A stretch of DNA of 64,000 nucleotides from Bradyrhizobium diazoefficiens (lineage in GTDB: Bacteria; Pseudomonadota; Alphaproteobacteria; Rhizobiales; Xanthobacteraceae), in NCBI RefSeq assembly GCF_016612535.1, contig NZ_JAENXS010000001.1, positions 496,001 through 560,000 on the forward strand. Reading direction: 5' to 3'. The notes beneath the pieces were generated by a model. It was not told the origin of the DNA. It made no database searches and saw nothing but the letters and a program-made list of their open reading frames with translations. Below, piece by piece: positions 1 through 64,000 of the stretch. Position 1 is the first letter of the stretch; each line of letters begins with the position of its first letter. A program made the position numbers and the translations under genes.

Positions 1-138
1 ATCCCGCTGCCGATCGGTGATCGCAGGCTCTCCGTCGTCGTTGCAGGGCCGGAGTTTCGCATCGGGCCGAAGGTGGCAGAGGTCGCGTCGCTGATCGCGC
101 GGACGGTTGACCGGCTGCGGCCGAAGGCCGCGGCGTAG
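1..138 (+). CDS. C-terminal end of a probable IclR-family regulator (partial)
   Basis: The frame is open from the window edge to TAG at 136-138 and gives 45 residues. The segment LSVVVAGPEFRI followed by a helix of the type VAEVASLIARTVDRL resembles the last strand and final helix of the IclR effector-binding domain. The DNA-binding part lies outside the window, so the family is an inference from a short tail. The gene converges on the FAH-fold gene with about 55 bp between them. Confidence 0.45.
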   Translation: MPLPIGDRRLSVVVAGPEFRIGPKVAEVASLIARTVDRLRPKAAA

Positions 139-192
139 AGGCCGCGCCGGTAGTCCACTCCCTCGCGCGGTTCCTACGAGGAAGGCGAAAAA

Positions 193-984
193 CTACACGA
201 TCTTGATCGACATGTCCGGCAGGCCCTCAAGCTTGCACAACAGCACGTCGCCCTTCACCACGGGGCCGACATTCTCCGGCGTGCCGGAATAGATGATGTC
301 GCCGGCCTTCAGCTCGAACGCTTCCGACAGTTTTGCGATTTGCTCGGCGACGCTCCAGATCATCTTGCTGAGATCCGAGCTCTGCTTCACCGTGCCGTTG
401 ATCGCGAGCGAAATCGCGCCCTTGTCGAAGTGACCAGTCTTGCTCGCAGGATGGATCGGACCGAGCACCGCAGCATGGTCAAAGCTCTTGCCGATCTCCC
501 ACGGCTTCTTCTCCGCGGCCATGCCGTTCTGGAGATCGCGTCGGGTCATGTCGAGACCGAGCGCATAGCCATAGACGTGATCTAGCGCCTTCTCGGCCGG
601 GATGTTGGTGCCGCCGGATTTCAGCGCAGCGACCAACTCGACCTCATGATGATAGTTCTTGGTCAGCGACGGATAGGGATGATCGGCGACCTCGCCGATC
701 GCGACGTTCTGGATTGCATCGGTCGGCTTCTGGAAGAAGAACGGCGGCTCGCGGTTCGGATCCGAGCCGCGCTCAATCGCATGCGCGGCGTAGTTGCGCC
801 CGATGCAGTAGATGCGGCGGACCTGGAACACTTGGGTCTCGCCGACGATCGGGATCGTGACCATCGGCACCGGGAAGATCGGCTTCGGTGCGGCCTGCGC
901 TGCAGCCGGGGCCGTGTCTACGAGGCTGACCGCGGTCATCGCGGCTGCCGCAGTGAGCACCCTGCGTCGGGTGGTCCGTGTCAT
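193..984 (-). CDS. Tat-exported fumarylacetoacetate hydrolase (FAH) family protein
   Basis: 263 residues. The ATG at 984 is chosen because it follows an AGGGAG ribosome site and begins a twin-arginine signal (TTRRRVLTAAAA, then a hydrophobic stretch ending near AAAQA). The mature part is a FAH-superfamily fold: YCIGRNYAAHA, FFFQKP, the metal-ligand region YHHEVELV, a conserved aspartate in GLDMTRRDLQ, and SGTPENVGPV near the end. Such enzymes cleave C-C bonds in, or hydrate, acylpyruvates and 2-hydroxydienoates and normally act in the cytoplasm. Export is therefore unusual. The substrate cannot be predicted. It is divergent from the LysR gene at 1141, which may control it. Confidence 0.85.
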   Translation of the reverse strand: MTRTTRRRVLTAAAAMTAVSLVDTAPAAAQAAPKPIFPVPMVTIPIVGETQVFQVRRIYCIGRNYAAHAIERGSDPNREPPFFFQKPTDAIQNVAIGEVADHPYPSLTKNYHHEVELVAALKSGGTNIPAEKALDHVYGYALGLDMTRRDLQNGMAAEKKPWEIGKSFDHAAVLGPIHPASKTGHFDKGAISLAINGTVKQSSDLSKMIWSVAEQIAKLSEAFELKAGDIIYSGTPENVGPVVKGDVLLCKLEGLPDMSIKIV

Positions 985-1140
985 GGCTTCACTCCCTGAT
1001 TTCGTCGTCTGATTCGGGTAAGTCATAGGACCAAATGAGCAGCGGGCCAATGGCCGGCCCGTTCAGGTCTTCAAGGCGACGCCCTCGTCGGTCCGCCCTA
1101 GCATGGAACTTGCATAAATTCCGGGCGATATGGACGCTGC

Positions 1141-2040
1141 ATGAACCTCATCAGTCTCGACATCCGCATGCTCCGGTCGCTGATCTCGGTGGTCGAGACC
1201 GGCAGCATCACCGAGACCGCACGACGGCTGGGTCGCACCCAACCGGCAATCACATTGCAATTGCAGCGGCTAGAGGAGCTCACAGGCAAGCAATTATTCG
1301 AGCATGCCGGGCGAAGGCTGATGCTGACCGACGACGGCACGACGGTTCTCACCTACGCCAAATCCATCCTGCGGTTGCATGACGAGCTGATCTCGCAACT
1401 GGCGTCGCAGGAGATCGAGGGCCAGGTCGTGCTCGGCACGCCCGACCTCTATGCGGCGTTCATGCTGCCGCAGATTCTGAGCGTGTTCCGAAAATCGTTT
1501 CCGCGCGTGCAAGTCGAGCTCAACTGCGCGCTGTCGACGCCGCTGGTCGGTCTCGTCAAGCGCGGCGACGTCGACATCGCACTCGTCACCCGCATGAATG
1601 ATTTCACCGGCGGCCAGGTGGTACGCCGCGAGCAGCTGGTCTGGATGACCGGCGAGCACTCTGCCGCGCACCAGGAACGCCCGATCCCGCTGGCGCTCTT
1701 GCCGCCCGGTAACATCTATCGCGACTACGCCATCGATACGCTGGAACGCGCGAATTTGCGCTGGCGCATCGCCTGCGTCAGCGAAAGCGTCGGCGGCCTG
1801 CAAGCGGCGGCCTTCGCCGGCATGGCCGTCACCGTGCTCGGCCGCAGTGCGCTGGTGCCGGCGATGCGCGAGATCGGCCCCAATGAAGGCCTGCCGCCGC
1901 TGCCGAAGATCGAGCTGCTGCTCTACAAATCGAGCGGCGCGACCTCGAAGGCGGCAACCGCGCTGCACGACTATCTCGCCCACTATCTGCGCCTCGACGA
2001 AGAGCTCAGCGGCCGCGGCGGTCCGATTGAGCTCTCGTGA
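1141..2040 (+). CDS. LysR-family transcriptional regulator
   Basis: 299 residues, the usual LysR length. The N-terminal winged helix-turn-helix is clear: SLDIRMLRSLISVVETGSIT, then AARRLGRTQPAITLQLQRLE and a wing ending in LTDDG. The rest is a type-2 periplasmic-binding-like effector domain (residues about 90-290). It is transcribed away from the exported FAH-family gene across a 156 bp gap, the classic LysR arrangement, so that gene is the likely target. The effector is unknown. The gap contains a TTGCAT...GATATG-like stretch just before the ATG but no convincing operator. Confidence 0.9.
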   Translation: MNLISLDIRMLRSLISVVETGSITETARRLGRTQPAITLQLQRLEELTGKQLFEHAGRRLMLTDDGTTVLTYAKSILRLHDELISQLASQEIEGQVVLGTPDLYAAFMLPQILSVFRKSFPRVQVELNCALSTPLVGLVKRGDVDIALVTRMNDFTGGQVVRREQLVWMTGEHSAAHQERPIPLALLPPGNIYRDYAIDTLERANLRWRIACVSESVGGLQAAAFAGMAVTVLGRSALVPAMREIGPNEGLPPLPKIELLLYKSSGATSKAATALHDYLAHYLRLDEELSGRGGPIELS

Positions 2041-2116
2041 GCGCGCCCAAGCCCGAATTCAGCGTTTCTCTCGAACATCTTGCGACGACAAGCGCACCGG
2101 ACAGCTGCCTCACGCG

Positions 2117-2569
2117 CTATCGCGGGCCGAGAAGATCCAGCCTTGCAGGGCCAAAAATGGCACGGCCCACGCCGGCGAAACCTGGCCGAGCAGCACCAGC
2201 CCCAGGACAGTCGGCGTGAGCATCAGGCGCCTCGCCGTTCTGCGGCGGGCCGAGTTCGAAGCCACCAAGGCCGACGCAACCGCATCGAGACGCCGCCCCC
2301 GCGCGGCCGGTCGTCATCATTGTCGCGTCGAGCCGGCGCAAGGCTGCGAGAATATCGGCGAGTCGGACGGTGTGGCTCATGCCGGGAATTTCGCGCAAAG
2401 CTGGGCAGGATTCGACCGCGTACATGTCGGAGGCCCAGGACGACAGGATGATCCGCTTCTCCGGTGCAGACAGCTCCTCTGCGTCCAGGACCTCAGCAGG
2501 CGAGCCGTAATGTGCCGCGGGATGAAACAGCGGATTGAGATTGCCGGCATTCGTGTTCGCTTTGGTCAT
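2117..2569 (-). CDS. Small conserved protein at the end of the hsp20 operon; C-terminal part doubtful
   Basis: The ATG at 2569 follows a strong GAGGAGG site. The first about 88 residues (LNPLFHPAAHYGSPAEVLD, then EKRIILSSWASDMYAVESCP, ending DILAALRRLD) match a family I recognise in rhizobia: small proteins with a WASDxxAVE motif and no known function. The open frame then continues for about 60 residues with a Gly/Ala/Arg/Cys-rich composition that looks less protein-like, so the true end may have been lost by a frameshift. It is third in the heat-shock operon, 90 bp after the second hsp20, with a stem-loop in the gap. No function is assigned. Confidence 0.6.
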   Translation of the reverse strand: MTKANTNAGNLNPLFHPAAHYGSPAEVLDAEELSAPEKRIILSSWASDMYAVESCPALREIPGMSHTVRLADILAALRRLDATMMTTGRAGAASRCGCVGLGGFELGPPQNGEAPDAHADCPGAGAARPGFAGVGRAIFGPARLDLLGPR

Positions 2570-2623
2570 CGGTTGTGCCTCCTCTAATGCTCCTTTCGAA
2601 AGGCAAGTGTATGTCTGATAATC

Positions 2624-2650
2624 GGGTGGCGGTGAACATCGCCGCCACCC
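2624..2650 (-). terminator. Intercistronic stem-loop after the second hsp20
   Basis: GGGTGGCGG at 2624-2632 pairs perfectly with CCGCCACCC at 2642-2650 across a 9-base loop. There is no U-run, so it more probably stabilises the upstream message or partially attenuates it than acts as a full terminator. Confidence 0.5.
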
Positions 2651-2659
2651 GGGTTCGTG

Positions 2660-3151
2660 CTATTGCGTGTTGATCGCGATGCGCTTGACGCCTTCGCGCG
2701 GCTTTCCGGACTTGGGCAGTGAGACGGTCAGCACGCCATTCCTGAACGACGCTTCGGCCTTGTCCTCCTCGACGCCGTCGAGCGGGACTTGCCGCTCGAA
2801 GGCGCCGTAGTAGCGCTCGGTGAAATACCTGCCTTCGCCATTGCGCTCGGCTTTTTTCTCACCGCGGAGGGTGAGGACGCCGTTGGCGATTTCAACTTCG
2901 ACGTCCTTCTCCGTCAGGCCCGGAAGTTCGGCCGTGACGGTCAGCAGCTTGTCGGTCTCGCTGAGTTCGACCTTGGGCCAGCCGAAACGACCCTCCATCA
3001 TCGGGGAAAGGTTGGTCCCGGCGAAGCCGCGAAACACGTCATCGAACAGCCGGTTCATCTCGCGATGAAGCGTCAGGAACGGGTCGAAGCTGTCGCGGAC
3101 AGGTGCAAGCTCCTGTTTCCCCGACCAGGGAATGAGATCACGAAATGCCAT
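2660..3151 (-). CDS. Small heat-shock protein, Hsp20 family (second gene)
   Basis: 163 residues. The ATG at 3151 (MAFRDLIPWS) is preferred over one 15 bases upstream because GAAGGAGAAAACA lies directly before it. The protein is an ATP-independent holdase chaperone. It has a short N-terminal arm (PFLTLHREMNRLFDDVFRGF), an alpha-crystallin domain from about residue 55 (VELSETDKLLTVTAELPGL, VEVEIANGVLTLRGEKK), the FERQVPLP-type strand and ANGVLTV-like motif (FRNGVLTVSLPK), and a C-terminal tail ending KRIAINTQ. It follows the first hsp20 by 75 bp and is probably co-transcribed from the ROSE-controlled promoter at 3813-3840. Confidence 0.93.
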   Translation of the reverse strand: MAFRDLIPWSGKQELAPVRDSFDPFLTLHREMNRLFDDVFRGFAGTNLSPMMEGRFGWPKVELSETDKLLTVTAELPGLTEKDVEVEIANGVLTLRGEKKAERNGEGRYFTERYYGAFERQVPLDGVEEDKAEASFRNGVLTVSLPKSGKPREGVKRIAINTQ

Positions 3152-3226
3152 TGTTTTCTCCTTCATGCATCCGGAGCGCGGACGCGGCTTCGCACGCCAC
3201 GTCCCGCCAATTCCTCGATAAAGCGG

Positions 3227-3685
3227 TTAGGCTGCCTTCTGCTCGATCTGAGCGGCAGGGAAATCCCCGCCCCCGATCTGGATCCGACGCGGCTTCATCG
3301 CTTCCGGAACCTCGCGGAACAGGTCGATGATCAAGAGACCGTCCCGGAAGGACGCCTGCTTCACCTGGACATAATCGGCGAGGTTGAAGACCCGCCGGAA
3401 CGGCCGCGCCGCGATGCCGTGATAGAGGTATTCGCGCGCGGCGCCGTCAGGCTTCCTGCCTTCGATCGTGAGCGCGTTCTGCTCGGCCGTCACCGTGATG
3501 TCGTCGACGCCGAACCCCGCCACGGCGAGGCTGATCCGGTAATGGTCCTCGCCGGACCGCTCGATGTTGTAAGGGGGGTAGCTGTCTTCGGTCGTCTGGC
3601 GAAGCGTGCTGTCGACGAGATCGGCCAGGTGATCGAAGCCGATGGTGGAGCGCCACAGCGGCGCAAAGTCGAATGTGGTCCTCAT
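3227..3685 (-). CDS. Small heat-shock protein, Hsp20/IbpA type (first gene)
   Basis: 152 residues. The start at 3685 is preceded by GGAGGA, which lies in the ROSE-like hairpin. N-terminal MRTTFDFAPLWRSTIGFDHL and YPPYNIERSGEDHYRISLAV are typical of IbpA-like class A rhizobial sHsps. The alpha-crystallin domain follows, with LTIEGRK, the FRRVFNLADYV strand and the FRDGLLIIDL motif. The tail KPRRIQIG carries the I-x-I-like oligomerisation motif. It is a holdase that binds unfolding cytoplasmic proteins and is first in the leftward heat-shock operon. Confidence 0.94.
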   Translation of the reverse strand: MRTTFDFAPLWRSTIGFDHLADLVDSTLRQTTEDSYPPYNIERSGEDHYRISLAVAGFGVDDITVTAEQNALTIEGRKPDGAAREYLYHGIAARPFRRVFNLADYVQVKQASFRDGLLIIDLFREVPEAMKPRRIQIGGGDFPAAQIEQKAA

Positions 3686-3790
3686 AACCAAGTCCTCCAA
3701 AGAGCAAGATGGATACGAAGGAGCGCGGGACTGTGTTTATCCGAGAACACCGGCCCAGCGCCCGCACCGGACCCGATCTGGCGTCCGGTA
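3686..3790 (-). promoter_or_regulatory. ROSE-type RNA thermometer in the hsp20 5' leader
   Basis: On the minus strand the leader ends TCTTGCTCTTTGGAGGACT, ten bases before the ATG. The TTGCT at 3703-3707 and the ribosome site GGAGGA at 3693-3698 form the diagnostic last hairpin of ROSE elements, in which UYGCU masks the Shine-Dalgarno sequence and melts on heating. Further upstream ACCGGAC at 3766-3772 pairs with GTCCGGT at 3783-3789, matching the additional stable hairpins of ROSE leaders. ROSE elements control hsp20 operons in Bradyrhizobium and relatives. Temperature control here is inferred from this match. Confidence 0.85.
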
Positions 3791-3812
3791 CACCGCTCTC
3801 GCGGCGAAAAAC

Positions 3813-3840
3813 CACTTAGAAAAGCGGAAAATGATTTCAA
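3813..3840 (-). promoter_or_regulatory. Putative sigma-70-type promoter of the hsp20 operon
   Basis: On the minus strand TTGAAA (3835-3840) and TAAGTG (3813-3818) are separated by 16 bases. This would give a leader of about 120 nt containing the whole ROSE-like structure. A housekeeping-type promoter fits known ROSE operons, where regulation is post-transcriptional. Confidence 0.5.
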
Positions 3841-3907
3841 GAGGGCCAGTCAAAAATTTCCAGGCCCGGATCAGCAAGACAAGGGGGTCCTCCCCCTCGG
3901 AGCTCCT

Positions 3908-5401
3908 TCACGCCTTGGTCCGCGCCCGTCCCTCCTCGCGCAGCACCAGCGACGGCCAGAATTTTGCCCAGGGCTGCGCCTGCTCGAACGCTGCGGCGAT
4001 GCGGAAGATGGTGGGCTCGTCGAGCCAGGGCGCGATGATCTGAAGCCCGATCGGCATGCCATCGCGATCGAAGCCGCAGGGCAGCGTCGCCGCCGGAAGA
4101 CCAGCAAGATTGATCGGCCAAGTGAAAGGCGACCAGCCGAGATGCGGATCGACCTTGCTGCCGTCGACCGTGTCGATGCCGATCCGGCCGGCCTCGAACG
4201 CGGTCACCGCGACCGTCGGCGTTACCAGCACGTCGACGCGTTCGAACAATTTCACGAAGGCGCTGCGCGCCTGGCCGCGGCGATAGCCAGCCTCGACATA
4301 GTCCGTGCCGCTGTAATGACGCCCGGCCGCAACAACAGCGCGATAATCGGCTTCGGAGCTGGCGAGATCGGCTGTGGTCCTGGTCGCGACCGCCGCCGCC
4401 TGCTCGGTGAAGGCGATCGGCTTCAGCGTGTGGTCCAGGATGCCCGGATCGAGCCCGGGACCATCCATGGTGACCTGCGCGCCGCAGGAATCGAGAATCG
4501 CGAGTGCCTTGCCAAATGCTGCGCACACGTCGGGACTGACGGCGGCGTAGCCGAGATCGGCGCTGGCGCCGATGCGAATGCCATCCAGGCGTCCCGCGTT
4601 CGTATCGAAACGGCGGGAGGGCACGGGCAGACTTGCGGCATCGCGCATGTCGTAGCCGGCGATAATTTCCAGTGTCAGCGCGGCATCCGCGACTGTCCGC
4701 GTAATCGGTCCGGTGTGCGCGAGCGACGCCCAGGACGGCGGCGAGAAACCGGGCGAGCGCGGCACGAGGCCGAAGGTCGGCTTCAACCCGAACACGCCGC
4801 AGAAGGATGCCGGCACGCGGACCGAGCCAACGCCATCGGTGCCGATCGCGATCGGGCCGCAGCCGGCCGCGACGCCCGCCGCCGCGCCGCCGCTGGACCC
4901 GCCGCTGGTGCGACCGGGATTCCAGGGGTTTCGCGTGGTCCCCGTGACCGGACTGTCCGCCGTGAGCTTGTAACCGGACTCGCAGGTCGTAGTCTTGCAG
5001 GTGATGATTGCACCCGCAGCCTTCAGCGCCGACACCACGGCGGCATCGGCCTCGGGCACAAAACTCTTGTTCATGGGCGAGCCGCCATAGGCCGGCACGC
5101 CCGCGACGAAAACGAGGTCCTTGATCGTGACCGGCACGCCGGCGAGCGGCCCCTTGGCCTCGCCCGCGCGCATCTGCCTGGTGAGACGATCGGCCTCCGC
5201 CCGCGCCTGCTCGTACATCGGCGTCACCACCGCGTTGCAGGCTTCGTTCGCGGCCTGAAGCGCGGCGATGGTATCGTCGACGACGTCGCGTGGGGTGAAC
5301 GCCTTGCGCCGGTAGCCGGCCATGATCTCGGTTGCAGAAAGCGCGCCAAGGCCAGTCGGCGCCGGCGGGAAGGCCGTTCGGCCGGAACCATCAGTCATCA
5401 T
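3908..5401 (-). CDS. Amidase-signature-family hydrolase
   Basis: 497 residues. It has the amidase-signature catalytic set: Lys94 in GVPVTIKDLV, the Ser pair in TSGGSSGGAAAG (residues 165-175) and nucleophile Ser193 in IGTDGVGSVRVPA, where most relatives read GTDTGGSIR. Members hydrolyse amides to carboxylate and ammonia in the cytoplasm. It is the last gene of the operon that begins with the polyamine-type importer at 13490, 13 bp after the FAD subunit. It probably hydrolyses an amide that is imported or made by the hydroxylase. The exact substrate is not predictable. Confidence 0.92.
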   Translation of the reverse strand: MMTDGSGRTAFPPAPTGLGALSATEIMAGYRRKAFTPRDVVDDTIAALQAANEACNAVVTPMYEQARAEADRLTRQMRAGEAKGPLAGVPVTIKDLVFVAGVPAYGGSPMNKSFVPEADAAVVSALKAAGAIITCKTTTCESGYKLTADSPVTGTTRNPWNPGRTSGGSSGGAAAGVAAGCGPIAIGTDGVGSVRVPASFCGVFGLKPTFGLVPRSPGFSPPSWASLAHTGPITRTVADAALTLEIIAGYDMRDAASLPVPSRRFDTNAGRLDGIRIGASADLGYAAVSPDVCAAFGKALAILDSCGAQVTMDGPGLDPGILDHTLKPIAFTEQAAAVATRTTADLASSEADYRAVVAAGRHYSGTDYVEAGYRRGQARSAFVKLFERVDVLVTPTVAVTAFEAGRIGIDTVDGSKVDPHLGWSPFTWPINLAGLPAATLPCGFDRDGMPIGLQIIAPWLDEPTIFRIAAAFEQAQPWAKFWPSLVLREEGRARTKA

Positions 5402-5414
5402 CGACCCTAAAGAG

Positions 5415-6212
5415 CTAGCTGAGCGCCGCGTCGACGGCGCGCTTGGCCATCACCGTGACGAGATGCGCACGGTAATCGGCCTCGGCGTGGATATCGGAGG
5501 TGAGACCGTCGGTGTCGATCTTGATCGCCGCGATCGCGGACGGATCGAAATTGCCCGACAGCGCCGCTTCCATCGGCGGCACGCGGAATACGCCGGAGCC
5601 TGCGCCAGTCACGGCGACGCGAACACCATCGGCGAATTTCGCGACGAACACGCCGACCAGCGCATAACGCGATGCCGGCGCCTTGAACTTTGCGTAGCCC
5701 GCCCTAAGCGGCACAGGAAAACGGATCGCGGTGATGATCTCGCCGACCTCAAGCGCCGTCTCGAACAGGCCGAGGAAGAACTTGTCGGCCGCGATCTCAC
5801 GCGTGCTGGTGACGATGGTGGCGCCAAGGCCGAGCACGCCGGCCGGATAATCCGCCGCCGGGTCGTTGTTGGCGACCGAGCCGCCGATGGTGCCGCGGTT
5901 GCGCACAGCGGGGTCGCCGATCATCGAGGCCAGCGCCGCGAGCCCGGGGATTTTTGACTGCACCAGTTGCGAGGCCGCCACCACCGCGTGCGGCGTCATC
6001 GCGCCAATGGTGATGGTGGCGCCATCGTCGGTGATGCCCTTGAGATTTGCGAGTTTGGAGAGATCGACCAGTGCAGGCGGATTGGCCAGCCGCTGCTTCA
6101 GCGTCGGGATCAACGTCATGCCGCCGGCAACGAGCTTACTGTCCTCGATCGAGGTCAGGAGTTTCGCCGCGTCGGGAATCTGGTTGGGCTGGTGATAAGT
6201 AAATGGCTTCAT
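5415..6212 (-). CDS. Molybdenum hydroxylase FAD-binding (medium) subunit, CoxM/CutM type
   Basis: 265 residues. The start at 6212 has GGGAGGACAAC before it. N-terminal KPFTYHQP and [19 protein letters not shown] form the FAD PCMH-type fold with the (A)GG pyrophosphate motif. [20 protein letters not shown] is the second flavin-binding motif. The subunit passes electrons from the 2Fe-2S subunit to the acceptor. The order S-L-M (transcribed left) differs from the M-S-L order of true cox operons. It lies 10 bp after the large-subunit stop. Confidence 0.93.
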
Positions 6213-6222
6213 GTTGTCCTCC

Positions 6223-8610
6223 CTATTCCGCGGCGACCGGCAGCGACGCGTTTTGCAGCAGTCGCCAGATCCGGTTCGGGGTCGCCGGCATGTCGACATG
6301 GGTGACACCGAGATGTGCGAGCGCGTCGACCACGGCGTTGATGACGGCGGCAGGCGAGCCGATGGTGCCGACCTCGCCGCAGCCCTTCACGCCCATCGGC
6401 GTGTGCGTGCAGAGCGTCGAGTGGGTCGTAACCTTCATCATCGGCATGTGGTCGGCGCGCGGCATGCAATAGTCCATCAGCGAGCCCGAGAGGAGTTGGC
6501 CGGAGCCCTCGTCATAGACGGCGTTCTCGAACAGCGCCTGGCCGACACCCTGCACGATGCCGCCGTGCAACTGGCCCTCGACGATCATCGGATTGATGAC
6601 CGTGCCGACATCGTCGACCGCGGTGTAATTCACGAGCGTTACCGTGCCGGTCTCCGGATCGACCTCGACCTCGGCGATATGGCAGCCGCCGGGATAGGTG
6701 AAGTTGACGGGGTCGTAATAGGCCTGCTCCTCAAGCCCCGGCTCCAGCACCTCAAGCGGATAATTGTGCGGCACATAGGCAGCGCCCGCGATCTCCTCGA
6801 ACGTCTTGGTACGGTCCGTTCCCGCAACCGAGAATTTGCCACTCTCGAACTGGATGTCGACCTCGGCCGCCTCGAGCAGATGGGAGGCGATCTTCTTGCC
6901 CTTGGCGATCACCTTGTCGGTCGCCTTCGACAGTGCGGCGCCACCAACCACCAGCGATCGGGAGCCATAGGTGCCCATGCCGAACTGCACCCGATCGGTG
7001 TCGCCGAACACGATGTCGACATTCTCGAAGGACACGCCGAGCTTTTCGGAAACGATCTGCGCGAAGGTGGTTTCGTGGCCCTGGCCGTGATTGTGCGTGC
7101 CGATCATGACCGTCACCTGGCCGGTCGGATGCACGCGCACCGTGGCGCTTTCATAGAGGCCGCCGCGTGCGCCCAGCCGTCCTGCGAAACGCGAGGGCGC
7201 AAGGCCGCACGCCTCGACATAGGTGGAATAGCCGAGCCCGCGGAACTTGCCCTTGCTGGCGGAGGCCGCCTTGCGGATGCCAAAACCTTGGACGTCGGCC
7301 GCAACCAGCGCACCGTCGAGACAGCCCATCGGATCGCCGGAATCGTACTGTACAAGTACGGGCGTCTGATAGGGATAGGCCTCCTTCGGGATCATGTTGC
7401 GACGGCGGATCTCGACGCGGTCGATGCCCATCTCGCTGGCTGCGACATCGACGATGCGCTCCAGCACGAAGGTGGCCTCTGGGCGGCCCGCGCCGCGGTA
7501 GGCATCGACCGGCACGGTGTTAGTGAAGACCACCTTCACATTGCAGTAGATCGCGGGCGTGGTGTAGACGCCGCCAAGCAAGGGGCCGTAAAGATTGGTC
7601 GGAATGTTCGGCCCGAAGGTCGAGAGATAGCCGCCCATATTGGCGAGCGTATTGACGCGGAAGGCGAGAAACTTTCCGGTCTCGTCGAGCGCCAGCTCAG
7701 CCTCGGTGACGTGATCCCGGCCGTGACGGTCGGACACGTAGCCCTCCGAGCGGCTCGCGACCCATTTGATCGTCCGCATCACGCGCTTGGCGGCCCAGGT
7801 AATCACGGCCTCCTCGCCGTAATGGAACTGCTTGACGCCGAAGCCACCGCCGACATCCGGCGCGACCACCCGCAGCTTGTGTTGTGGAATGTTCAGCACC
7901 AGCGCGCCCATCAGGAAGCGCACGACATGCGGGAACTGGCTGGTGGTCCACAGCGTGAAGCGATCGGTGCCGGGCTCGTATGCCGCGATCGCCGCACGCG
8001 GCTCCATCGGATTGCCGATCAGGCGGTTGTTGACGAGGCTGAGCTTTGCGACATGCGCGGCTTTGCGGAACGCGGTTTCGACCGCGGCGTTGTCGCCCAG
8101 CTCCCAGTCGCAGCAAATGTTGTTCGGGACGTCGTCGAACAATTGCGGCGCGCCGGGCCTGACCGCTTCGAGCACGCCGACCACCGACGGCAGCACCTCG
8201 TAGTCGATCGTCAGGAGTTCGGCCGCAGCATTCGCCTGCTCCGGCGTCTCGGCGATGACGAAGGCCACCATGTCGCCGACGAAGCGCACCTTGCCCTGCG
8301 CCAGCATCGGGAACGGCGGCTCCTTCATCGGCACGCCCTTGGCGTCCGAGATGCCCCAACCGCAGGGCAGCGAGCCGAGACCATCGGCCTTGACATCCTC
8401 CCCGGTCAGGACCGCGATGACGCCCGGCGAGCCCAGCGCCGCACTCGTGTCGATGCCGCGCAGGACCGCATGCCCGTGCGGCGAGCGCACGAACACGCCC
8501 GCCGCCATGCCGTGACGCTTGATGTCGGAGACGTAATTGCCGCGCCCGGTGAGGAAGCGCTGGTCTTCCTTGCGCTTCGGTGCGGCGCCGATACCGATCA
8601 CATTGCCCAT
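6223..8610 (-). CDS. Molybdenum hydroxylase large (MoCo) subunit, CoxL form II
   Basis: 795 residues. The start at 8610 has GGGAG upstream and lies 2 bp past the small-subunit stop. It shows the xanthine-dehydrogenase family layout: N-terminal domain ([13 protein letters not shown]), Mo-cofactor regions ([20 protein letters not shown]) and, near residue 368, [12 protein letters not shown]. The last is the form II signature; genuine CO dehydrogenases have AYRCSFR with the Cu-binding cysteine, which is absent here. [13 protein letters not shown] near residue 745 holds the catalytic glutamate. It probably hydroxylates a heterocycle, aldehyde or purine-like compound. The product should not be called CO dehydrogenase. 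Confidence 0.94.
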
Positions 8611-8612
8611 GG

Positions 8613-9104
8613 TCACTCTCCCTCGGCGGCGTGCATGGCGGCAGCGCCTGCCATCACCGAGACGACGATGTTCTGGTAGCCGGTGCAGCGGCAGATATTG
8701 CCTTCGAGGCCTTGACGGACATCGGCCTCGGTCAGGTCCGGCTTCTCGGCGGCGAGTGCGATCGCGGTCATCAGCATGCCGGGCGTGCAGAAGCCGCATT
8801 GCAGGCCGTGATGTTCGCGAAAGGCTTCCTGCATCGGATGCATCTGGTTCGAGCCGGGCGCGCCTTGCAGGCCTTCGATGGTGAGAAGCGTCGCGCCGTC
8901 GAGGGCGGGGGCGAGCAACGTGCAGCTCTTCACGGGCAGCCCGTCGAGATGCACGACGCAGGCGCCGCACTGGCTGGTGTCACAACCGATATGGGTCCCT
9001 GTCAGATTGAGCTGCTCGCGCAAGAGCTCGGCGACGAGTGTCGCCGGTTCGACGTCCACATTGGTTGGCCGGCCGTTGAGTGTGAAGGATATCTGCACGG
9101 TCAT
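8613..9104 (-). CDS. Molybdenum hydroxylase 2Fe-2S (small) subunit, CoxS type
   Basis: 163 residues. It has two 2Fe-2S clusters. The plant-ferredoxin-type cluster is seen as CDTSQCGACVVHLDG with a fourth Cys in KSCTLLA. The C-terminal helical cluster is CGFCTPGML and CRCTGYQNI. It carries electrons from the Mo centre to the FAD subunit. Unlike many relatives it has no signal peptide, so the enzyme is cytoplasmic. CAGGAG lies close before the ATG at 9104, which is 21 bp after the ABC ATPase stop codon. The catalytic genes are therefore physically part of the transporter operon. Confidence 0.94.
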   Translation of the reverse strand: MTVQISFTLNGRPTNVDVEPATLVAELLREQLNLTGTHIGCDTSQCGACVVHLDGLPVKSCTLLAPALDGATLLTIEGLQGAPGSNQMHPMQEAFREHHGLQCGFCTPGMLMTAIALAAEKPDLTEADVRQGLEGNICRCTGYQNIVVSVMAGAAAMHAAEGE

Positions 9105-9125
9105 ACTCCTGTGCGCGACGGGGTT

Positions 9126-10232
9126 TTAGGCGAGTGGCAACGCGCTGCCGGTGGCCCATGTGGCCATCACGACATCGCCGACGGTAAAGGGATCTGCGAA
9201 GAAGGTCTTTTCCGGCACGTAGGCCACGAATTCATCGTCCGGCACGGTGTCGAGCATCACCTTGACGAAATAGCCCTGGTACTCGATCGCGACCACGCGG
9301 CTCGGCAACGCCGTGGCGCAGCCGGGTGGCAGGTCCCTGCCCGGCCTGACCAGCGCGACATCGTCGCGGCGAACGGCGATATCGACCTTGTCGCCGACGC
9401 TGACAGCCGGGCGCGCCTGAAGCGGCACCTCGATGCCATCAGGAGCGGCCTGCGCGAGTGTGAAGCTGGCACCGTTGACCTTCTCGACACGGCCAGACAG
9501 CACGTTCTGCCCGCCCATGAACTCCGCGACATAGCGGTCGTGCGGGTGGGCATAGACGTCCCGCGCCGCGCCCGCCTGCTTGATCTTGCCCTGCTCCATC
9601 ACGACCACTAAATCCGCAAGTGCGATCGCTTCGAGCTGGGTGTGGGTGACGTGGATGAAGGTGATGCCGAGCTCCCGCTGCATCCGCCGCAGCTCCTGAC
9701 GCATCTGCACGCGGAGCTGTTCGTCGAGCGCGGACAGCGGTTCATCGAGCAGCAGCACCCGCGGCTCGGTGATCGCGGCCCGCGCCAGCGCCACGCGCTG
9801 CTGCTGGCCGCCGGAGAGCTGTGCCGGCAACCGGTCGGCGAACTGCGTCAGCCGCACCTTCTCGATCATGGCGTCGGCCGCCCGAAGCCGATCGGACTTC
9901 GACTGGCCACGAACGCGCAAGGCAAAGGCGATGTTGTCGCGCACGGTCAGATGCGGGAACAGCGCGTAGGACTGGAACATCATCGCGGTGCGGCGCTGCA
10001 CCGGCGCGAGACCGACGACGTTCTGACCGCCGATCACGATCTCCCCCGCGGTCGGGTCCTCATGACCGGCGATCATGCGCAGAATCGTGGTCTTGCCGCA
10101 GCCGGACGGGCCGATGAAGCAGCAATAGGCGCCATCGGCAATCCTGAGGTTGACGCCGTCGACCACGTAGGTCGCGCCGTCAAAGCTCTTGCAGACGCCT
10201 GCCAGTTCGATATCGCCGCGATCGCTCTTCAT
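9126..10232 (-). CDS. ABC transporter ATPase, spermidine/putrescine (PotA) type
   Basis: 368 residues from ATG 10232; a TTG six bases upstream is the alternative. Walker A is GPSGCGKTT, the signature LSGGQQQRVALARA, Walker B VLLLDEPLSALD and the switch HVTHTQLEA. The C-terminal TOBE/OB region runs from about residue 240 to the end. The family powers import of polyamines, Fe3+, thiamine or opine-like compounds. It is the fourth gene of the operon headed by the binding protein at 13490. The hydroxylase subunits follow directly, suggesting that the imported compound is their substrate. Confidence 0.93.
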   Translation of the reverse strand: MKSDRGDIELAGVCKSFDGATYVVDGVNLRIADGAYCCFIGPSGCGKTTILRMIAGHEDPTAGEIVIGGQNVVGLAPVQRRTAMMFQSYALFPHLTVRDNIAFALRVRGQSKSDRLRAADAMIEKVRLTQFADRLPAQLSGGQQQRVALARAAITEPRVLLLDEPLSALDEQLRVQMRQELRRMQRELGITFIHVTHTQLEAIALADLVVVMEQGKIKQAGAARDVYAHPHDRYVAEFMGGQNVLSGRVEKVNGASFTLAQAAPDGIEVPLQARPAVSVGDKVDIAVRRDDVALVRPGRDLPPGCATALPSRVVAIEYQGYFVKVMLDTVPDDEFVAYVPEKTFFADPFTVGDVVMATWATGSALPLA

Positions 10233-10250
10233 TCCCAACTCAACCCTTGC

Positions 10251-11141
10251 TCAACCTTTGGCCTGACTGCCGCGCTTCTTCTGGATCAGGACGATGCTGC
10301 CGAGGCTTGCGCCGATGACGACGAAGGAGACGATGGTGGTCACGGTGCCGAGCGCATAGAGCGAGGGCGAGGTGACGTTCAGCGTCATGCTCCAGATCTC
10401 CAGCGGCAGCGTGTTCAGCGAACCTGCGGTCTGGAGGCTGCGCGCGAACTCGTCATAGGACAGCGTGAAGCCGAACAACGCCACCGCGACGAGACCCGGC
10501 GCGAGCACCGGAATCATCACCAGCCGGATCGACTGCCAGCGGCTGGCGCCGAGATCGTAGGCCGCCTCCTCCCAGACGTGATTGAAGCGCGACATCACAG
10601 CGAACATCACCAGCACACCGAACGGCAGCGTCCATGACAGCTGTGAGCCGAGCGCCGATGTGTACCAGCTCGCATTCAGCCCGAGCGCCTGGAACAGAAG
10701 CCCCGTGCCGAGGCCGAGCACGAGGCCGGGCGCGACCAGGCTGCCGATCATCATGTAGAAGACGACGGTGTCGCCGCGGAAGCGCTTGCGGAAACCGAGC
10801 CCGGCCAGGAAGGAGACCACCACCGTGATGACGGTGACGATGACCGCGAGCTTGATCGAGCGATCAAATGAGCCCTTGACGTCGCCGGTCCGCACCTGGG
10901 TGAAGAGATCGACGAACCAGTGCAGCGAATGCCCCTTCATCGGAAACACGAGGCCGCCGCGGATATCCTGGAACGACAGGATGTAGATGCAGAACATCGG
11001 GCCGTAGAGCGCGATCACATAAAGCCCGAACAGCGTCGCCAGCACGTAGAACGTCCAGGGCCGGCCGCCCTTTCTCGGCGCGATCGCCTTGGTCGCCGCG
11101 GGCGCGACCGCTTCAGGCACGTCAGCGAGAACCGCGCTCAT
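10251..11141 (-). CDS. ABC transporter permease, PotC type
   Basis: 296 residues. Six membrane spans are visible, the first from WTFYVLATLFGLYVIALYGP and the last ending the protein (TTIVSFVVIGASLGSIVLIQ). The ATPase-coupling loop shows the EAA pattern EAAYDLGASRWQSIRLVMIP. It pairs with the PotB-type permease, whose stop overlaps its ATG by four bases (ATGA), so translation is probably coupled. The inner-membrane channel imports the same ligand as the adjoining binding protein. Confidence 0.92.
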   Translation of the reverse strand: MSAVLADVPEAVAPAATKAIAPRKGGRPWTFYVLATLFGLYVIALYGPMFCIYILSFQDIRGGLVFPMKGHSLHWFVDLFTQVRTGDVKGSFDRSIKLAVIVTVITVVVSFLAGLGFRKRFRGDTVVFYMMIGSLVAPGLVLGLGTGLLFQALGLNASWYTSALGSQLSWTLPFGVLVMFAVMSRFNHVWEEAAYDLGASRWQSIRLVMIPVLAPGLVAVALFGFTLSYDEFARSLQTAGSLNTLPLEIWSMTLNVTSPSLYALGTVTTIVSFVVIGASLGSIVLIQKKRGSQAKG

Positions 11142-12028
11142 CGCGTGATCTCCTGCCTGATGTCGACGGTGCGCAGGATCAGCGAGACGATCCCTACCAG
11201 CACCAGCGTCAACAGCACAGCGCTTGCGGCCGCGGTCGGGTATTGCAGCACGCCGACGTCCTCGTAGAACGCGCTGACCACCGAGGCCGAGCCGCCGCCG
11301 GACATCACCTTGACGACGAAGAAGTCGCCCATCACGATCGAGACCACGAAGATGGTGCCGAGCGCAATACCGCTCTTGGACATCGGCACCACGATCAGGC
11401 GCAGGATGTCGAAACGGCTGGCGCCGGCATCGATCGCGGCCTCGATCAGCTTTTTGTCGATCCGCGCCATGGAATTGAAGATCGGCACGATCATGAAGAT
11501 CGTGAGCTGGTGGACATAGGCGATGACCACCGCCAAATCAGAGAACAGCAGCACCTCCAGCGGCTGATGGATCACGCCCAGTGCCAGCAGCGCCTGGTTG
11601 ATTAGGCCTTCCTTGCCGAGCAACGGAATCCACGAAATCATGCGGATGATGTTCGAGGTCCAGAACGGCACCGTGCACAGCAGAAACAGGCCGATCGCCA
11701 GCAGCTGGTTACGGACGTGGAAGACGAGAAAATAAGCGACAAAGAAGCCGATGATCAGCGTGAAGACCCAAGTCAGCACTGTGAACTTGATGGTCGCCAG
11801 ATAGAGCTTCAGCGTCAGCGCCGAATGCAGCACGTCGACATAGCTTGCAAGCGTGAACTCAGGCGTCAGCCCGCCAAAGCCGTCGGTCGAAAAGAAGCTC
11901 GCCGCCAGCACGACGAGGATCGGGGCCACGAAGAACGGAACGAGCACCAGAACCAGCGGCGAGACATAGAGCCAGCCGGCGAGATTTGCGCGTGGTGGCG
12001 TTTGAGCTGGTTTTGGACTGGGCTGCAT
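11138..12028 (-). CDS. ABC transporter permease, PotB type
   Basis: 296 residues with about six membrane spans, starting LYVSPLVLVLVPFFVAPILV and ending in a span before RTVDIRQEI. The EAA coupling loop is IEAAIDAGASRFDILRLIVVP. It overlaps the next permease by ATGA and follows the binding-protein gene after an 82 bp gap with a perfect 10 bp stem-loop. That is a common way to keep binding-protein mRNA more abundant than permease mRNA. Confidence 0.92.
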   Translation of the reverse strand: MQPSPKPAQTPPRANLAGWLYVSPLVLVLVPFFVAPILVVLAASFFSTDGFGGLTPEFTLASYVDVLHSALTLKLYLATIKFTVLTWVFTLIIGFFVAYFLVFHVRNQLLAIGLFLLCTVPFWTSNIIRMISWIPLLGKEGLINQALLALGVIHQPLEVLLFSDLAVVIAYVHQLTIFMIVPIFNSMARIDKKLIEAAIDAGASRFDILRLIVVPMSKSGIALGTIFVVSIVMGDFFVVKVMSGGGSASVVSAFYEDVGVLQYPTAAASAVLLTLVLVGIVSLILRTVDIRQEITR

Positions 12029-12058
12029 ATCAGCGAATGCCTCGAAGTCGATCTTGTC

Positions 12059-12084
12059 GCACCGGCGCGTGACGGCGCCGGTGC
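12059..12084 (-). promoter_or_regulatory. Intercistronic stem-loop between binding-protein and permease genes
   Basis: GCACCGGCGC at 12059-12068 and GCGCCGGTGC at 12075-12084 form a perfect 10 bp stem with a 6-base loop just after the binding-protein stop. There is no U-run. It probably protects the upstream transcript from 3' exonucleases or partially attenuates the downstream genes. Confidence 0.6.
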
Positions 12085-12110
12085 TTCGTTTAGGTCAGGG
12101 AAAGCAGGTT

Positions 12111-13490
12111 TCAGGCCACCTTGAAGTCGTTCCAGCGTTTGTTCATGTAGGCGGCCTCGTCCATCAGCGTGTTCCAGCACGAGATGTTCTTGACGCGGTC
12201 GAGGAACGAGCCGCCGTCACGCTTGGTGCCGGCCTTCTCCATCGCCACGCCATAGGGATCGTTGATCACTTCCGGCGCCGGCTTGCCGTCGTACCAGAAG
12301 TCCCATTCGGCAGCGGTCAGGAACTTCTTCGCCGTCGAGGGCACCGGACTGTAATAGCCGTAGCGGCCGACGAAGGCGCCCTGCCAGCCCGAGAGATACC
12401 AGTTGAGATATTCGTAGGCGGAATCGAGCTTCTTGCCCGAGAGATGCTTCATCAGGCCCATGCCGTTGCACCAGCCGCGATAGCCTTCCTTGCCGTCCTT
12501 GATGTTGACCGGTGCGTACACGCAAGGGATTTCCTTGACGCGGACGGCGGCGACCGCCGGCGACCACATCGACTGGATCACGACTTCGCCCGCCGCCATC
12601 AGCTGCACCGACTGGTCGAAAGTGGTCCAGGTCGCGCGGAATTGGCCCTGCTTCTTCAGCTCGATCAGCTTGTTGCAGGTGAAGTCGATCTCCTCCTTGG
12701 TCATGTTGCCCTTGTTGCCGTACTTGATCAGTCCGGCACTTTCGAAGCAGAGCGCGGCGTCCATGATGCCGATCGCGGGCACGTCGAGGATCGCGGCCTT
12801 GCCCTTGAACTTGGGATCGATCAGATCCTTCCACTCGGTCACTTCGTGGCCGACGAGGTCGGGACGGTAGCCGATGGAGTCGGCGTTGTAGACCTGCGGC
12901 AGGAAGGTCGCCCATTCGGTGACGCCGTCATGCAGGTCGGTCGAGTCGGGCTTGGAGATGTACATGGCCTCGTAGGGCGAGATGCCCTGGCGCGGGATCT
13001 TGTGGCCGTCGATCTCGCCCTTGGTGAAGATCGGCAGGATGTTGTCGAATTCCTTGATCTTCTTGACCTCGATGCCCTGGATGACCTTGCGCTTGGCGGC
13101 GAGCTTGGCCTGCCAGCCCTCGAGATCGGCGATATCGACCGTATCAGGCTGGCTTATGAAGCGATTGATGGCAGCCGACGTGTCGAGGTTCTGCATCGTC
13201 ACCTTGAAGCCGAGATCCTTGGCGGCTTGGTCGCCGATCGCCTTCACCACGGAATAGGAGACGCCGACATGGCGTAGCTCGATGTCCTTGATCTCCTGCG
13301 CCCAGATGGTCGGGAATCCGCGGATCGCATCCGACCCGACGGCCGCGCCCGCAATTGCGGCGGCGCCCTTCAACAGCGTGCGCCGGCTCAGCTTTTTCGT
13401 CGATCTGACGTTCGCCTTGGCCTCCATTCCCGCCGGATCGGAAGTGAACGTCCCCTTAGTCCCATCAGACACGTTAGTCCCATCAGACAT
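12111..13490 (-). CDS. ABC transporter periplasmic binding protein, PotD/extracellular family 1 type, Tat signal
   Basis: 459 residues from ATG 13490, which has GAGGG five bases upstream. The N-terminal 27 residues are polar, followed by a twin-arginine signal (LSRRTLLKGAAAIAGAAVG) and cleavage near WAQE. The mature protein looks like a type-2 binding protein (IELRHVGVSYSVVKAIGD, VADLEGWQAKLAAK-like strands, YISKPDST, GYYSPVPSTAKKFL). It is first in the operon that also encodes permeases, ATPase, Mo hydroxylase and amidase. An exact 15 bp direct repeat at the extreme 5' end duplicates six residues. The ligand is unknown; N-containing compounds are likely from the context. Confidence 0.9.
   Translation of the reverse strand: MSDGTNVSDGTKGTFTSDPAGMEAKANVRSTKKLSRRTLLKGAAAIAGAAVGSDAIRGFPTIWAQEIKDIELRHVGVSYSVVKAIGDQAAKDLGFKVTMQNLDTSAAINRFISQPDTVDIADLEGWQAKLAAKRKVIQGIEVKKIKEFDNILPIFTKGEIDGHKIPRQGISPYEAMYISKPDSTDLHDGVTEWATFLPQVYNADSIGYRPDLVGHEVTEWKDLIDPKFKGKAAILDVPAIGIMDAALCFESAGLIKYGNKGNMTKEEIDFTCNKLIELKKQGQFRATWTTFDQSVQLMAAGEVVIQSMWSPAVAAVRVKEIPCVYAPVNIKDGKEGYRGWCNGMGLMKHLSGKKLDSAYEYLNWYLSGWQGAFVGRYGYYSPVPSTAKKFLTAAEWDFWYDGKPAPEVINDPYGVAMEKAGTKRDGGSFLDRVKNISCWNTLMDEAAYMNKRWNDFKVA
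13456..13488 (-). repeat. Short in-frame duplication at the binding-protein N terminus
   Basis: TTAGTCCCATCAGAC occurs at 13456-13470 and 13474-13488, an 18 bp period. It encodes two copies of an SDGT(N/K) unit directly after the start codon. This looks like a recent in-frame slippage duplication in a region outside the folded domain. Confidence 0.85.
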
Positions 13491-13812
13491 GGCAACCCTC
13501 ATTGGTTACGATGAACGCCCCGCACCGATCGCCATTGACCGGCCGCGATGTGATCAAGTTGCGCGCGAGGCTAGGGTTGAGATTTTGCGAAGTAAAATTG
13601 GAAGTAAAAATTCGTCGTATAAACGCGGCTAATGGATCGGGCCGATGCATTTGCTTTCGGCAGTGCGCATAAGAAGGCGTCAACACGTGTATGCAAGGCA
13701 AGGCACGAGACTGCGTCGGCCCGCTCGCACGGCAGGCGCGATCACGATTGCGATACTGGTTGCCACAACGTTGGGCGCGACGGGCAACGAGAAAGTTGCC
13801 GCGCGACGGTTT
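13491..13812. other. Intergenic region holding the probable promoter of the transporter-hydroxylase operon
   Basis: 322 bp without a convincing gene, between the binding-protein start and the end of the MHS transporter gene. The part near 13577-13625 is clearly richer in A+T than its surroundings. It contains a direct repeat, GAAGTAAAATTG (13589-13600) followed at once by GAAGTAAAAATT (13601-13612). Tandem 12 bp repeats in a promoter region are candidate regulator sites. No adjacent regulator gene exists, so any regulator would act from elsewhere. Confidence 0.5.
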
Positions 13813-15114
13813 TCAGGATTTGAGCGTCTCACGCGCCGTCTCCGGCGTCATTAGCGTCGCGATGATGGTGATGATCGACAGCGCGATGATGTAGAGCGAC
13901 ACCGGCCAGTAAGATCCGGCCGAGGCGAGCAGCGCGGTCGCGATCAGCGGCGAGAAGCCGCCGCTCAGCGCGGCTGCGACATTGGCGCCGAGCGAGGCAC
14001 CGCTGTAGCGCACCTGAGTGCGGAACAGCTCCGGCATGAACGCGGCTTTGGGTCCGAACAGCAGCGCATGCGTCAGCGTCATCGTGACCACGAGGGCGAG
14101 CGTGATCAGCGCCGGCTCCTTGGTATCGAGGAACCAGAACAGCGGAAACGCCAGCGCCACCGAGAACACGCCGCCGGCGAGATAGAGCGCCTTGCGGCCA
14201 AAGATGTCCGACAGCCAGCCCGCGAGCGGCAACGTCGCGAACTCGACGATCGCGGCATAGACCACCGCATTGAGGATCACGCGACGCGGCAGGCCGAGCT
14301 TCGTCGTGGCATAGAGCACGATGAAGACCGTGAGGAGATAGGCCAGTCCGACTTCCGACACCGTGATGCCGATCGCGAGTAGGAAGCTGCGCCAGTCGCG
14401 GCGGATCACTTCCCAGACCGGCTGCGCCAGAACTTCCTTGCGCTCGACCACTTCCTTGAAATGCGGCGTCTCTGCAAGTCTCAGCCGCACGATGAAGCCG
14501 ACCCCGACCAGCAAGATGCTGATCAGAAACGGCACGCGCCAGCCCCAGCTCAGGAACTCCGCTTCGGGCAGCTGCGTCATCAGCCCGAAGATGCCGGTGG
14601 AGGCGGCAACGCCGACCGGAAAACCGATCTGCACCAGGCTGCCATAGAAGCCGCGGCGGTTGCCGGCGTGCTCGGCCACCATGACCACCGCGCCGCTCCA
14701 TTCGCCACCGAGACCGATGCCCTGGACGAAGCGCAGGATGACGAGGAAAATCGGCGCCCAGACGCCGATCTGGCTGTATGTCGGCAGGCATCCGATCAGG
14801 AAGGTGCCGAGCCCCATCGCGATCATGGTCGCGACCAGCATTGTCTTGCGCCCGAGCCGATCGCCATAATGCCCGATGATGGCGCCGCCGATCGGCCGCG
14901 CGACGAAGCCGACCGCATAGGTCGAGAAGGCCGCGAGCGTGCCGACGAAGGGATCGAAGCTCGGGAAGAACAGCTTGTTGAGCACCAGAGCTGCGGCCGT
15001 GCCGTAGATCAGGAAGTCGTACCACTCGATCGCGGTGCCGAGCGCGCTCGCCCACACCACATGCGCCGTCGTCGATCGCTCCGTCGCGTCGGAGACCCCC
15101 ATTGCTGCCGTCAT
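13813..15114 (-). CDS. MFS transporter, metabolite:H+ symporter (MHS) family
   Basis: 433 residues from ATG 15114 (TGGGG upstream); an ATG at 15147 is the alternative. It has twelve membrane spans. Family marks are ALGTAIEWYDFLIYGTAAA in span 1, the loop GHYGDRLGRKTMLVATM after span 2, RFVQGIGLGGEWSGAVVMVAEH in span 4 and GWLSDIFGRKALYLAGG in the second half. The best-known members carry alpha-ketoglutarate, proline/betaine, citrate or shikimate. It is divergent from the orphan binding protein at 15330. The substrate is not predictable. Confidence 0.9.
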   Translation of the reverse strand: MTAAMGVSDATERSTTAHVVWASALGTAIEWYDFLIYGTAAALVLNKLFFPSFDPFVGTLAAFSTYAVGFVARPIGGAIIGHYGDRLGRKTMLVATMIAMGLGTFLIGCLPTYSQIGVWAPIFLVILRFVQGIGLGGEWSGAVVMVAEHAGNRRGFYGSLVQIGFPVGVAASTGIFGLMTQLPEAEFLSWGWRVPFLISILLVGVGFIVRLRLAETPHFKEVVERKEVLAQPVWEVIRRDWRSFLLAIGITVSEVGLAYLLTVFIVLYATTKLGLPRRVILNAVVYAAIVEFATLPLAGWLSDIFGRKALYLAGGVFSVALAFPLFWFLDTKEPALITLALVVTMTLTHALLFGPKAAFMPELFRTQVRYSGASLGANVAAALSGGFSPLIATALLASAGSYWPVSLYIIALSIITIIATLMTPETARETLKS

Positions 15115-15247
15115 TGCATGCGCCCCAAAAGATTCCGCGTGCATCATGGCCAATCGCCATGTCGACTGCAACCTGCGGAGGTATTCATTGTGCGCAGGAT
15201 CGCGATGCGAGATTTTCGCGCGATTTTCTCAGCCTCGTTATTCTCCA

Positions 15248-15277
15248 TTGACAAATTCATTCGCTAATATCTAATTT
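15248..15277 (+). promoter_or_regulatory. Putative strong promoter of the binding-protein/flavin dehydrogenase genes
   Basis: TTGACA at 15248-15253 matches the -35 consensus. TAATTT at 15272-15277 fits a -10 after an 18-base spacer. The ATG of the binding-protein gene follows about 53 bp downstream with a GAGGG site. The region is AT-rich compared with its surroundings. Confidence 0.65.
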
Positions 15278-15329
15278 ATCTTCAGAACAACCGTCCGCGC
15301 CAAGCGGCCCATAAAGAGAGGGAACGACG

Positions 15330-16544
15330 ATGAGAGGGTTTTTGGCCTGCGCCATGCTCGCAACCATGACGTCTGCCGCCATCATCACAGCTGCGCGCGC
15401 GCAAGTGTCCGACGACGTGGTGCGGATCGGCGTGCTGACGGATCTGTCGAGCTGGGGTCGCGACAACAGCGGGCCGGGTTCTGTCGAGGCTGCCAAGATG
15501 GCGGTGGAAGAGTTTGGACCGACCGTGCTCGGCAAGCCGATCGAGATCATCAGCGCCGATCACCAGATGAAAACCGACGTCGGCGTCAACATCGTGCGCG
15601 GCTGGTTCGACAACGGCAAGGTCGACGCCGTCGCCGACATCCCCAATTCCGGCATCGCCATCGCCGTCCACAACATGGTGCGCGAGCGCAACAAGATCGC
15701 GCTGCTCTCCGGCCCCGGCGCGAGCTCGCTGACCGACGAGCTGTGCAGCCCGAACACCGTGCACTTCACCTACGACACCTATGCGCTGTCCAAGGTGACG
15801 GCCTCCGCCGTGATCAAGGAGGGCGGCAAATCCTGGTACTTCATCACCGCGGACTACGCCTTCGGCCAGCAGCTCGAGAAGGACGCAACCCGCTTCATCA
15901 ACGAGATGGGCGGCAAGGTGCTCGGCGGCGTCAAGCATCCGACCAATACGGCGGACTTCTCGTCCTTCGCGCTGCAGGCGCAAAGCTCGAAGGCTGACGT
16001 GGTCGCCTTCGCCAATGCCGGCCAGGACACCGACAACGCCATCAAGCAGTCCGGCGAGTTCGGACTGGTGCAGGGCGGCCAGAAGCTGGTCGGCCTCTTG
16101 ATGTTCGACACCGACGTGCATGCGATTGGGCTGAAGTCCGCGCAGGGCACCTATATGACCACGGCTTCGTACTGGAACATGGACGAGCAGACCCGCGCCT
16201 GGTCCAAAAAATTCTACGAGCGCACCAAGGTGATGCCGACCATGATCCAGACCGGCGTCTACGGCTCGGTGCTGCATTATCTCAAGGCGATCAAGGCGGC
16301 CGGCACCGACGACCCCGCCAAGGTGATGGCCAAGATGCGCGAGCTGCCGATCGAGGATACGTTTGTGCATGGCGGCAAGTTGCGCGAGGACGGCCGCGTC
16401 GTCCGCGACATGTATCTGGCTAGGGTGAAGTCGCCCGAGCAGTCCAAGGAGCCCTGGGATTATCTGGAGATCATCAAGACCGTGAAGGGCGAGGACGCCT
16501 ATCGCCCGCTCTCCGAATCCAAATGTCCGCTGCTGAAGAAGTGA
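15330..16544 (+). CDS. Orphan branched-chain amino-acid-type ABC binding protein (LivK family)
   Basis: 404 residues. An N-terminal signal peptide (FLACAMLATMTSAAIITAARA, cut before QVSDD) precedes a type-1 periplasmic binding fold: VRIGVLTDLSSWGRDNSGPG, then AAKMAVEEFGPTVLGKPIEI and AVHNMVRERNKIALLSGPGA. Such proteins deliver amino acids, amides or aromatic acids to a Liv-type ABC importer. No permease or ATPase genes adjoin, so it must dock on a distant transporter or act as a sensor. Only 7 bp separate it from the flavin dehydrogenase, so both genes probably serve the same substrate. Confidence 0.92.
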   Translation: MRGFLACAMLATMTSAAIITAARAQVSDDVVRIGVLTDLSSWGRDNSGPGSVEAAKMAVEEFGPTVLGKPIEIISADHQMKTDVGVNIVRGWFDNGKVDAVADIPNSGIAIAVHNMVRERNKIALLSGPGASSLTDELCSPNTVHFTYDTYALSKVTASAVIKEGGKSWYFITADYAFGQQLEKDATRFINEMGGKVLGGVKHPTNTADFSSFALQAQSSKADVVAFANAGQDTDNAIKQSGEFGLVQGGQKLVGLLMFDTDVHAIGLKSAQGTYMTTASYWNMDEQTRAWSKKFYERTKVMPTMIQTGVYGSVLHYLKAIKAAGTDDPAKVMAKMRELPIEDTFVHGGKLREDGRVVRDMYLARVKSPEQSKEPWDYLEIIKTVKGEDAYRPLSESKCPLLKK

Positions 16545-16551
16545 GGTTGAC

Positions 16552-18285
16552 ATGACCGGCAACGAGCACAACGCAAGCGAAACATACGAGTGCGATGTGC
16601 TCGTGGCCGGATCGGGTGCTTCCGGCATGTCGGCCGCGATCACCGCGCGCTATCGCGGCCTCGACGTGCTGATCGTCGAGAAGGAGCCGCGCTTCGGCGG
16701 CACCACCGCACGCTCCGGTGGCTGGCTCTGGATCCCCGGCACGTCACTCGCAAAGGCCTATGGCATTGAGGAGACGCCGGAGCAGGCGCGCACGTACTTA
16801 CGGCACGAAGCCGGCAACAATTTCGACGCCGCGCGCGTCGATGCGTTCCTCAGCGCCGGCCCCGAGGCAGTGGATTTCTTCACCACCAAGACCGCACTGC
16901 GCTTCGACATGCCGCTGGTATTTCCCGACTACCACGCCGAGGCGCCCGGGGGCGCGCAGGGCGGCCGCTCGATGGTGACGCGCCCGTTCGATGGCCGCGA
17001 GCTCCGCGAGCAGATCAAGACGCTCGGCATGCCGCTGCCCGAGCTCACCGTGTTCGGCATGATGCTGGGAAGCGGCAAGGAGATCATCCATTTCATGCGG
17101 GTGACGAAGTCGCTGGCTTCGGCGATGTATGTGGCCAAACGCCTGTCGCGCCATTTGATGGACGTGCTGCGCTATGGCCGCGGCATGACCTTAACCAACG
17201 GCAATGCACTGGCCGGACGTCTCGCCAAATCCGCGCAGGATTTGAAGATTCCGATGTGGTTGTCCTCGCCGATGCGCGAGCTGACGGTCGAGAACGGCGC
17301 TGTCACCGGCGCGATCGTGTCGCGCGAGGGACGCGACGTGCGTGTCCGCGCAAGACAAGGCGTCGTGCTCGCGTGCGGCGGGTTTCCGCACGAAGTCGAG
17401 CGGCGCAAGAAGATGTTCCCGCACGCGCCGACCGGCACTGAGCATTATTCGCCTGGCCCGACCGGCAACACCGGCGACGGCCTGCGCCTTGCGGAGAGCG
17501 CCGGCGGACACGTCGAGAACCGCCTGCCGAATGCGGCGGCCTGGGTCCCGGTATCGTTGACCACGCGCAAGGACGGATCGAAGGGCGTGATGCCGCATTT
17601 CATCGACCGCGCCAAACCCGGCGTGATCGCCGTGATGCGTGACGGCAAGCGCTTTACCAATGAAGGCAATTCCTATCACGACTTCGTCCAAGCGATGGTC
17701 AAAGCGGCAAAACCTGGCGAGGAGATCGCGTCGTATCTCGTCTGCGATCACCAGACCTTGCGCAAATACGGCCTCGGCTGCGTCCCGCCGTTCCCGATGC
17801 CGCTCGGCCATCATCTCAACACGGGTTATCTCCTGCGCGGCGATACGCTGGAGGCGCTTGCGGCAAAAGCCGGCATCGATGCCAAAGCGTTCGCCGAGAC
17901 AGTCAAGCAGTTCAACGCCACCGCACCGCAGGGACACGATGCCGCCTTCGGCAAAGGTTCAAAAGCCTATAACCGTTACCAGGGCGACGCGATGCATGGT
18001 CCCAATCCCTGCATCGCGCCGATCGAAAACGGCCCGTACTACGCCATCAAGATGGTGATCGGCGATCTCGGTACCTATGCCGGCATCGTCACCGACGAGA
18101 ACGCACGTGCGCTCGATGGCGAAGGCCGGGTGATTCCCGGCCTCTATGCCGCCGGCAACGACATGGCGAGCATCATGGGCGGCAATTATCCCGGTGCGGG
18201 CATCACGCTTGGGCCGGCGCTGACCTTCGGCTACATTGCCGGGCGACACCTTGCCGACAGCGCCGCCAAGCGCGACGCGGCGTAA
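16552..18285 (+). CDS. FAD-binding dehydrogenase, 3-ketosteroid delta1-dehydrogenase/fumarate reductase family
   Basis: 577 residues. N-terminal dinucleotide motif CDVLVAGSGASGMSAAITA, with EKEPRFGGTTARSGG forming the flavin-contact loop. The substrate-cap domain spans roughly residues 300-450. The C-terminal flavin motif GLYAAGNDMASIMGGNYPGA and ITLGPALTFGYIAGRH is typical of FAD-dependent dehydrogenases that introduce a C=C bond next to a carbonyl. The length fits KstD-like enzymes, but alphaproteobacterial paralogues are broad and no steroid genes are near. It is followed 18 bp later by the IclR regulator. Confidence 0.88.
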   Translation: MTGNEHNASETYECDVLVAGSGASGMSAAITARYRGLDVLIVEKEPRFGGTTARSGGWLWIPGTSLAKAYGIEETPEQARTYLRHEAGNNFDAARVDAFLSAGPEAVDFFTTKTALRFDMPLVFPDYHAEAPGGAQGGRSMVTRPFDGRELREQIKTLGMPLPELTVFGMMLGSGKEIIHFMRVTKSLASAMYVAKRLSRHLMDVLRYGRGMTLTNGNALAGRLAKSAQDLKIPMWLSSPMRELTVENGAVTGAIVSREGRDVRVRARQGVVLACGGFPHEVERRKKMFPHAPTGTEHYSPGPTGNTGDGLRLAESAGGHVENRLPNAAAWVPVSLTTRKDGSKGVMPHFIDRAKPGVIAVMRDGKRFTNEGNSYHDFVQAMVKAAKPGEEIASYLVCDHQTLRKYGLGCVPPFPMPLGHHLNTGYLLRGDTLEALAAKAGIDAKAFAETVKQFNATAPQGHDAAFGKGSKAYNRYQGDAMHGPNPCIAPIENGPYYAIKMVIGDLGTYAGIVTDENARALDGEGRVIPGLYAAGNDMASIMGGNYPGAGITLGPALTFGYIAGRHLADSAAKRDAA

Positions 18286-18303
18286 CCACACGCCAGGAGG
18301 CGC

Positions 18304-19098
18304 ATGAAGAGAGAAAGCCGCGGCATCCAGTCGATCGAGGTCGGCGGAGAATTGCTCCGTGCGCTCGCCAAAAGCGGCGAGCCGATGATGCTGCGCGATC
18401 TCGCGCGCGAGGCGGGCATGACGCCGGCTAAGGCGCATCCATATCTGGCCAGCTTCTCCCGCATCGGACTGATCGAGCAGGACGAAACCACCGGCCGCTA
18501 CGAGATCGGAGCGCTGGCGCTCGAGCTCGGCCTGATCAGCCTGCGCCGGCTCTCGGGCGTCCGCATCGCGCAGCCGAAGATCGCCGCGCTCGCGAGCCAG
18601 ATCGGGCACGCGGTGTCGCTCGCGGTCTGGGGCACACATGGCCCGACCGTGGTGCAGTTAGAGGAGCCCGGTCAGCCCGTGCACATCGTGATGCGCGCCG
18701 GCTCGGTGATGGCACTGCTGGAAACCGCGACTGGCCGCGCCTTCGCGGCCTTCCTGCCGGAGAAGACGATCAACGCCGCGCTCGAAAGCGGCCTCGATCG
18801 CCAGGGCATCGGCTACAATCCGAAGCGGCCGGTGAAAGGCGCCAAGATCGCCGAGATGCTCACTGAAATCCGCAAGCACGGGCTTGCCCGCGCCCTCGGC
18901 GATCCGCTGCCCGGCGTGAATGCGTTCTCCGCGCCGGTGTTCGATCATGCCGGCCATGTCGCGCTGGTGATCACCGCGATGGGACCGGAAGGCACGTTTG
19001 ATGCCCGCTGGGACAGCGCGATCGCTCATGCCTTGCGCGATTGCGCCGGCGGCATCTCGAAGCGGCTCGGGTCCGGCATGACGATCGCCGCGGAGTGA
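18304..19098 (+). CDS. IclR-family transcriptional regulator
   Basis: 264 residues. The winged helix is at the N terminus (GGELLRALAKSGEPMMLRDL, then AREAGMTPAKAHPYLASFSR, IGLIEQDETTGRYEIG). The IclR effector domain follows with HAVSLAVWGTHGPTVVQLEE and GVNAFSAPVFDHAGHVALVI. It is third in the rightward group with the orphan binding protein and the flavin dehydrogenase, so it probably controls them in response to the imported compound. It converges on the SDR gene with 3 bp between stop codons. Confidence 0.93.
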   Translation: MKRESRGIQSIEVGGELLRALAKSGEPMMLRDLAREAGMTPAKAHPYLASFSRIGLIEQDETTGRYEIGALALELGLISLRRLSGVRIAQPKIAALASQIGHAVSLAVWGTHGPTVVQLEEPGQPVHIVMRAGSVMALLETATGRAFAAFLPEKTINAALESGLDRQGIGYNPKRPVKGAKIAEMLTEIRKHGLARALGDPLPGVNAFSAPVFDHAGHVALVITAMGPEGTFDARWDSAIAHALRDCAGGISKRLGSGMTIAAE

Positions 19099-19101
19099 AG
19101 G

Positions 19102-19884
19102 CTATCTGTCCTTCACCGGCACTGTGTAGTTCAGGATCAACCGGCCACCATCCGGATAGATCGTCTGCCCGGTGATGTAGGACGCATCATCGCTCGCAAG
19201 GAACGCCACGACCGACGCCACCTCGCTTGGCTCGCCGCCACGGCCGGCTGGCGTGCGTGACATCACGGTCTTGCGGGCATCCTCGGAGGTATAGATGGAG
19301 GACGCCACCATGTCGGTCAAAATCGTGCCCGGCCCGACCGCGACGACGCGGATGTTGTGCGGGGCGAACGCGACTGCGGCGACCGAGGTGAGCTGCTTCA
19401 TGCCGCCCTTGGACATCGCATAAGTCGCAAGCGCCGGGATCGCCAGCAGCGCGTTGACCGAGGACATGTTGATGATGACCCCGCCGCCGCTGCCCTGCGC
19501 GATCATCTGCTTCGCCGCCGCCTGCACGCCGAAGAACGCGCCTTTCAGGTTGATGCCGATGATTTCGTCGAACTCCTCTTCGGAAATTTCGAGGAAGTCC
19601 CGGTTGCGGGCGACGCCGGCATTGTTGACCATGATGTCGAGACGGCCGAACTCTTTCGCTGCGGTCGCAACGAGCTCGTCGACGTCCGCGCGCCTTGCAA
19701 CGTTGCCGACGATCGCGCGCAGGGCATCCGGATGCCCGAGTTCGGCCGCCGTTGCAGCCAAGCCTTCGGCATCGACATCCGAGATGACGACCTTGACGCC
19801 GTCGTCCAGGAATCTTTTCGCGCAGGCCTTGCCGATGCCGCGTGCGGCACCGGTGATGGCGGCGACCTTGCCGGATAGTTTCAT
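19102..19884 (-). CDS. Short-chain dehydrogenase/reductase (classical SDR)
   Basis: 260 residues from ATG 19884, after a TGGAGCG site. Classical SDR marks: cofactor loop ITGAARGIGKAC, acidic residue in VVISDVDAEG (NAD preference), NNAGVA, catalytic Ser in IINMSSVNAL, Tyr/Lys in YAMSKGG, and GPGTILTDM after the active site. It oxidises or reduces a hydroxyl or carbonyl in the cytoplasm. It is the last gene of the leftward cluster, 54 bp after the split TPP decarboxylase, so it may process the aldehyde that enzyme releases. Confidence 0.93.
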   Translation of the reverse strand: MKLSGKVAAITGAARGIGKACAKRFLDDGVKVVISDVDAEGLAATAAELGHPDALRAIVGNVARRADVDELVATAAKEFGRLDIMVNNAGVARNRDFLEISEEEFDEIIGINLKGAFFGVQAAAKQMIAQGSGGGVIINMSSVNALLAIPALATYAMSKGGMKQLTSVAAVAFAPHNIRVVAVGPGTILTDMVASSIYTSEDARKTVMSRTPAGRGGEPSEVASVVAFLASDDASYITGQTIYPDGGRLILNYTVPVKDR

Positions 19885-19938
19885 GGGTCTCGCTCCAGGA
19901 TAGCTGCTGAGAGCGGCTACCCCGGACAAGGCTCCGGT

Positions 19939-20529
19939 TCAAGCCGCCGCGAAGCCGAGATGAGCACGGAACCGGTTCTTGATAAAGACGGCATCGCGCG
20001 AGGGTAGCGAGCGCGGCGGATTTTCGGCCAAAACCTTGACGACAAAGAGCCGCGGGCCATCGGCCGGCTGGGCGATTTGCGCCGCGAGACGTTCGACCTC
20101 CTCGAGCGTCCGGACGGTTCCGGTCGCAGCGAAGCCACAGGCCGCAGCGATGGCGGTGAGATCGACGCCGCGGCCGGTGTGGCTCGCCTGCATCCCGGTT
20201 TCGCCAAAATGCTGATTGTCGATCACGACGATGTCGAGATTGCGCGGGCGCGCAACGCCGATGGTGGCAAGACCGCCAACTCCCATCAATTGTTCACCGT
20301 CGCCGGTCAGGGCGATAACGCGCTTTCCTGGCTGGGCCTGAGCGAGGCCGAGACCAATGAGCGCGGCGCCACCCATCGCGCCCCAGAGATAGAAGTTTCC
20401 GTCGTGCTCGCCGACGGAATGAAGGTCATAGGTGGGCGAGCCGAGGCCGGAGACGATCAGCGTATCCTTGCGACTCCTGAGGAGAGTGGCGACGGCCGCA
20501 CGGCGATCGAGTTGAGCTTGCATTGGCAT
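19939..20529 (-). CDS. Split TPP-dependent 2-oxo-acid decarboxylase, C-terminal (ComE-like) subunit
   Basis: 196 residues. It begins at ATG 20529, which overlaps the partner's stop by one base (TGATG). It carries the thiamine-diphosphate/Mg2+ motif GDGEQLMGVGGLATIG, ending at the Asn in VVIDNQHFGETG. GAMGGAALIGLGLA and SHTGRGVDLTAIAAACGF match the beta subunit of sulfopyruvate decarboxylase and the C-terminal half of phosphonopyruvate decarboxylase. With its partner it should convert a 2-oxo acid to an aldehyde and CO2. Which acid is unknown. Confidence 0.88.
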   Translation of the reverse strand: MPMQAQLDRRAAVATLLRSRKDTLIVSGLGSPTYDLHSVGEHDGNFYLWGAMGGAALIGLGLAQAQPGKRVIALTGDGEQLMGVGGLATIGVARPRNLDIVVIDNQHFGETGMQASHTGRGVDLTAIAAACGFAATGTVRTLEEVERLAAQIAQPADGPRLFVVKVLAENPPRSLPSRDAVFIKNRFRAHLGFAAA

Positions 20530-21071
20530 CACCACTTCTTCTTGCCGATCAGGCGTTGTCCGATCAGGACCGCGATCTGCTGATCGGAGTCGTAGGCGAG
20601 CGCCGCGGCGGATTCGACCGTCTCGACCAGATCCTCCGCCGTCTCCGCGCGCATCACCTTCATGCCGATCGCCTCCAGGGAGGGCTGCGTGGCGCGACTC
20701 ATCGGCACCTGCCAGGGATTGAACTCGGCCCATTCGCCGCGCATCGTCACCAGCATCAGCAAGGGAAAGCGGCCGATCGCCGACAGCGACAGCATGTTGA
20801 TGCAATTGCCGACCCCGCTCGACTGCATCAGCACCACGCTGCGCTGACCGCCGAGCCAGGCACCCGCGGCAATCGCGATGCCCTCCTCTTCCGTCGTCAG
20901 CACGTTGGTGGTGACGTCGCGATCCGCGGAGAACATGCGGATGAGCTCACTGTGGCCGGCATCCGGCACGTAGGACATCTGCCGGACGTCGGCGGCTTTC
21001 AGGATGCGATAGAGCTCGGACGGCCAGTCGTCGCTGCTGCGCGCTTCGGGATTGGGTTTGGGGCTGTGCAC
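20529..21071 (-). CDS. Split TPP-dependent 2-oxo-acid decarboxylase, N-terminal (ComD-like) subunit
   Basis: 180 residues. This is the pyrimidine-binding half: ADVRQMSYVPDAGHSELIRM, then the catalytic Glu region TTEEEGIAIAAGAWLGGQ, SVVLMQSSGVGNCINML and LMLVTMRGEWAEFNPWQVP. The pattern is that of sulfopyruvate decarboxylase subunit alpha (ComD) and related phosphonopyruvate decarboxylases. It forms an obligate pair with the downstream gene, to which it is joined by a one-base overlap. A 163 bp gap with a stem-loop separates it from the GntR gene upstream, so it may also have its own promoter. Confidence 0.88.
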   Translation of the reverse strand: MHSPKPNPEARSSDDWPSELYRILKAADVRQMSYVPDAGHSELIRMFSADRDVTTNVLTTEEEGIAIAAGAWLGGQRSVVLMQSSGVGNCINMLSLSAIGRFPLLMLVTMRGEWAEFNPWQVPMSRATQPSLEAIGMKVMRAETAEDLVETVESAAALAYDSDQQIAVLIGQRLIGKKKW

Positions 21072-21199
21072 CGCGTGTCTCCGTGAATTTCGAGCGGCAC
21101 GCTAGCGATGTTCCGATACGAAAGCTCTGACCGTCTGGGATGAGCAGATATCGAGGGATTGTATAGCTGCTGCTGACCGCAGCGGCGGTGCCTCTGCCC

Positions 21200-21223
21200 C
21201 CTCGCCCAGCTTGCAGGGCGAGG
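21200..21223 (-). terminator. Stem-loop after the GntR gene
   Basis: CCTCGCCC at 21200-21207 pairs with GGGCGAGG at 21216-21223, just beyond the GntR stop codon on the minus strand. There is no strong U-run. The CCTCGCCC...GGGCGAGG form resembles common Bradyrhizobium intergenic palindromes, so it may be a repeat remnant acting as a weak terminator. Confidence 0.5.
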
Positions 21224-21234
21224 TGAAGAGAACC

Positions 21235-21939
21235 TCAGTTCGCCGCGGACCTCGCCGTGGCCGGCATATAAATCTGCGCGTAGCCTTCCTTGATCGCGGA
21301 CGTGATGCGATCGAGGCGGCGGTCGATGTGCTTTTCCAGAACCGAGACGCAAGCCTCTTCGTTACGCGCTTTCAACCCTTCGATCACCGCGCGGTGCTCG
21401 GCCTGGGTGTTGGAGCGGTTAATGCTGTCCATATCGATCCAGCGGACGAAGCGGATGCGGGCGTTGACGTTGCGCAGCACGCGCAGCATCTCGGCATTAT
21501 CAGACATCCCCATCAGCCGCTCGTGAAAGGTCTCGTCGAGTTCGACCAGCTCCACCGAGGAGCGCTCGCCGGGATCGGGACCGGTGGCTTCGAGGAATTT
21601 CAGCAGCGCGTCGATGTCTTCATCCTTTGCGCGCTTGATGGCGAGGCGGACCGAGGCAACCTCGATCGACTTGCGCAATTCGTAGAGATCGAAGATCTCG
21701 TGGGCGTCGAGCTCGCGGCAGAAGAAGCCTTTGCCGGGCGTGAAGCGCAGGAAGCCTTCGGTATTGAGGCGATTGAGCGCCTCGCGCAGCGGCGTGCGGC
21801 TGACGCCGAGGCGCTTTGCCAGCTCGCCCTCGTTGAGTCGCTCGCCCGGCTTGATCTCATAGCTCACGGCCATCGCCTTGAGCTGTTCATAGACGCGATC
21901 GACGATGCTGTCGGAGGGAGGGTCCAGGTGCTTGTTCAT
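21235..21939 (-). CDS. GntR-family regulator, FadR/FCD subfamily
   Basis: 234 residues from ATG 21939. The N-terminal winged helix is clear (IVDRVYEQLKAMAVSYEIKP, GERLNEGELAKRLGVSRTPL, REALNRLNTEGFLRFTPGKG). A C-terminal FCD helical domain with metal-ligand residues follows (DETFHERLMG, AEHRAVIEGL). FCD regulators usually sense organic or amino acids. It lies 17 bp after the racemase-family gene and just before the split decarboxylase, so it is probably the local repressor. ATTGTATAG at 21158-21166 upstream of the decarboxylase resembles half of an FCD site (TTGTATACAA). Confidence 0.93.
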   Translation of the reverse strand: MNKHLDPPSDSIVDRVYEQLKAMAVSYEIKPGERLNEGELAKRLGVSRTPLREALNRLNTEGFLRFTPGKGFFCRELDAHEIFDLYELRKSIEVASVRLAIKRAKDEDIDALLKFLEATGPDPGERSSVELVELDETFHERLMGMSDNAEMLRVLRNVNARIRFVRWIDMDSINRSNTQAEHRAVIEGLKARNEEACVSVLEKHIDRRLDRITSAIKEGYAQIYMPATARSAAN

Positions 21940-21956
21940 GGGCAGCTTCTCGAGCT

Positions 21957-22700
21957 CTAGCCAAACTGACGCGGCCGCAGTCCGGCATGAAACCACGTAA
22001 TCATGGAATAGATATCATAGACGGGCAATCCGACCTCGGTCTGAAGCGCCGCTGCATAGGGCGGCATGTTGGTGCATTCCAGCACGATCGCGCCGACATC
22101 CGGGTTCCTGGCGACCAGCTGCTTGCCGGCCTCGACTACGTCACGTTCGGCCTGCGCGATGTCCATGTCGTCCTTCTCGGCCTTGATCAGGACGCGGAAG
22201 AACTCCTTGCCATGCTCGGTGCCGACCAGCGGCGTATCGAGCGGCACGCCGGCGCCTTCGAGATGGGCCGGCGTCAAAGTCGAACCTGAGACCGTGACGA
22301 GGCCGACGCGCTTGCCCGGCGGCAAGGTCGCCTGCACCCACGGCACCTGCATCAGTGACGAGGTCGCAACGGGAACGCCGACCGCTGCCGCGATCTCCTT
22401 CTGGAACAGCGAGAGGAAGCCGCAATTGGTGGTGATGGCTTCGGCCCCTAACCGCACCAGATCCTTCGCTGCGTCGATGAAATCAGGCAGCAGGCCGGCG
22501 GCGCCCTTCAGCACCACCTTCTCCGGCGAGGCGCCGCTCACCACGCGATAGAGCACGGGAAATGGCCAGGTCGTGCCGTTGCCCATGTCGCCGGGAATGC
22601 GGGGGAAGCGCGCTTCCAGCATCAATATCCCGAGCGGCGCGCCATAAATGGCTTTGCCGCCACGGGCAATCCGGGAAGACGAATTGGCTGGATGGGTCAT
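21957..22700 (-). CDS. Aspartate/glutamate racemase-family protein
   Basis: 247 residues. The Asp/Glu/hydantoin racemase fold is indicated by two cysteine motifs that normally act as paired acid/base residues: AEAITTNCGFLSLFQ and AIVLECTNMPPYA. N-terminal GAPLGILMLEARFPRIPGDM fits the first strand and substrate loop. Cofactor-independent racemases interconvert L- and D-amino acids; other members are hydantoin racemases or maleate isomerases. It lies 9 bp after the D-amino-acid dehydrogenase-like gene. A racemase followed by a D-specific oxidase is a plausible catabolic pair. Confidence 0.85.
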   Translation of the reverse strand: MTHPANSSSRIARGGKAIYGAPLGILMLEARFPRIPGDMGNGTTWPFPVLYRVVSGASPEKVVLKGAAGLLPDFIDAAKDLVRLGAEAITTNCGFLSLFQKEIAAAVGVPVATSSLMQVPWVQATLPPGKRVGLVTVSGSTLTPAHLEGAGVPLDTPLVGTEHGKEFFRVLIKAEKDDMDIAQAERDVVEAGKQLVARNPDVGAIVLECTNMPPYAAALQTEVGLPVYDIYSMITWFHAGLRPRQFG

Positions 22701-22709
22701 GGTGCGATC

Positions 22710-23975
22710 TCAGAGGAAGCGAGTGGGTGCGAACGGCTCGAGCGGAATTTCCGGCTGCTTGCCGCTCAGGAGCTGGGCGACGAGGCGGCCGGTGCGAGCC
22801 GAGCCGACCAGGCCGACATGGCCGTGGCCGAAAGCATAGACGATGTCGCGCGACGCGCGTGCATAGCCAATGCAGGGCCGGCCGTCCGGCATGCTCGGTC
22901 GATGACCGAACCAGGTCTTGATGCGCGAGGTCGGAATGTCCTTCGGCAGCCTCGGGAACATGCTGAAGAGATTTGCGCGCAGGATCTCGGCGCGCTTCCA
23001 GTTCGGCGCGGCTTCGAGGCCGGCGATCTCGACCGTGCCCGCGGCGCGCAGGCCTTTGTCGGTCCAGTTCACCACCATCTTGGCGTCCGACGCCATCATC
23101 GAGCTGCGCGGGCCTGACTCCGGGTTCTCGATCATGACGTGATAGCCACGCTCGGTTTCAAGCGGCAAGGAATCGCCGACCGACGCGGTCAGCCGCTTCG
23201 AATGCGCACCGGCGGCGACGACTGCGGCATCGCAGGGAATCTCGCCGCGGTCAGTGAGAACGGCCACGAGGTTGTTGCCGGAAAGCTTGAGGCCTGTCGC
23301 ATGGGCATGGACGAGCCTGGCACCGCTGGCGATCGCATGCTGAGCGAGGGCCGCAACGTAAGCGCCGGGATCGCGGCAGCGGCCGGCCTCTTCCACCACC
23401 ACGCCAAAGGTGTAGCGCGGATGCAGGTCCGGCTCGCGCTGGCGCATCTCGTCGGCATTGAGCTCCAGCCATTCGACGCCGACCTTCTTGCGCAGGCGCC
23501 AGCCGAGATCATTGTCGAAATTGCCGCGCGACGGGAAGACATGCATCACGCCGTTGCGCTCGACGAGTTCAGGCACGCCGGCCTCTTCCGCCAGCTTCCG
23601 GTGCAGCAGCGGCGCGTCCTTGAGGAGATCGCGCAGCGCAAAGGCCGTCTTCTCGACGCGCGCCTCGGTCCAGCCCGACAGCAGATACTTGACCAGCCAG
23701 GGCAGCGCCTTCGGCAAATAAGACCAGCGGATCGCGAGCGGCCCGAGCGGATCCAAGAGATAGCCAGGCACCTTCTTCCAGATGCCCGGCTCCGCCGGCG
23801 GGATCACCGAATGCGACGACAACCAGCCGGCATTGCCGTAGCTCGCCGCCTGTTCGCCACCGGGCTCGGCCGGATCGATCAGCGTGACGCGATGACCCTC
23901 GCGCAGCGCCTCGATGGCGCTGATCACGCCGATCGCGCCGGCTCCGATGATGGCGACGTGGCGGCCTTCCGGCAT
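22710..23975 (-). CDS. D-amino-acid dehydrogenase-like FAD oxidoreductase (DadA family)
   Basis: 421 residues. The N-terminal FAD motif is VAIIGAGAIGVISAIEALRE with LIDPAEPGGEQAASYGNAGW, typical of DadA. GTVEIAGLEAAPNWKRAEIL and WFGHRPSMPDGRPCIGYA, then YAFGHGHVGLVGSARTGRLV, are the C-terminal substrate and flavin motifs of the DAO fold. It should oxidise a D-amino acid to a 2-oxo acid and ammonia at the membrane. It lies 3 bp after the acetolactate-synthase-like gene and just before the racemase-family gene. Confidence 0.9.
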   Translation of the reverse strand: MPEGRHVAIIGAGAIGVISAIEALREGHRVTLIDPAEPGGEQAASYGNAGWLSSHSVIPPAEPGIWKKVPGYLLDPLGPLAIRWSYLPKALPWLVKYLLSGWTEARVEKTAFALRDLLKDAPLLHRKLAEEAGVPELVERNGVMHVFPSRGNFDNDLGWRLRKKVGVEWLELNADEMRQREPDLHPRYTFGVVVEEAGRCRDPGAYVAALAQHAIASGARLVHAHATGLKLSGNNLVAVLTDRGEIPCDAAVVAAGAHSKRLTASVGDSLPLETERGYHVMIENPESGPRSSMMASDAKMVVNWTDKGLRAAGTVEIAGLEAAPNWKRAEILRANLFSMFPRLPKDIPTSRIKTWFGHRPSMPDGRPCIGYARASRDIVYAFGHGHVGLVGSARTGRLVAQLLSGKQPEIPLEPFAPTRFL

Positions 23976-23978
23976 CGG

Positions 23979-25640
23979 CTAAGCCTTCACCGCCGGCGCA
24001 AAGTCCTTGCCGACCGACAGTGCCCGCGGATCAATGATGCAATGGAGGATCGACGGCTTGCCCGAAGCGAGCGCGCGCTCGAAGGCGGGCGCGAACTCTT
24101 CGGTGCGCTCGACCCGCTCGCCATGGCCGCCGAATGCCTTGGCATACATGGCAAAGTCCGGGTTCTTGAGCTGGGTGCCGACGACGCGGCCGGGATAGTC
24201 GCGCTCCTGATGCATGCGGATGGTGCCGTATTGCGAATTGTCGACGACGATCACGATCAGCGGCGCGTCGTACTGCACGGCGGTCGCGAACTCCTGGCCG
24301 TTCATCAGGAAGCAGCCGTCGCCGGCAAAAGCGACGACGGTGCGATCCGGAAATTGCCGTTTGGCCAGCACGCCTGCCGGCACGCCATAACCCATCGAGC
24401 CCGAGGTCGGCGCGAGCTGCGATGCGAAGCTGTGAAAACGGTGATGGCGATGAATCCAGCCGGCATAATTGCCGGCGCCGTTGCAGACGATCGCATCCTT
24501 CGGCAGCCGGTCGCGCAGCCAGGTCATGACCTGACCGTACTGGAACGTGCCCGGCAGCTCGCGCGCCTTGCCGGTCCAGGCGAGATAATCGGCATGCGCT
24601 TTCGTCGCCTCGCCCTTCCACACCGGCGCGGCCGCAGGCTTCAGCGTCTCGACGGCGGCGGCGAACGCGGCCGGGGTCGCCTGGATCGCAAGCTCCGGCT
24701 GATAGATGCGGCCAAGCTCTTCCGAACCCGGATGCACATGGATCAGCTTCTGCTTGGGCGTCGGAATGTCGAGCAGCGTGTAGGACGAGGACGGCATCTC
24801 CGACATGCGGCCGCCGATGAGCAGAATGACATCGGCGTTGTCGATGCGCGCCTTCAGGCCCGGGCTCGGCCCGATGCCGAGATCGCCGGCATAGTGCGAA
24901 TGATCAGCGTCGATCAGAGACGCGCGGCGGAACGAGGTCGCGACCGGCAGGTCGAACCGTTCGGCAAAGCGCGCGATGCTCTTGGTGGCTTCATCGGTCC
25001 AGCGCGAGCCGCCGAGAATGACGAGCGGTGCCTTGGCGCTCGCCAACATGGCGCCGACGCGCTCGACATCATCGGGCGCGGGCCAGCTCACCGCCGGCTC
25101 GATGCGCATGGCATCGGCAACGGCCGCGGTCTCGGTCAGCATGTTCTCCGGCAGCGCGATCACCACGGGGCCGGGACGGCCCTGCATCGCGACGCGGAAG
25201 GCGCGCGCGACCAGCTCCGGAATGCGGTCGGGACGATCGATCTCGATTGCCCATTTCGCCATGGTGCCGAACACCGCCTTGTAGTCGAGTTCCTGAAACG
25301 CCTCGCGCTCGCGCATGCCGGTGTCGACCTGGCCGACGAACAGGATCATCGGCGTCGAATCCTGCATCGCGATGTGGACGCCATGGCTGGCATTGGTCGC
25401 GCCGGGGCCGCGGGTGACGAAGCAGATTCCGGGCCGCCCCGTGAGCTTGCCATAGGCCTCCGCCATCATGGCCGCGCCGCCCTCTGCGCGGCAGATCATG
25501 ACGTCAATCGGGCTGTCATGCAGCGCGTCGAGTGCGGCGAGATAGCTCTCGCCCGGCACGCAGGTGACGCGCTCGACGCCCTGGGCGACGAGCTGATCGA
25601 TCAGGATCTGGCCTCCGGTGCGGGTGTTGCGAATGGTCAT
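23979..25640 (-). CDS. Acetolactate-synthase-like TPP enzyme
   Basis: 553 residues from ATG 25640, after CAGGGAGCTGTC. Three-domain TPP enzyme: the catalytic Glu lies in ICRAEGGAAMMAEAYGKLTG, GPGATNASHGVHIAMQDSTP is the AHAS-type loop, and the diphosphate motif is AFAGDGCFLMNGQEFATAVQ with Asn in VVDNSQYGT. The length and motifs match the IlvB superfamily, which also includes decarboxylases and carboligases such as sulfoacetaldehyde acetyltransferase. There is no regulatory-subunit gene nearby, so a catabolic role is more likely than isoleucine/valine synthesis. Its start codon overlaps the stop of the aminotransferase remnant upstream. Confidence 0.9.
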   Translation of the reverse strand: MTIRNTRTGGQILIDQLVAQGVERVTCVPGESYLAALDALHDSPIDVMICRAEGGAAMMAEAYGKLTGRPGICFVTRGPGATNASHGVHIAMQDSTPMILFVGQVDTGMREREAFQELDYKAVFGTMAKWAIEIDRPDRIPELVARAFRVAMQGRPGPVVIALPENMLTETAAVADAMRIEPAVSWPAPDDVERVGAMLASAKAPLVILGGSRWTDEATKSIARFAERFDLPVATSFRRASLIDADHSHYAGDLGIGPSPGLKARIDNADVILLIGGRMSEMPSSSYTLLDIPTPKQKLIHVHPGSEELGRIYQPELAIQATPAAFAAAVETLKPAAAPVWKGEATKAHADYLAWTGKARELPGTFQYGQVMTWLRDRLPKDAIVCNGAGNYAGWIHRHHRFHSFASQLAPTSGSMGYGVPAGVLAKRQFPDRTVVAFAGDGCFLMNGQEFATAVQYDAPLIVIVVDNSQYGTIRMHQERDYPGRVVGTQLKNPDFAMYAKAFGGHGERVERTEEFAPAFERALASGKPSILHCIIDPRALSVGKDFAPAVKA

Positions 25641-25763
25641 GACAGCTCCCTGCAGGCTTTGGCGATGCGCATCATGGCCTCGCGCAGATTTGTTCCGAGG
25701 TGGCGTAGGACAGGCGGAAATAAGGTGCAAGGCCGAAACAGCTGCCCGGCACCGTTCTGCACG
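25637..25763 (-). pseudogene. Remnant of a class I/II aminotransferase (C-terminal end only, frameshifted)
   Basis: On the minus strand one frame reads VPGSCFGLAPYFRLSYATSE, the C-terminal pattern of fold-type I aminotransferases (PGSxFG, then FRLSYA with the carboxylate-binding Arg). The reading then jumps frame to LREAMMRIAKACRELS and a TGA at 25637-25639. One base is missing between the two parts, and everything upstream of about 25763 is gone. The TGA overlaps the ATG of the TPP enzyme gene (ATGA), so the remnant was once the first gene of that operon. The truncation borders the MFS gene. Confidence 0.8.
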
Positions 25764-25838
25764 GTGACCAGGGTGGTCGCGGGTCTCGCGCGCGCCCCGA
25801 GTTAGCCGGGATGCTGATATGCAGCCGGCCCTCCGCTG

Positions 25839-25866
25839 TTGACGCGATCAGATACGCGTTTAAGTA
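25839..25866 (+). promoter_or_regulatory. Putative promoter of the MFS exporter gene
   Basis: TTGACG at 25839-25844 and TAAGTA at 25861-25866 are 16 bases apart, just upstream of the MFS gene. A start of transcription near 25873 would exclude the GTG at 25868 as a start codon and favours the ATG at 25940. Confidence 0.45.
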
Positions 25867-25939
25867 GGTGGAGATAAATACTGCAGGGGTGGCGACGTTC
25901 GCGGGGCTGGTTCCCGTTGCCGCCACCAATGCAGGACTC

Positions 25940-27256
25940 ATGACGACCTCGCCTCACGCGACCTCGCCAAGCACGAAATCGACCTCGGCTTCCGCGCCCC
26001 CTCATCTTGCCATCGTCCTGTTCTCGCTCGCGATGGGCGGCTTTGCGATCGGAACGACCGAATTCGCATCGATGAGCCTGCTGCCGTTCTTCGCGGCCGA
26101 CCTTCATATCGACGAGCCGACCGCCGGACACGCGATCAGCGCCTACGCCCTCGGCGTGGTGCTGGGCGCGCCGCTGATCGCCGTGCTCGGCGCGCGGTTC
26201 GCTAGGCGCACGCAGCTGCTGGTGCTGATGGCCGTGTTCGCACTCGGCAACGCCCTCACCGCGCTTGCCCTTGGCTTTGGCTGGATGATCGCCGCCCGCT
26301 TTCTCTCAGGGCTGCCGCACGGCGCCTATTTCGGCGTCGCCGCGCTGGTGGCCGCCTCGCTCGTCCCGCAACATCGTCGCTCGCAGGCGATCGGCCAGGT
26401 GATGCTCGGCCTGACCGGCGCCACCATCATCGGTGTGCCACTCGCCAATCTGATCGGCCAGGCGGTCGGCTGGCGCGCAAGCTTCGGCCTCGTGTCGTTG
26501 CTGGCGCTGCTCACGGTGCTGCTGTGCGCGCTGTTCGCCCCGCGCGACCAGGCGGGCCGAACGGATCCGCTGCGCGAGCTCGGCGCACTCCGAAGCGGCC
26601 GCGTCTGGATCACGCTTGCGATCGGCGCCATCGGCTTCGGCGGTATGTTCGCCGTCTACACCTATCTGGCGACGACGTTGATCGAGGTCACCAAGGTCAG
26701 CACCGAGGTCATTCCGTTCTTCCTGGCGATATTCGGCGTCGGCGCCACGCTCGGCAATCTCGTCGTGCCGCGCTTTGCCGACCGCGCGCTGATGCCGACG
26801 GCGGGCAGCATCCTGCTGTTTGCAGGTGTGGCACTTCTGGCGTTTCCGCTTGCGGCCGGCAATCCCTGGCTCCTCGCGGTGGACATCTTCGCGATCGGTG
26901 ACAGCGTGGCACTCGGTGCCGTGCTGCAAACGCGGCTGATGGACGTCGCGGGAGACGCACAGGCGCTCGCTGCCGCGCTCAATCATTCAGCGTTCAACAC
27001 CGCCAATGCGCTCGGCCCATTCCTCGGCGGCCTCGCCATTCGCCAAGGACTCGGCTGGACCTCCACCGGTCCCGTCGGCGCCGCGCTGGCGCTTCTGGGC
27101 TTTCTAATCTGGATCGTCGCTTATCGCGACACCGGCTCCGCGCCGGTCGAACAGGTCCCAGGCCGTGACACAGCACCACAAGAGAACGCTCCCCTGAAGC
27201 GCGCGCCACCGCTGGCGCCCGTTGATCGGAGCCGTTCCAGGGATCCGGTGGCCTGA
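25940..27256 (+). CDS. MFS transporter, DHA1 (AraJ/YdhP-like) family
   Basis: 438 residues from ATG 25940 (AGGA upstream; an in-frame GTG at 25868 would add 24 residues). It has twelve membrane spans. Span 1 is LAIVLFSLAMGGFAIGTTEF with the TEF motif of this subfamily. Span 2 and motif A are AYALGVVLGAPLIAVLGARF. Motif C-like ATIIGVPLANLIGQAVGWRA in span 5 marks drug-efflux-type antiporters. AraJ/YdhP/PbuE relatives export sugars, purines or drugs. The C-terminal tail is polar and Pro/Arg-rich. It replaced, or inserted next to, the truncated aminotransferase. Confidence 0.9.
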   Translation: MTTSPHATSPSTKSTSASAPPHLAIVLFSLAMGGFAIGTTEFASMSLLPFFAADLHIDEPTAGHAISAYALGVVLGAPLIAVLGARFARRTQLLVLMAVFALGNALTALALGFGWMIAARFLSGLPHGAYFGVAALVAASLVPQHRRSQAIGQVMLGLTGATIIGVPLANLIGQAVGWRASFGLVSLLALLTVLLCALFAPRDQAGRTDPLRELGALRSGRVWITLAIGAIGFGGMFAVYTYLATTLIEVTKVSTEVIPFFLAIFGVGATLGNLVVPRFADRALMPTAGSILLFAGVALLAFPLAAGNPWLLAVDIFAIGDSVALGAVLQTRLMDVAGDAQALAAALNHSAFNTANALGPFLGGLAIRQGLGWTSTGPVGAALALLGFLIWIVAYRDTGSAPVEQVPGRDTAPQENAPLKRAPPLAPVDRSRSRDPVA

Positions 27257-27271
27257 CGGATTGCAACGCGC

Positions 27272-27430
27272 TCAGAACAGAGCGGCGTTGAAAGCCTGTC
27301 CGTAGATCATCGCGGCCACGAGCGAGACCAGCAGGCCCGCGCCGGAGAAGATCACCAGGATCTTCAGAGTTTCGACATCGACATTGGTTCCCGTCGCGCG
27401 GGATATTGCTCTTGCCAGTGCAGCAATCAT
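27272..27430 (-). CDS. Small single-span membrane protein
   Basis: 52 residues from ATG 27430, after GGAGTTGGCG; an upstream frame extends to 27475 without a better ribosome site. An N-terminal amphipathic part (MIAALARAISRATGTNVDVE) leads into one membrane helix (LKILVIFSGAGLLVSLVAAM) and a short tail. I believe similar small proteins occur widely in Bradyrhizobium. No function is known. It converges on the MFS exporter gene. Confidence 0.6.
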   Translation of the reverse strand: MIAALARAISRATGTNVDVETLKILVIFSGAGLLVSLVAAMIYGQAFNAALF

Positions 27431-27532
27431 CGCCAACTCCGAAGCCGGCCGCGCGGACGCGAGGCCTGACTTCATCTAGCGCAAATCGGCGCGTCTGCCT
27501 GTGAAGCAGATTACAGGTGCCCCGCGCGAGGG

Positions 27533-28051
27533 CTAGAACTTGTAGTTTGCTCCGACCTTCACGATCTGAAGCTTGTGTTCAATGGTCTCGCGAAGCGTGA
27601 GCGTGCGGTCGAAGGCAAAACCCGCCCGGCCCGTGAATTGGGTGAGCCAATCGAGCTTGGATGTCGCTGTCGTTGGGAACACGAAGCCAAGCTGGCTCAG
27701 CGTTCCCGCGGCGCTGCTCTTGTGACCGAGCACTGCAAAATCCCACTCGAAGCCGAGAACCCAGTTGCCGGTCTGGTAGTTGGCGCCCGCCTGGACGCCC
27801 CCTAGCGCGCTGTTGGTGGCGGGGCTGACCGGGCTCACGACAATGGTTGGATCTTCGAGCACGCCGCCCGATGTCCAGCGGTTCGCCCCCCAGCTGTATC
27901 CGGCATGCAGCCCGACATAGGCACCCGACCAGGAGAACACGGTGTCCGCTGCGGTGTAGGGCGCCGTTGTCGTCAAGTCGGCGGCCGAAGCGCTCGATGC
28001 AACACCAAGACTGAACACCACAGCCGCCAAGCTCGCAATTTTCTCCCGCAT
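27533..28051 (-). CDS. Outer-membrane beta-barrel protein (Omp25/Omp31-like), internally shortened
   Basis: 172 residues from ATG 28051. A signal peptide (IASLAAVVFSLGVASSASA, cut before ADL) precedes an opacity-type barrel: FSWSGAYVGLHAGYSWG, then GGVQAGANYQTGNWVLGFEW, LDWLTQFTGRAGFAFDRTL, ending VGANYKF with the C-terminal aromatic needed for BamA recognition. Relatives in rhizobia have about 230-260 residues. Here FDRTL is followed almost at once by the last strand, so roughly two or three hairpins are missing without loss of frame. It may be a non-functional deletion derivative or a minimal barrel. Confidence 0.8.
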   Translation of the reverse strand: MREKIASLAAVVFSLGVASSASAADLTTTAPYTAADTVFSWSGAYVGLHAGYSWGANRWTSGGVLEDPTIVVSPVSPATNSALGGVQAGANYQTGNWVLGFEWDFAVLGHKSSAAGTLSQLGFVFPTTATSKLDWLTQFTGRAGFAFDRTLTLRETIEHKLQIVKVGANYKF

Positions 28052-28454
28052 TCCCAAGCTCCCAATCCTCTTTCAGCTCGTTCGAGCAGCGGGAACGTAG
28101 CTTCCGGGACCTTCGACGCATCAACCGTACGGTTTAGATCGAACGGGAGTCTGCTAGCGCCGGTAGATTTTCTGCGCCGTGTTGCAAAATTGCCGCTTGT
28201 CGCGATCGCGCGGCTTGGCTGTTAGACCGAGGGCGTCGAGGGCGTGACATTCGCAAGCAGTGGAAATCGAGCCGCGACCAGTTCTATTCGCGCATGCCCG
28301 ATTCGTCGCCGAACTCGATATTTTGCGCGTCCTGCTTCCATTGCGGCCGCGGCGTCGTTGGTATGGCGGGATTGCCGGTTCGCTCGAAGGCGAAGAGCCT
28401 ATCCAGCATGCGTTCGGACCGTCACTGAACGCGCGGTGCCCCTGTTCGAGCTGC
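28052..28454. other. Intergenic region upstream of the outer-membrane protein gene, with a 12 bp palindrome
   Basis: About 400 bp with no convincing gene. AACCGTACGGTT at 28123-28134 is a perfect palindrome 72 bp before the outer-membrane protein start on the minus strand. Its form suits a TetR/AcrR-type operator. The rest shows no recognisable structure. Confidence 0.5.
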
Positions 28455-29969
28455 TCATCCGGCTTCTCTCATTTTGTTCTTGTCGTTGGGACTCGTGCTC
28501 AGCTCCGCCCACAGGCGGACGCGCGCACCTTCGTTGAGCGGCACAATATGAAACGGCTGACCGAAGATTGCGAGAGACTCTTTAGCCGGCTCGAACCGCG
28601 GCCAAGCTTCTGCCACGTCAGGCATGCCGGTCGTGACGAACCGCAACAGGTTCGTCTGAAACTGCGCCGCGACGTCGATATCGGCCGGTGTCATTGGGCC
28701 GCCCTTGCGCTTCAGGATCGGGCGATCGATGAAGTTTGGCAGATGCGCCCAGAGGCAGGCATTGTCGGCGCCATGGGTAGGTCCTTGCGACAGAAAGGGT
28801 TCCAGCGCCGGGCAATGGTCGAACCGGCTCAACCACACCGCGCCGCCTGCGGCTGACTGAAGCCGCGCGAGATCGGCCATCGGGCGATGCCAGAACGCAT
28901 CCGACAACAGCGCTTCGTAGGGATCTTCGTCGACGCGTGCGGTCGCACGATAACACGAGAGCAAGCGCTCCCAGCCGGTGTCGCCGACAGCGGTACGCAC
29001 ATTGCGCTCGGTCGTGCGGATCATCGCGGCCGGCGGCGTGCTCTTCAGGAACATCACCATCTCGTCGCGACAGGAGCCGAGCCAGAGCGGAATGTCGCGC
29101 AAGGTGCCGTCGGCAAAGGCCTTGCGCGGCTCGCGCGCGATCACGGTGCCGTCGAGCACCGGGCCGAATACGGTGCCTGACGAGGTCTCGTCCGCGATCC
29201 TGCGGCCGACACGCTCGACGGCCGCAAAGAGCGTTGGCAGCGGGACCGAGGCCATCGCGCTCGGATCGCGTCCAAGCTCGAGCTCTTCGATCAGACGGCG
29301 TGCGACATTGTCGGCATGGTCCGCGCTCATGATGTTGCGCCCCGGCGCACTCAGCGCCAGCGCGCGGGCGAACTTGCCCTTTGCCTGCGGCAGGGTTGCG
29401 AGCGCAATCACCATCGACGCGCCGGCCGACTGACCGGAGAGCGTCACCTGGTCAGGATCGCCGCCGAAATTGGCGATATTGCCATGGACCCAATCGAGCG
29501 CCGTCACCGCATCCGAGATGGCAAGATTGTTGGCCTCGCGCAATCCGTGCCGATGCAGTTGCAGGAAGCCGAGCGGGCCGAGCCGATAGTTAATGGTGAC
29601 GACGACGGCCGGGCCGTGCGCGGCGAGGAAAGCACCGTCATAGTCGGCGCCGCCGCCGGTGACGAAGGCGCCGCCATGGACGAAGAACAGCACCGGCAGC
29701 GTGCGATCAGCCCCGGCCGGCGACCAGATGTTCAGACTGAGACAGGACTCCTCGGCCTGATCGAGATGCCCGGGCTGCGGCGCATGCCCGGGCTGCGGCG
29801 CATAAGCGCCGTAGTCCGTGCAGCGGCGCGGCTCCGTCCAAGCGGGCGGCGGCGTCGCTTTGGCGAAGCGCCGCGCGCTCGCGAACGGCACGCCCTTGAA
29901 GGCGCGGACGGCTCCCTGCTCGGCCCCGATGACGGGGCCGTGCGTGGTCGGAATTGCTTTCGTCAGCAT
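28455..29969 (-). CDS. Carboxylesterase type B (alpha/beta hydrolase)
   Basis: 504 residues from ATG 29969, after AGGATGG. It shows the type B carboxylesterase layout: GPVIGAEQGAVRAFKGVPFA at the N terminus, SCLSLNIWSP, the oxyanion HGGAF, NYRLGPLGFL, and nucleophile Ser in VTLSGQSAGASMV. The acid residue and His lie in the C-terminal half (the PTHGADNACLWAHLPN region probably holds the His). It hydrolyses carboxylic esters, and no signal peptide is seen. It lies 23 bp after the MHS transporter gene in the same TetR-controlled operon. An 18 bp tandem duplication near residue 62 inserts an extra APQPGH. Confidence 0.9.
   Translation of the reverse strand: MLTKAIPTTHGPVIGAEQGAVRAFKGVPFASARRFAKATPPPAWTEPRRCTDYGAYAPQPGHAPQPGHLDQAEESCLSLNIWSPAGADRTLPVLFFVHGGAFVTGGGADYDGAFLAAHGPAVVVTINYRLGPLGFLQLHRHGLREANNLAISDAVTALDWVHGNIANFGGDPDQVTLSGQSAGASMVIALATLPQAKGKFARALALSAPGRNIMSADHADNVARRLIEELELGRDPSAMASVPLPTLFAAVERVGRRIADETSSGTVFGPVLDGTVIAREPRKAFADGTLRDIPLWLGSCRDEMVMFLKSTPPAAMIRTTERNVRTAVGDTGWERLLSCYRATARVDEDPYEALLSDAFWHRPMADLARLQSAAGGAVWLSRFDHCPALEPFLSQGPTHGADNACLWAHLPNFIDRPILKRKGGPMTPADIDVAAQFQTNLLRFVTTGMPDVAEAWPRFEPAKESLAIFGQPFHIVPLNEGARVRLWAELSTSPNDKNKMREAG
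29766..29801 (-). repeat. 18 bp tandem duplication inside the esterase gene
   Basis: ATGCCCGGGCTGCGGCGC occurs twice in direct contact (29766-29783, 29784-29801). It adds one copy of a six-residue Pro/Gly/His unit in a surface loop before SCLSLNIW and keeps the frame. Confidence 0.9.
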
Positions 29970-29992
29970 GCGATCGCCATCCTGTCTTTCAC

Positions 29993-31333
29993 TTACGCGC
30001 GCCGCTTGCCGAGATCGGCGATGTCGGCCCTGTGGGTTTCGCGCGCGGTCGATGCGGCCAATGCCGAGGCGACGCAGCAACCGGCGACGAAGATCGCAAC
30101 CGGGATCCAGCCGTTCGGTCCCTCGCCGACCAGGCTCGCGCTCACCAGCGGCGTGAAGCCGGCGGCGAGAAAGCCGAGCTGGGTGCCGATGGCGGTGCCG
30201 GAATAACGCACGCGCGCCTCGAACATCTCGGCATAAAACGAGGGCCAGATCGCGTTCGGCGCGGCGTAGACGACGCCGGACAGGATCACCGCGGCGGCGA
30301 AGATCGCGATCGTGCTGCCCGACGTGATCAGCATGAAGTACGGGAACAGCAGCACCGCGCAGCCGAGCACGCCGCCGATAAACACCGGCTTGCGGCCGAT
30401 CTTGTCGGCGAGCAAGGCCCAGAGCGGCTGCACGAACAACGCCACCACGTTGCCGAGCACGCCAGCCCACAGCATGGTCGAGCGCGGCACGCCGAATTTG
30501 CTGGTGGCGTAGCCGAGCGCGAATACAGCGGTCATGGTGCTGACGGTCGCGATCAGCGCGCAGACGATCACGCGCAGCACGTCCGGCCAGTAGTCGCGCA
30601 GCAGCGCGACGACAGGGAAGCGCGCGACTTGCGCCTTGCCCTTGATGTCTTCAAACACGGGCGTTTCCGGCATAGTCCGCCGCACCAGATAGGCAACCAG
30701 CAGCACGAGGGACGAGAGCAGGAACGGAATGCGCCAGCCCCAGCTCAGCAATTGGTCTTCCGGCATGCTGGCGACGGGAATGAACACCAGCGTCGCCAGG
30801 ATCGCGCCGGCTTGCGTGCCGCTCAAGGTCCAGCTCGTGAAGAAGGCGCGATTAGAATTGGCGGAATGCTCCAGCGTCAGCGAGTTCGCCCCGCTCTGCT
30901 CGCCGGCCGCCGACAGGCCCTGCAACAGACGCAACAGCGTCAGGATGATGGGCGCGGCGCTGCCGATGGTCTTGGCATCCGGCAGCAGGCCGATCGCAAG
31001 CGTCGAGGCGCCCATCACCACCAGCGTGAACAGCAGCACGGTCTTGCGGCCGATGCGGTCGCCGAAATGGCCGAGGATGACGGCACCAACGGGACGCGCG
31101 ATATAGCCGATGCCGAACGTGAGCAGCGCCAGCAACGACGCTGTCGACGGATCGACATTGACGAAGAACACTTTTGGAAAGATCAGCGCGGCCGCGGTGC
31201 CGTAGATGAAGAAGTCGTAGTATTCGAGCATGCTGCCCACGAAGCTGACGAGCGCGGCGCGCTTCGGCAGCTTGCTTGGCGGTGCGTCCATTACGGACGG
31301 CGCGTGCAGCGATGCGATTGAGGTCAAGCTCAT
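29993..31333 (-). CDS. MFS transporter, MHS family
   Basis: 446 residues from ATG 31333, after GGGGAGGAATTTC. Twelve membrane spans. Marks: FVGSMLEYYDFFIYGTAAAL in span 1, GHFGDRIGRKTVLLFTLVVM in the 2-3 loop, LRLLQGLSAAGEQSGANSLT in span 4 and ALLADKIGRKPVFIGGVLGC in the second half. It is a proton symporter for an organic acid or betaine-type solute. Co-transcription with an esterase suggests uptake of an ester or of its acid product. It is expressed from a promoter with a TetR-like operator in its spacer. Confidence 0.9.
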   Translation of the reverse strand: MSLTSIASLHAPSVMDAPPSKLPKRAALVSFVGSMLEYYDFFIYGTAAALIFPKVFFVNVDPSTASLLALLTFGIGYIARPVGAVILGHFGDRIGRKTVLLFTLVVMGASTLAIGLLPDAKTIGSAAPIILTLLRLLQGLSAAGEQSGANSLTLEHSANSNRAFFTSWTLSGTQAGAILATLVFIPVASMPEDQLLSWGWRIPFLLSSLVLLVAYLVRRTMPETPVFEDIKGKAQVARFPVVALLRDYWPDVLRVIVCALIATVSTMTAVFALGYATSKFGVPRSTMLWAGVLGNVVALFVQPLWALLADKIGRKPVFIGGVLGCAVLLFPYFMLITSGSTIAIFAAAVILSGVVYAAPNAIWPSFYAEMFEARVRYSGTAIGTQLGFLAAGFTPLVSASLVGEGPNGWIPVAIFVAGCCVASALAASTARETHRADIADLGKRRA

Positions 31334-31435
31334 GAAATTCCTCCCCGTATGCGATGGCGGTTGCAGCTCGCTTTCGGCCCGTCCGGCCTTGCACGTGCTT
31401 TTTGCTTTTGGTTGCCGCAACCTTGGTTTGGATCC

Positions 31436-31464
31436 ATAATGTACGAACTAGTACGTTTATGCAA
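31436..31464 (-). promoter_or_regulatory. Promoter of the MHS transporter-esterase operon
   Basis: On the minus strand TTGCAT (31459-31464) and CATTAT (31436-31441) are spaced by exactly 17 bases. The spacer is occupied by the dyad at 31443-31456, so a bound repressor would block RNA polymerase directly. Confidence 0.65.
31443..31456. promoter_or_regulatory. TetR-type operator candidate
   Basis: ACGAACTAGTACGT is a dyad with a single mismatched pair (ACG-A-ACTAGT-A-CGT). It lies between the divergent TetR gene and the transporter-esterase operon, within the promoter spacer of the latter. It is inferred to bind the adjacent TetR protein. Confidence 0.65.
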
Positions 31465-31545
31465 GTCGGCGCCAAGGGTTGTCGGATTGGGCGAAATTTG
31501 CCTTCACCTTCAAGGTGATCCATAGAACCGACGGGAGAAATTGTG

Positions 31546-32196
31546 ATGCTCAAGCGCATGCCGCCCCCATCGAAGCGCACCAACGACCCCGAGCGCACCA
31601 AGCGCGACATCCTCGAAATGGCGATGGCCGAATTCGCCTCGGAAGGCTATTCCGGCGCGCGGGTCGACGCCATCGCGGCGCGAACGCGCACCTCGAAGCG
31701 GATGATCTATTATTATTTCGGCGGCAAGGAGCAGCTCTACCTCGCGGTGCTGGAGGAGGCCTATCGCAGCATCCGGGCGCTGGAGGACCAGCTCGACATC
31801 GCCAGCTGCGATGCGCGCGAGGGCTTGCGGCGCCTGATCGAGGCGACCTTCGACCATGACGAGCGCAACCCGAACTTCATCCGCCTCGTCTCGATCGAGA
31901 ACATCCATCACGGCAAGCACCTCAAGCAGAATTTGCACCTCCGCCAGCTCAACGCCAGCGTGATCGCAACGCTCGACGGGATTTTGAAGCGCGGCCGCGC
32001 GGAAGGGACGTTCCGCGACGACGTCGACGCCATCGATTTGCATCTGGCCATCTCCTCCTACTGCTTCTTCCGCGTCGCCAACCGTCATACGTTTGGGGCG
32101 CTGTTCGATCGCGACCTCAGCGAGCCCAAGGTGCTGGCGAGGAGCAGGAGCCAGATCGTGGAGATGATTTTGGCGTGGTTGGGGGAGAAGGTTTAG
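31546..32196 (+). CDS. TetR-family transcriptional regulator
   Basis: 216 residues from ATG 31546 (GGGAG upstream; GTG three bases earlier is possible). The N-terminal helix-turn-helix is clear: RTKRDILEMAMAEFASEGYS, then VDAIAARTRTSKRMIYYYFG and GKEQLYLAVLEEAY. The long C-terminal helical ligand domain (IRLVSIENIHHGKHL and on) resembles the RutR/NemR-like group. It is divergent from the transporter-esterase operon, with a dyad in between, so it probably represses that operon. Its stop overlaps the converging permease gene by 4 bp. Confidence 0.93.
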   Translation: MLKRMPPPSKRTNDPERTKRDILEMAMAEFASEGYSGARVDAIAARTRTSKRMIYYYFGGKEQLYLAVLEEAYRSIRALEDQLDIASCDAREGLRRLIEATFDHDERNPNFIRLVSIENIHHGKHLKQNLHLRQLNASVIATLDGILKRGRAEGTFRDDVDAIDLHLAISSYCFFRVANRHTFGALFDRDLSEPKVLARSRSQIVEMILAWLGEKV

Positions 32197-32990
32197 CGAC
32201 CGCCCTCACCCGTTCTCCTCTGCCGCGTGCTCGCCAGCAGCACCAGCATGAATGACGCCGCGGTCATCAACGTTGAAATCGCGGCGATGGTCGGGTCTAT
32301 CTCATCACGAAGTGCGGTGAACATGCGCTTGGTCAGCGGCTGATACTGGCCGCCGGAGATGAACAGCGCGACGATGGTCTCGTCCATCGCCGAGATGAAG
32401 GCGAAGATGCCGCCGGCGATCACGCTCGACTTGATCTGCGGCAGCGTCACCGCGAAGAAGCTGCGCGGGCGGTTCATGCCGAGGCTGCGCGCCACCATCT
32501 CCTGCGCCGGGTCGAAGCTTTGCATGCCGGCGAGCACGGAGATGACGACGTAGGGTAGTCCCAGCATCACATTCGCCAGCACGAGGCCCGGCAAGGTCGC
32601 AACCAGGCCGACTTTGGCATAGACGAAGAAGATGCCGACCGCGGTGATGATGATCGGCACAACCAACGGCAGCAGCAGCGCCATATGGATGACGCGCATG
32701 ATGCGCAGCTTCGACTGGCTGATGGCATAGGCGGCGGCAACGCCGAGCGGCGTCGCGATCACCACAGTCAGCAGCGCGACCGTCAGCGTCACCCGCGTCG
32801 CCTGCATCCAGGCGGGGTTGGCGAAATATTGCTGATACCAGCGCAGCGAGAACGACGGCGGCGGGAAGGTCAGGAAGCGCGCGCTGGAGAACGAGATCGG
32901 TGCGATGATCAGAACCGGAAGGATCAGATAGACCAGCACCAGCGCGCTGATCACGTAGAGGGCAATGCGGGCGGGCGAAATGCGCGTCAT
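32193..32990 (-). CDS. ABC transporter permease, PotC type (second system)
   Basis: 265 residues from ATG 32990, overlapping the previous gene by ATGA. About six membrane spans: LYVISALVLVYLILPVLIIA at the start, MALLLPLVVPIIITAVGIFF in the middle. Coupling loop EMVARSLGMNRPRSFFAVTL is the EAA motif. It is the last gene of the leftward polyamine-type operon starting at 38102. It forms the channel with the PotB-type partner. Confidence 0.93.
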   Translation of the reverse strand: MTRISPARIALYVISALVLVYLILPVLIIAPISFSSARFLTFPPPSFSLRWYQQYFANPAWMQATRVTLTVALLTVVIATPLGVAAAYAISQSKLRIMRVIHMALLLPLVVPIIITAVGIFFVYAKVGLVATLPGLVLANVMLGLPYVVISVLAGMQSFDPAQEMVARSLGMNRPRSFFAVTLPQIKSSVIAGGIFAFISAMDETIVALFISGGQYQPLTKRMFTALRDEIDPTIAAISTLMTAASFMLVLLASTRQRRTGEGGR

Positions 32991-33856
32991 TTCTGCCCCA
33001 ACACGCGATCCAGCGAAATGAAGCGGCTGACGGCGAAGAAGATCAGGAACACGCTCAGGAGAAGCACGACAGCGACCGCGCTCGCGGCGCCGAACTGGTT
33101 GTAGAGCTCGACGTTGCGGCTCACCAGCATTGACACCATCACGGTGCGGCCGCCGCCCAGTAGCTCTGGCGTGATATAGAAGCCGAGGCAGAGCACGAAC
33201 ACCATGGTGCAGCCGGCGAGCACGCCCGGCAGCGACAGCGGCAGGAACACGCGGCAGAACGTCAGCGACGGGCTCGCACCGAGGCTGGCGCCGGCCTGCA
33301 TCAGGTCGCCGGGGATCTTCTGCATCGTGGCGTAGAGCGGCAACACCATGAACGGCAGCAGGATGTGCACGGTCGCAACCACGGTGCCGAAGGTGTTGTG
33401 GACCAGCGCGAGTGGCTCGGAGATCACATCGAGATAACGCAAAAACTGGTTGATTACGCCGGTGCGCTGGAGCAGCGCCAGCCAGGCATAGGCGCGCACC
33501 AGCACGCTGGTCCAGAACGGCAGCACGACCAGCGACAGGATCAGGATGCTCCATCCCTTAGGCACGGAATTCGCGAGATAGGCCACGGGATAGCCGAGCA
33601 GCAGCGCGATCATTGTGACCGCGAGGCTGATCTCGAAGGTCAGCGCGAAGCTGCGCCAGTAGATGTCCTCGGTGAAGACGCGGCGGTAGTTCTCCAGCGT
33701 AAAACCGTCATGGTAGATCGACTGCCAGGCCAGCCAGCCGACCGGCAGCACGATCAGGAGCAGGATCACCAGCAGCGCCGGCGACACCAATGCCAGCATC
33801 AGGCCGTGCTCGCGGCGCTGATGCTTTTGGGAGGAATCTGGCACGGATGTCGTCAA
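32987..33856 (-). CDS. ABC transporter permease, PotB type (second system)
   Basis: 289 residues with six spans, the first LMLALVSPALLVILLLIVLP. The EAA-like coupling loop is in GDLMQAGASLGASPSLTFCR. It is translationally coupled to the PotC-type gene by a four-base overlap. It lies 12 bp after the binding-protein gene, so the importer order is ATPase, two enzymes, binding protein, PotB, PotC. Confidence 0.93.
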   Translation of the reverse strand: MTTSVPDSSQKHQRREHGLMLALVSPALLVILLLIVLPVGWLAWQSIYHDGFTLENYRRVFTEDIYWRSFALTFEISLAVTMIALLLGYPVAYLANSVPKGWSILILSLVVLPFWTSVLVRAYAWLALLQRTGVINQFLRYLDVISEPLALVHNTFGTVVATVHILLPFMVLPLYATMQKIPGDLMQAGASLGASPSLTFCRVFLPLSLPGVLAGCTMVFVLCLGFYITPELLGGGRTVMVSMLVSRNVELYNQFGAASAVAVVLLLSVFLIFFAVSRFISLDRVLGQK

Positions 33857-33868
33857 TGCTGCCTCGTC

Positions 33869-34918
33869 TTACTTCTGCATGAACGACGCCCAGCGCTTCT
33901 CGGCGGCTTCGCCGGCCGGCGATGACCACCAGGCGTAGGACATCAGCGCCTGCTTGGCCGCATTCGCCGGCTCGCTCGGCAATTGCGCGGCGCGCTCGGG
34001 CTTGATCACATTGGTCTCGAACGCCTTCGGATTGCCCGGGCCGTAGTCGATGTGGAGCGGCAGATTGGCCTGGTGCACGGGATCGACGGCTTCGTTGAGG
34101 AATTTCACCGCGGTGTCGAGGTTCGGCGCGCCCTTGAGGATGCAGAGCGAGGTGCTCTGCAAGATGCCCTGGTTGTAGGTGAAGGCGACCTTGGCGCCTT
34201 CCTTGGCAACCGCGCTGACGCGGCCGTTCCAGGCCATCTCCATATCGACCTCGCCGTCGTTGAGGAGCTGCGCCGATTGCGCGCCCGATGTCCACCACAC
34301 CGTGATGTTCGGCTTGATTTCTTCCAGCTTCTTGAAGGCGCGGTCGACGTCGAGCGGATAGAGCTTGTCAGGCGCGACGCCGTCGGCCATCAACGCGGCC
34401 TCCAACGTGGCGATCGGATGGTTGCGCAGCGCGCGCCGGCCCGGGAATTTCTTGACGTCCCAGAAATCGACCCAGCTGTTCGGCGCGTCCTTCGGAAACG
34501 TCTTCTGGCTGTAGGCCAGCACGCTGGAATAGAATTCGTAGGACACCGAATAGGGGCTGCGATACGCCTCCGGCATCGCCGCCGCGTTCGGCATTTTCGA
34601 GAAGTCGAGCTTCTCGATCAGCCCCTGCTCGCCGCCACGCAGGCAATAGCCGGTCGGGGTGTCCACGACATCCCAGATCGGCTTGCCGCTGCCGACTTGG
34701 GTCTTGATCGCAGGCCAGGCATCGGGAATGGAGTCCTGATTGATGGTGATGCCGAGCTTCTTGGCGGAGGGATCGAGGATCGCCACCGTCTGCGCCTGCT
34801 GATAGGCGCCGCCTTGCGAAACGAAGGTGATCTGCCCGGCGGCGTTGGCCGCAGTGCCGCTGAGTACCATCGCGCCCACCAGCGCGTAGCCAAATCCAAA
34901 ATTCCGTGTCGTATTCAT
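33869..34918 (-). CDS. ABC transporter periplasmic binding protein, PotD/PotF type (second system)
   Basis: 349 residues from ATG 34918, after GGAGGCGAGG. A Sec signal peptide (FGYALVGAMVLSGTAANA, cut before AGQI) precedes a type-2 binding fold: ITFVSQGGAYQQAQTVAIL, then WDVVDTPTGYCLRGGEQGLI and ARRALRNHPIATLEAALMAD. Polyamine-binding relatives have an acidic pocket, which cannot be judged here. It is encoded between a PuuB-like oxidase and the permeases. This favours an amine ligand. Confidence 0.92.
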   Translation of the reverse strand: MNTTRNFGFGYALVGAMVLSGTAANAAGQITFVSQGGAYQQAQTVAILDPSAKKLGITINQDSIPDAWPAIKTQVGSGKPIWDVVDTPTGYCLRGGEQGLIEKLDFSKMPNAAAMPEAYRSPYSVSYEFYSSVLAYSQKTFPKDAPNSWVDFWDVKKFPGRRALRNHPIATLEAALMADGVAPDKLYPLDVDRAFKKLEEIKPNITVWWTSGAQSAQLLNDGEVDMEMAWNGRVSAVAKEGAKVAFTYNQGILQSTSLCILKGAPNLDTAVKFLNEAVDPVHQANLPLHIDYGPGNPKAFETNVIKPERAAQLPSEPANAAKQALMSYAWWSSPAGEAAEKRWASFMQK

Positions 34919-34946
34919 CCTCGCCTCCTCCATCACCAAAAAGATC

Positions 34947-36266
34947 TCACTGACCGATTGCATCGAGAAACTGGTACCAGCCGGCGACCAGGCGCACGGC
35001 GGGCTCGCGCAGCGGATAGAACGGGATCGCCTTCATGCGCCTGATATCGAGCAGGCCGACCTCGGGCGTCTCGCCGCGCACGAAGGCGGCGAGATAGCGG
35101 CCCATCAGGCTCGACATGGCAACGCCGGCGCCGTTGTAGCCCATCGAAACCAGCGTGCGCTCGCCGAGCCGGCCGATATGCGGCACTGAGTCCAGCGTCA
35201 TGCCGACCAAGCCCGACCATCTGTAGGCGAGCGGGACATCGGCCAGATCGGGGAAGATGCCGACCATCGCCTTGCGCAAGGCATCGAAGGCGGCTTGCGA
35301 ATCCTGCTTGCCGAAGGCGCCGCGGCCGCCGAAGATGACGCGATTGTCGACCATGCGGAACCAGCGCATCATGCGCTTGGTCTCGGTGTAGGTGCGCCCC
35401 GTCGGCATCAATTTTCCCGCGAGATTGCGCGGCAACTGCTCGGTCGCGACCATGGCGCTGCGGAATGGAATCAGCGTGCGCTGCAGATGCGCGGTCGCAC
35501 CGGTAAGATCAGAGTAGCTGTTGGTGGCGATGATCGCCCGCTTCGCCCGCACCACGCCTTGCGGCGTCTCGGCGACGATGCCGCCGCTTTCACGCCGGAG
35601 TTTTACGACCGGCGACTCCTGGAAAACGGGAACGCCGCGGCGCGCCACGCCATCGGCGAGGCCGCGCAGATAGTTCAGCGGATGGATGCCGCCGGAGCCG
35701 GGATTGAGCACGCCGCCGACGAAGCTGTCGGAGCCGGTCTCCTCGCGCACGCCGCTCTTGTCGAGGATACGGACCTCGGCCGAGCCCATCTCGCGCGTCA
35801 TCCAGTTGGCTTCGTCGACCGCGGCCTTCAGCGTCGTCTCGTTATGCGCCGCCTTGACTTGGCCGGTGCGCGTCAGGTTTGCGCTGGTGATGCCGAATTC
35901 GGAGACCAGCTCTTCGACGATGTCGGTCGATTCATGCGCGATCTCGTACATGCGCTTTGCCATGGCGCGGCCATGGGTGGCGTCGATCTCGCGGAACGAG
36001 AGCCGAAACTTTGCGGTGATCACCCCGCCATTGCGGCCGCTCGCACCCCAGCCGGGCCGGTTGGCCTCGAGCACGATGGGCGCCAGCCCGCTTTTTGCGA
36101 TGTGATGCGCGGCGGAGAGACCAGTATAGCCGGCGCCGATGATCACCACATCGGCCTGTTGGTCGCCCGACAGCACGGGAAAATCGCGCGCCGGCTCCGG
36201 CGTGGCTTCCCACAGCGAGTTTGCCGATGGCCGCGCGCTCCAGTCTCGTGTCATGTCGGCGCCCAT
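34947..36266 (-). CDS. FAD-dependent amine oxidase, gamma-glutamylputrescine oxidase-like (PuuB/DAO family)
   Basis: 439 residues from ATG 36266; ATG 36254 is an alternative with no clearly better site. The FAD motif is VVIIGAGYTGLSAAHHIAKS with LEANRPGWGASGRNGG, as in PuuB and OrdL-type oxidoreductases. SGGIHPLNYLRGLADGVARR and the C-terminal RWSGLVGMTLDSVPHIG and YNGAGVAMSSLMGRYLA match the family. It would oxidise a primary or secondary amine to an aldehyde plus ammonia and H2O2. Location inside an ABC amine-importer operon supports this role. No gamma-glutamylputrescine synthetase gene lies in the window. Confidence 0.87.
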   Translation of the reverse strand: MGADMTRDWSARPSANSLWEATPEPARDFPVLSGDQQADVVIIGAGYTGLSAAHHIAKSGLAPIVLEANRPGWGASGRNGGVITAKFRLSFREIDATHGRAMAKRMYEIAHESTDIVEELVSEFGITSANLTRTGQVKAAHNETTLKAAVDEANWMTREMGSAEVRILDKSGVREETGSDSFVGGVLNPGSGGIHPLNYLRGLADGVARRGVPVFQESPVVKLRRESGGIVAETPQGVVRAKRAIIATNSYSDLTGATAHLQRTLIPFRSAMVATEQLPRNLAGKLMPTGRTYTETKRMMRWFRMVDNRVIFGGRGAFGKQDSQAAFDALRKAMVGIFPDLADVPLAYRWSGLVGMTLDSVPHIGRLGERTLVSMGYNGAGVAMSSLMGRYLAAFVRGETPEVGLLDIRRMKAIPFYPLREPAVRLVAGWYQFLDAIGQ

Positions 36267-36269
36267 GCC

Positions 36270-36986
36270 TTACGCCACCGGCCCGATGGCGGCGTCGGCG
36301 AGCGCCTTCAAGGTCGGGAAATGGAAGTCCGGCTTGGTCAGCGTCTCCACCGCCGGCGTGCCGCCGAAACCGGCGATGCCCTGACGGCGCTCGATCCAGC
36401 ACACCTTGTAGCCGAGTTTCCGCGCGATCCCGATGTCGTGGTACTGGCTCTGCGCGACGTGGAGGATGTCGGACTGCTTGTAGCCGAAGGCGGACTGGCG
36501 GCCCTTGTTGTAGGCGAAGAATTCTGGATCGGGTTTCGCGACGCCGGTCTCGTCGGCACAGACGGTGTCGTCGAAGGGATTGCCGAGCGCATGGGCGTAG
36601 CAGGACAGTGCGACACGGTCGGCATTGGTCATCGCCACCAGGCGAAACTTCGTGCGCAGGCGCTTGAGCGCTTCGACCGAGTCCGGGAACGGACCCCAAC
36701 GCAGCACGGCAAGCTGGAATACGTCGCAGGACGCATCGTCGGCAGGCAGCCCGAGCTCGGTGGCGAGATGGCGATAGACGTGGAACATCACCTCGCTCGA
36801 GCGCTCATGGTGCTTGTCGCGGCCGCGCTTGTAGGATTCGAATATCTTGTCGTCGCTGAGCTCGGCCGGCGTCTTGCCGGAGATCCTGCGCACGGCGGAG
36901 AGCACACCGGTTTCGAAATCGATCAGGGTGCCGACGACGTCGAAGGTGAGGATCTTGAAATTGCTGAACGCGGCTTGGGTCGACAT
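36270..36986 (-). CDS. HAD-superfamily hydrolase, haloacid dehalogenase type II-like
   Basis: 238 residues from ATG 36986, after GAGAGAAG. The HAD motifs are KILTFDVVGTLIDFETG (nucleophile Asp, motif I), RLVAMTNADRVAL (motif II), and KPDPEFFAY and HVAQSQYHDIGIARKLGYK (motifs III and IV). In true L-2-haloacid dehalogenases motif I reads DxYGTL; here it is DVVGTL, so phosphatase activity is equally possible. It sits between the ATPase and the amine oxidase, a pairing I recall from other rhizobial clusters. Its role there is not known. Confidence 0.85.
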   Translation of the reverse strand: MSTQAAFSNFKILTFDVVGTLIDFETGVLSAVRRISGKTPAELSDDKIFESYKRGRDKHHERSSEVMFHVYRHLATELGLPADDASCDVFQLAVLRWGPFPDSVEALKRLRTKFRLVAMTNADRVALSCYAHALGNPFDDTVCADETGVAKPDPEFFAYNKGRQSAFGYKQSDILHVAQSQYHDIGIARKLGYKVCWIERRQGIAGFGGTPAVETLTKPDFHFPTLKALADAAIGPVA

Positions 36987-37022
36987 ATCGGTTTCTTCTC
37001 TCAGGTTAAACAAGGCTTGAGT

Positions 37023-38102
37023 TCAGTCCACCCTGGGCACGACGATGGTGTCCTCGGGGTGAAGGGTGACGGTGAGGCTGCCGCCGAGCGGCGGGATGCG
37101 GTGATAGGCCTGGTGGTAGCTCGGCTGGCGCAGGCTGAGTGCGATGCCGTCGGCGAGCGCCAGGAAGATGCGCAGGCTCTCGCCCTGGTAGACGATGTCG
37201 GTGACCGTCCCGGTCAGCCGGTTGCAGGTGGCGTCCTGCGCGCCGTCGTCGATCAGGAGTTTTTCGCTGTGCACTGCGAGCATCAGCGCATCGCCGTCCG
37301 GAATGGCGCGGGCGCTGCGCAGCAGCGCATTGCCGAGCGCAACGCTGGAGGCATCGACGCGGCGAACCGGCAGCATGCTCGCCTCGCCGATGAAGCTTGC
37401 GACAAAGGAATCGGCAGGATGATCGTGCAGCCGCTCGGGCACGTCGATCTGGATCAGCCGACCGTCCTTCATCACGGCGACGCGGTCGCTCATGGTCAGC
37501 GCCTCGCGCTGGTCATGGGTGACGTAGATGATGGTGGCGCCGATGCGCTTATGGAGCGCGCGGAGCTCGATCTGCATGGATTCGCGGAGCTGCTTGTCGA
37601 GCGCCGAGAGCGGCTCGTCCATCAGGATCAGCCGCGGCTCGAAGATCATGGCGCGTGCGAGCGCCACGCGCTGACGCTGGCCGCCGGAGAGCTGCGCGAT
37701 GCCGCGCTCCTCATAGCCGGCGAGACCCACCATTGCGAGCGCCGCGCGCACCTTGTCGGGCCAGCTTGCCTTCGGCAGACGGCGCGCGCGCAGCGGAAAG
37801 GCGACGTTCTCGCCGACGTTCATATGCGGGAACAATGCGTAGTTCTGGAAGACCACGCCGATGTCGCGCTTGTGCGGCGGCATGTAGGTGATGTCGCGGC
37901 CGCCGAAGAGAATTGTGCCTGATGTCGGCAGGACGAAGCCGCCCAGAATGCCGAGCAGCGTGGTCTTGCCGGAGCCGGAGGGACCGAGCAGCGAGACGAA
38001 CTCGCCGGCGCCGACATTGAGCGAGACGTCGTCGAGAGCGCGAATGGCGCCGTACGCCTTGCTCGCGGACCTGATCTCGACGCTTTCCGCTCGTTTGTCC
38101 AA
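37023..38102 (-). CDS. ABC transporter ATPase, PotA type (second system)
   Basis: 359 residues from a TTG at 38102 preceded by GCGAGG; the open frame extends to 38210, but no ATG there has a good ribosome site and that DNA carries the promoter. Walker A is GPSGSGKTTLLGILGG, the signature LSGGQRQRVALARA, Walker B LILMDEPLSALD and the switch YVTHDQREA. A C-terminal TOBE domain follows from about residue 240. As first gene of the operon it would be made together with the HAD protein, oxidase, binding protein and permeases. The LysR gene is divergent. Confidence 0.92.
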   Translation of the reverse strand: MDKRAESVEIRSASKAYGAIRALDDVSLNVGAGEFVSLLGPSGSGKTTLLGILGGFVLPTSGTILFGGRDITYMPPHKRDIGVVFQNYALFPHMNVGENVAFPLRARRLPKASWPDKVRAALAMVGLAGYEERGIAQLSGGQRQRVALARAMIFEPRLILMDEPLSALDKQLRESMQIELRALHKRIGATIIYVTHDQREALTMSDRVAVMKDGRLIQIDVPERLHDHPADSFVASFIGEASMLPVRRVDASSVALGNALLRSARAIPDGDALMLAVHSEKLLIDDGAQDATCNRLTGTVTDIVYQGESLRIFLALADGIALSLRQPSYHQAYHRIPPLGGSLTVTLHPEDTIVVPRVD

Positions 38103-38262
38103 CGATCGACCTCGCCATATCCCTTGCCTGGCGTGCCTCACTGCACGCCATAAGCCTGCTTTATAGACAGCGTTCTGAAGCATTTGCCGGCGCAGCGTGC
38201 GCCGCACCAAATCTTTTCCCGAACACCCCTGTCTTTAGGCTGTGATGCCAATGACACCAGAC

Positions 38263-38286
38263 TTGGCAAAACTCGGCAATTGCCAA
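38263..38286. promoter_or_regulatory. LysR-type operator candidate between divergent genes
   Basis: TTGGCAA (38263-38269) and TTGCCAA (38280-38286) are exact inverted repeats around ten bases. The right part also forms the perfect palindrome GGCAATTGCC (38275-38284). The site lies in the 212 bp gap between the ABC operon and the LysR gene, 29 bp before the LysR start. Confidence 0.6.
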
Positions 38287-38300
38287 ATTCTCACTCGGCT

Positions 38301-38317
38301 CATAACATGAGGTTATG
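38301..38317. promoter_or_regulatory. Small inverted repeat over the LysR start codon
   Basis: CATAAC (38301-38306) and GTTATG (38312-38317) flank five bases; the right arm contains the LysR start codon at 38315. It could be an autoregulatory site or an mRNA hairpin limiting translation. Confidence 0.4.
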
Positions 38318-39253
38318 CCAGAGCTGCGCCGGATGCTGCCTTCAAGTAACGCCCTGTTCGTCTTCGACGCAGCGGCGCGCAATGGCAGCTTCACGGCGGC
38401 GGCCGCCGAACTGAACGTCACGCAGCCGGCGGTGAGCCGCATGCTCGGACAATTCGAGGAGCATCTCGGCGTGCGCCTGTTCGACCGCACCGCGGGCCGC
38501 GCGGTGCTCACCGAGGAAGGCGAGCTCCTCTATCGCCGCGTGCTCGAGGGCTTTCGCAGCATCGAGACCGGTCTCGTCGAGATGGAGCGCCGCCGCAAGG
38601 GCACCGAGACGGTGACCCTGTCGGTCTCCTCCGCCTTCACCACGCACTGGCTGATGCCGCGCATCGACAAGCTCCAGCGCCAGTTTCCGCAGGTCGATCT
38701 GCGCTTCCAGCTGATCTCCGGCGCACTGCGCGGGCCGGTCGAGAATGTCGATCTCGGCATGCGCTTTCGCGACCGCGAAGAACCCTCCTCCGGCGGCACG
38801 CTGGTAATGAAGGAGGTCATGCTGCCGGTGTGCAGCCCGGCTTATCTCGACGGCACCGTAGCTGCCGATGGCAACACCATCATCCGTCTCGCCGAGACGC
38901 CGGGCGACTGGGCCGCGGATTACGCATCGCTGCTCACCGGTCGCCGTGGCGCGGCCAAGGCGCTGAGCTTCACCGACTATGCCGTCGTGATGCAGGCCGC
39001 CCTGCTCGGCCAGGGCATCGCGCTCGGCTGGCTGACGGTGGCCTCGCACTGGTTGTTGACCGGCGCACTGGTACCAGCCTCCGACAGGTTCACCACCACG
39101 CGCCGCATCTGCGAATTCCTGCCGCCGCGCAACCGGCCGATGCGCCCGATCGCGGCCGAGATCCGCGACTGGATCATCGCGCAGATGCAAAGCGAGATCG
39201 CCGCGATCGACAAGCTCTATCCGAAGCTCGGCGCGATGGCCGCGTGTTATTAA
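38315..39253 (+). CDS. LysR-family regulator, GcvA-like
   Basis: 312 residues. Helix-turn-helix: NALFVFDAAARNGSFTAAAA, then ELNVTQPAVSRMLGQFEEHL and GVRLFDRTAGRAVLTEEG. The effector domain shows the GcvA-subgroup pattern VTLSVSSAFTTHWLMPRIDK and IALGWLTVASHWL. It is divergent from the PotA/HAD/oxidase/importer operon and lies next to an inverted-repeat site, so it is probably its activator. The effector is likely the imported amine or a product of it. Confidence 0.93.
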   Translation: MPELRRMLPSSNALFVFDAAARNGSFTAAAAELNVTQPAVSRMLGQFEEHLGVRLFDRTAGRAVLTEEGELLYRRVLEGFRSIETGLVEMERRRKGTETVTLSVSSAFTTHWLMPRIDKLQRQFPQVDLRFQLISGALRGPVENVDLGMRFRDREEPSSGGTLVMKEVMLPVCSPAYLDGTVAADGNTIIRLAETPGDWAADYASLLTGRRGAAKALSFTDYAVVMQAALLGQGIALGWLTVASHWLLTGALVPASDRFTTTRRICEFLPPRNRPMRPIAAEIRDWIIAQMQSEIAAIDKLYPKLGAMAACY

Positions 39254-39281
39254 GCGGCGAACAGTCGAGGAAGGACGTTCT

Positions 39282-39427
39282 CCCTCTCCCCGTTCTTACG
39301 GGGAGAGGGTCGGGGTGAGGGGCTGCTTCCGCGATCACGGTGAGAGTGAGACTCGCGGAGAGTCCCCCTCACCCGGAATCCGCGCGCTCCGCGCGAATTC
39401 CGGCCTCTCCCCGCAGGCGGGGAGAGG
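39282..39427. repeat. Bradyrhizobium-type palindromic intergenic repeat (three hairpins)
   Basis: Between convergent genes: CCCTCTCCCCG/CGGGGAGAGGG (39282-39309), CCGGAAT...ATTCCGG with an inner CGCGC/GCGCG (39373-39403) and CCTCTCCCCGC/GCGGGGAGAGG (39404-39427). I recognise this CCTCTCCCCGCNNGCGGGGAGAGG form as a multi-copy element of rhizobial chromosomes. It may also act as a two-way terminator for the LysR and uxuA genes. Confidence 0.75.
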
Positions 39428-39454
39428 CGAAGGAGCCATCCAGCGCACCGCGCC

Positions 39455-40645
39455 TCAATGATGCTCGATCGCACGGATCGCGCCGCGGAGCTCGGCGAGG
39501 CCGCGCAGGCGACCGATCGCAGTGTAGCCGGGATTGTTGCGCTTGGTTGCGGCGAGATCGTCCAGCATGCGGTGGCCGTGATCGGGACGGAAGACGATTC
39601 TCCTGTCGGGCGGGCGCCGCGCGTTCTCTTTCAACAGCGTCTTCAACACGGCGACCATGTCGACGTCGCCGTCGAGATGGTCCGACTCGTGGAAGGTCAG
39701 GCCATCGGCCTCGCGCTTGGTCGCACGGAGATGCGCAAACGCAATCCGCGGGCCGAAACGCTCTGCCATCGCAGGCAGATCGTTCTCAGGCCGTACACCG
39801 AGCGAGCCGGTGCAGAGACAAATGCCGTTGGCTTTCGAGGGCACGGCGTCGAACAGCGCCTGATAATCGTCGGCGGTCGAGGCAACGCGCGGCAGGCCGA
39901 ACAGCGGGCGTGGCGGATCGTCCGGATGCAGTGTCAACGAGACGCCGAGCTGCTCCGCCACCGGCGCGACGCGTCCCAGGAATTCCGCGAGATGCTGTCG
40001 CAGGATCTTCGGCGTGATGTCGCGGTAGGTCTCCAGGCGGTCTCGGAATTGCGGGATCGTCATCGGCTCGGTGGTCGAGCCCGGCAGCGCGCTGGCGATG
40101 GTCATGATGAGATAGTCGATGTCCGCCTGGCTCATCTTGTCGAACAGCGTTTTCGCGCGCGCCTGCTGGTCGGGGGAATATTCCTGCACGGCTGCAGGAC
40201 GCTTGAGGATATGCAGCTCGAAGGCGGCAAAGCGGTCGTGGTCGAAGCGCATGGCACGGGCGCCGTTCGGCAGCTCCCATTCCAGGTCGGTGCGGCACCA
40301 GTCGACGACGGGCATGAAATTGTAGCAGATGATCTTGATGCCGGAGGCGGCGACCGCCTCCAGGCTCGCGATCCACGCTTCGATCGATTGCGCCGCCCTG
40401 GCCCCGAGGCGCTTGACGTCGTCCGGGATCGGAATCGATTCCACCACCGACCAGGTCAGCTGCGAGCGGCCGGGCTGGCCGCGCTCGATGAAATTCCTGC
40501 GCTCCTCCACCGCCTCGCGGGTCCAGGCCTCGCCAATCGGCACCTGGTGCAGGGCCGAGACGATGTCCGTCGCCCCGGCCTGCCTGACGTCATCCAGCGA
40601 CACGGGATCATCGGGCCCGTACCAGCGCCATCCCTCGAGCATCAT
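39455..40645 (-). CDS. uxuA: Mannonate dehydratase
   Basis: 396 residues, the usual UxuA length. WRWYGPDDPVSLDDVRQAGA at the N terminus and KIICYNFMPVVDWCRTDLEW are typical. SLTLHPDDPPRPLFGLPRVA and NGICLCTGSLGVRPEND, then RIAFAHLRATKRE and RPDHGHRM, supply the metal-binding His, Cys, His and Asp of this TIM-barrel enzyme. It dehydrates D-mannonate to 2-keto-3-deoxygluconate in hexuronate breakdown. It is last in the TRAP operon, 15 bp after the alcohol dehydrogenase gene. The fructuronate reductase that makes its substrate is encoded divergently at 45918. Confidence 0.95.
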   Translation of the reverse strand: MMLEGWRWYGPDDPVSLDDVRQAGATDIVSALHQVPIGEAWTREAVEERRNFIERGQPGRSQLTWSVVESIPIPDDVKRLGARAAQSIEAWIASLEAVAASGIKIICYNFMPVVDWCRTDLEWELPNGARAMRFDHDRFAAFELHILKRPAAVQEYSPDQQARAKTLFDKMSQADIDYLIMTIASALPGSTTEPMTIPQFRDRLETYRDITPKILRQHLAEFLGRVAPVAEQLGVSLTLHPDDPPRPLFGLPRVASTADDYQALFDAVPSKANGICLCTGSLGVRPENDLPAMAERFGPRIAFAHLRATKREADGLTFHESDHLDGDVDMVAVLKTLLKENARRPPDRRIVFRPDHGHRMLDDLAATKRNNPGYTAIGRLRGLAELRGAIRAIEHH

Positions 40646-40660
40646 CGGAATTCTCCCGGA

Positions 40661-41710
40661 TTAGTTCGCGGTCAGCACGACCTTGACGCTCTGCGAGCGG
40701 TCGAGCGCCAGCCGCAGCGCATCTGGCGCGGTCGACAGCGGCCGTTCGGCGGTGACCAGCGACAGCACATCGACGTTGCCGGCACCGATCAGTTCCACCG
40801 CTGTCATGAATTCCAAGCCGAAGCGGAACGAGCCGCGCAGGTCGATCTCCTTGGCCATCACCGCATTCGTGGGCGTCGGAATCTGGCCGCCCGGCAGATT
40901 TCCGATCTGCACCACCACGCCGCCGCGCCGCACAATGCCAATCGCACTCGCAAGCCCCGCTGCCGTGCCCGAGACTTCGAACGCGACATCATAGGGGCGC
41001 GCAGCGGCCTGCGCCCTCAGGCCTTCCTCGCCGCCCACGATGTTCTCGACGTGAGAGGCACCAAGCCGCGTCGCAAAGGCGAGCGGTGCAGATGCGATGT
41101 CGGCCACGGTGATGTCAGCCATGCCGGCGCGGCGCGCGGCGAGCATGGTCAGAAGCCCGATCGGGCCGGCGCCAAAAATGATGCCGCGCTTGCCCTCGAT
41201 GTTGCCGGCGCGGGCGACCGCGTGCAGGCAGACCGCCAGCGGCTCGGCGAGCGCCGCGGCCTGATAGGACACGTGGTCCGGAATCTTCACGCACTGCGCC
41301 GGGATCGCGTCGAAATAATTGGCAAAGCCGCCCTGCATGTGCGGCGTCTTCGACGCCGAGCCCATGAAATAGATATTCTCGCAGAGGTTTTGCCGGCCCT
41401 CACGGCAGGCCACGCAATCGCCGCACCAGCGCGACGGATTGACGGCGACGCGGTCGCCGACCTTCAAATTCGCCGCGGAGCCGGCGATCTCGACGACCTG
41501 GCCCGAGATCTCGTGACCGAGCACCAGCGGCGACTTCACCACGAAATCGCCGGTGCGGGCGTGACGGAAGTAATGCATGTCCGAGCCGCAGATGCCGCCG
41601 GCGCCAAAGCGGATACGCACCATGCCGGCGGCCAGCTTGTCGAGCGGATGCTCGATCATGCGCAGATCTTCGGGGCCGAACAGGGTTGCGGCGAAAGAAG
41701 TGGAGGTCAT
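40661..41710 (-). CDS. Zinc-dependent sugar dehydrogenase, L-idonate 5-dehydrogenase-like
   Basis: 349 residues from ATG 41710, overlapping dctM by ATGA. Medium-chain dehydrogenase: catalytic-zinc ligands in GICGSDMHYF and GHEISGQVVE, the structural-zinc cysteines in CGDCVACREGRQNLC, and the Rossmann motif GAGPIGLL. The pattern resembles L-idonate 5-dehydrogenase and sorbitol dehydrogenase-type enzymes. In this operon it would oxidise a sugar acid entering the mannonate/2-keto-3-deoxygluconate route. The substrate assignment is by similarity and context only. Confidence 0.88.
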   Translation of the reverse strand: MTSTSFAATLFGPEDLRMIEHPLDKLAAGMVRIRFGAGGICGSDMHYFRHARTGDFVVKSPLVLGHEISGQVVEIAGSAANLKVGDRVAVNPSRWCGDCVACREGRQNLCENIYFMGSASKTPHMQGGFANYFDAIPAQCVKIPDHVSYQAAALAEPLAVCLHAVARAGNIEGKRGIIFGAGPIGLLTMLAARRAGMADITVADIASAPLAFATRLGASHVENIVGGEEGLRAQAAARPYDVAFEVSGTAAGLASAIGIVRRGGVVVQIGNLPGGQIPTPTNAVMAKEIDLRGSFRFGLEFMTAVELIGAGNVDVLSLVTAERPLSTAPDALRLALDRSQSVKVVLTAN

Positions 41711-43113
41711 TTGGAAAGTCCCATGTATTTCGGCAGCCAGAGAGTCAGTTCGGGAACGTAAGTGATCGCGATCAGCGCGAGCATCAGCGGCACCAGCCAA
41801 GGCAGGATCGCGACCGTCGTGCGCTCGACCGAGAGCTTTGCCACGCGGGCGAGAACGAACAGGACCATGCCGAGCGGCGGATGCAGCAGGCCGATCATCA
41901 GGTTCAGCGTCATGATCAGACCGAAATGGATCGGATCGATGCCAAGCTTGAGCACGATCGGCAGCAGGATCGGCACCAGGATGGTGATCGCCGCCGTGGT
42001 GTCGATGAAGCAGCCGACGAACAGGATCAGCACGTTGGCGAGCGCCAGGAACACCCATTTATTGTGGGTGATGCTGAGCATCCAGTCCGAGAGCAGCTGG
42101 GCCGCCTGCGACACCGTGAGCAGCCAGGCGAAGATCGAGGCCGCGGTGACGATGAACAGCACCGAGGCCGTGGTCTCGATGGTGTCGAAGGTCGCTTTCG
42201 CCACCGTCTTCAGCGTCATGGTGCGATAGCGCACGAGACCAAGGAACAGCGACCAGATCACGGCGGCAACCGCGGCTTCGGTCGGCGTGAACCAGCCGAG
42301 CGTCATGCCGCCGATCAGGATCACCGGCGCCATTAGCGCCATCACCGCGGAGAAGTCGAAGTACCAGTCGATCGCGAGCAGCGCACCGAGCCCGATGACG
42401 ACCGCGAGGTTGGTCGACATGCCGGCCAGCGTCATCAGCCAGATCGCGAGCGGGAAAGAGAATACGATGACGATCTCGAGACCGGCAGAGCCGAGCTGCG
42501 GCCAAGAGAATGGCGTATCGCTGCCCCACTTGTTCTTGTACGCGAAGTAGGTGACGGTCGCCATCATCAGCAGCGTCAGGACCACTCCGGGAATGACGCC
42601 ACCCAGGAACAGCGCGCCGATCGAGACGTTGGCCATCATGCCGTAGATCACGAAGGGCAGCGACGGCGGGATGATCGGGCCGAGCGTCGCCGAGGCCGCG
42701 GTGACGCCGACCGAGAACTCGGTGGTGTAGCCGTGGTCCTTCATCGCCTTGATCTCGATGGTGCCGAGGCCGGCTGCGTCGGCGATCGCGGTGCCGGACA
42801 TGCCGGAGAAGATCACCGAGCCGATGATGTTGACGTGGCCGAGCCCGCCGCGCATCCAGCCGACCAGCGCGACGGCGAATTTGTAGATGCGTCCGGTGAC
42901 GCCGGCGATGTTCATGAGGTTGCCGGCCAGGATGAAGAAGGGCACGGCGAGCAGCGGAAAGCTCTCGACGCCCGCGATCATGCGTTGCGCCAGCGTCACG
43001 TCGGGCGTCACGCCGCTGACCAGGATGTAGAGCAGCGACGACGACGCCATGGCAATCGCCACGGGAACGCCGAGCAGCATCAGGATGAGGAAGCCTCCGA
43101 GCAACAGCAGCAT
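41707..43113 (-). CDS. dctM: TRAP transporter large permease, DctM family
   Basis: 468 residues from ATG 43113, 4 bp after the dctQ stop with GAAGGG before it; a TTG at 43128 is less likely. It has twelve or more membrane spans, beginning FMLLLLGGFLILMLLGVPVA. SVIFSGMSGTAIADAAGLGT and GFFTPTEAAVAAV-type segments (here GWFTPTEAAVAAVIWSLF) are DctM hallmarks, as is NLMIGLLHPPLGMVLFV. It forms the Na+-driven channel for a sugar acid delivered by DctP. It is translationally coupled to the dehydrogenase gene downstream. Confidence 0.94.
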   Translation of the reverse strand: MLLLLGGFLILMLLGVPVAIAMASSSLLYILVSGVTPDVTLAQRMIAGVESFPLLAVPFFILAGNLMNIAGVTGRIYKFAVALVGWMRGGLGHVNIIGSVIFSGMSGTAIADAAGLGTIEIKAMKDHGYTTEFSVGVTAASATLGPIIPPSLPFVIYGMMANVSIGALFLGGVIPGVVLTLLMMATVTYFAYKNKWGSDTPFSWPQLGSAGLEIVIVFSFPLAIWLMTLAGMSTNLAVVIGLGALLAIDWYFDFSAVMALMAPVILIGGMTLGWFTPTEAAVAAVIWSLFLGLVRYRTMTLKTVAKATFDTIETTASVLFIVTAASIFAWLLTVSQAAQLLSDWMLSITHNKWVFLALANVLILFVGCFIDTTAAITILVPILLPIVLKLGIDPIHFGLIMTLNLMIGLLHPPLGMVLFVLARVAKLSVERTTVAILPWLVPLMLALIAITYVPELTLWLPKYMGLSK

Positions 43114-43117
43114 GAAC

Positions 43118-43696
43118 TTACCCTTCAAAACCGTCGTAAGCGCCGGGACGTTCGAGGATCGAATAGCCCTGTCGCAGATGTTGCAGCGTCACTTGCACCG
43201 AGCGCACGAACATCAGCACGAAGCCGAGCAGCACGGCGTAGTAGACGTAGTTCTTGGGGAAGTTGATCGTGGTCATGGACTCGTCGCCGATGATCTGGAT
43301 GTAGACCCAGACCAGCTTGACGGCGTAGCCGAAGAAGGCGATCCGGATCAGGTCGATCACCGTCGACAACGCGCGCGCCACGAATTGCGGCAAATAGCGA
43401 TAGATCAGGTCGACCTGGATGTGCCGCGACAGCCGCACGCACATCGAGGCGCCGATGAAGACCACCCCGATCAGGCAGTAGGTCGCGATCTCCTCGGTCC
43501 AGGCGTAGCTGTCGTTGAGCACGTAGCGGGTGAAGAACTGCAGGAAGACGGCGAGTGCCATCACCCAGAAGATCGCCAGCGCCACCCAGTCCTCGAAAGC
43601 GTAGATGCCGAGATCGATCTTCGGCGTCGCTTCCTCCTCGAATGTGTGGGCGATCTCGTCGCCGGTGATCTGCCGGTGCACTTCGGCGGTCGACAT
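43118..43696 (-). CDS. dctQ: TRAP transporter small permease, DctQ family
   Basis: 192 residues from ATG 43696, after GAGGAGTAACCAC. A cytoplasmic N-terminal part precedes four membrane spans: WVALAIFWVMALAVFLQFFT, YCLIGVVFIGASMCVRLSRH, a span after IDLIRIAFFGYAVKL and one in YAVLLGFVLMFVRSVQV. The W-x-E-E loop motif (YAWTEEIATY) is characteristic of DctQ. It partners DctM in the inner membrane. A 213 bp gap carrying a palindromic repeat separates it from dctP. Confidence 0.92.
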   Translation of the reverse strand: MSTAEVHRQITGDEIAHTFEEEATPKIDLGIYAFEDWVALAIFWVMALAVFLQFFTRYVLNDSYAWTEEIATYCLIGVVFIGASMCVRLSRHIQVDLIYRYLPQFVARALSTVIDLIRIAFFGYAVKLVWVYIQIIGDESMTTINFPKNYVYYAVLLGFVLMFVRSVQVTLQHLRQGYSILERPGAYDGFEG

Positions 43697-43770
43697 GTGG
43701 TTACTCCTCAAAGGTACCGAACGTCATTGCGGAGGCGGCCAAAATGCGCCGCCCTCGCGTCACCCTCCCG

Positions 43771-43895
43771 GTCGTCCCGGCGAAGGCCGGGACCCATAGC
43801 TGTAGCGCCCGCTCGTCGTTCCGAACGTCCGTGGCCAGCACCGCGCCTCTTTCGATTGATTACGCGGTATGGGTCCCGGCATTCGCCGGGACGAC
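43771..43895. repeat. Palindromic repeat element between dctP and dctQ
   Basis: GTCGTCCCGGCGAAGGCCGG plus GACCCATA (43771-43798) recurs inverted at 43868-43895 as TATGGGTCCCGGCATTCGCC plus GGGACGAC. Each arm also folds on itself (CCCGGC/GCCGGG). This is a well-known intergenic repeat form in alphaproteobacteria. It may uncouple dctQM expression from dctP. Confidence 0.8.
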
Positions 43896-43909
43896 GGGGA
43901 GAGTTGCAG

Positions 43910-44888
43910 TCACTTGATCGCCTGGATCCGTTCCCAGTCGGCCTTGCGATAGCCGAAGGTCTCGAACGGGACGTTCTTCAGCACGGTGTCGCGGAACTCG
44001 TTCTTGTCGACCTCGGTCACGGTCAGGCCCTTCTCCTTGAAGAAGGCAACCAGCTTGGCCTCCTTCTGCTTGATCTCCTCGGTCGCCTTGGCAGCAGCCT
44101 CCTGCGCCACCTCGGTGAATATCTTCTTGTCCTCGTCGCTCAGCTTCTTCCAGAGCGCGCCGGCGACGACCGTATTGAGGTGGTCGACGATGTGGCCGGT
44201 CAGCACGATGTGCTTTTGTACCTCGTAGAACTTCTTGGCCTCGATCGTGGTCAGCGGATTCTCCTGGGCTTCAACAGTGCCGTTCTGGAGCGCGAGATAG
44301 ACTTCGGCAAACGCGATCGGCGCGGTGTTGGCACCGCAGGCGCGCGGCATCGCCAGATAGGCCGGAACGTCGGGCACGCGCATCTTCAGGCCCTTCATAT
44401 CGGCGCAGGTCTTGATCGGCTTGTTCGACGAGGTCTGGCGCACACCGTAATAGGTCACCGCGATGATGTGGTGGCCGCTCTTGTCCTCATAGCCCTTGGC
44501 GAGCTCCTTGAAGATGTCGCTCTTGGTGTAGGCGAGGAGATGATCGGCGTCGCGGAAGGTGTAGGGATAATAGGTCACGCCGATCGGCGGAAAGCTCTTG
44601 GCCGCGAAGCTCGAGCCGGAGATGATGATGTCGACCGAGCCGAGCGAGAGGCCCTGGTTGATGTCGGCCTCCTTCCCGAGCTGCGACGCCGGATAGACGT
44701 CGATCTGGTAGCGCCCGTTGGTTCGCTTGCCGATCTCCTGCGCGGGCCCAGACCGAGGCGGTGTGGAACGGCTCCGAGGTCTCGTAGACATGGGCCCATT
44801 TCAGCTTGGTCTGCGCCATGCCGGCATGGATCGTCGCAAACATTGCGGCGACCGAAATCGCCAGCACCATCGTCATTTTCTTCAGCAC
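43910..44888 (-). pseudogene. dctP: TRAP transporter solute-binding protein (DctP family), single-base frameshift
   Basis: The gene starts at GTG 44888 after GGAGGATATTCA. A signal peptide (MTMVLAISVAAMFATIHAGM, cut near AQTK) and LKWAHVYETSEPFHTASVWA are read in one frame. From AQEIGKRTNGRYQIDVYPAS on, the protein continues in another, to the stop at 43910. Removing one C from the run at about 44746-44748 restores a normal protein of about 325 residues with all family motifs (RVPDVPAYLAM, ALQNGTVEAQENPL). It would bind a sugar acid for DctQM. It is either a recent inactivation or a sequencing error; a downstream start could not supply a signal peptide. Confidence 0.9.
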
Positions 44889-44957
44889 TGAATATCCTCC
44901 ACTGACTTAAGTCTGCTTCTTGTTCGCCCGTCCCGAAGCGGAGACGAGCCGCCAATC

Positions 44958-45782
44958 TCATCGCCGCCGCGGGCCGCCGCTCTTCACGGCCTCCTTGCTC
45001 CGCTTCTTCGACGGTCGTTTTGTTGCTGCCGGTTTTGCCGGAGATCGCACTGCACGTTTCCGCGCCGCGGGCGATCCTGCCGAACTCTCGGCGCCGAAAT
45101 TCTGTGCAAAGCGCTCCTGCGAATGCGCGAGATGATCGCGCATCGCCTCGCGGGCAGCCTGTGGCTCGCGCGCCGCGATCGCATTGCGCACGGCCCGATG
45201 CTCGTCGAGCGCCGTGCGCCAGGTGCCCGGGTTCTCGAAGTAATGCGCAAGCTGCGCGAAATAGGGATTGAGGCGCTGGTCGAACAGCTCGCCGACCACG
45301 CGCACCAGCACAGCGTTGCCGAGGCATCCGGCGATCGCGACATGGAAGGCACGGTCATGGACCATCGAGGCTTCACCGGGATGGTCGACATTCTCCATCG
45401 CCACGAGCGCGGCATCGATGCGCGCGACGTCATCCTTCGTCGCGACGCGCGCAGCCTGCTCGGCGATGGCGCTTTCGAGGAATTCGCGGGCGCGCAGAAG
45501 TTCGAACGGCCCCTCGATGATGGCGGCTGCCGACACGGGCGCGGCGCCTGCGGGCTCGATCACATAGATGCCGGAGCCGACGCGGATGCGGACGCGCCCT
45601 TCCACTTCGAGCGCGATCAGGGCTTCGCGCACCGTTGGCCGCGACACCCTGAGCTGGTCAGCTAGTTCGCGCTCGGGCGGCAAGCGACTGCCGACCGCGT
45701 ACTCGCCGCTGTCGATCAGGCTTCGCAATTGATCGGCGATTTGGCGATAGAGCCGTCTCGCCTCCACAGCTTCCAGCGGCAC
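44958..45782 (-). CDS. GntR-family regulator, FCD subfamily (probable hexuronate regulator)
   Basis: 274 residues from GTG 45782, which has GGGGAGG upstream; the open frame starts at a TTG inside the operator region and lacks a ribosome site. Winged helix: RRLYRQIADQLRSLIDSGEY, then GSRLPPERELADQLRVSRPT and VREALIALEVEGRVRIRVG. The FCD domain follows (HDRAFHVAIAG, DEHRAVRNAI). The C terminus has an extra Lys/Arg/Ala-rich tail of about 35 residues. Lying between the TRAP/uxuA operon and uxuB, it resembles UxuR in context. Confidence 0.92.
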   Translation of the reverse strand: MPLEAVEARRLYRQIADQLRSLIDSGEYAVGSRLPPERELADQLRVSRPTVREALIALEVEGRVRIRVGSGIYVIEPAGAAPVSAAAIIEGPFELLRAREFLESAIAEQAARVATKDDVARIDAALVAMENVDHPGEASMVHDRAFHVAIAGCLGNAVLVRVVGELFDQRLNPYFAQLAHYFENPGTWRTALDEHRAVRNAIAAREPQAAREAMRDHLAHSQERFAQNFGAESSAGSPAARKRAVRSPAKPAATKRPSKKRSKEAVKSGGPRRR

Positions 45783-45822
45783 GCTGGCCTCCCCAGGATC
45801 ACGCCGATGGATCCGGCGGTCT

Positions 45823-45852
45823 GCCAATTTTGGCTAATTGGCCTTACCAATT
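45823..45852. promoter_or_regulatory. Operator candidates for the GntR regulator
   Basis: Two perfect dyads lie in the gap before uxuB: GCCAATTTTGGC (45823-45834) and AATTGGCCTTACCAATT (45836-45852). The TTGG...CCAA form resembles operators of UxuR/ExuR-type and other FCD regulators. They lie between the GntR start (45782) and the uxuB start (45918). Confidence 0.7.
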
Positions 45853-45917
45853 GACCGAAGCATTGACCGAGGTCGGGCGCCGTGTCAAGCAGCGGCCAAA
45901 CACGGGGAGAGACGGGC

Positions 45918-47417
45918 ATGCGGCTTAATTCAATGCGTCTTGATTCAAAGCGCCTTGGCCGCGCCAATCTCGACCGGCTGCCGCCGGCCATCCGCCGCCC
46001 GGCCTATGACCGTTCGCGCATCACACCCGGTATCGTGCATCTCGGCCTCGGCGCGTTTCATCGCGCCCACCAGGCCGTCGTCATCGACGATTGCCTTGCC
46101 GCAGGCAGCAGCGCCTGGGGCATCGTCGGCGCGAGTCTGCGCAGTCCCGACACGCGCGACGCCCTCGCCCCGCAGGATCATCTCTATACGGTTGCCGTGC
46201 GTGCCACTGAGGGCACCGAGCATCGCGTGATCGGCGCGCTGCTCGACAGCGTCGTCGCGCGCGAGAAGCCGGCCGCGTTGGTCGAGCGGATGGCCGATCC
46301 CGCCATCCGCATCGTCTCGCTGACTGTCACCGAGAAGGGCTATTGCCACAGGCCGCAGACCGGCGATCTCGACGAGCGGCATCCGGACATCGAGCACGAT
46401 CTCAACAATTTCGACGCACCGCGCTCCGCGCCCGGCTTCATCGTGGCGGCGCTGGCGCGCCGGCGAGCGCAGGGGCTTTCACCGTTCACCATGCTGTGCT
46501 GCGACAATCTCGCCGCCAACGGCCATACCGTGCAACGGATCGTCACGCAATTCGCAGCACTTCGGTCGAAGGATCTCGGCAAGTGGATCGCGGACAACGT
46601 CGCCTTCCCCTGCACTATGGTCGACCGCATCGTGCCGGAAACGCTAGAGGCCGACCGTGATGCGGTCGCCGCTGCGCTCGGCCTGCGCGACGCATGGCCG
46701 GTCATGACCGAGCCGTTCACGCAATGGGTGGTCGAGGATCGCTTCTCGGCCGGAAGACCCGATCTCGCCGCCGCGGGCGTCGAACTCGTCAGCGACGTCA
46801 AGCCGTTCGAGCTGATGAAGCTGCGGCTGCTGAACGCCAGCCATTCGGCGCTCGCTTATCTCGGTTATCTCGCCGGCTACGAGACCATCGCCGACACCAT
46901 GCAGGATCCGCATTTCGCGCGGCTGGCCGCGCAGGTGATGGAAGAGGCCGCGGTGACGCTGACGATGCCTGTTGGCACCGATCTCGCTGCCTATCGCGCC
47001 TCGCTGCTCAAGCGCTTTTCCAATCCGGCGCTGCATCACCGCACCTGGCAGATCGCGATGGACGGTTCGCAAAAGCTGCCGCAGCGTCTGCTCGGTGCGA
47101 TGCAGGATCGCCTCGCCAAGAACCTGCCGATCGCGACGCACGCGCTCGCGGTCGCGGGCTGGATGCGCTACGTCACCGCGCTCGACGAGAAGGGCCGCAC
47201 CATCGACGTGCGCGATCCGCTCGCCGCCGAGCTCGCGAGGTTGGCGCGCGAGGCCGGTCCCGTCGCCGAACGGCTCGCGCCCGCATTGCTCGGCGTCACA
47301 CAAGTGTTCGGGCCGCTCGGTGCCGAGCCGCGCCTGCGCGAGGCCGTGACCGCGGCGCTCGGCCGTCTCTACAAGGAAGGCGCGCGGCGCGCGGTGGAGA
47401 CGCTCGTCTCCGCCTGA
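45918..47417 (+). CDS. uxuB: Fructuronate reductase / mannitol dehydrogenase family
   Basis: 499 residues from ATG 45918, with GGGGAGAGACGGGC before it. Polyol-specific long-chain dehydrogenase: ITPGIVHLGLGAFHRAHQAV forms the NAD-binding start. TVTEKGYCHRP, CDNLAANGHTVQRIV, FPCTMVDRIVPET and FELMKLRLLNASHSALAYLG (catalytic Lys and His) follow. It interconverts D-fructuronate and D-mannonate, feeding UxuA. The neighbouring uxuA and GntR gene support UxuB over mannitol 2-dehydrogenase. The N terminus has three imperfect MRL/RL units, possibly a minor repeat. Confidence 0.92.
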   Translation: MRLNSMRLDSKRLGRANLDRLPPAIRRPAYDRSRITPGIVHLGLGAFHRAHQAVVIDDCLAAGSSAWGIVGASLRSPDTRDALAPQDHLYTVAVRATEGTEHRVIGALLDSVVAREKPAALVERMADPAIRIVSLTVTEKGYCHRPQTGDLDERHPDIEHDLNNFDAPRSAPGFIVAALARRRAQGLSPFTMLCCDNLAANGHTVQRIVTQFAALRSKDLGKWIADNVAFPCTMVDRIVPETLEADRDAVAAALGLRDAWPVMTEPFTQWVVEDRFSAGRPDLAAAGVELVSDVKPFELMKLRLLNASHSALAYLGYLAGYETIADTMQDPHFARLAAQVMEEAAVTLTMPVGTDLAAYRASLLKRFSNPALHHRTWQIAMDGSQKLPQRLLGAMQDRLAKNLPIATHALAVAGWMRYVTALDEKGRTIDVRDPLAAELARLAREAGPVAERLAPALLGVTQVFGPLGAEPRLREAVTAALGRLYKEGARRAVETLVSA

Positions 47418-47514
47418 CCACAAAGCGGGCAATGCTGCACTGCGGTCCAATCGAACCCAAAGTCGAACGGAAGTTGCGCTTGATTTTTGCGTGCGGTTGC
47501 CGCACCCGAGAGGC

Positions 47515-47923
47515 ATGGCAGAGGACAGCAAGGTCATCGCCGCGAACGCGGCCTTCTACGCCGCCTTTTCGACCGGCGATTTTGACGAGATGAAGCGGAT
47601 GTGGGCGGATGACGACGCCATTTCCTGCATTCATCCCGGCTGGCCGGCGATCGTCGGCCACGACACCGTGATCGGCAGCTGGCGCGATATCCTAAAGAAC
47701 CCCCGAACGTCCGCAGATCGTCTGCGCCGAGCCGCAGGCGATCGTCGACGGCGACAGTGCCCGCGTGCTCTGCATCGAGATCGTCGACGGCACTGCCTTG
47801 GCCGCCGCCAACCATTTTCGGCGCATCGGCGACGGCTGGCGCCTGGTGCATCACCAGTCGAGCCCGATCGCGCAGATTGTCGAGCAAGCCGAGGACGATA
47901 GAGCGAGCCACCGGGTGCACTGA
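47515..47923 (+). pseudogene. SnoaL/NTF2-like domain protein, single-base frameshift
   Basis: From ATG 47515 one frame reads SKVIAANAAFYAAFSTGDFD, CIHPGWPAIVGHDTVIGSW and RDILKNP. It then loses sense at a run of five C (47700-47704). Removing one C continues as ERPQIVCAEPQAIVDGDSAR, VLCIEIVDGTALAAANHFRR and IGDGWRLVHHQSSPI to TGA 47921-47923. The rebuilt protein of about 135 residues is a typical small NTF2-fold protein, a family often implicated in steroid-isomerase-like or calcineurin-like regulation. The function is unknown. It may be a real pseudogene or a homopolymer sequencing error. Confidence 0.85.
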
Positions 47924-48096
47924 CCGCGGCGGCGTTCTACTGTGCATGGGGTTGTTTTGCGGCTTTTTGTTTGATGGCGAGCGCGACCATCGCTTGCACC
48001 GGGGAACCGCAATATCTTTTGCCGGACCGAAAAATCTCTTATGAGCGGGGACGCGCGGCTCGCGCGGACGGGAACTCCGACCTGCACGGGAGACGC

Positions 48097-48954
48097 ATGC
48101 GGCTCTTCATCCTTGGCCTCGGCTATAGCGCCCGGCATTTCGTCCGCAAGTTCGGCGGCAGCTTCTCGCATGTCGCCGGCACGGTGCGCGATCCCGGAAA
48201 GCGGGACGATCTCGCCGGCATCGAGGTGCATGGCTTTTCCGGTGACCGTCCGGCTGACGAGACGGTCAACCGTGTCAGCGACGCGGATGTCGTCCTCGTA
48301 TCAATCCCGCCGGGCAGCACCGGCGATCCCGCCATTGCGGCGTTCGGCCACGTGCTGGCGGCGGGCCGCCGCAAGGTCGTCTATCTCTCCACCATCGGCG
48401 TCTACGGCGATCACGCCGGCGGATGGGTCGACGAGAGCACGCCGCCCCAGTCCGCTCTCGACCGCGCGCGGATGCGGGTCGCGGCGGAGCAAGCCTGGAC
48501 GGACATGGCGCAGGGCAATGTCGCGATCCTGCGGCTTGCCGGCATCTACGGCCCCGGCCGCAACGCGCTGGTGACACTGCGCGGCGGCACGGCGCGCCGC
48601 ATCATCAAGCCAGGCCAGGTCTTCAACCGCATCCATGTCGACGATATCGCCAGCGCGATCATGGCCGCGGTCCAGCATCAGGGCAGCGGGACCTGGAACG
48701 TCTGCGACGACGAGCCCGCGCCGCCGCAGGACGTGATCGCCTATGCCGCGCAGCTGATGGGCGTTGCGCCGCCGGCCGAAGAAGCGTTCGCGACCGCCGA
48801 GATGTCGGCGATGGCGCGCAGCTTCTATTCCAGCAGCGCCCGCGTCTCCAACGCGAGATTGAAGCGCGAGCTCGGCGTCACGCTGGCCTATCCGACTTAT
48901 CGGCATGGCCTCGATGCGCTGTGGCGCGATGGTGGGGTGAGAGCGTCGCGTTGA
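48097..48954 (+). CDS. NAD-dependent epimerase/dehydratase family protein (YeeZ-like)
   Basis: 285 residues from ATG 48097, after CACGGGAGACGC; a longer frame starts at 47971 without a site. The Rossmann motif is LFILGLGYSARHFVRKFGG. Extended-SDR features include YLSTIGVYGDHAGGWVDEST (Tyr but no clear YxxxK), LRLAGIYGPGRNALVTLRGG and FNRIHVDDIASAIMAA. The sequence resembles YeeZ, a family of unknown function related to sugar epimerases. It is followed by a terminator hairpin shared with the converging Tat-exported hydrolase gene. Confidence 0.85.
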   Translation: MRLFILGLGYSARHFVRKFGGSFSHVAGTVRDPGKRDDLAGIEVHGFSGDRPADETVNRVSDADVVLVSIPPGSTGDPAIAAFGHVLAAGRRKVVYLSTIGVYGDHAGGWVDESTPPQSALDRARMRVAAEQAWTDMAQGNVAILRLAGIYGPGRNALVTLRGGTARRIIKPGQVFNRIHVDDIASAIMAAVQHQGSGTWNVCDDEPAPPQDVIAYAAQLMGVAPPAEEAFATAEMSAMARSFYSSSARVSNARLKRELGVTLAYPTYRHGLDALWRDGGVRASR

Positions 48955-48962
48955 AATAGAAC

Positions 48963-48985
48963 AGGGCGGCCGCTCGGGCCGCCCT
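48963..48985. terminator. Terminator hairpin between convergent genes
   Basis: AGGGCGGC (48963-48970) pairs with GCCGCCCT (48978-48985) around a seven-base loop. It lies 9 bp after the epimerase stop and 15 bp after the hydrolase stop on the other strand, so it can serve both. Confidence 0.75.
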
Positions 48986-48999
48986 CTTGAAATTCAGCG

Positions 49000-49887
49000 T
49001 CAGCTCAGCACGCCGTACTTCTTGAACCAGGCCTGCGCCCGCTTCCAGGCATCTTCCGCCGCCTCCTTGCGGTAGCTGCCGCGGTAGTCGGCATGGAAGC
49101 CGTGCGGCGCGTCCGGATAGATCTTGAATTCGGCCGTCTTCTTGTTCTGCTCGAGCGCCGCCTTGAGCTGCTCGACCTGGGCCACGGAAATGCCGGTATC
49201 GGCCCCGCCATAGAGGCCGAGCACCGGCGCCTTCATTTCGGGAGCGAGCTGCAGCGGGCTCTTCGGCCAGAGCGGATTGGGCGGATCGACTGGCGGACCG
49301 TAGAAGGCGACGCCGGCCTTGAGCGTGCCGTTATGAGCGGCATATTCCCAGACGGTCCGGCCGCCGCGGCAGAAGCCGATGATGCCGAGCTTCGCGGTGT
49401 CGCCGCCTTGCGATCCCGCCCACGCCACCGTCGCATCGAGATCGGACAGCAGCTCGGTATCCGGCTTCGAATTGACGATCGGCAGCAGCTCCTTGATGTC
49501 GGTGATCTTGGTGAGATCCTTCCCCTTGCGGAAATAATAGTCGGGCGCGACGGCGAAGGCGCTGAGCTTGGCGAGGCGACGCGTCACGTCCTTGATGTAT
49601 TCGTGCAAGCCGAAAATCTCCATCGCGACGATGATCACCGGCGCCTTGGTGCTGCCCGCGGGCCGCGCGAAATAGGCGGGCATTTCCTCGGAGCCGACCT
49701 TGATCTTGGTATCGCCAGCCTGGAGGCCGCTGGTGTCCGTCGTGATCACCTCGGCGCGGACGGGACCTGCCGCAAGCGTGTAGCCGGCGGCGACCGCCGC
49801 GGTGGCGCTCATGAAGCCGCGTCGCGACACCGGAGGCGGCTTGATCAGCCCTATGACGTCGGATGTGATGGTGGTTTCGATACTCAT
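49000..49887 (-). CDS. Tat-exported dienelactone hydrolase-family protein
   Basis: 295 residues from ATG 49887, after GGAAGGACAAGCG. A twin-arginine signal is present (VSRRGFMSATAAVAAGYTLA, cut near VRA-E). The hydrolase domain has IIVAMEIFGLHEYIKDVTRR, the nucleophile Cys in LGIIGFCRGGRTVWEYAA, Asp in LYGGADTGIS and His in DAPHGFHADYRGSY: the Cys-Asp-His triad of dienelactone hydrolases. Most homologues are cytoplasmic and open lactones from chloroaromatics. Exported versions are common in rhizobia but their substrates are not known. Confidence 0.92.
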   Translation of the reverse strand: MSIETTITSDVIGLIKPPPVSRRGFMSATAAVAAGYTLAAGPVRAEVITTDTSGLQAGDTKIKVGSEEMPAYFARPAGSTKAPVIIVAMEIFGLHEYIKDVTRRLAKLSAFAVAPDYYFRKGKDLTKITDIKELLPIVNSKPDTELLSDLDATVAWAGSQGGDTAKLGIIGFCRGGRTVWEYAAHNGTLKAGVAFYGPPVDPPNPLWPKSPLQLAPEMKAPVLGLYGGADTGISVAQVEQLKAALEQNKKTAEFKIYPDAPHGFHADYRGSYRKEAAEDAWKRAQAWFKKYGVLS

Positions 49888-50026
49888 CGCTTGTCCTTCC
49901 TGATGCCTTGCCTGGCATCTTGCCCTGGTATCTCGCACTGATCCTTCAGGCGACGCATTCGCCAATAATTGCCGGCGAAACGCAAATCACCAGCCTGCGA
50001 GCGCTCGCCGCGGCCAGGCTGGTTTT

Positions 50027-51340
50027 TCAGATTTGGCCCTGACGCTGTTTCACCGGCGCAGTCTCGGGGAGCAGGCTCATCGCGCCAAGCCCGACGATCG
50101 CCGCGAGCAGCAGGTACCAAGCCGGTGCCAGCGGGTCGCCGGTGACATGGAGCAGCCAGGTGACCACGAGCTGCGCGGTTCCGCCGAAGCTCGCAATCGC
50201 GAGTGCATAGACAGTGGCGAACACGCCGCCGCGGATGTGCTGGGGCAGCGCTTCGGTGAACGTCGCGTAGAACGCGGTGAATGGCAGTGAGCCGATGATT
50301 GAGAGCACACCGAAGCCGACCAGCAGCGACAGCGCGTCCGGCGAATGCACGATCCACAGGAAGACCGGATAGGTTAGCAGGAGCGTTGCGAGCTGCGGCC
50401 AGATCATGACCGGCTTGCGACCGAGGCGATCGGCGAGCCAGCCGCCGACCAGCGCGCCTGCGAACTGAATGCCGTTGCTAACGAGCGAGACGGCAAAAGC
50501 GAGTGTGGACGGGACATGCAGCGTATTCTGCGCATAGGTCGTCATATATTGCGTGACATAGGTCGAGATGGTGCCGCTGGCCAGGACCATCAGCGCCAGC
50601 GCGATCAGGCCGGTATGGCTGCGGACCTGCGAGAGGCGGCCCGTGCTTTCGTTCGCAGCGACCCCGGGTTCAGCCTGCGGGATCGTTTCCGGCAGGGTCC
50701 GGCGCATCCAGATGCCGAACGGCAGGCAGACCGCCCCGATCAGAAACGCCACCCGCCAGCCATAGGCGTCGAGCATCTCCGGCGCCATCGTCTTGCTGAG
50801 AATGACGCCGACGAGCGCGCCGGCCGTCGCGGCGATCTCCTGGCTCGCCGGCTGCCATGCGACCACCAGCGCCCGATGCTCCGGCGGGGCGATCTCGATC
50901 AGATAGGCGGTGGTCGGCCCGACCTCGCCACCGAGCGCGAAGCCCTGCACCATGCGGGCCGCGATCACGATGATCGGCGCCGCGAGCCCAATCGAATTGT
51001 ACGACGGAGTGAACGTGATGGTCAGGATTGCCGCCCCCATCAGGGCAAAACTCAGCAGCATGGCGGGCCGCCGGCCGATCCGGTCGGAATAGATGCCGAG
51101 CACGATGCCGCCGATCGGCCGGGTCACGAAGCCGGCGCCGAAGGTCGCCAGCGACAGCATCAGACTGCCGTACTCGCTTCCGGTCGGGAAGAAGGCGTGG
51201 CCGATCTGGATGGCGAAGAAGCTGTAGGTGATGAAGTCGTAGAACTCGAGCATGTTGCCGACGGTAGCGGCCAAGGCCGCGCGCTTGACGCTGAAGGGCT
51301 TGGCGTGGAAGGGCCTAAATTGCTCGTTTCCCGATGACAC
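50027..51340 (-). CDS. MFS transporter, MHS family
   Basis: 437 residues from GTG 51340 (GGGGA upstream); the frame is open to 51400 with an ATG lacking a site. Twelve membrane spans. LAATVGNMLEFYDFITYSFF in span 1, GIYSDRIGRRPAMLLSFALM in the 2-3 loop, MVQGFALGGEVGPTTAYLIE in span 4 and GWLADRLGRKPVMIWPQLAT mark the MHS family. Citrate-type carriers share the TYSFFA motif. No enzyme genes are linked, so the substrate is open. It is the third MHS transporter in the window. Confidence 0.9.
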   Translation of the reverse strand: MSSGNEQFRPFHAKPFSVKRAALAATVGNMLEFYDFITYSFFAIQIGHAFFPTGSEYGSLMLSLATFGAGFVTRPIGGIVLGIYSDRIGRRPAMLLSFALMGAAILTITFTPSYNSIGLAAPIIVIAARMVQGFALGGEVGPTTAYLIEIAPPEHRALVVAWQPASQEIAATAGALVGVILSKTMAPEMLDAYGWRVAFLIGAVCLPFGIWMRRTLPETIPQAEPGVAANESTGRLSQVRSHTGLIALALMVLASGTISTYVTQYMTTYAQNTLHVPSTLAFAVSLVSNGIQFAGALVGGWLADRLGRKPVMIWPQLATLLLTYPVFLWIVHSPDALSLLVGFGVLSIIGSLPFTAFYATFTEALPQHIRGGVFATVYALAIASFGGTAQLVVTWLLHVTGDPLAPAWYLLLAAIVGLGAMSLLPETAPVKQRQGQI

Positions 51341-51719
51341 TCTTGAATTCCCCGATCTGTTCGCCCGATTTAACCGCGCGGTCGCGTTGCGTCGCAACAT
51401 CCATTAGAGGAAACGGAGCTACTCTGCACGAGCTTCGAGCGCACCCGCGACCGGCCCAAGATCGAGGAACACCTCGACCGCGCGCGCATCGCAAGCCAGG
51501 GTTGAAGCACCAGCGCGGGACCTGAGCGGTCGGCGAGACGATACTGGGCCAGTTGCGCGCAACTGCTTCTCCATCGTGGTTGCGAGGAGCGTCGCCCGCT
51601 CCCTTCGTCGTCGTTGCAGGCGCAGCGAAGCCATGACGGAGCAAGGGGCACTATCGCAATCTTCAAAATCGCATCTCAACTTGCAGACACGCTTTCGCGT
51701 CCTCGCGGCTCAATTCGCC

Positions 51720-52265
51720 CGAGCTTTGCTTGATCTCTTTAGTCTCTTGCCACCCTCTTGTCCGAGAGGGCGCAGGGAAGGCCGGGTGCTGACCTCGCAC
51801 CCGCGGTCCGCTGCGCGAAGTAGCGCAAAAAGACCGCACAGCAGCATACAGGTGGTGCCAATCACTCGGCCTTCCCTGCGCAGTGGGTTGACGGCTTATG
51901 CCGTGCTCTCCCGGGAGCCGAGTTCCCTCTGGCCTCCCTCGCTCCGCGAATTGACGATGCAGTTGACCCGGTTGGGCGCTCCACATCTCCGCGAAAGCTT
52001 GACCGTAGCGACGACGGCCAGGACCACACGGTTTTGCCGTACGCACGGCTCGCTTGTTCGCCGCATTATCTCCCGGCCTTGTCGACATTGCCGGAAGAAT
52101 GCTGGCGAGACGAACCTGACAGCGCCGCTCGTCGGCACGTGGTTTCGGGCTCACAGGGACTACCCGCCCTGCCCGCACCTCTCGCACCCGACGCTGCCCG
52201 CGTCCACCGCAAGCCCGGCTCGCAATCAAGACGACACGAGATCGCCCCTCAAGGATGAGCCGGGA
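51720..52265 (+). repeat. Probable Bradyrhizobiaceae multi-copy intergenic sequence
   Basis: From memory, the translated pieces ITRPSLRSGLTAYAVLS and TARTTRFCRT recur in many dubious hypothetical proteins of Bradyrhizobium and Rhodopseudomonas. This suggests a dispersed, non-coding repeat family with conserved DNA. No second copy exists in the window, so multi-copy status is not shown here. Confidence 0.4.
51752..51880 (+). ncRNA. Candidate structured RNA (multi-branch fold)
   Basis: A leading hairpin CCCTCT/AGAGGG (51752-51769) abuts a perfect 15 bp closing stem GCGCAGGGAAGGCCG (51769-51783) with CGGCCTTCCCTGCGC (51866-51880). Inside lie a hairpin GGTGC/GCACC (51784-51800) and a two-part hairpin GCGGTC/GACCGC (51802-51836) with inner TGCGC/GCGCA (51811-51826). 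This regular nesting is hard to explain as protein-coding sequence. The transcribed strand is uncertain; plus is chosen only because the recalled repeat reads that way. Confidence 0.5.
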
Positions 52266-52442
52266 TACCACGACACATACGCCGTTTCCGAATTTCGGTA
52301 AAGTGGAATATTTCTGTGGGGAGGGGTTGACGGCGTGGCGGGTGTTTTGCCCGTCGCCGATCCCGGATTACGCTTCCGCCTTCACCCTTCGAGCTGTGGC
52401 GACAAGTCGCTCCGTCCGGTCACGAATCGACCCAGGCAGCAA

Positions 52443-52471
52443 AAACACCCGGCGGTTCCCGCCGGGTGTTT
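52443..52471 (-). terminator. Strong intrinsic terminator
   Basis: A perfect 13 bp stem, AAACACCCGGCGG (52443-52455) and CCGCCGGGTGTTT (52459-52471), with a three-base loop. On the minus strand it is followed by TTTTTG, so it fits the end of the transcript from the cysteine-cluster gene. The plus-strand side (TTTGTT) is weaker. Confidence 0.85.
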
Positions 52472-52727
52472 GTTCAGATGCTTGGATAGATATTACCGGT
52501 TGCGCTGAGTCCGAAATCCACAGCTGCCTGTGCGAATGGCGCACCAGTTCTGCGACGGACAGGCTTTCGAAGAATCCGGAACGCACGATTCCGCAGGCGT
52601 GCCAGGTTTCGCCCGGCGCCGTCGCAGGAGCCGTGAGGCCAATGATCACCTTCCATCCCTGCCCCCGAATGGCGCCTGCCCGGACTTGTGCCGGACCCAG
52701 CCGCATCGCACTCGGTCCGCGCGATCG

Positions 52728-53531
52728 TCACTCCGTCTCCGCTTCGCGCGATGAAGCTCGGGGATCGTCATCGTCGCCATCCGGGATGGCGCAGGAGCCG
52801 AATTCCCGCCTGACCCGCTCGATCTCGGCGATGCGCTCGTGCAGCCGCTGCAAATGCTCGGCCGATGTCGCCCGCCAGAACCGGAAGGTGTCGGCGGTGA
52901 GCGGCAGGAAGGCCGTTCCGAACGGCGTCGGCTCGGAAACGATGGTGCGTCCAAGCAACAGGAACCGATTGGCGCCCGAGACGACGAGAGTCGCATAGCC
53001 GCGGTTGCCGGTTCGCCTGATCCCGTTCAGCGACCATTCGGCGAGCTTGCTGAAATAGGGCTCTTCGCGCCAGCGATCGGGGCAATCGTCGTCGACGGTG
53101 ACGTTGACGGCGTCCTGGCTGAAATGCACGATGATGCCCGACTTCGCAGGGAACCAGTCGTCGTCCAGATGGCCTTGCAGCCAGGCGCAGACGAAGGACC
53201 GGCACATTTGCGGACGGCGGTCGTAGATGGTACACTCCGTGCCCGTCTGCCAATGCTTGCAGAGTTGGTTCACCGGCTTGTCGACGGCGGCCACCTCGAG
53301 GATATCGCAGCAGGCATTGCACGACCCGCATTCCCGCGCGGGCCGCGCCGTCTTCGGCAGTCCGGTCGCACGAAAGCCCTGGCCGTCGCGAACCAGGAGC
53401 TTCTGCTTCTCCAGCGCATTCAACGCACGTTCGATCTTGAGACGAGATAGTCCGGTGGCGTCAATCACGCCCTTCATCGTCGTCGCGCCTGCCTCTACCG
53501 CGCGGACGACGCTCAGCATTGCCTGATCCAT
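52728..53531 (-). CDS. YkgJ-family cysteine-cluster protein with N-terminal helix-turn-helix
   Basis: 267 residues from ATG 53531, whose ribosome site is weak; an ATG 42 bases upstream is possible. Residues 1-60 look like a winged helix (MLSVVRAVEAGATTMKGVID, LSRLKIERALNALEKQ). The metal-binding cluster follows: CGSCNACCDI, then CTIYDRRPQMCRSFVCAWLQ (CxxCxxCC plus Cys-rich second half), typical of YkgJ/UPF0153 proteins that may bind Zn or Fe-S. The C-terminal half is unassigned. The family function is unknown; the DNA-binding-like addition suggests a regulatory role. Confidence 0.82.
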   Translation of the reverse strand: MDQAMLSVVRAVEAGATTMKGVIDATGLSRLKIERALNALEKQKLLVRDGQGFRATGLPKTARPARECGSCNACCDILEVAAVDKPVNQLCKHWQTGTECTIYDRRPQMCRSFVCAWLQGHLDDDWFPAKSGIIVHFSQDAVNVTVDDDCPDRWREEPYFSKLAEWSLNGIRRTGNRGYATLVVSGANRFLLLGRTIVSEPTPFGTAFLPLTADTFRFWRATSAEHLQRLHERIAEIERVRREFGSCAIPDGDDDDPRASSREAETE

Positions 53532-54076
53532 TTTCTGTTCTTGTCGTTTGCGTCCGCTCCCTGACGCAGGCATTGCATGATGGCTTAGGCGGAAAGCTAT
53601 CTTTCTCCCATTTGCGAGACAACGAGGGCGGCCCGACACGCGTGCATGCAGCGCTTGCGCAAATGGAGGATCACGCGCGAAGTGAAAGACCTCATATGCA
53701 TGCACGAAAGGGCAACGTCGCGTGCGCTTTGGCTCAATTCGCGCGCAAACAAGTCGCTTTCGCCTTCTTACGCGTCGAGATATGACGTCCAGCATGCATC
53801 GACGTCACGCAGTCGTGATACTTGCGGGTGCACACGAAGAGAAGCGCAAACAACACGTTCTCGTGATCGATAAGGTGCGAGAGCAGCGGTCCCTGTCGTT
53901 GATGCACGCAGCCTCTATCGAAAATCGGCAGAGTTGGCGGCGCGTTGGTTTTGCGCCACACCGGGAACTCCTTGCCGGTACATGCAGGCATGAATCGGCG
54001 ATTGCAACGCGCGCGTGACATGCGTCTCCGTCGCGCGACCAAGGTCGAATATTCGACGTCTGGAAATGGGATAGCG
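53532..54076. other. Intergenic region without recognised gene
   Basis: 545 bp. No frame gives a natural-looking protein. The stretch is rich in GCATGC/ATGCAT-type words (near 53642, 53696 and 53793) and in CGCG, unlike neighbouring genes. No clear promoter, stem-loop or repeat pair was found. Confidence 0.5.
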
Positions 54077-55141
54077 CTATTGCGCGCCCGATCCGCCCTG
54101 CACGATCTTTTCGTTCAGCTTCTGGTCGACGGTCTCGACCGTGCGGTCGATCTCGGCATTGGGCGCGCCGATCTGATGCGAGATCAGCTTCACCAGAAGA
54201 TCGACCCGCTCGATGAACGGCGCGCCGCTGGCCACGGCCCGCGCCGCCGATGACGGCTTCAGCAGGCTTTCCGCTGCCTTGGCGTATTTCGCAAACGGCA
54301 CCTGGTCCTGCGGATCGGCGCCGAGCCGGCGGGCGATGGCGTCGACATGGTCGTAGATCGTCTGCGAGCGCGCGAGGTCGCCATGCACGGCATCGCGGAT
54401 CGACTGCGGCTCGTGCGGCGTGATGCAGCGATAGTTGCCGGTGAGCAGCATCGACCATTTCGCCAGCGGCACGAACAGGGACTCGAACACTTTGAGCTTC
54501 ACCGGCACGTCGTGGCCGTCGAGCATTACCGCGTCGATGTCGGCTTCGAGCTCGCGCAGCACCTTGTTGTGCTTCGCGTCGGCGAAGGCCGAGGCCTTGA
54601 AGTTCGTGGGCAGGCCGACATGCAGCACATTCGCCGCTTCCTCCGGCGGACGGAAGGCCTGCGGATCGGGCGAGCACAGCGTCACCAGCCCCGGCTCGAA
54701 CCGCTCCCACACCTGCGCATTAGTGTAGGCCTCCTCGAGATCCATGTCGGCGAGCGCCGGGATGCGCTTGAGATAAGGCAGCGGCGGCATGTTCATGATC
54801 GAGAGGCACGGCAGCTTGGCCGCGGCGATCTTGACCATGAGCACACGGACCGTGTGGTTGGTGTATTGCGGCTCCTGCATCGCCAGGCCGACCAAATCGT
54901 AGCGGGAGACGTCGACATCGGCGGGCGTCACCGCGTCCAGTCTGCCGGGCAGGTCACGCGAGAAAATGGCACGGTGCACGGCCTCGTCGCGCAGCTTGAT
55001 GCGCACCTCGGTACCGTCGCGGTTGATCAGTTCCGCGGTCTTGGCGCGGCAGACCAGGGTCACGTTATGCCCGGCCATCAGCAGCTTCGTGCCCAGCAGG
55101 GAGCCGTAGGAAGCTCCCAGAATCAGTACGTTGCGCGCCAT
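54077..55141 (-). CDS. Ketopantoate reductase-like Rossmann protein
   Basis: 354 residues from ATG 55141, after GAGGGAACGAAC. The N-terminal nucleotide motif VLILGASYGSLLGTKLLMAG and VTLVCRAKTAELINRDGTE recall the ApbA/PanE N-terminal domain, but the usual GxGxxG is GASYGS. The middle (YDLVGLAMQEPQYTNHTVRV, CLSIMNMPPLPYLKRIPAL) and the C-terminal helical part differ from PanE, and the protein is about 50 residues longer. It is probably an NAD(P)-dependent 2-oxo-acid or related dehydrogenase. It is not expected to be the pantothenate-pathway enzyme. Confidence 0.75.
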   Translation of the reverse strand: MARNVLILGASYGSLLGTKLLMAGHNVTLVCRAKTAELINRDGTEVRIKLRDEAVHRAIFSRDLPGRLDAVTPADVDVSRYDLVGLAMQEPQYTNHTVRVLMVKIAAAKLPCLSIMNMPPLPYLKRIPALADMDLEEAYTNAQVWERFEPGLVTLCSPDPQAFRPPEEAANVLHVGLPTNFKASAFADAKHNKVLRELEADIDAVMLDGHDVPVKLKVFESLFVPLAKWSMLLTGNYRCITPHEPQSIRDAVHGDLARSQTIYDHVDAIARRLGADPQDQVPFAKYAKAAESLLKPSSAARAVASGAPFIERVDLLVKLISHQIGAPNAEIDRTVETVDQKLNEKIVQGGSGAQ

Positions 55142-55500
55142 GTTCGTTCCCTCGACAACTTGTACGGTTTTTTGGGCCCCGGGCGTCATCCTCGGATGCG
55201 TTGCAGCATCTAAGGCAAACTGGCCGAGGATGGCAACTGGGATAATGCATACAAGGAGACCGCGGATATTCCGTCGCCCGGACGGAGCCGACGGCTTGGC
55301 TCCTTCGCGGCAACTGCGGCTTTACCGAAGTTGAGATTCGCCCGTCATCGGCCCTCGTACCGGCCCGCACTGCTACGGCTTTCGAATCACGGTTGAAATC
55401 CGTCGTGGGCAACGCAGCGTGATTGGCCCTGTTTCGCTCGACGCATCCTGCTTCGGTTGATAAGCCCCACTCCGCGAATGGCGGGGACTTGAGTCGGGAC
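55142..55500. other. Divergent promoter region
   Basis: 359 bp between the Rossmann-protein gene and the HerA-like gene. No gene is supported. A small palindrome CCCCACTCCGCGAATGGCGGGG lies just before the HerA-like start. No clear operator or repeat was seen. Confidence 0.5.
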
Positions 55501-57012
55501 ATGACGGTTGCGATCGAGATGGGGCAGACCATTGCGGGCGCCGCGGCGGCCATGGACCTCGAGGAACTGCTGGCGACCCGCCTCCTGGTGCAGGGCAATT
55601 CGGGCTCCGGCAAATCGCATCTGTTGCGGCGCCTGCTGGAGCAGAGCGCACCCTGGGTGCAGCAGGCCATCATCGACCCCGAAGGTGATTTCGTCACGCT
55701 GGCCGAGCGATTCGGCCATCTGGTGATCGAGGGCGAGGATCACACCGAGCGCGGTCTTCAGGTCGCGGGTGAACGTGCGCGGCTGCACCGGGTCTCTACC
55801 GTGCTCAATCTCGAAGGGCTGGATGCCGAGAACCAGATGCGGCGCGCGGCCGCGTTCCTCGGCGGTCTGTTCGACGTCGACCGCGACCATTGGTACCCGA
55901 TGCTAGTGGTCGTCGACGAGGCGCAGCTGTTTGCACCCGCGGTTGCCGGCGAAGTATCGGACGAAGCGCGAAAACTCTCGCTCGGCGCCATGACCAATCT
56001 GATGTGCCGCGGCCGCAAGCGCGGCCTTGCCGGCGTCATCGCGACCCAGCGTCTGGCAAAGCTCGCCAAGAACGTCGCCGCCGAAGCCTCGAACTTCCTG
56101 ATGGGCCGGACCTTCCTCGACATCGACATGGCGCGCGCCGCCGATCTGCTCGGCATGGAGCGGCGGCAGGCAGAAGCCTTTCGCGATCTCGAGCGTGGAC
56201 AGTTCATGGCGCTCGGACCCGCGCTATCGCGCCGTCCACTGCGGCTGAACATCGGCCCGACCGCGACCTCCCCGCGCAATTCGACGCCACGGCTGATGCC
56301 GATGCCCGAAGCGATGCTGGAAGACGCGCGCGCCGTGATCCTGGCCGCGCCGCCGCCGGATGCCAGCCGGCCGCAGCGCCGGCCGGCACCGGACCTGCTC
56401 GAACAACTCCGCGCGGCAAAGGCGGCGGCGCCCGAAGTCAGCCCCGAATTGGTCGAGGTCCCCGTCAGTGCCGAGGAGCTCGCAGAACGGCGCGACCGCG
56501 TGGATCGTACGCTTCGGGCCGTGCTCGCCGCGCCCGATGCCGGCTTCCGCGCCATCGGCGTGCTGTATCAGGAATTCGTGGTCCGCTGCCGCATCGAAGG
56601 CCTCGGCGCGGCCGTCCCGGACCTCGGCGAATTCCGCCGCATGCTGACCCATGCCCGCGCCGGACTCGGCACTGACCTCGCCGAAGACGATTCCTGGCAG
56701 GAGGTGACGGTGCGCGCTTCGATCCTGCCCGACGATATGCAGGGCGTGTTCATGATGATCGCGCGCGCCGCCAAAGAAGGCTGGCCCTGCCCCGGCGATG
56801 CCGCCATCGCGCGCGCCTATGGCTCGCATTCGCTGCGCCGGGCGCAGCGCCTGCTCGGCTATATGGAGGAGCAGGGCCTCATCGTCGTCCAGCTCGATGG
56901 CGGTGGACGCCGGTTCGTGACGCTGGTGGAATTGGCCTGGGCGACCGCACCGGGCGATCCCAATGGCGACGATGTGCCGGGGGAGCCGGTTCAGACCGCG
57001 GCTTCGGCTTGA
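55501..57012 (+). CDS. HerA/FtsK-superfamily ATP-binding protein
   Basis: 503 residues from ATG 55501. Walker A is LLVQGNSGSGKSHLLRRLLE near residue 32, and Walker B is MLVVVDEAQLFAP near residue 135. A sensor-like segment RGRKRGLAGVIATQRLAKLA and a conserved Arg (MGRTFLDIDMARAADLLGM) follow, as in HerA-like and DUF853 ATPases. Residues about 260-330 are Pro/Ala-rich. The C-terminal 150 residues resemble a winged helix (IARAYGSHSLRRAQRLLGYM, EEQGLIVVQLDGGGRRFVTL). HerA proteins translocate DNA, often with a nuclease partner; none is adjacent. The gene overlaps the tail of the Ni/Co transporter gene by 22 bp. Confidence 0.82.
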   Translation: MTVAIEMGQTIAGAAAAMDLEELLATRLLVQGNSGSGKSHLLRRLLEQSAPWVQQAIIDPEGDFVTLAERFGHLVIEGEDHTERGLQVAGERARLHRVSTVLNLEGLDAENQMRRAAAFLGGLFDVDRDHWYPMLVVVDEAQLFAPAVAGEVSDEARKLSLGAMTNLMCRGRKRGLAGVIATQRLAKLAKNVAAEASNFLMGRTFLDIDMARAADLLGMERRQAEAFRDLERGQFMALGPALSRRPLRLNIGPTATSPRNSTPRLMPMPEAMLEDARAVILAAPPPDASRPQRRPAPDLLEQLRAAKAAAPEVSPELVEVPVSAEELAERRDRVDRTLRAVLAAPDAGFRAIGVLYQEFVVRCRIEGLGAAVPDLGEFRRMLTHARAGLGTDLAEDDSWQEVTVRASILPDDMQGVFMMIARAAKEGWPCPGDAAIARAYGSHSLRRAQRLLGYMEEQGLIVVQLDGGGRRFVTLVELAWATAPGDPNGDDVPGEPVQTAASA

Positions 57013-58043
57013 TCAGTCCCGTCGCTGGCGAACATGCGGCGGTAGAGCACGCTCGAGACGAGCCAGGCGATCACGAACAGCGCGATCACCGCGAAGCCGA
57101 CATTGGCCAGCGACTCGTTCAGCGCATCGACCAGCGCCCACACGCCGCCGGTCAAACCAAACCGGTCGGCGACCAAGCGTAGCGCCTCGATGCCGCCGAT
57201 CAACAGCGCGACCGCGACGGACGCACCCGTGATGGTGAGGTTGTACCAGAGCTTTCGCATCGGATCGACGAAGGCCCAGCGATAGGCGCTGACCATCAGC
57301 GCGGAGTCGGCAGTGTCGACCAGCGCCATGCCGGCCGCGAACAGCGCGGGGAAGACCAGGACATCGGCGAGCGACGCACCGCGCGCGGCTTCGGTGGCGG
57401 AGATGCTGAGCAAGCCGATTTCGGTCGCGGTGTCGAAGCCGAGCCCGAACAACAGGCCGAGCGGAAACATGTGCCAGGGCCTAGTCACCAGGCGGAACAT
57501 AGGGCCGAGCAGGCGCGCCAGAAAGCCGCGGTTGGCGAGCAGTGCGTCGAGCTGGGCTGCGTTGTGAATGCCGTGGTCCCGCGCGGCACGAAACGTCCGC
57601 CACAGGCCGGCGAAGATGGCGAAATTGGTGGCCGCGATCACCAGCAGAAACAGTGCCGACACCGACGTGCCGATGAAGCCGCCGATGTCCTTAAGCAGGC
57701 TGTCCCCACCCAGGCTGACCACGCCCAACGCGAGCAGCATGGTCGCGACCACGACCACGCTGGAATGACCGAGCGCGAAATACAGGCCGGCGTTGCGCGG
57801 CGTATCGCCCGCCTGCATCAGCTTGCGCACGACGTTGTCGATGGCGGCGATGTGGTCGGCATCGACGGCGTGACGCAGACCGAACACCCAGGCAAGCAGC
57901 GCAGTCGCCATCACCGTGGGGCGGTCGCCGAACAGCGCGAAGGTCCAGGCCCATGCGGCAACATTGGCGGCGATCAGCCCGCCGAACAGCAGCACCATGC
58001 CGGGCTCGAGCGCCCGCAAAGACCATCTCGTCACGACACTCAT
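56991..58043 (-). CDS. Nickel/cobalt transporter, NiCoT (HoxN/NixA) family
   Basis: 350 residues from ATG 58043 (GGCGGCGG before it); ATG 58058 is possible. Eight membrane spans. The signature VFGLRHAVDADHIAAIDN in span 2 is the metal-selectivity motif. LYFALGHSSVVVVATMLLAL and FGLGFDTATEIGLLSISATE are the other NiCoT motifs. It is a high-affinity permease supplying Ni2+ to hydrogenase or urease, or Co2+ to cobalamin. No metalloenzyme genes adjoin, and no cobalamin riboswitch was seen upstream. Confidence 0.93.
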   Translation of the reverse strand: MSVVTRWSLRALEPGMVLLFGGLIAANVAAWAWTFALFGDRPTVMATALLAWVFGLRHAVDADHIAAIDNVVRKLMQAGDTPRNAGLYFALGHSSVVVVATMLLALGVVSLGGDSLLKDIGGFIGTSVSALFLLVIAATNFAIFAGLWRTFRAARDHGIHNAAQLDALLANRGFLARLLGPMFRLVTRPWHMFPLGLLFGLGFDTATEIGLLSISATEAARGASLADVLVFPALFAAGMALVDTADSALMVSAYRWAFVDPMRKLWYNLTITGASVAVALLIGGIEALRLVADRFGLTGGVWALVDALNESLANVGFAVIALFVIAWLVSSVLYRRMFASDGTDQAEAAV

Positions 58044-58118
58044 TCCGCCGCCGCCCATTGCGTTCAACGGTATGAGCTTTTCATAGAATGATCACACTGA
58101 CCAGCACCGAAAGAGGTC

Positions 58119-58203
58119 GTCATGCCCGGGCTTGTCCCGGGCATCCACGTTCTTCGTGCCGCGTTGAAGACGTGGATGGCCGGGTCAAGCCCGGCCATGA
58201 CGA
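58119..58203. repeat. Palindromic Bradyrhizobium intergenic repeat
   Basis: GTCATGCCCGGGCTTGTCCC at the left continues to CCACGT. It is mirrored on the right by ACGTGGATGGCCGGGTCAAG and CCCGGCCATGAC. Each arm contains its own hairpin (ATGCCCGGG/CCCGGGCAT; GGCCGGG/CCCGGCC). I recognise this as a very common rhizobial element. It separates the Ni/Co transporter promoter region from the end of the livF gene. Confidence 0.85.
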
Positions 58204-58226
58204 TGTGGAGACGTCAGAGCATCGCC

Positions 58227-58967
58227 TTACGCCGCCTCGGACCCACCGAGATAGGCGTCACGCACGCGGGGATCGTCCTTCAGCGTCCGCGCCGACCCCG
58301 ACAACACGATCTTGCCGGTCTGGAGCACATAGGCCTCATGCGCGATCTCGAGCGCGAGGCTGGCGTTCTGCTCGACCATGAAGACCGACACGCCCTCCTG
58401 GTTGATGGTGCGGATCAGCTCCAGCACGCGGTCGACATAGAGCGGCGACAGGCCCATGGTCGGCTCGTCCATCACGATCATCCGCGGCCGGCTCATCAGC
58501 GCCCGCGCCATCGCGACCATCTGCTGCTCGCCGCCCGACAAGGAGCCGGCGCGCTGCGACAGCCGCTGGCCAAGTTTCGGGAATAGCGTCAGCATCTTGT
58601 CGAGATCCTGCGCCACGGCGCCGCGGTCATTGCGCACGAAGGCGCCCATCAAGATGTTTTCGCGCACGCTCATGTCCGCGAACAGCCGCCGCGCCTCCGG
58701 CACCGAGGCGATGCCGCGGCGAACGATCTGCGGCGTGGTAAGCCCGATCAGCGAGGCGCCGTCGAACGTCACCTCGCCCGAGCGCGGCTTCACCAGGCCA
58801 AGGATGATCTTCATCGTGGTCGACTTGCCGCTGGCATTGCCGCCGAGCAGGCAGACGATGTGGCCGCGGCCAACATTGATGGACAGGTCGAAATGCACCT
58901 GGGCCTGACCGTAGAAGGTGTTGACATTCGTCAGCGTCAACAGCGGTTCCGGTGCGCTCGTGGTCAT
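58227..58967 (-). CDS. livF: Branched-chain amino-acid-type ABC ATPase
   Basis: 246 residues. Walker A is GGNASGKSTTMKIILG (GGNASGKS rather than the usual GRNGAGKT), the signature LSGGEQQMVAMARA, and Walker B RMIVMDEPTMGLSP. SVPEARRLFADMSVRENILM is the LivF-type Q-loop region. It powers import together with LivG and the fused permease. Its ATG overlaps the livG stop by four bases. It is the last gene of the operon. Confidence 0.94.
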   Translation of the reverse strand: MTTSAPEPLLTLTNVNTFYGQAQVHFDLSINVGRGHIVCLLGGNASGKSTTMKIILGLVKPRSGEVTFDGASLIGLTTPQIVRRGIASVPEARRLFADMSVRENILMGAFVRNDRGAVAQDLDKMLTLFPKLGQRLSQRAGSLSGGEQQMVAMARALMSRPRMIVMDEPTMGLSPLYVDRVLELIRTINQEGVSVFMVEQNASLALEIAHEAYVLQTGKIVLSGSARTLKDDPRVRDAYLGGSEAA

Positions 58968-59812
58968 GCCGCGCTCTCCTGCTCCGCCGTCCCCGACAGG
59001 CCGTGGCCGAGATAGGCCTCGATCACCTTGGGTTCGTTGCGCACCTGATCGCCCGGCCCTTCCGCGATCTTCTTGCCTTCGTCCATGACGATGACGCGGT
59101 CGGAGAGCCGCATCACCATCTCCAGCTTGTGCTCGATCAGGAGAATGGTGAGCCCTTCCGCCTTCAGCTCGGCGACGAGGCCTTGCATCTCCGCGGTCTC
59201 GCTTGGGTTCATGCCGGCGGTCGGCTCGTCCAGCAGCAGCAGGCGCGGCTTGAGTGCGAGCGCGCGCGCGATCTCGACGCGGCGGCGGTTGGCGTAGGAC
59301 AGGCTGTAGGCCGGCTGGTCGATCCGCGGCAACAGCCGCTCGCCGAAGCGGGCGAGAATGGTTTTGACCTCTTCGCGCAGCCGCTCTTCTTCGGCCGTGA
59401 CGCTCGCGGGACGCAGCAGCGCCAGCCCCAACTCCAGCAGCGGGCCGATCAGCGGAACGGCCGGCTTCACCGCACGCAGCCGCGTATGGGCGCCGATCAG
59501 GACGTTGTCCATGACGCTGAGATTGCCGAAGACGCGGCCGAGCTGGAAGGTGCGCGCGATGCCTTGCGCCGCCAGCCGTTCCGGCGAGAAACCAGTGATG
59601 TCCCGCCCCTCGAAACGAACCTCGCCCGCATCCGGCCGGTCGAGTCCGGTGACGAGATTGAACAGCGTGGTCTTGCCGGCTCCGTTCGGGCCGATGATGC
59701 TGACGAGCCCGCCTTTGGCGAGATCGAGATCGATGCCGTCGACGGCGGTCAGACCGCCGAAGCGGCGCGTCAGCCCGCGCAGGGACAACAGCGGCGCGAT
59801 TGCCTCCGCCAT
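58964..59812 (-). CDS. livG: Branched-chain amino-acid-type ABC ATPase
   Basis: 282 residues. Walker A is GPNGAGKTTLFNLVTG, the signature SYANRRRVEIARAL (LivG proteins have a shortened LSYG-type motif), Walker B LLLLDEPTAGMNPSET, and the His switch LLIEHKLEMVM. It pairs with LivF as a heterodimeric ATPase. Start and stop overlap the neighbours (one base with the permease, four with livF), so translation is coupled along the operon. Confidence 0.95.
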   Translation of the reverse strand: MAEAIAPLLSLRGLTRRFGGLTAVDGIDLDLAKGGLVSIIGPNGAGKTTLFNLVTGLDRPDAGEVRFEGRDITGFSPERLAAQGIARTFQLGRVFGNLSVMDNVLIGAHTRLRAVKPAVPLIGPLLELGLALLRPASVTAEEERLREEVKTILARFGERLLPRIDQPAYSLSYANRRRVEIARALALKPRLLLLDEPTAGMNPSETAEMQGLVAELKAEGLTILLIEHKLEMVMRLSDRVIVMDEGKKIAEGPGDQVRNEPKVIEAYLGHGLSGTAEQESAA

Positions 59813-61635
59813 CAGATCGTCCCCAACAGGCCCTGCGGCCTGAACCGCACGAGCAGCAGCAGCACGATGCCGTAGATCAGGATGCGGTACTCGGCCGCGA
59901 CCCGAAACAATTCCGGCAGCCCGACCAGCGCCACCGACCCGACGACGGCGCCGAGGACATTGCCGAGACCGCCGAGGATCACGACCGTCAGCGCCAGGAT
60001 CGACTGCTGCGTGTTGAAGGTCTCATGGTTGATGTAGGAATAGAGATGCGCCGCGATGCCGCCGCTGACGCCGGCGGCGAACCCGCCGAAGATGAAGGCG
60101 AGCGACTTGTAGCGGTTCAGGCTGAGGCCGTAGGCGCGCGCGGCAATGTCGTCGTCGCGGATGGCGCGAAAGCTGCGGCCGAGATGCGATGAGAGCAAGC
60201 GCGCCTGCAGCAGCGCGAGCACGACCATCACCACGAAGCTGAACCAGTACACGGACGAGGCGCTGATCAGATCGTAGCCGAACAGCGACAGCGGCGGGAT
60301 GCCCGAGATGCCGATCGGACCACGCGTGACACTCTCCCAGTTCAAAATCACCAGCGACACGATCTCGCCGATCGCGAGCGTCGCGATCGACACGTAGTGG
60401 CCGCGCAGTCGGAACGACGGCGAGATCAGGATCGTGCCGAGCGCCGCGCTCATCAGGCCGCCGGCGATGATGGCAAGGCCGACGGGCACGGAGAATGTCA
60501 GCGACAGCAGCGCCGAGGTGTAAGCACCGATCGCGAGCAGCGCGGCGTGTCCGAGCGAGACCTGCCCGATCGTGCCCGCAACCAGCGTGAGGCTGAGCGC
60601 GAGCATGCCGAGCAGCCAGGCGTTGATCAGGGTCTGGAGCACGTAGAAGGACACCGGCAGCAATGGCAGGATCGCAAACACTGCGACTGCGACCAGCAAG
60701 GCCCAGCGCGGAATGCGCACCGGCCGGCTCGGCGCGATGAAGGTGCCGGTGAGCGGCTCGGGCGGCGCCTGCCGGGCGCTGGCAAACAGGCCGTTCGGCC
60801 GCAGCACGAGCACGACCACCAGCAGCAGGAAGGCGAATAGATTGCGGTAGCTGGTGCCGAACACGGCGACGCCGTAGCTCTCGACCAGGCCCAGCAGCAG
60901 GCTGCCGACCACGGCGCCGGGCACGTTGCCGGCGCCGCCGACCACCTCGGCCACGACGCCCTTGAGCGTCGCCTGCAGGCTCATCGCGGTGTCGATCTGG
61001 TTGTAGTACATGCCGACCAGCAAGCCGGAAACGCCGCCGAGCGCGGCCGCGATGCCGAACACCGCCTGATTGACGCGGTTGACGTCGACGCCCATCTGCA
61101 TTGCGGCGTCGCGATCCTGCGAGGCCGCGCGCACCGCCCAGCCGAGCTTGCTGTAGCGCAGGAACACGAACAGCGAGAGCGCGCTGGTGATGCCGACGCC
61201 GGCGATGAGGAGATCAAGCGGTCCGATCGTGCCGCCGCCGACCTGGAATCGCACGTCCGGCAACTGGCTCGGCAATGCGCGCGGGTTGGGCGAGAAGGTC
61301 AGCATCACCAGCTGATCGAGCACGAAGCTGATGCCGATGGTCGCCAGCAGCGGCGCGATGCGCACGGAGTTTTGCAGCGGTCGCAGGCCGAATCGCTCGA
61401 TGATCAGCCCGACCAGCGCGGCCACCACCGCGACGAAAATGATGGTGAGCGGCAGCGGCGTGTGCAGCTGCACCACCGCGACCCAGCCGATATAGGCGCC
61501 GACGAGATAGATCGAACCTTGCGCGAAGTTGATCAGCCGGCTGACGCCGAAGATCAGCGCCAGCCCGACCGCAACGAGGGCGTAGACATTGCCGACGATC
61601 AGCCCGTTGATCGTGTAGTCGAGCCAGGAAGACAC
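59812..61635 (-). CDS. Fused LivH-LivM permease of a branched-chain-type ABC importer
   Basis: 607 residues. The first half is LivH-like ([40 protein letters not shown], and the coupling loop around [20 protein letters not shown]). From about residue 300 it is LivM-like ([40 protein letters not shown], and the coupling loop [20 protein letters not shown]). The fusion joins the two channel halves by a short polar linker near residue 295. Such fusions are frequent in Rhizobiales. The importer would serve the ligand of the binding protein at 61689. Confidence 0.93.
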
Positions 61636-61688
61636 GCAGCGTTCCTATTGAAGCGAGAAAGGCCGGAGCGAGAGCTCCGGCCATGATG

Positions 61689-62846
61689 TCAGGTCGGCTT
61701 GCCGTCCCAAAGCGCGAAATGCCCCTTGCGCACGACGAGCTCGGCGTTCATGGCGCCCTTGACGCGGCGGGTCGCGACGTCAAACGTCGCACGACCGAAG
61801 ATGACGCTCGGGACGTCCTTCACCTTGGCGAAGGCATCGCGGATGGCACGCCGGTCGGTGCCGCCGATCTTCACCACGGCGGCCGCCATGTTCATGGCGT
61901 CGTAAGCGTAGGTGTTGAAGGCGTCGGGCTCCAGCCCGTTGTATTTTTTCTTGAAGCCCGTGATGAATTTCTGCACCTCGGGCCGCGGATCTTCCGGGAA
62001 ATAGCGCGTGCCAACGTGGACGTCCTCGACGGCGTCGCCGCCGAGCTCCAAAAATTTCGGCGAGTAGACCGAGCTGGCGGCGCAGATCACCTGCTTCAGT
62101 CCGACCTGGCGCGCCTGGCGCGCGATCAGCGCACCATCGGAATAGTAGGAGATCAGGACCAGTCCATCCGGATTGGCGTCGCGGACGCGCACCAGCGTGG
62201 AGCGGAAGTCGCGCTCCTCGGCGATGTAGCCTTCGGTGACGGCGATCTCCGCGCCATACTCCTTGGCAGCATTGACGAAATAGTCGCGGCTGGTGCGGCC
62301 CCAATCGGTGTTGAGGTGCAGCACCGCGAGCTTCTTCAGGCCAAGCTTCTTCACGGCATAGGCCGCCAGCAGCGGCTGCTCGTCGGCCTGGCTGACCGAG
62401 GTACTCCACATGAAGTCGCCGCCCTTGGTGAAGTCGGGGTGCGAATTGGTGAAGCCGAACTGCACGAGACCGGCCCGCTGATAGATCGGCGAGGCCGCCA
62501 TCGATGCGGGGCTCGAGAAATCACCAAGCTCCAGGACGATGCGGGGATCCGAGACGAATTTCTGCGCAATCGCGACCGATTGCCGCGGGTCGCTCTGGCT
62601 GTCCTCGAAACTGTAAGCGAGCTTGCGGCCGTTGATGCCGCCGGCGGCCAGTATCTCGTCGAGCGCGAGATCAAAGCCCTGCTTCCATTGCGTGCCATAT
62701 TGTGCGTTCGGCCCGGTCAGGGGACCGCTGACGCCGAGCAGGATCGGCTCGGCGGTGTCGGCAAAGGCAGCACGCGAGAGTGCTGTTCCCGCAATTGCGG
62801 CGGCCAGCGAGCCCTTGACCAAGGTTCGGCGATTGATGTTGCTCAT
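61689..62846 (-). CDS. Branched-chain-type ABC binding protein with Tat signal
   Basis: 385 residues from ATG 62846, after GGAGCCGTGC. A twin-arginine signal (INRRTLVKGSLAAAIAGTAL, cut near FADTA) precedes a type-1 binding fold: PILLGVSGPLTGPNAQYGTQ, then GFDLALDEILAAGGINGRKL and YGTQWKQ. FTNSHPDFTKGGDFMWSTSV and EPDAFNTYAYDAMNM complete the family pattern. It delivers a ligand to the fused permease and LivGF. Co-transcription with AhpD-like genes suggests the ligand may be oxidised or linked to peroxide stress. Confidence 0.94.
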   Translation of the reverse strand: MSNINRRTLVKGSLAAAIAGTALSRAAFADTAEPILLGVSGPLTGPNAQYGTQWKQGFDLALDEILAAGGINGRKLAYSFEDSQSDPRQSVAIAQKFVSDPRIVLELGDFSSPASMAASPIYQRAGLVQFGFTNSHPDFTKGGDFMWSTSVSQADEQPLLAAYAVKKLGLKKLAVLHLNTDWGRTSRDYFVNAAKEYGAEIAVTEGYIAEERDFRSTLVRVRDANPDGLVLISYYSDGALIARQARQVGLKQVICAASSVYSPKFLELGGDAVEDVHVGTRYFPEDPRPEVQKFITGFKKKYNGLEPDAFNTYAYDAMNMAAAVVKIGGTDRRAIRDAFAKVKDVPSVIFGRATFDVATRRVKGAMNAELVVRKGHFALWDGKPT

Positions 62847-62907
62847 GCACGGCTCCATCCAGTCAGGTGTTACAAACAAGCAGCAAGTCTTGTGCCGGTC
62901 AGATTGC

Positions 62908-63486
62908 CTATTTCGAGGGCTCGCCCAGCGACAGCATCAGCCGGTTCGCCCAGTTGAAGAACGAGGCGCCGTTGATGACGTCGACGATCTCGGCATCGTC
63001 GAGGCCGGCACTGCGCAGCGCCTCGATATTGTCAGGGCCGAACGCGATCGGCGTCGCCGCCAGCGCCACCGAGGCCTTGACCACGGCGTTCCAGCGTCCG
63101 CCGAGATCGGCACCGGTGCCCTCATCAAGCAGGCGCTGCACGTCCTCACGACGCTTGGAATAGGTGCTGGCGAAGCGCGCATGCACCGAGGCGCAATAGA
63201 TGCAACCGTTGTAGCGCGAGGTCGCAGCCGCGGCGAGCTCGCGCTCGGCGCGCGGCAAGCCGTCGGCGACGTTGTAGAAGATGTCCTTGTCGGTCCTGGT
63301 GCGGGCTTCCAGCACCTCGGGATCGCGCACCAGCAGGCGGAAATATTCCGACTTGGCGCGGGCGCGATCGACGAGGCCGGCGAAATGCCGCTCGGTGAGC
63401 TCGGCCTCGGGCAGCGGCTCGATCCAGGAGACCCAGCCGAGCTCATCCTGGGTGAAGGCGACGGGCGGATTGACGGCGGCGCTCAT
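62908..63486 (-). CDS. AhpD/CMD-family peroxidase-related protein
   Basis: 192 residues. The AhpD redox motif is present: ATSRYNGCIYCASVHARFAS, with Cys-x-x-Cys and a downstream His as in alkylhydroperoxidase D. N-terminal FTQDELGWVSWIEPLPEAEL and the C-terminal SFFNWANRLMLSLGEP match a family that I recall as the Avi_7169 type. It lies 61 bp before the binding-protein gene and 14 bp after a second CMD-type gene. The two are known to co-occur. Its in vivo substrate is not known. Confidence 0.88.
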   Translation of the reverse strand: MSAAVNPPVAFTQDELGWVSWIEPLPEAELTERHFAGLVDRARAKSEYFRLLVRDPEVLEARTRTDKDIFYNVADGLPRAERELAAAATSRYNGCIYCASVHARFASTYSKRREDVQRLLDEGTGADLGGRWNAVVKASVALAATPIAFGPDNIEALRSAGLDDAEIVDVINGASFFNWANRLMLSLGEPSK

Positions 63487-63500
63487 GATGCGGCTTCCTC

Positions 63501-64000
63501 TTATGCGTTCACTGCCGCGAGCGCGCGCAGGCCGCTGACGACCCGCGCCTGAAACGACAGGAACGCGACGAGCTGGGACAAGGTGACGATGCCGGTGTTC
63601 GACCAGCCGGCGGCGAGCAGCGCCTTCATATCGGCAGATGCCGCATCGCGCGGCCGGAACACCAGGAGGTGCGCATGCTCGAGCGCCGCTGCAAGCCTGG
63701 TGCCGAGGACCGACTTGCCCTCCGCACTCATGCGGTAAATCAAGCCCGCCGCGTTCTCGACCGATAGCGGACCGGCCGGAAAGGAGCCATAGGGACCGGA
63801 GGTCTCGCCCCGCGCGATCTCTGCGGCGATCGCCTCGACCAGGCGCGCGCCATCCGCGTTCGCCGCAAGCTTCTCGCGATAGAAGGCGGCAACGGGGGAC
63901 TCGCCGTGCAGCCCGGTCACGAAGGCCGCGACCGCGGCTCGCTCAAGCAACGAGAAGTCGCCGGCGTCGATCGGCTCGAACAGCGAGAGATAGCTCTTCT
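63501..64000 (-). CDS. CMD-domain protein (Avi_7170-like), partial at window edge
   Basis: The frame is open to the window edge, so the N terminus is missing; at least 165 residues are seen. On the minus strand it reads SYLSLFEPIDAGDFSLLERA, then VTGLHGESPVAAFYREKLAA. It ends WSNTGIVTLSQLVAFLSFQA followed by a helix with RVVSGLRALAAVNA. The all-helical CMD fold resembles the companion AhpD protein, but the CxxC motif is absent from this part. It precedes the AhpD-family gene by 14 bp and probably heads, or sits near the head of, the ABC operon. Confidence 0.85.
   Translation of the reverse strand, partial: KSYLSLFEPIDAGDFSLLERAAVAAFVTGLHGESPVAAFYREKLAANADGARLVEAIAAEIARGETSGPYGSFPAGPLSVENAAGLIYRMSAEGKSVLGTRLAAALEHAHLLVFRPRDAASADMKALLAAGWSNTGIVTLSQLVAFLSFQARVVSGLRALAAVNA

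Follow-up and report, generated by a model that had tools for sequence, protein, structure and literature searches.

By homology and by the neighbourhoods of its relatives, the block of eight genes described here, from the window (the whole stretch of 64,000 nucleotides of Bradyrhizobium diazoefficiens DNA that was analysed), most likely imports a small ring compound that contains nitrogen and opens its ring. The more specific reading, to which we give about even chances, is that a cyclic amide or ureide-like compound is imported, hydroxylated in a Mo-dependent step and then hydrolysed. The eight reading frames, all on the minus strand, span positions 3908-13502 (window ORFs and Pfam), and the intergenic gaps, in transcription order and calculated from the coordinates, are 82, -4, 12, 21, 2, 10, and 13 bases. 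Coordinates and Pfam domains confirmed the eight same-direction genes, with gaps of at most 82 bp or overlaps, that had been proposed in the first-pass annotation. From the sequence we infer that they form a single co-transcribed catabolic operon (Table 1).

Table 1. Genes and putative elements of the operon and its surroundings (positions in the window).
Feature	Position	Strand	Basis
LysR-type regulator gene	1141..2040	+	match of at least 60% identity in the fetched stretch at 76 of 80 loci; family named by eye
Weak terminator-like stem and T-run after the amidase gene	3812..3827	-	
Amidase-signature hydrolase	3908..5401	-	Pfam Amidase, 360 bits
FAD subunit, molybdenum hydroxylase	5415..6212	-	Pfam FAD_binding_5; start by eye and tblastn
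Mo-binding large subunit, form II-like, AYRGAGR	6223..8610	-	Pfam Ald_Xan_dh_C, MoCoBD_1, MoCoBD_2
2Fe-2S subunit, molybdenum hydroxylase	8613..9104	-	Pfam Fer2, Fer2_2
ABC ATPase, PotA-like	9126..10238	-	Pfam ABC_tran, TOBE_2; NCBIfam PotA best, 328 vs cut-off 482 bits
ABC permease 2, PotC/PotI-like	10251..11141	-	Pfam BPD_transp_1; NCBIfam PotC best, 107 vs cut-off 326 bits
ABC permease 1, PotB/PotH-like	11138..12028	-	Pfam BPD_transp_1; NCBIfam PotB best, 130 vs cut-off 348 bits
GC-rich hairpin, 10 pairs, between the binding-protein and permease 1 genes (82-base gap)	12059..12084	-	
Solute-binding protein, twin-arginine signal, PotD/PotF/YdcS fold	12111..13502	-	Pfam SBP_bac_8
Candidate LysR site (ATTTT-N7-AAAAT) before the binding-protein gene	13582..13598	-	read from sequence

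The eight-gene order, which the first-pass annotation had proposed to seek in other genomes, was intact, with the same strands, in 70 of the 80 named loci; counts of loci are based on tblastn because automatic ORF picking errs in the GC-rich DNA here. Among the exceptions, the block was interrupted at contig ends in L009, L018, and L073, the Mo gene carried an insertion in L049, the amidase was the only missing gene in L045, L063, L064, L065, and L088, and L086 (Mo subunit 58% identical) was without importer and amidase. A close Mo subunit was present in 20 of 60 same-genus genomes, source genome included, and the importer ATPase gene adjoined the Mo gene in 19 of these carriers, so transporter and enzyme genes were not found unlinked in close relatives. 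The twentieth carrier, L102, had an insertion in the Mo gene and its short stretch stopped before the ATPase; in L049, a longer record of the same place, the importer lay upstream. In a tree of 49 large subunits all 29 importer-linked ones formed one clade (support 100/100), and Mo-subunit and amidase distances were correlated (r 0.93, 20 loci). The block was found in marine groups (Hoeflea, Ahrensia, Oricola, and Phaeobacter records) and in legume symbionts, and many bacteria of soil and sea have kept it as one block; Bradyrhizobium sp. BTAi1 (L043) is among the carriers. Linkage in most loci and the single clade of importer-linked Mo subunits speak against an accidental neighbourhood, and the linkage is more than chance. 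The dedicated pathway suggested by the first-pass annotation is thus retained, as one dedicated, co-inherited unit.

To this unit we would add the LysR gene, which the first-pass annotation had left outside and which, judging from its conservation, is a member. The Hsp20 genes (2660-3700) are not counted with the unit, as both were matched in just 8 of 80 loci, and neither is the MFS gene (13813-15171), which, counting matches of at least 35% identity, was restricted to Bradyrhizobium-titled loci and L014 (title: Frankia). The ATTTT/AAAAT arm pair was present somewhere upstream in 23 of 76 sequences, and a 12-mer overlapping the candidate LysR site was present in 56 of the 76. Terminator-like sites in the region numbered 9 against 6.4 expected, which is not significant alone, and the sigma-70 promoter scan of the region gave zero sites.

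The xanthine-oxidase-family layout was present in the enzyme, with separate 2Fe-2S, Mo, and FAD subunits carrying the family domains (Pfam). The motif AYRGAGR, whose first residue in the large subunit is number 370, was present in the window protein and in 80 of 80 loci; a paralogue in the source genome (L005) has AYRCSFR. In form I CO dehydrogenase, the Cys of the AYxCSFR loop presumably binds copper. Taking into account the AYRGAGR loop in place of AYxCSFR, and the score of 636 bits against a cut-off of 991 in the form I model NCBIfam TIGR02416, identity as a CO dehydrogenase was rejected, which upholds what the first-pass annotation had stated from the motif. In the GxGE segment, GCGEVGT of the window aligned with GMGESAM (1t3q) and GVGESPH (1n5w), and its Glu is the residue that we take to be catalytic.

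Solved relatives of the large subunit include quinoline 2-oxidoreductase (1t3q, 480 bits) and 6-hydroxypseudooxynicotine dehydrogenase (7dqx, 427 bits), an observation in favour of a ring substrate; against it, CO dehydrogenase outscored both (609 bits) and the glyceraldehyde dehydrogenase models scored well, with the three subunits at 615, 205, and 200 bits, though all below their cut-offs. The nearest relatives outside the importer-linked clade were 54-64% identical to the large subunit. The form II relatives L119-L122 had CoxD/E/G, XdhC, TRAP, or PQQ genes as neighbours, and neither a Pot-type importer gene nor an amidase gene was linked to them. Genes near the relative in Ruegeria (L121) included pedF and one for a PQQ alcohol dehydrogenase, and those near the relative in Pseudosulfitobacter (L122) included pedF and pqqB-E. 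Because some of these form II relatives outside the clade adjoin alcohol-oxidation genes, the hydroxylation next to nitrogen proposed in the first-pass annotation is kept as conditional. In the main rival reading the Mo enzyme would be an aldehyde oxidoreductase: an amide- or amine-bearing compound would be imported, an aldehyde group that it carries or that is formed from it would be converted to the acid, and the amidase would remove an acyl group or ammonia. The glyceraldehyde model scores and the alcohol-oxidation or PQQ-synthesis genes near L121 and L122 agree with this, but those scores stay under the cut-offs, the PQQ-neighbouring relatives fall outside the importer-linked clade, and no alcohol or amine dehydrogenase gene was found among the eight genes of the operon (Pfam); we consider it rather unlikely.

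The binding-protein gene has its first ATG at 13502 and a second, in-frame ATG at 13490 with GAGGG before it; the likely start is 13490, the choice of the first-pass annotation. The twin-arginine pair R40 R41 was invariant in 15 relatives. The predicted model (pLDDT 87.3, alignment of 80 rows), which superseded a poor one from 15 rows (pLDDT 39.6), matched the folds of YdcS, PotF, PotD, and GABA receptors. The positions of PotD D168, W229, and W255 were conserved, and D248, W313, W344, and N346 of the window protein are candidate pocket residues. In PotD, E171 and D257 are the acidic residues that we take to hold the polyamine; at their equivalents, positions 251 and 346 by a weak alignment to PotD (E about 1e-4), no acid occurred in 80 aligned relatives, with one gap at 251. 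Polyamine import was judged unlikely from the absence of these two acids, and the ligand is probably not a polyamine. The importer had been called polyamine-type in the first-pass annotation, a term that holds for the PotD/PotF/YdcS fold alone. That the importer is one for a polyamine or a GABA-like amine, and only by chance has a Mo enzyme and an amidase unrelated to it as neighbours, would suit the fold and the three kept positions, but the never acidic sites, the 70 linked loci, and the single Mo-subunit clade leave it only a very slight probability.

The importer's kin outside the clade (46-57% protein identity) were inspected. A racemase, dihydropyrimidinase, hydantoinase, DUF1688, or amidase gene lay within about 5 kb in 20 of 22 loci; a PF01177 (hydantoin-type) racemase was within about 2 kb in 14, and dihydropyrimidinase was seen in 2, HyuA/HyuB in 2, DUF1688 in 2, and amidase in 3. 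At this level of identity the kin may bind other ligands than the importer of the operon. The heterocyclic amide or lactam substrate of the first-pass annotation is made likelier by these neighbourhoods, which fall short of a demonstration. The dihydropyrimidinase and DUF1688 genes also bear on an oxidative pyrimidine route, with the Mo enzyme converting uracil or thymine to barbiturate and a ureidomalonase-like amidase. Ureidomalonase is an amidase-signature enzyme, and the source genome has an AtzD/barbiturase-family gene, but such genes are absent from the operon and occurred in 15 of 20 operon-bearing against 21 of 40 operon-free same-genus genomes. The barbiturate route is not supported, since AtzD-family genes fail to track the operon, and we regard it as very improbable.

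The amidase has IKD at 93 (K94), GGSSGG at 167, and GSVR within the motif at 188 (Ser193); K94, GGSSGG, and Ser193 presumably belong to the Lys-Ser-Ser triad motifs. In L064, L065, and L088 an unrelated alpha/beta hydrolase occupies the slot, and no amidase orthologue was found in those genomes. As this replacing hydrolase stands closer to a lipase than to a formamidase, it may be an ester bond that is cleaved. Of the unit's parts, the hydrolase is the most readily replaced. Two observations weigh against the proposed cyclic amide or ureide pathway: L045 and L063 have no hydrolase of any kind in the slot, and the operon itself has neither racemase nor hydantoinase.

In the pathway that we propose, a Tat-exported binding protein of PotD/PotF fold would capture a small compound containing nitrogen, by type a cyclic amide or ureide, and the Pot-type ABC importer would carry it into the cell. 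The three-subunit form II-like Mo hydroxylase would oxidise a substrate carbon with oxygen from water, the electrons passing via the 2Fe-2S and FAD subunits. A hydrolase, usually amidase-signature, would then cleave the amide bond created or exposed by hydroxylation, the product entering general metabolism, and the operon would be under the control of its own LysR regulator. Substrate class, step order, LysR control, and product are those that we infer. An N-methylated pyridine carboxylate (homarine, trigonelline), whose ring would be hydroxylated and then opened, would suit the marine groups and legume symbionts carrying the block, and a homarine pathway in environmental bacteria was published in 2026, as cited in the available part of PMC13390433. 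Cyclic-ureide genes adjoin the importer's kin, which counts against it, and we hold it to be improbable. No homarine gene-content description comparable to the operon was found in the literature, including the available parts of PMC12817926 and PMC13390433, with the 2026 homarine paper outside the comparison.

Form II enzymes have been tentatively annotated as CO dehydrogenases, but doubt has been cast on CO as the substrate that they use physiologically (PMC6794299, in part). The clade described here is a form II clade that comes with an importer, a hydrolase, and a regulator gene of its own, so that the ligand of just one binding protein could hint at what a form II enzyme acts on. It is possible, if on the doubtful side, that this form II lineage has come to supply the oxidation in a pathway that imports, hydroxylates, and hydrolyses a cyclic amide or ureide; such a pathway would be self-contained, would move horizontally, and would be separate from the hydantoinase and dihydropyrimidinase routes. 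If true, form II enzymes would gain a defined organic substrate, and a large importer group annotated as polyamine transporters would be reassigned; 7461 of 8000 scored candidates matched at 1e-10, and many of the matches listed carry the name spermidine/putrescine transport protein in one source.

The first-pass annotation knew of no described pathway with this exact set, and the literature search, with the 2026 homarine paper outside it, gave no description of the gene set either. The nicotine cluster of Agrobacterium tumefaciens S33, compared by its description in part of PMC5500553, has nicotine-induced putrescine/spermidine-type ABC genes together with a Mo hydroxylase, an N-formylmaleamate deformylase, and an amidase, and thus resembles the operon in joining an ABC transporter of putrescine/spermidine type, a Mo hydroxylase, and an amidase in one cluster. 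It differs in being a much longer pathway, with dioxygenase, isomerase, and amine oxidase steps, and in having a Mo enzyme of two subunits without FAD, described there as resembling NicAB, NdhLS, and IorAB. No ring-cleaving dioxygenase, deformylase, or maleamate genes were found among the eight genes of the operon (Pfam). A second likeness is with Pot-type importers beside hydantoin or dihydropyrimidine genes, whose importer proteins are 46-61% identical; in Aminobacter DSM24755, too, a dihydropyrimidinase gene adjoins ABC transporter genes (PMC3546935, in part). With the window Mo subunit as query, no Mo hydroxylase was seen in the 22 importer-kin stretches, and these loci differ in that racemase, hydantoinase, and dihydropyrimidinase genes are absent from the eight genes of the operon (Pfam). 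Quinoline 2-oxidoreductase and 6-hydroxypseudooxynicotine dehydrogenase are likewise three-subunit Mo hydroxylases, with the GxGE alignment seen for 1t3q, but the large subunit scores higher to CO dehydrogenases than to either. Finally, the form II "CO dehydrogenase" enzymes have AYRGAGR and the three-subunit layout in common with the operon, whereas the linkage to a Pot-type importer and an amidase sets it apart from the form II relatives L119-L122.

Each of the eight products of the minus-strand block was matched by Pfam, in the transcription order binding protein, two permeases, ATPase, 2Fe-2S, Mo and FAD subunits and amidase. The operon-like, same-direction layout proposed in the first-pass annotation was upheld on reading all eight genes, no gap exceeding 82 bases (82, -4, 12, 21, 2, 10 and 13 bases in that order). 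A 10-pair hairpin lies within the 82-base gap and a weak terminator-like stem 3' of the amidase gene. The host genome (G000) has 8.0 Mb, the window being G000:C1:496001-560000, and the best named matches of the large (Mo) subunit were Bradyrhizobium records, with up to 97% identity.

Coordinates of the features discussed (C1 and C3, contigs of the host genome G000; L-numbers, loci of relatives or paralogues)
Feature	Position	Strand	Remark
LysR-type gene	window 1141-2040		
Two Hsp20-like genes	window 2660-3700		between amidase and LysR genes; named by eye
Amidase gene	window, ends at 3908	-	Pfam match
Binding-protein gene	window 12111-13502, likely start 13490	-	Pfam match
Candidate LysR site ATTTT-N7-AAAAT	window 13582-13598		upstream of binding-protein gene
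Divergent cluster	window 15330-18285		upstream of operon
L007 Mo-hydroxylase gene and AtzD-family gene	G000:C1:892568-893311 and C1:905104-906219		
L005 large subunit	G000:C1:1059142-1059882		AYRCSFR
L128 binding-protein match	G000:C3:450270-451526		
L049 Mo gene, carrying an insertion	L049 10001-13177		Bradyrhizobium sp. AT1
Second form II set	L058 930-4773		Lichenifustis
CoxE-type genes	L067 2252-4852; L077 2261-4542; L082 2259-3455		adjoin operon

The large-subunit scan confirmed 98 relatives, the best 80 of which were taken as named loci. When the eight-gene order was sought in them, all genes were present with order and strand kept at 70 of the 80, under record titles that include Bradyrhizobium, Rhodopseudomonas, Chelatococcus, Lichenifustis, Enhydrobacter, Jiella, Hoeflea, Prosthecomicrobium and Phaeobacter, among others. 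Among the remaining ten, contig ends truncate L009, L018 and L073, L049 holds all eight genes with an insertion within the Mo gene, the amidase alone is missing from L045, L063, L064, L065 and L088, and L086 (Mo subunit 58% identical) is without importer and amidase. A close Mo subunit (71-100% identical) was found in 20 of 60 same-genus genomes, and the expected linkage of transporter and enzyme genes held there too, the ATPase gene being visible beside the Mo gene in 19 of the 20 carriers; the exception is G046 (L102), whose Mo gene is interrupted and whose short stretch stops before the ATPase. The eight-gene linkage is real; the operon is well conserved, patchy in its distribution and probably mobile.

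The insertion in L049, also seen in L102, is of about 0.8 kb and near the Mo gene start; since it sits in the Mo gene, the AT1 operon may be inactive. L014 (JAUEPE010000007.1), titled Frankia sp. RB7, carries an operon 97% identical to that of Bradyrhizobium with the same flanking genes, and may be wrongly titled or a mixed assembly. The first genes of the divergent cluster are one for a urea-type binding protein, which scores below the NCBIfam cut-off, and one for a flavoprotein, named by eye; the cluster is kept only near Bradyrhizobium operon copies and L014. Both Hsp20-like genes were matched in 8 of the 80 loci and look like an insertion or chance neighbours.

A tree was built from 49 large subunits of our choosing, and its 29 importer-linked rows (of which L108 and L004, the short locus of the window itself, were labelled by hand) formed one clade with support 100/100. 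Importer linkage took one change on this tree against a shuffled mean of 15.9 (0 of 500 shuffles as low), where "no importer" was judged from about 1 kb upstream for L110-L118, from almost no sequence for L109 and, for own-genome paralogues, from a genome with only two binding-protein genes, neither nearby; branches are long for four of the paralogue rows. Across 20 loci, distances correlated with those of Mo at 0.93 for amidase, 0.89 for ATPase, 0.80 for FAD and 0.74 for the binding protein. The Phaeobacter row (Roseobacteraceae) clusters with Hoeflea (support 100/98), which suggests horizontal transfer of the operon. Mean distances were 0.14 for the binding protein, 0.20 for Mo, 0.26 for ATPase, 0.33 for amidase and 0.36 for FAD; the binding protein varies least among these, which points to a fixed ligand.

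The LysR gene was matched at at least 60% identity in 76 of the 80 stretches, not always directly adjacent, and no match at this level was found in the L021, L076, L080 and L086 stretches. LysR sites follow the pattern T-N11-A, with which the candidate site agrees. Of 76 sequences, 23 contain its arm pair somewhere in the upstream region and 56 contain a 12-mer that overlaps it, most of them close Bradyrhizobium relatives; the 12-mer was absent from all non-Bradyrhizobium upstream regions set apart for comparison. The site is a weak candidate.

The five amidase-less genomes contained no amidase above 40% identity in a whole-genome search (none at 1e-60 in that of L088), which gave 66% and 59% for the amidase-bearing controls L059 and L082. 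In L064, L065 and L088 an alpha/beta hydrolase gene stands 3' of FAD, in the amidase position. The L064 hydrolase has matches of 64-65% in the L065 and L088 genomes, 39% and 44% in those of L045 and L063, and at best 45% in eight amidase-bearing genomes, three of them without a match at 1e-30. Since L064, L065 and L088 group as a single nested subclade (support 100/99), the amidase was replaced once and not three times, and this replacement supports a real hydrolytic step. By score the substitute hydrolase resembles a lipase (9n8r, 212 bits) more than kynurenine formamidase (4e11, 60 bits), so the bond cut may be an ester instead of an amide. L045 and L063 have neither amidase nor alpha/beta hydrolase in the slot.

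A route in which the Mo enzyme yields barbiturate was unsupported, since a barbiturase would be expected to travel with the operon and AtzD-family genes occur in 15 of 20 operon-bearing versus 21 of 40 operon-free same-genus genomes. In the host genome, some 12 kb separate L007 (AYRGAGR, 42% identical) from a gene of the AtzD/barbiturase family, possibly an oxidative pyrimidine locus. L128 (50% identical), the one further match to this binding-protein subfamily in the genome, is accompanied by GntR regulator and Asp/Glu/hydantoin racemase genes.

We infer the substrate, the step order and co-transcription. The most likely mechanism of this catabolic operon, at about even odds, is one in which the importer would take up a cyclic amide or ureide-like compound, the Mo enzyme would hydroxylate it and the hydrolase would cleave the hydroxylated product. 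Glyceraldehyde dehydrogenase models gave good scores, below cut-off, and some of the form II enzymes that fall outside the clade (L121 and L122, Ruegeria and Pseudosulfitobacter plasmids, 55-58% identical) adjoin pedF and a PQQ-dependent alcohol dehydrogenase gene or pqq genes. These surroundings hint that form II enzymes outside the clade oxidise aldehydes, and together with the model scores they count against ring hydroxylation. L058 has another form II set (2Fe-2S, Mo 57%, FAD 62%) directly upstream of its full operon. The CoxE-type neighbours (identified by Pfam for members of L067 and L082, by clustering only for L077) are accompanied in L067 and L077 by a gene for a CoxD-like AAA ATPase, and L067 also has a CoxG-cluster gene; all are possible cofactor-maturation partners.

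No account of this eight-gene set was found in the literature searched, which did not extend to most subscription papers or to the 2026 paper on homarine. The first-pass annotation's statement that the enzyme is not a CO dehydrogenase agrees with AYRGAGR in 80 of 80 loci, where solved CO dehydrogenases show the CSFR loop, and with 636 bits against the CO dehydrogenase model's cut-off of 991. The host's L005 carries the form I motif, so CO oxidation is served by a separate gene. Among solved relatives of the large subunit, CO dehydrogenases (609, 536 and 497 bits) are followed by quinoline 2-oxidoreductase (480 bits) and 6-hydroxypseudooxynicotine dehydrogenase (427 bits).
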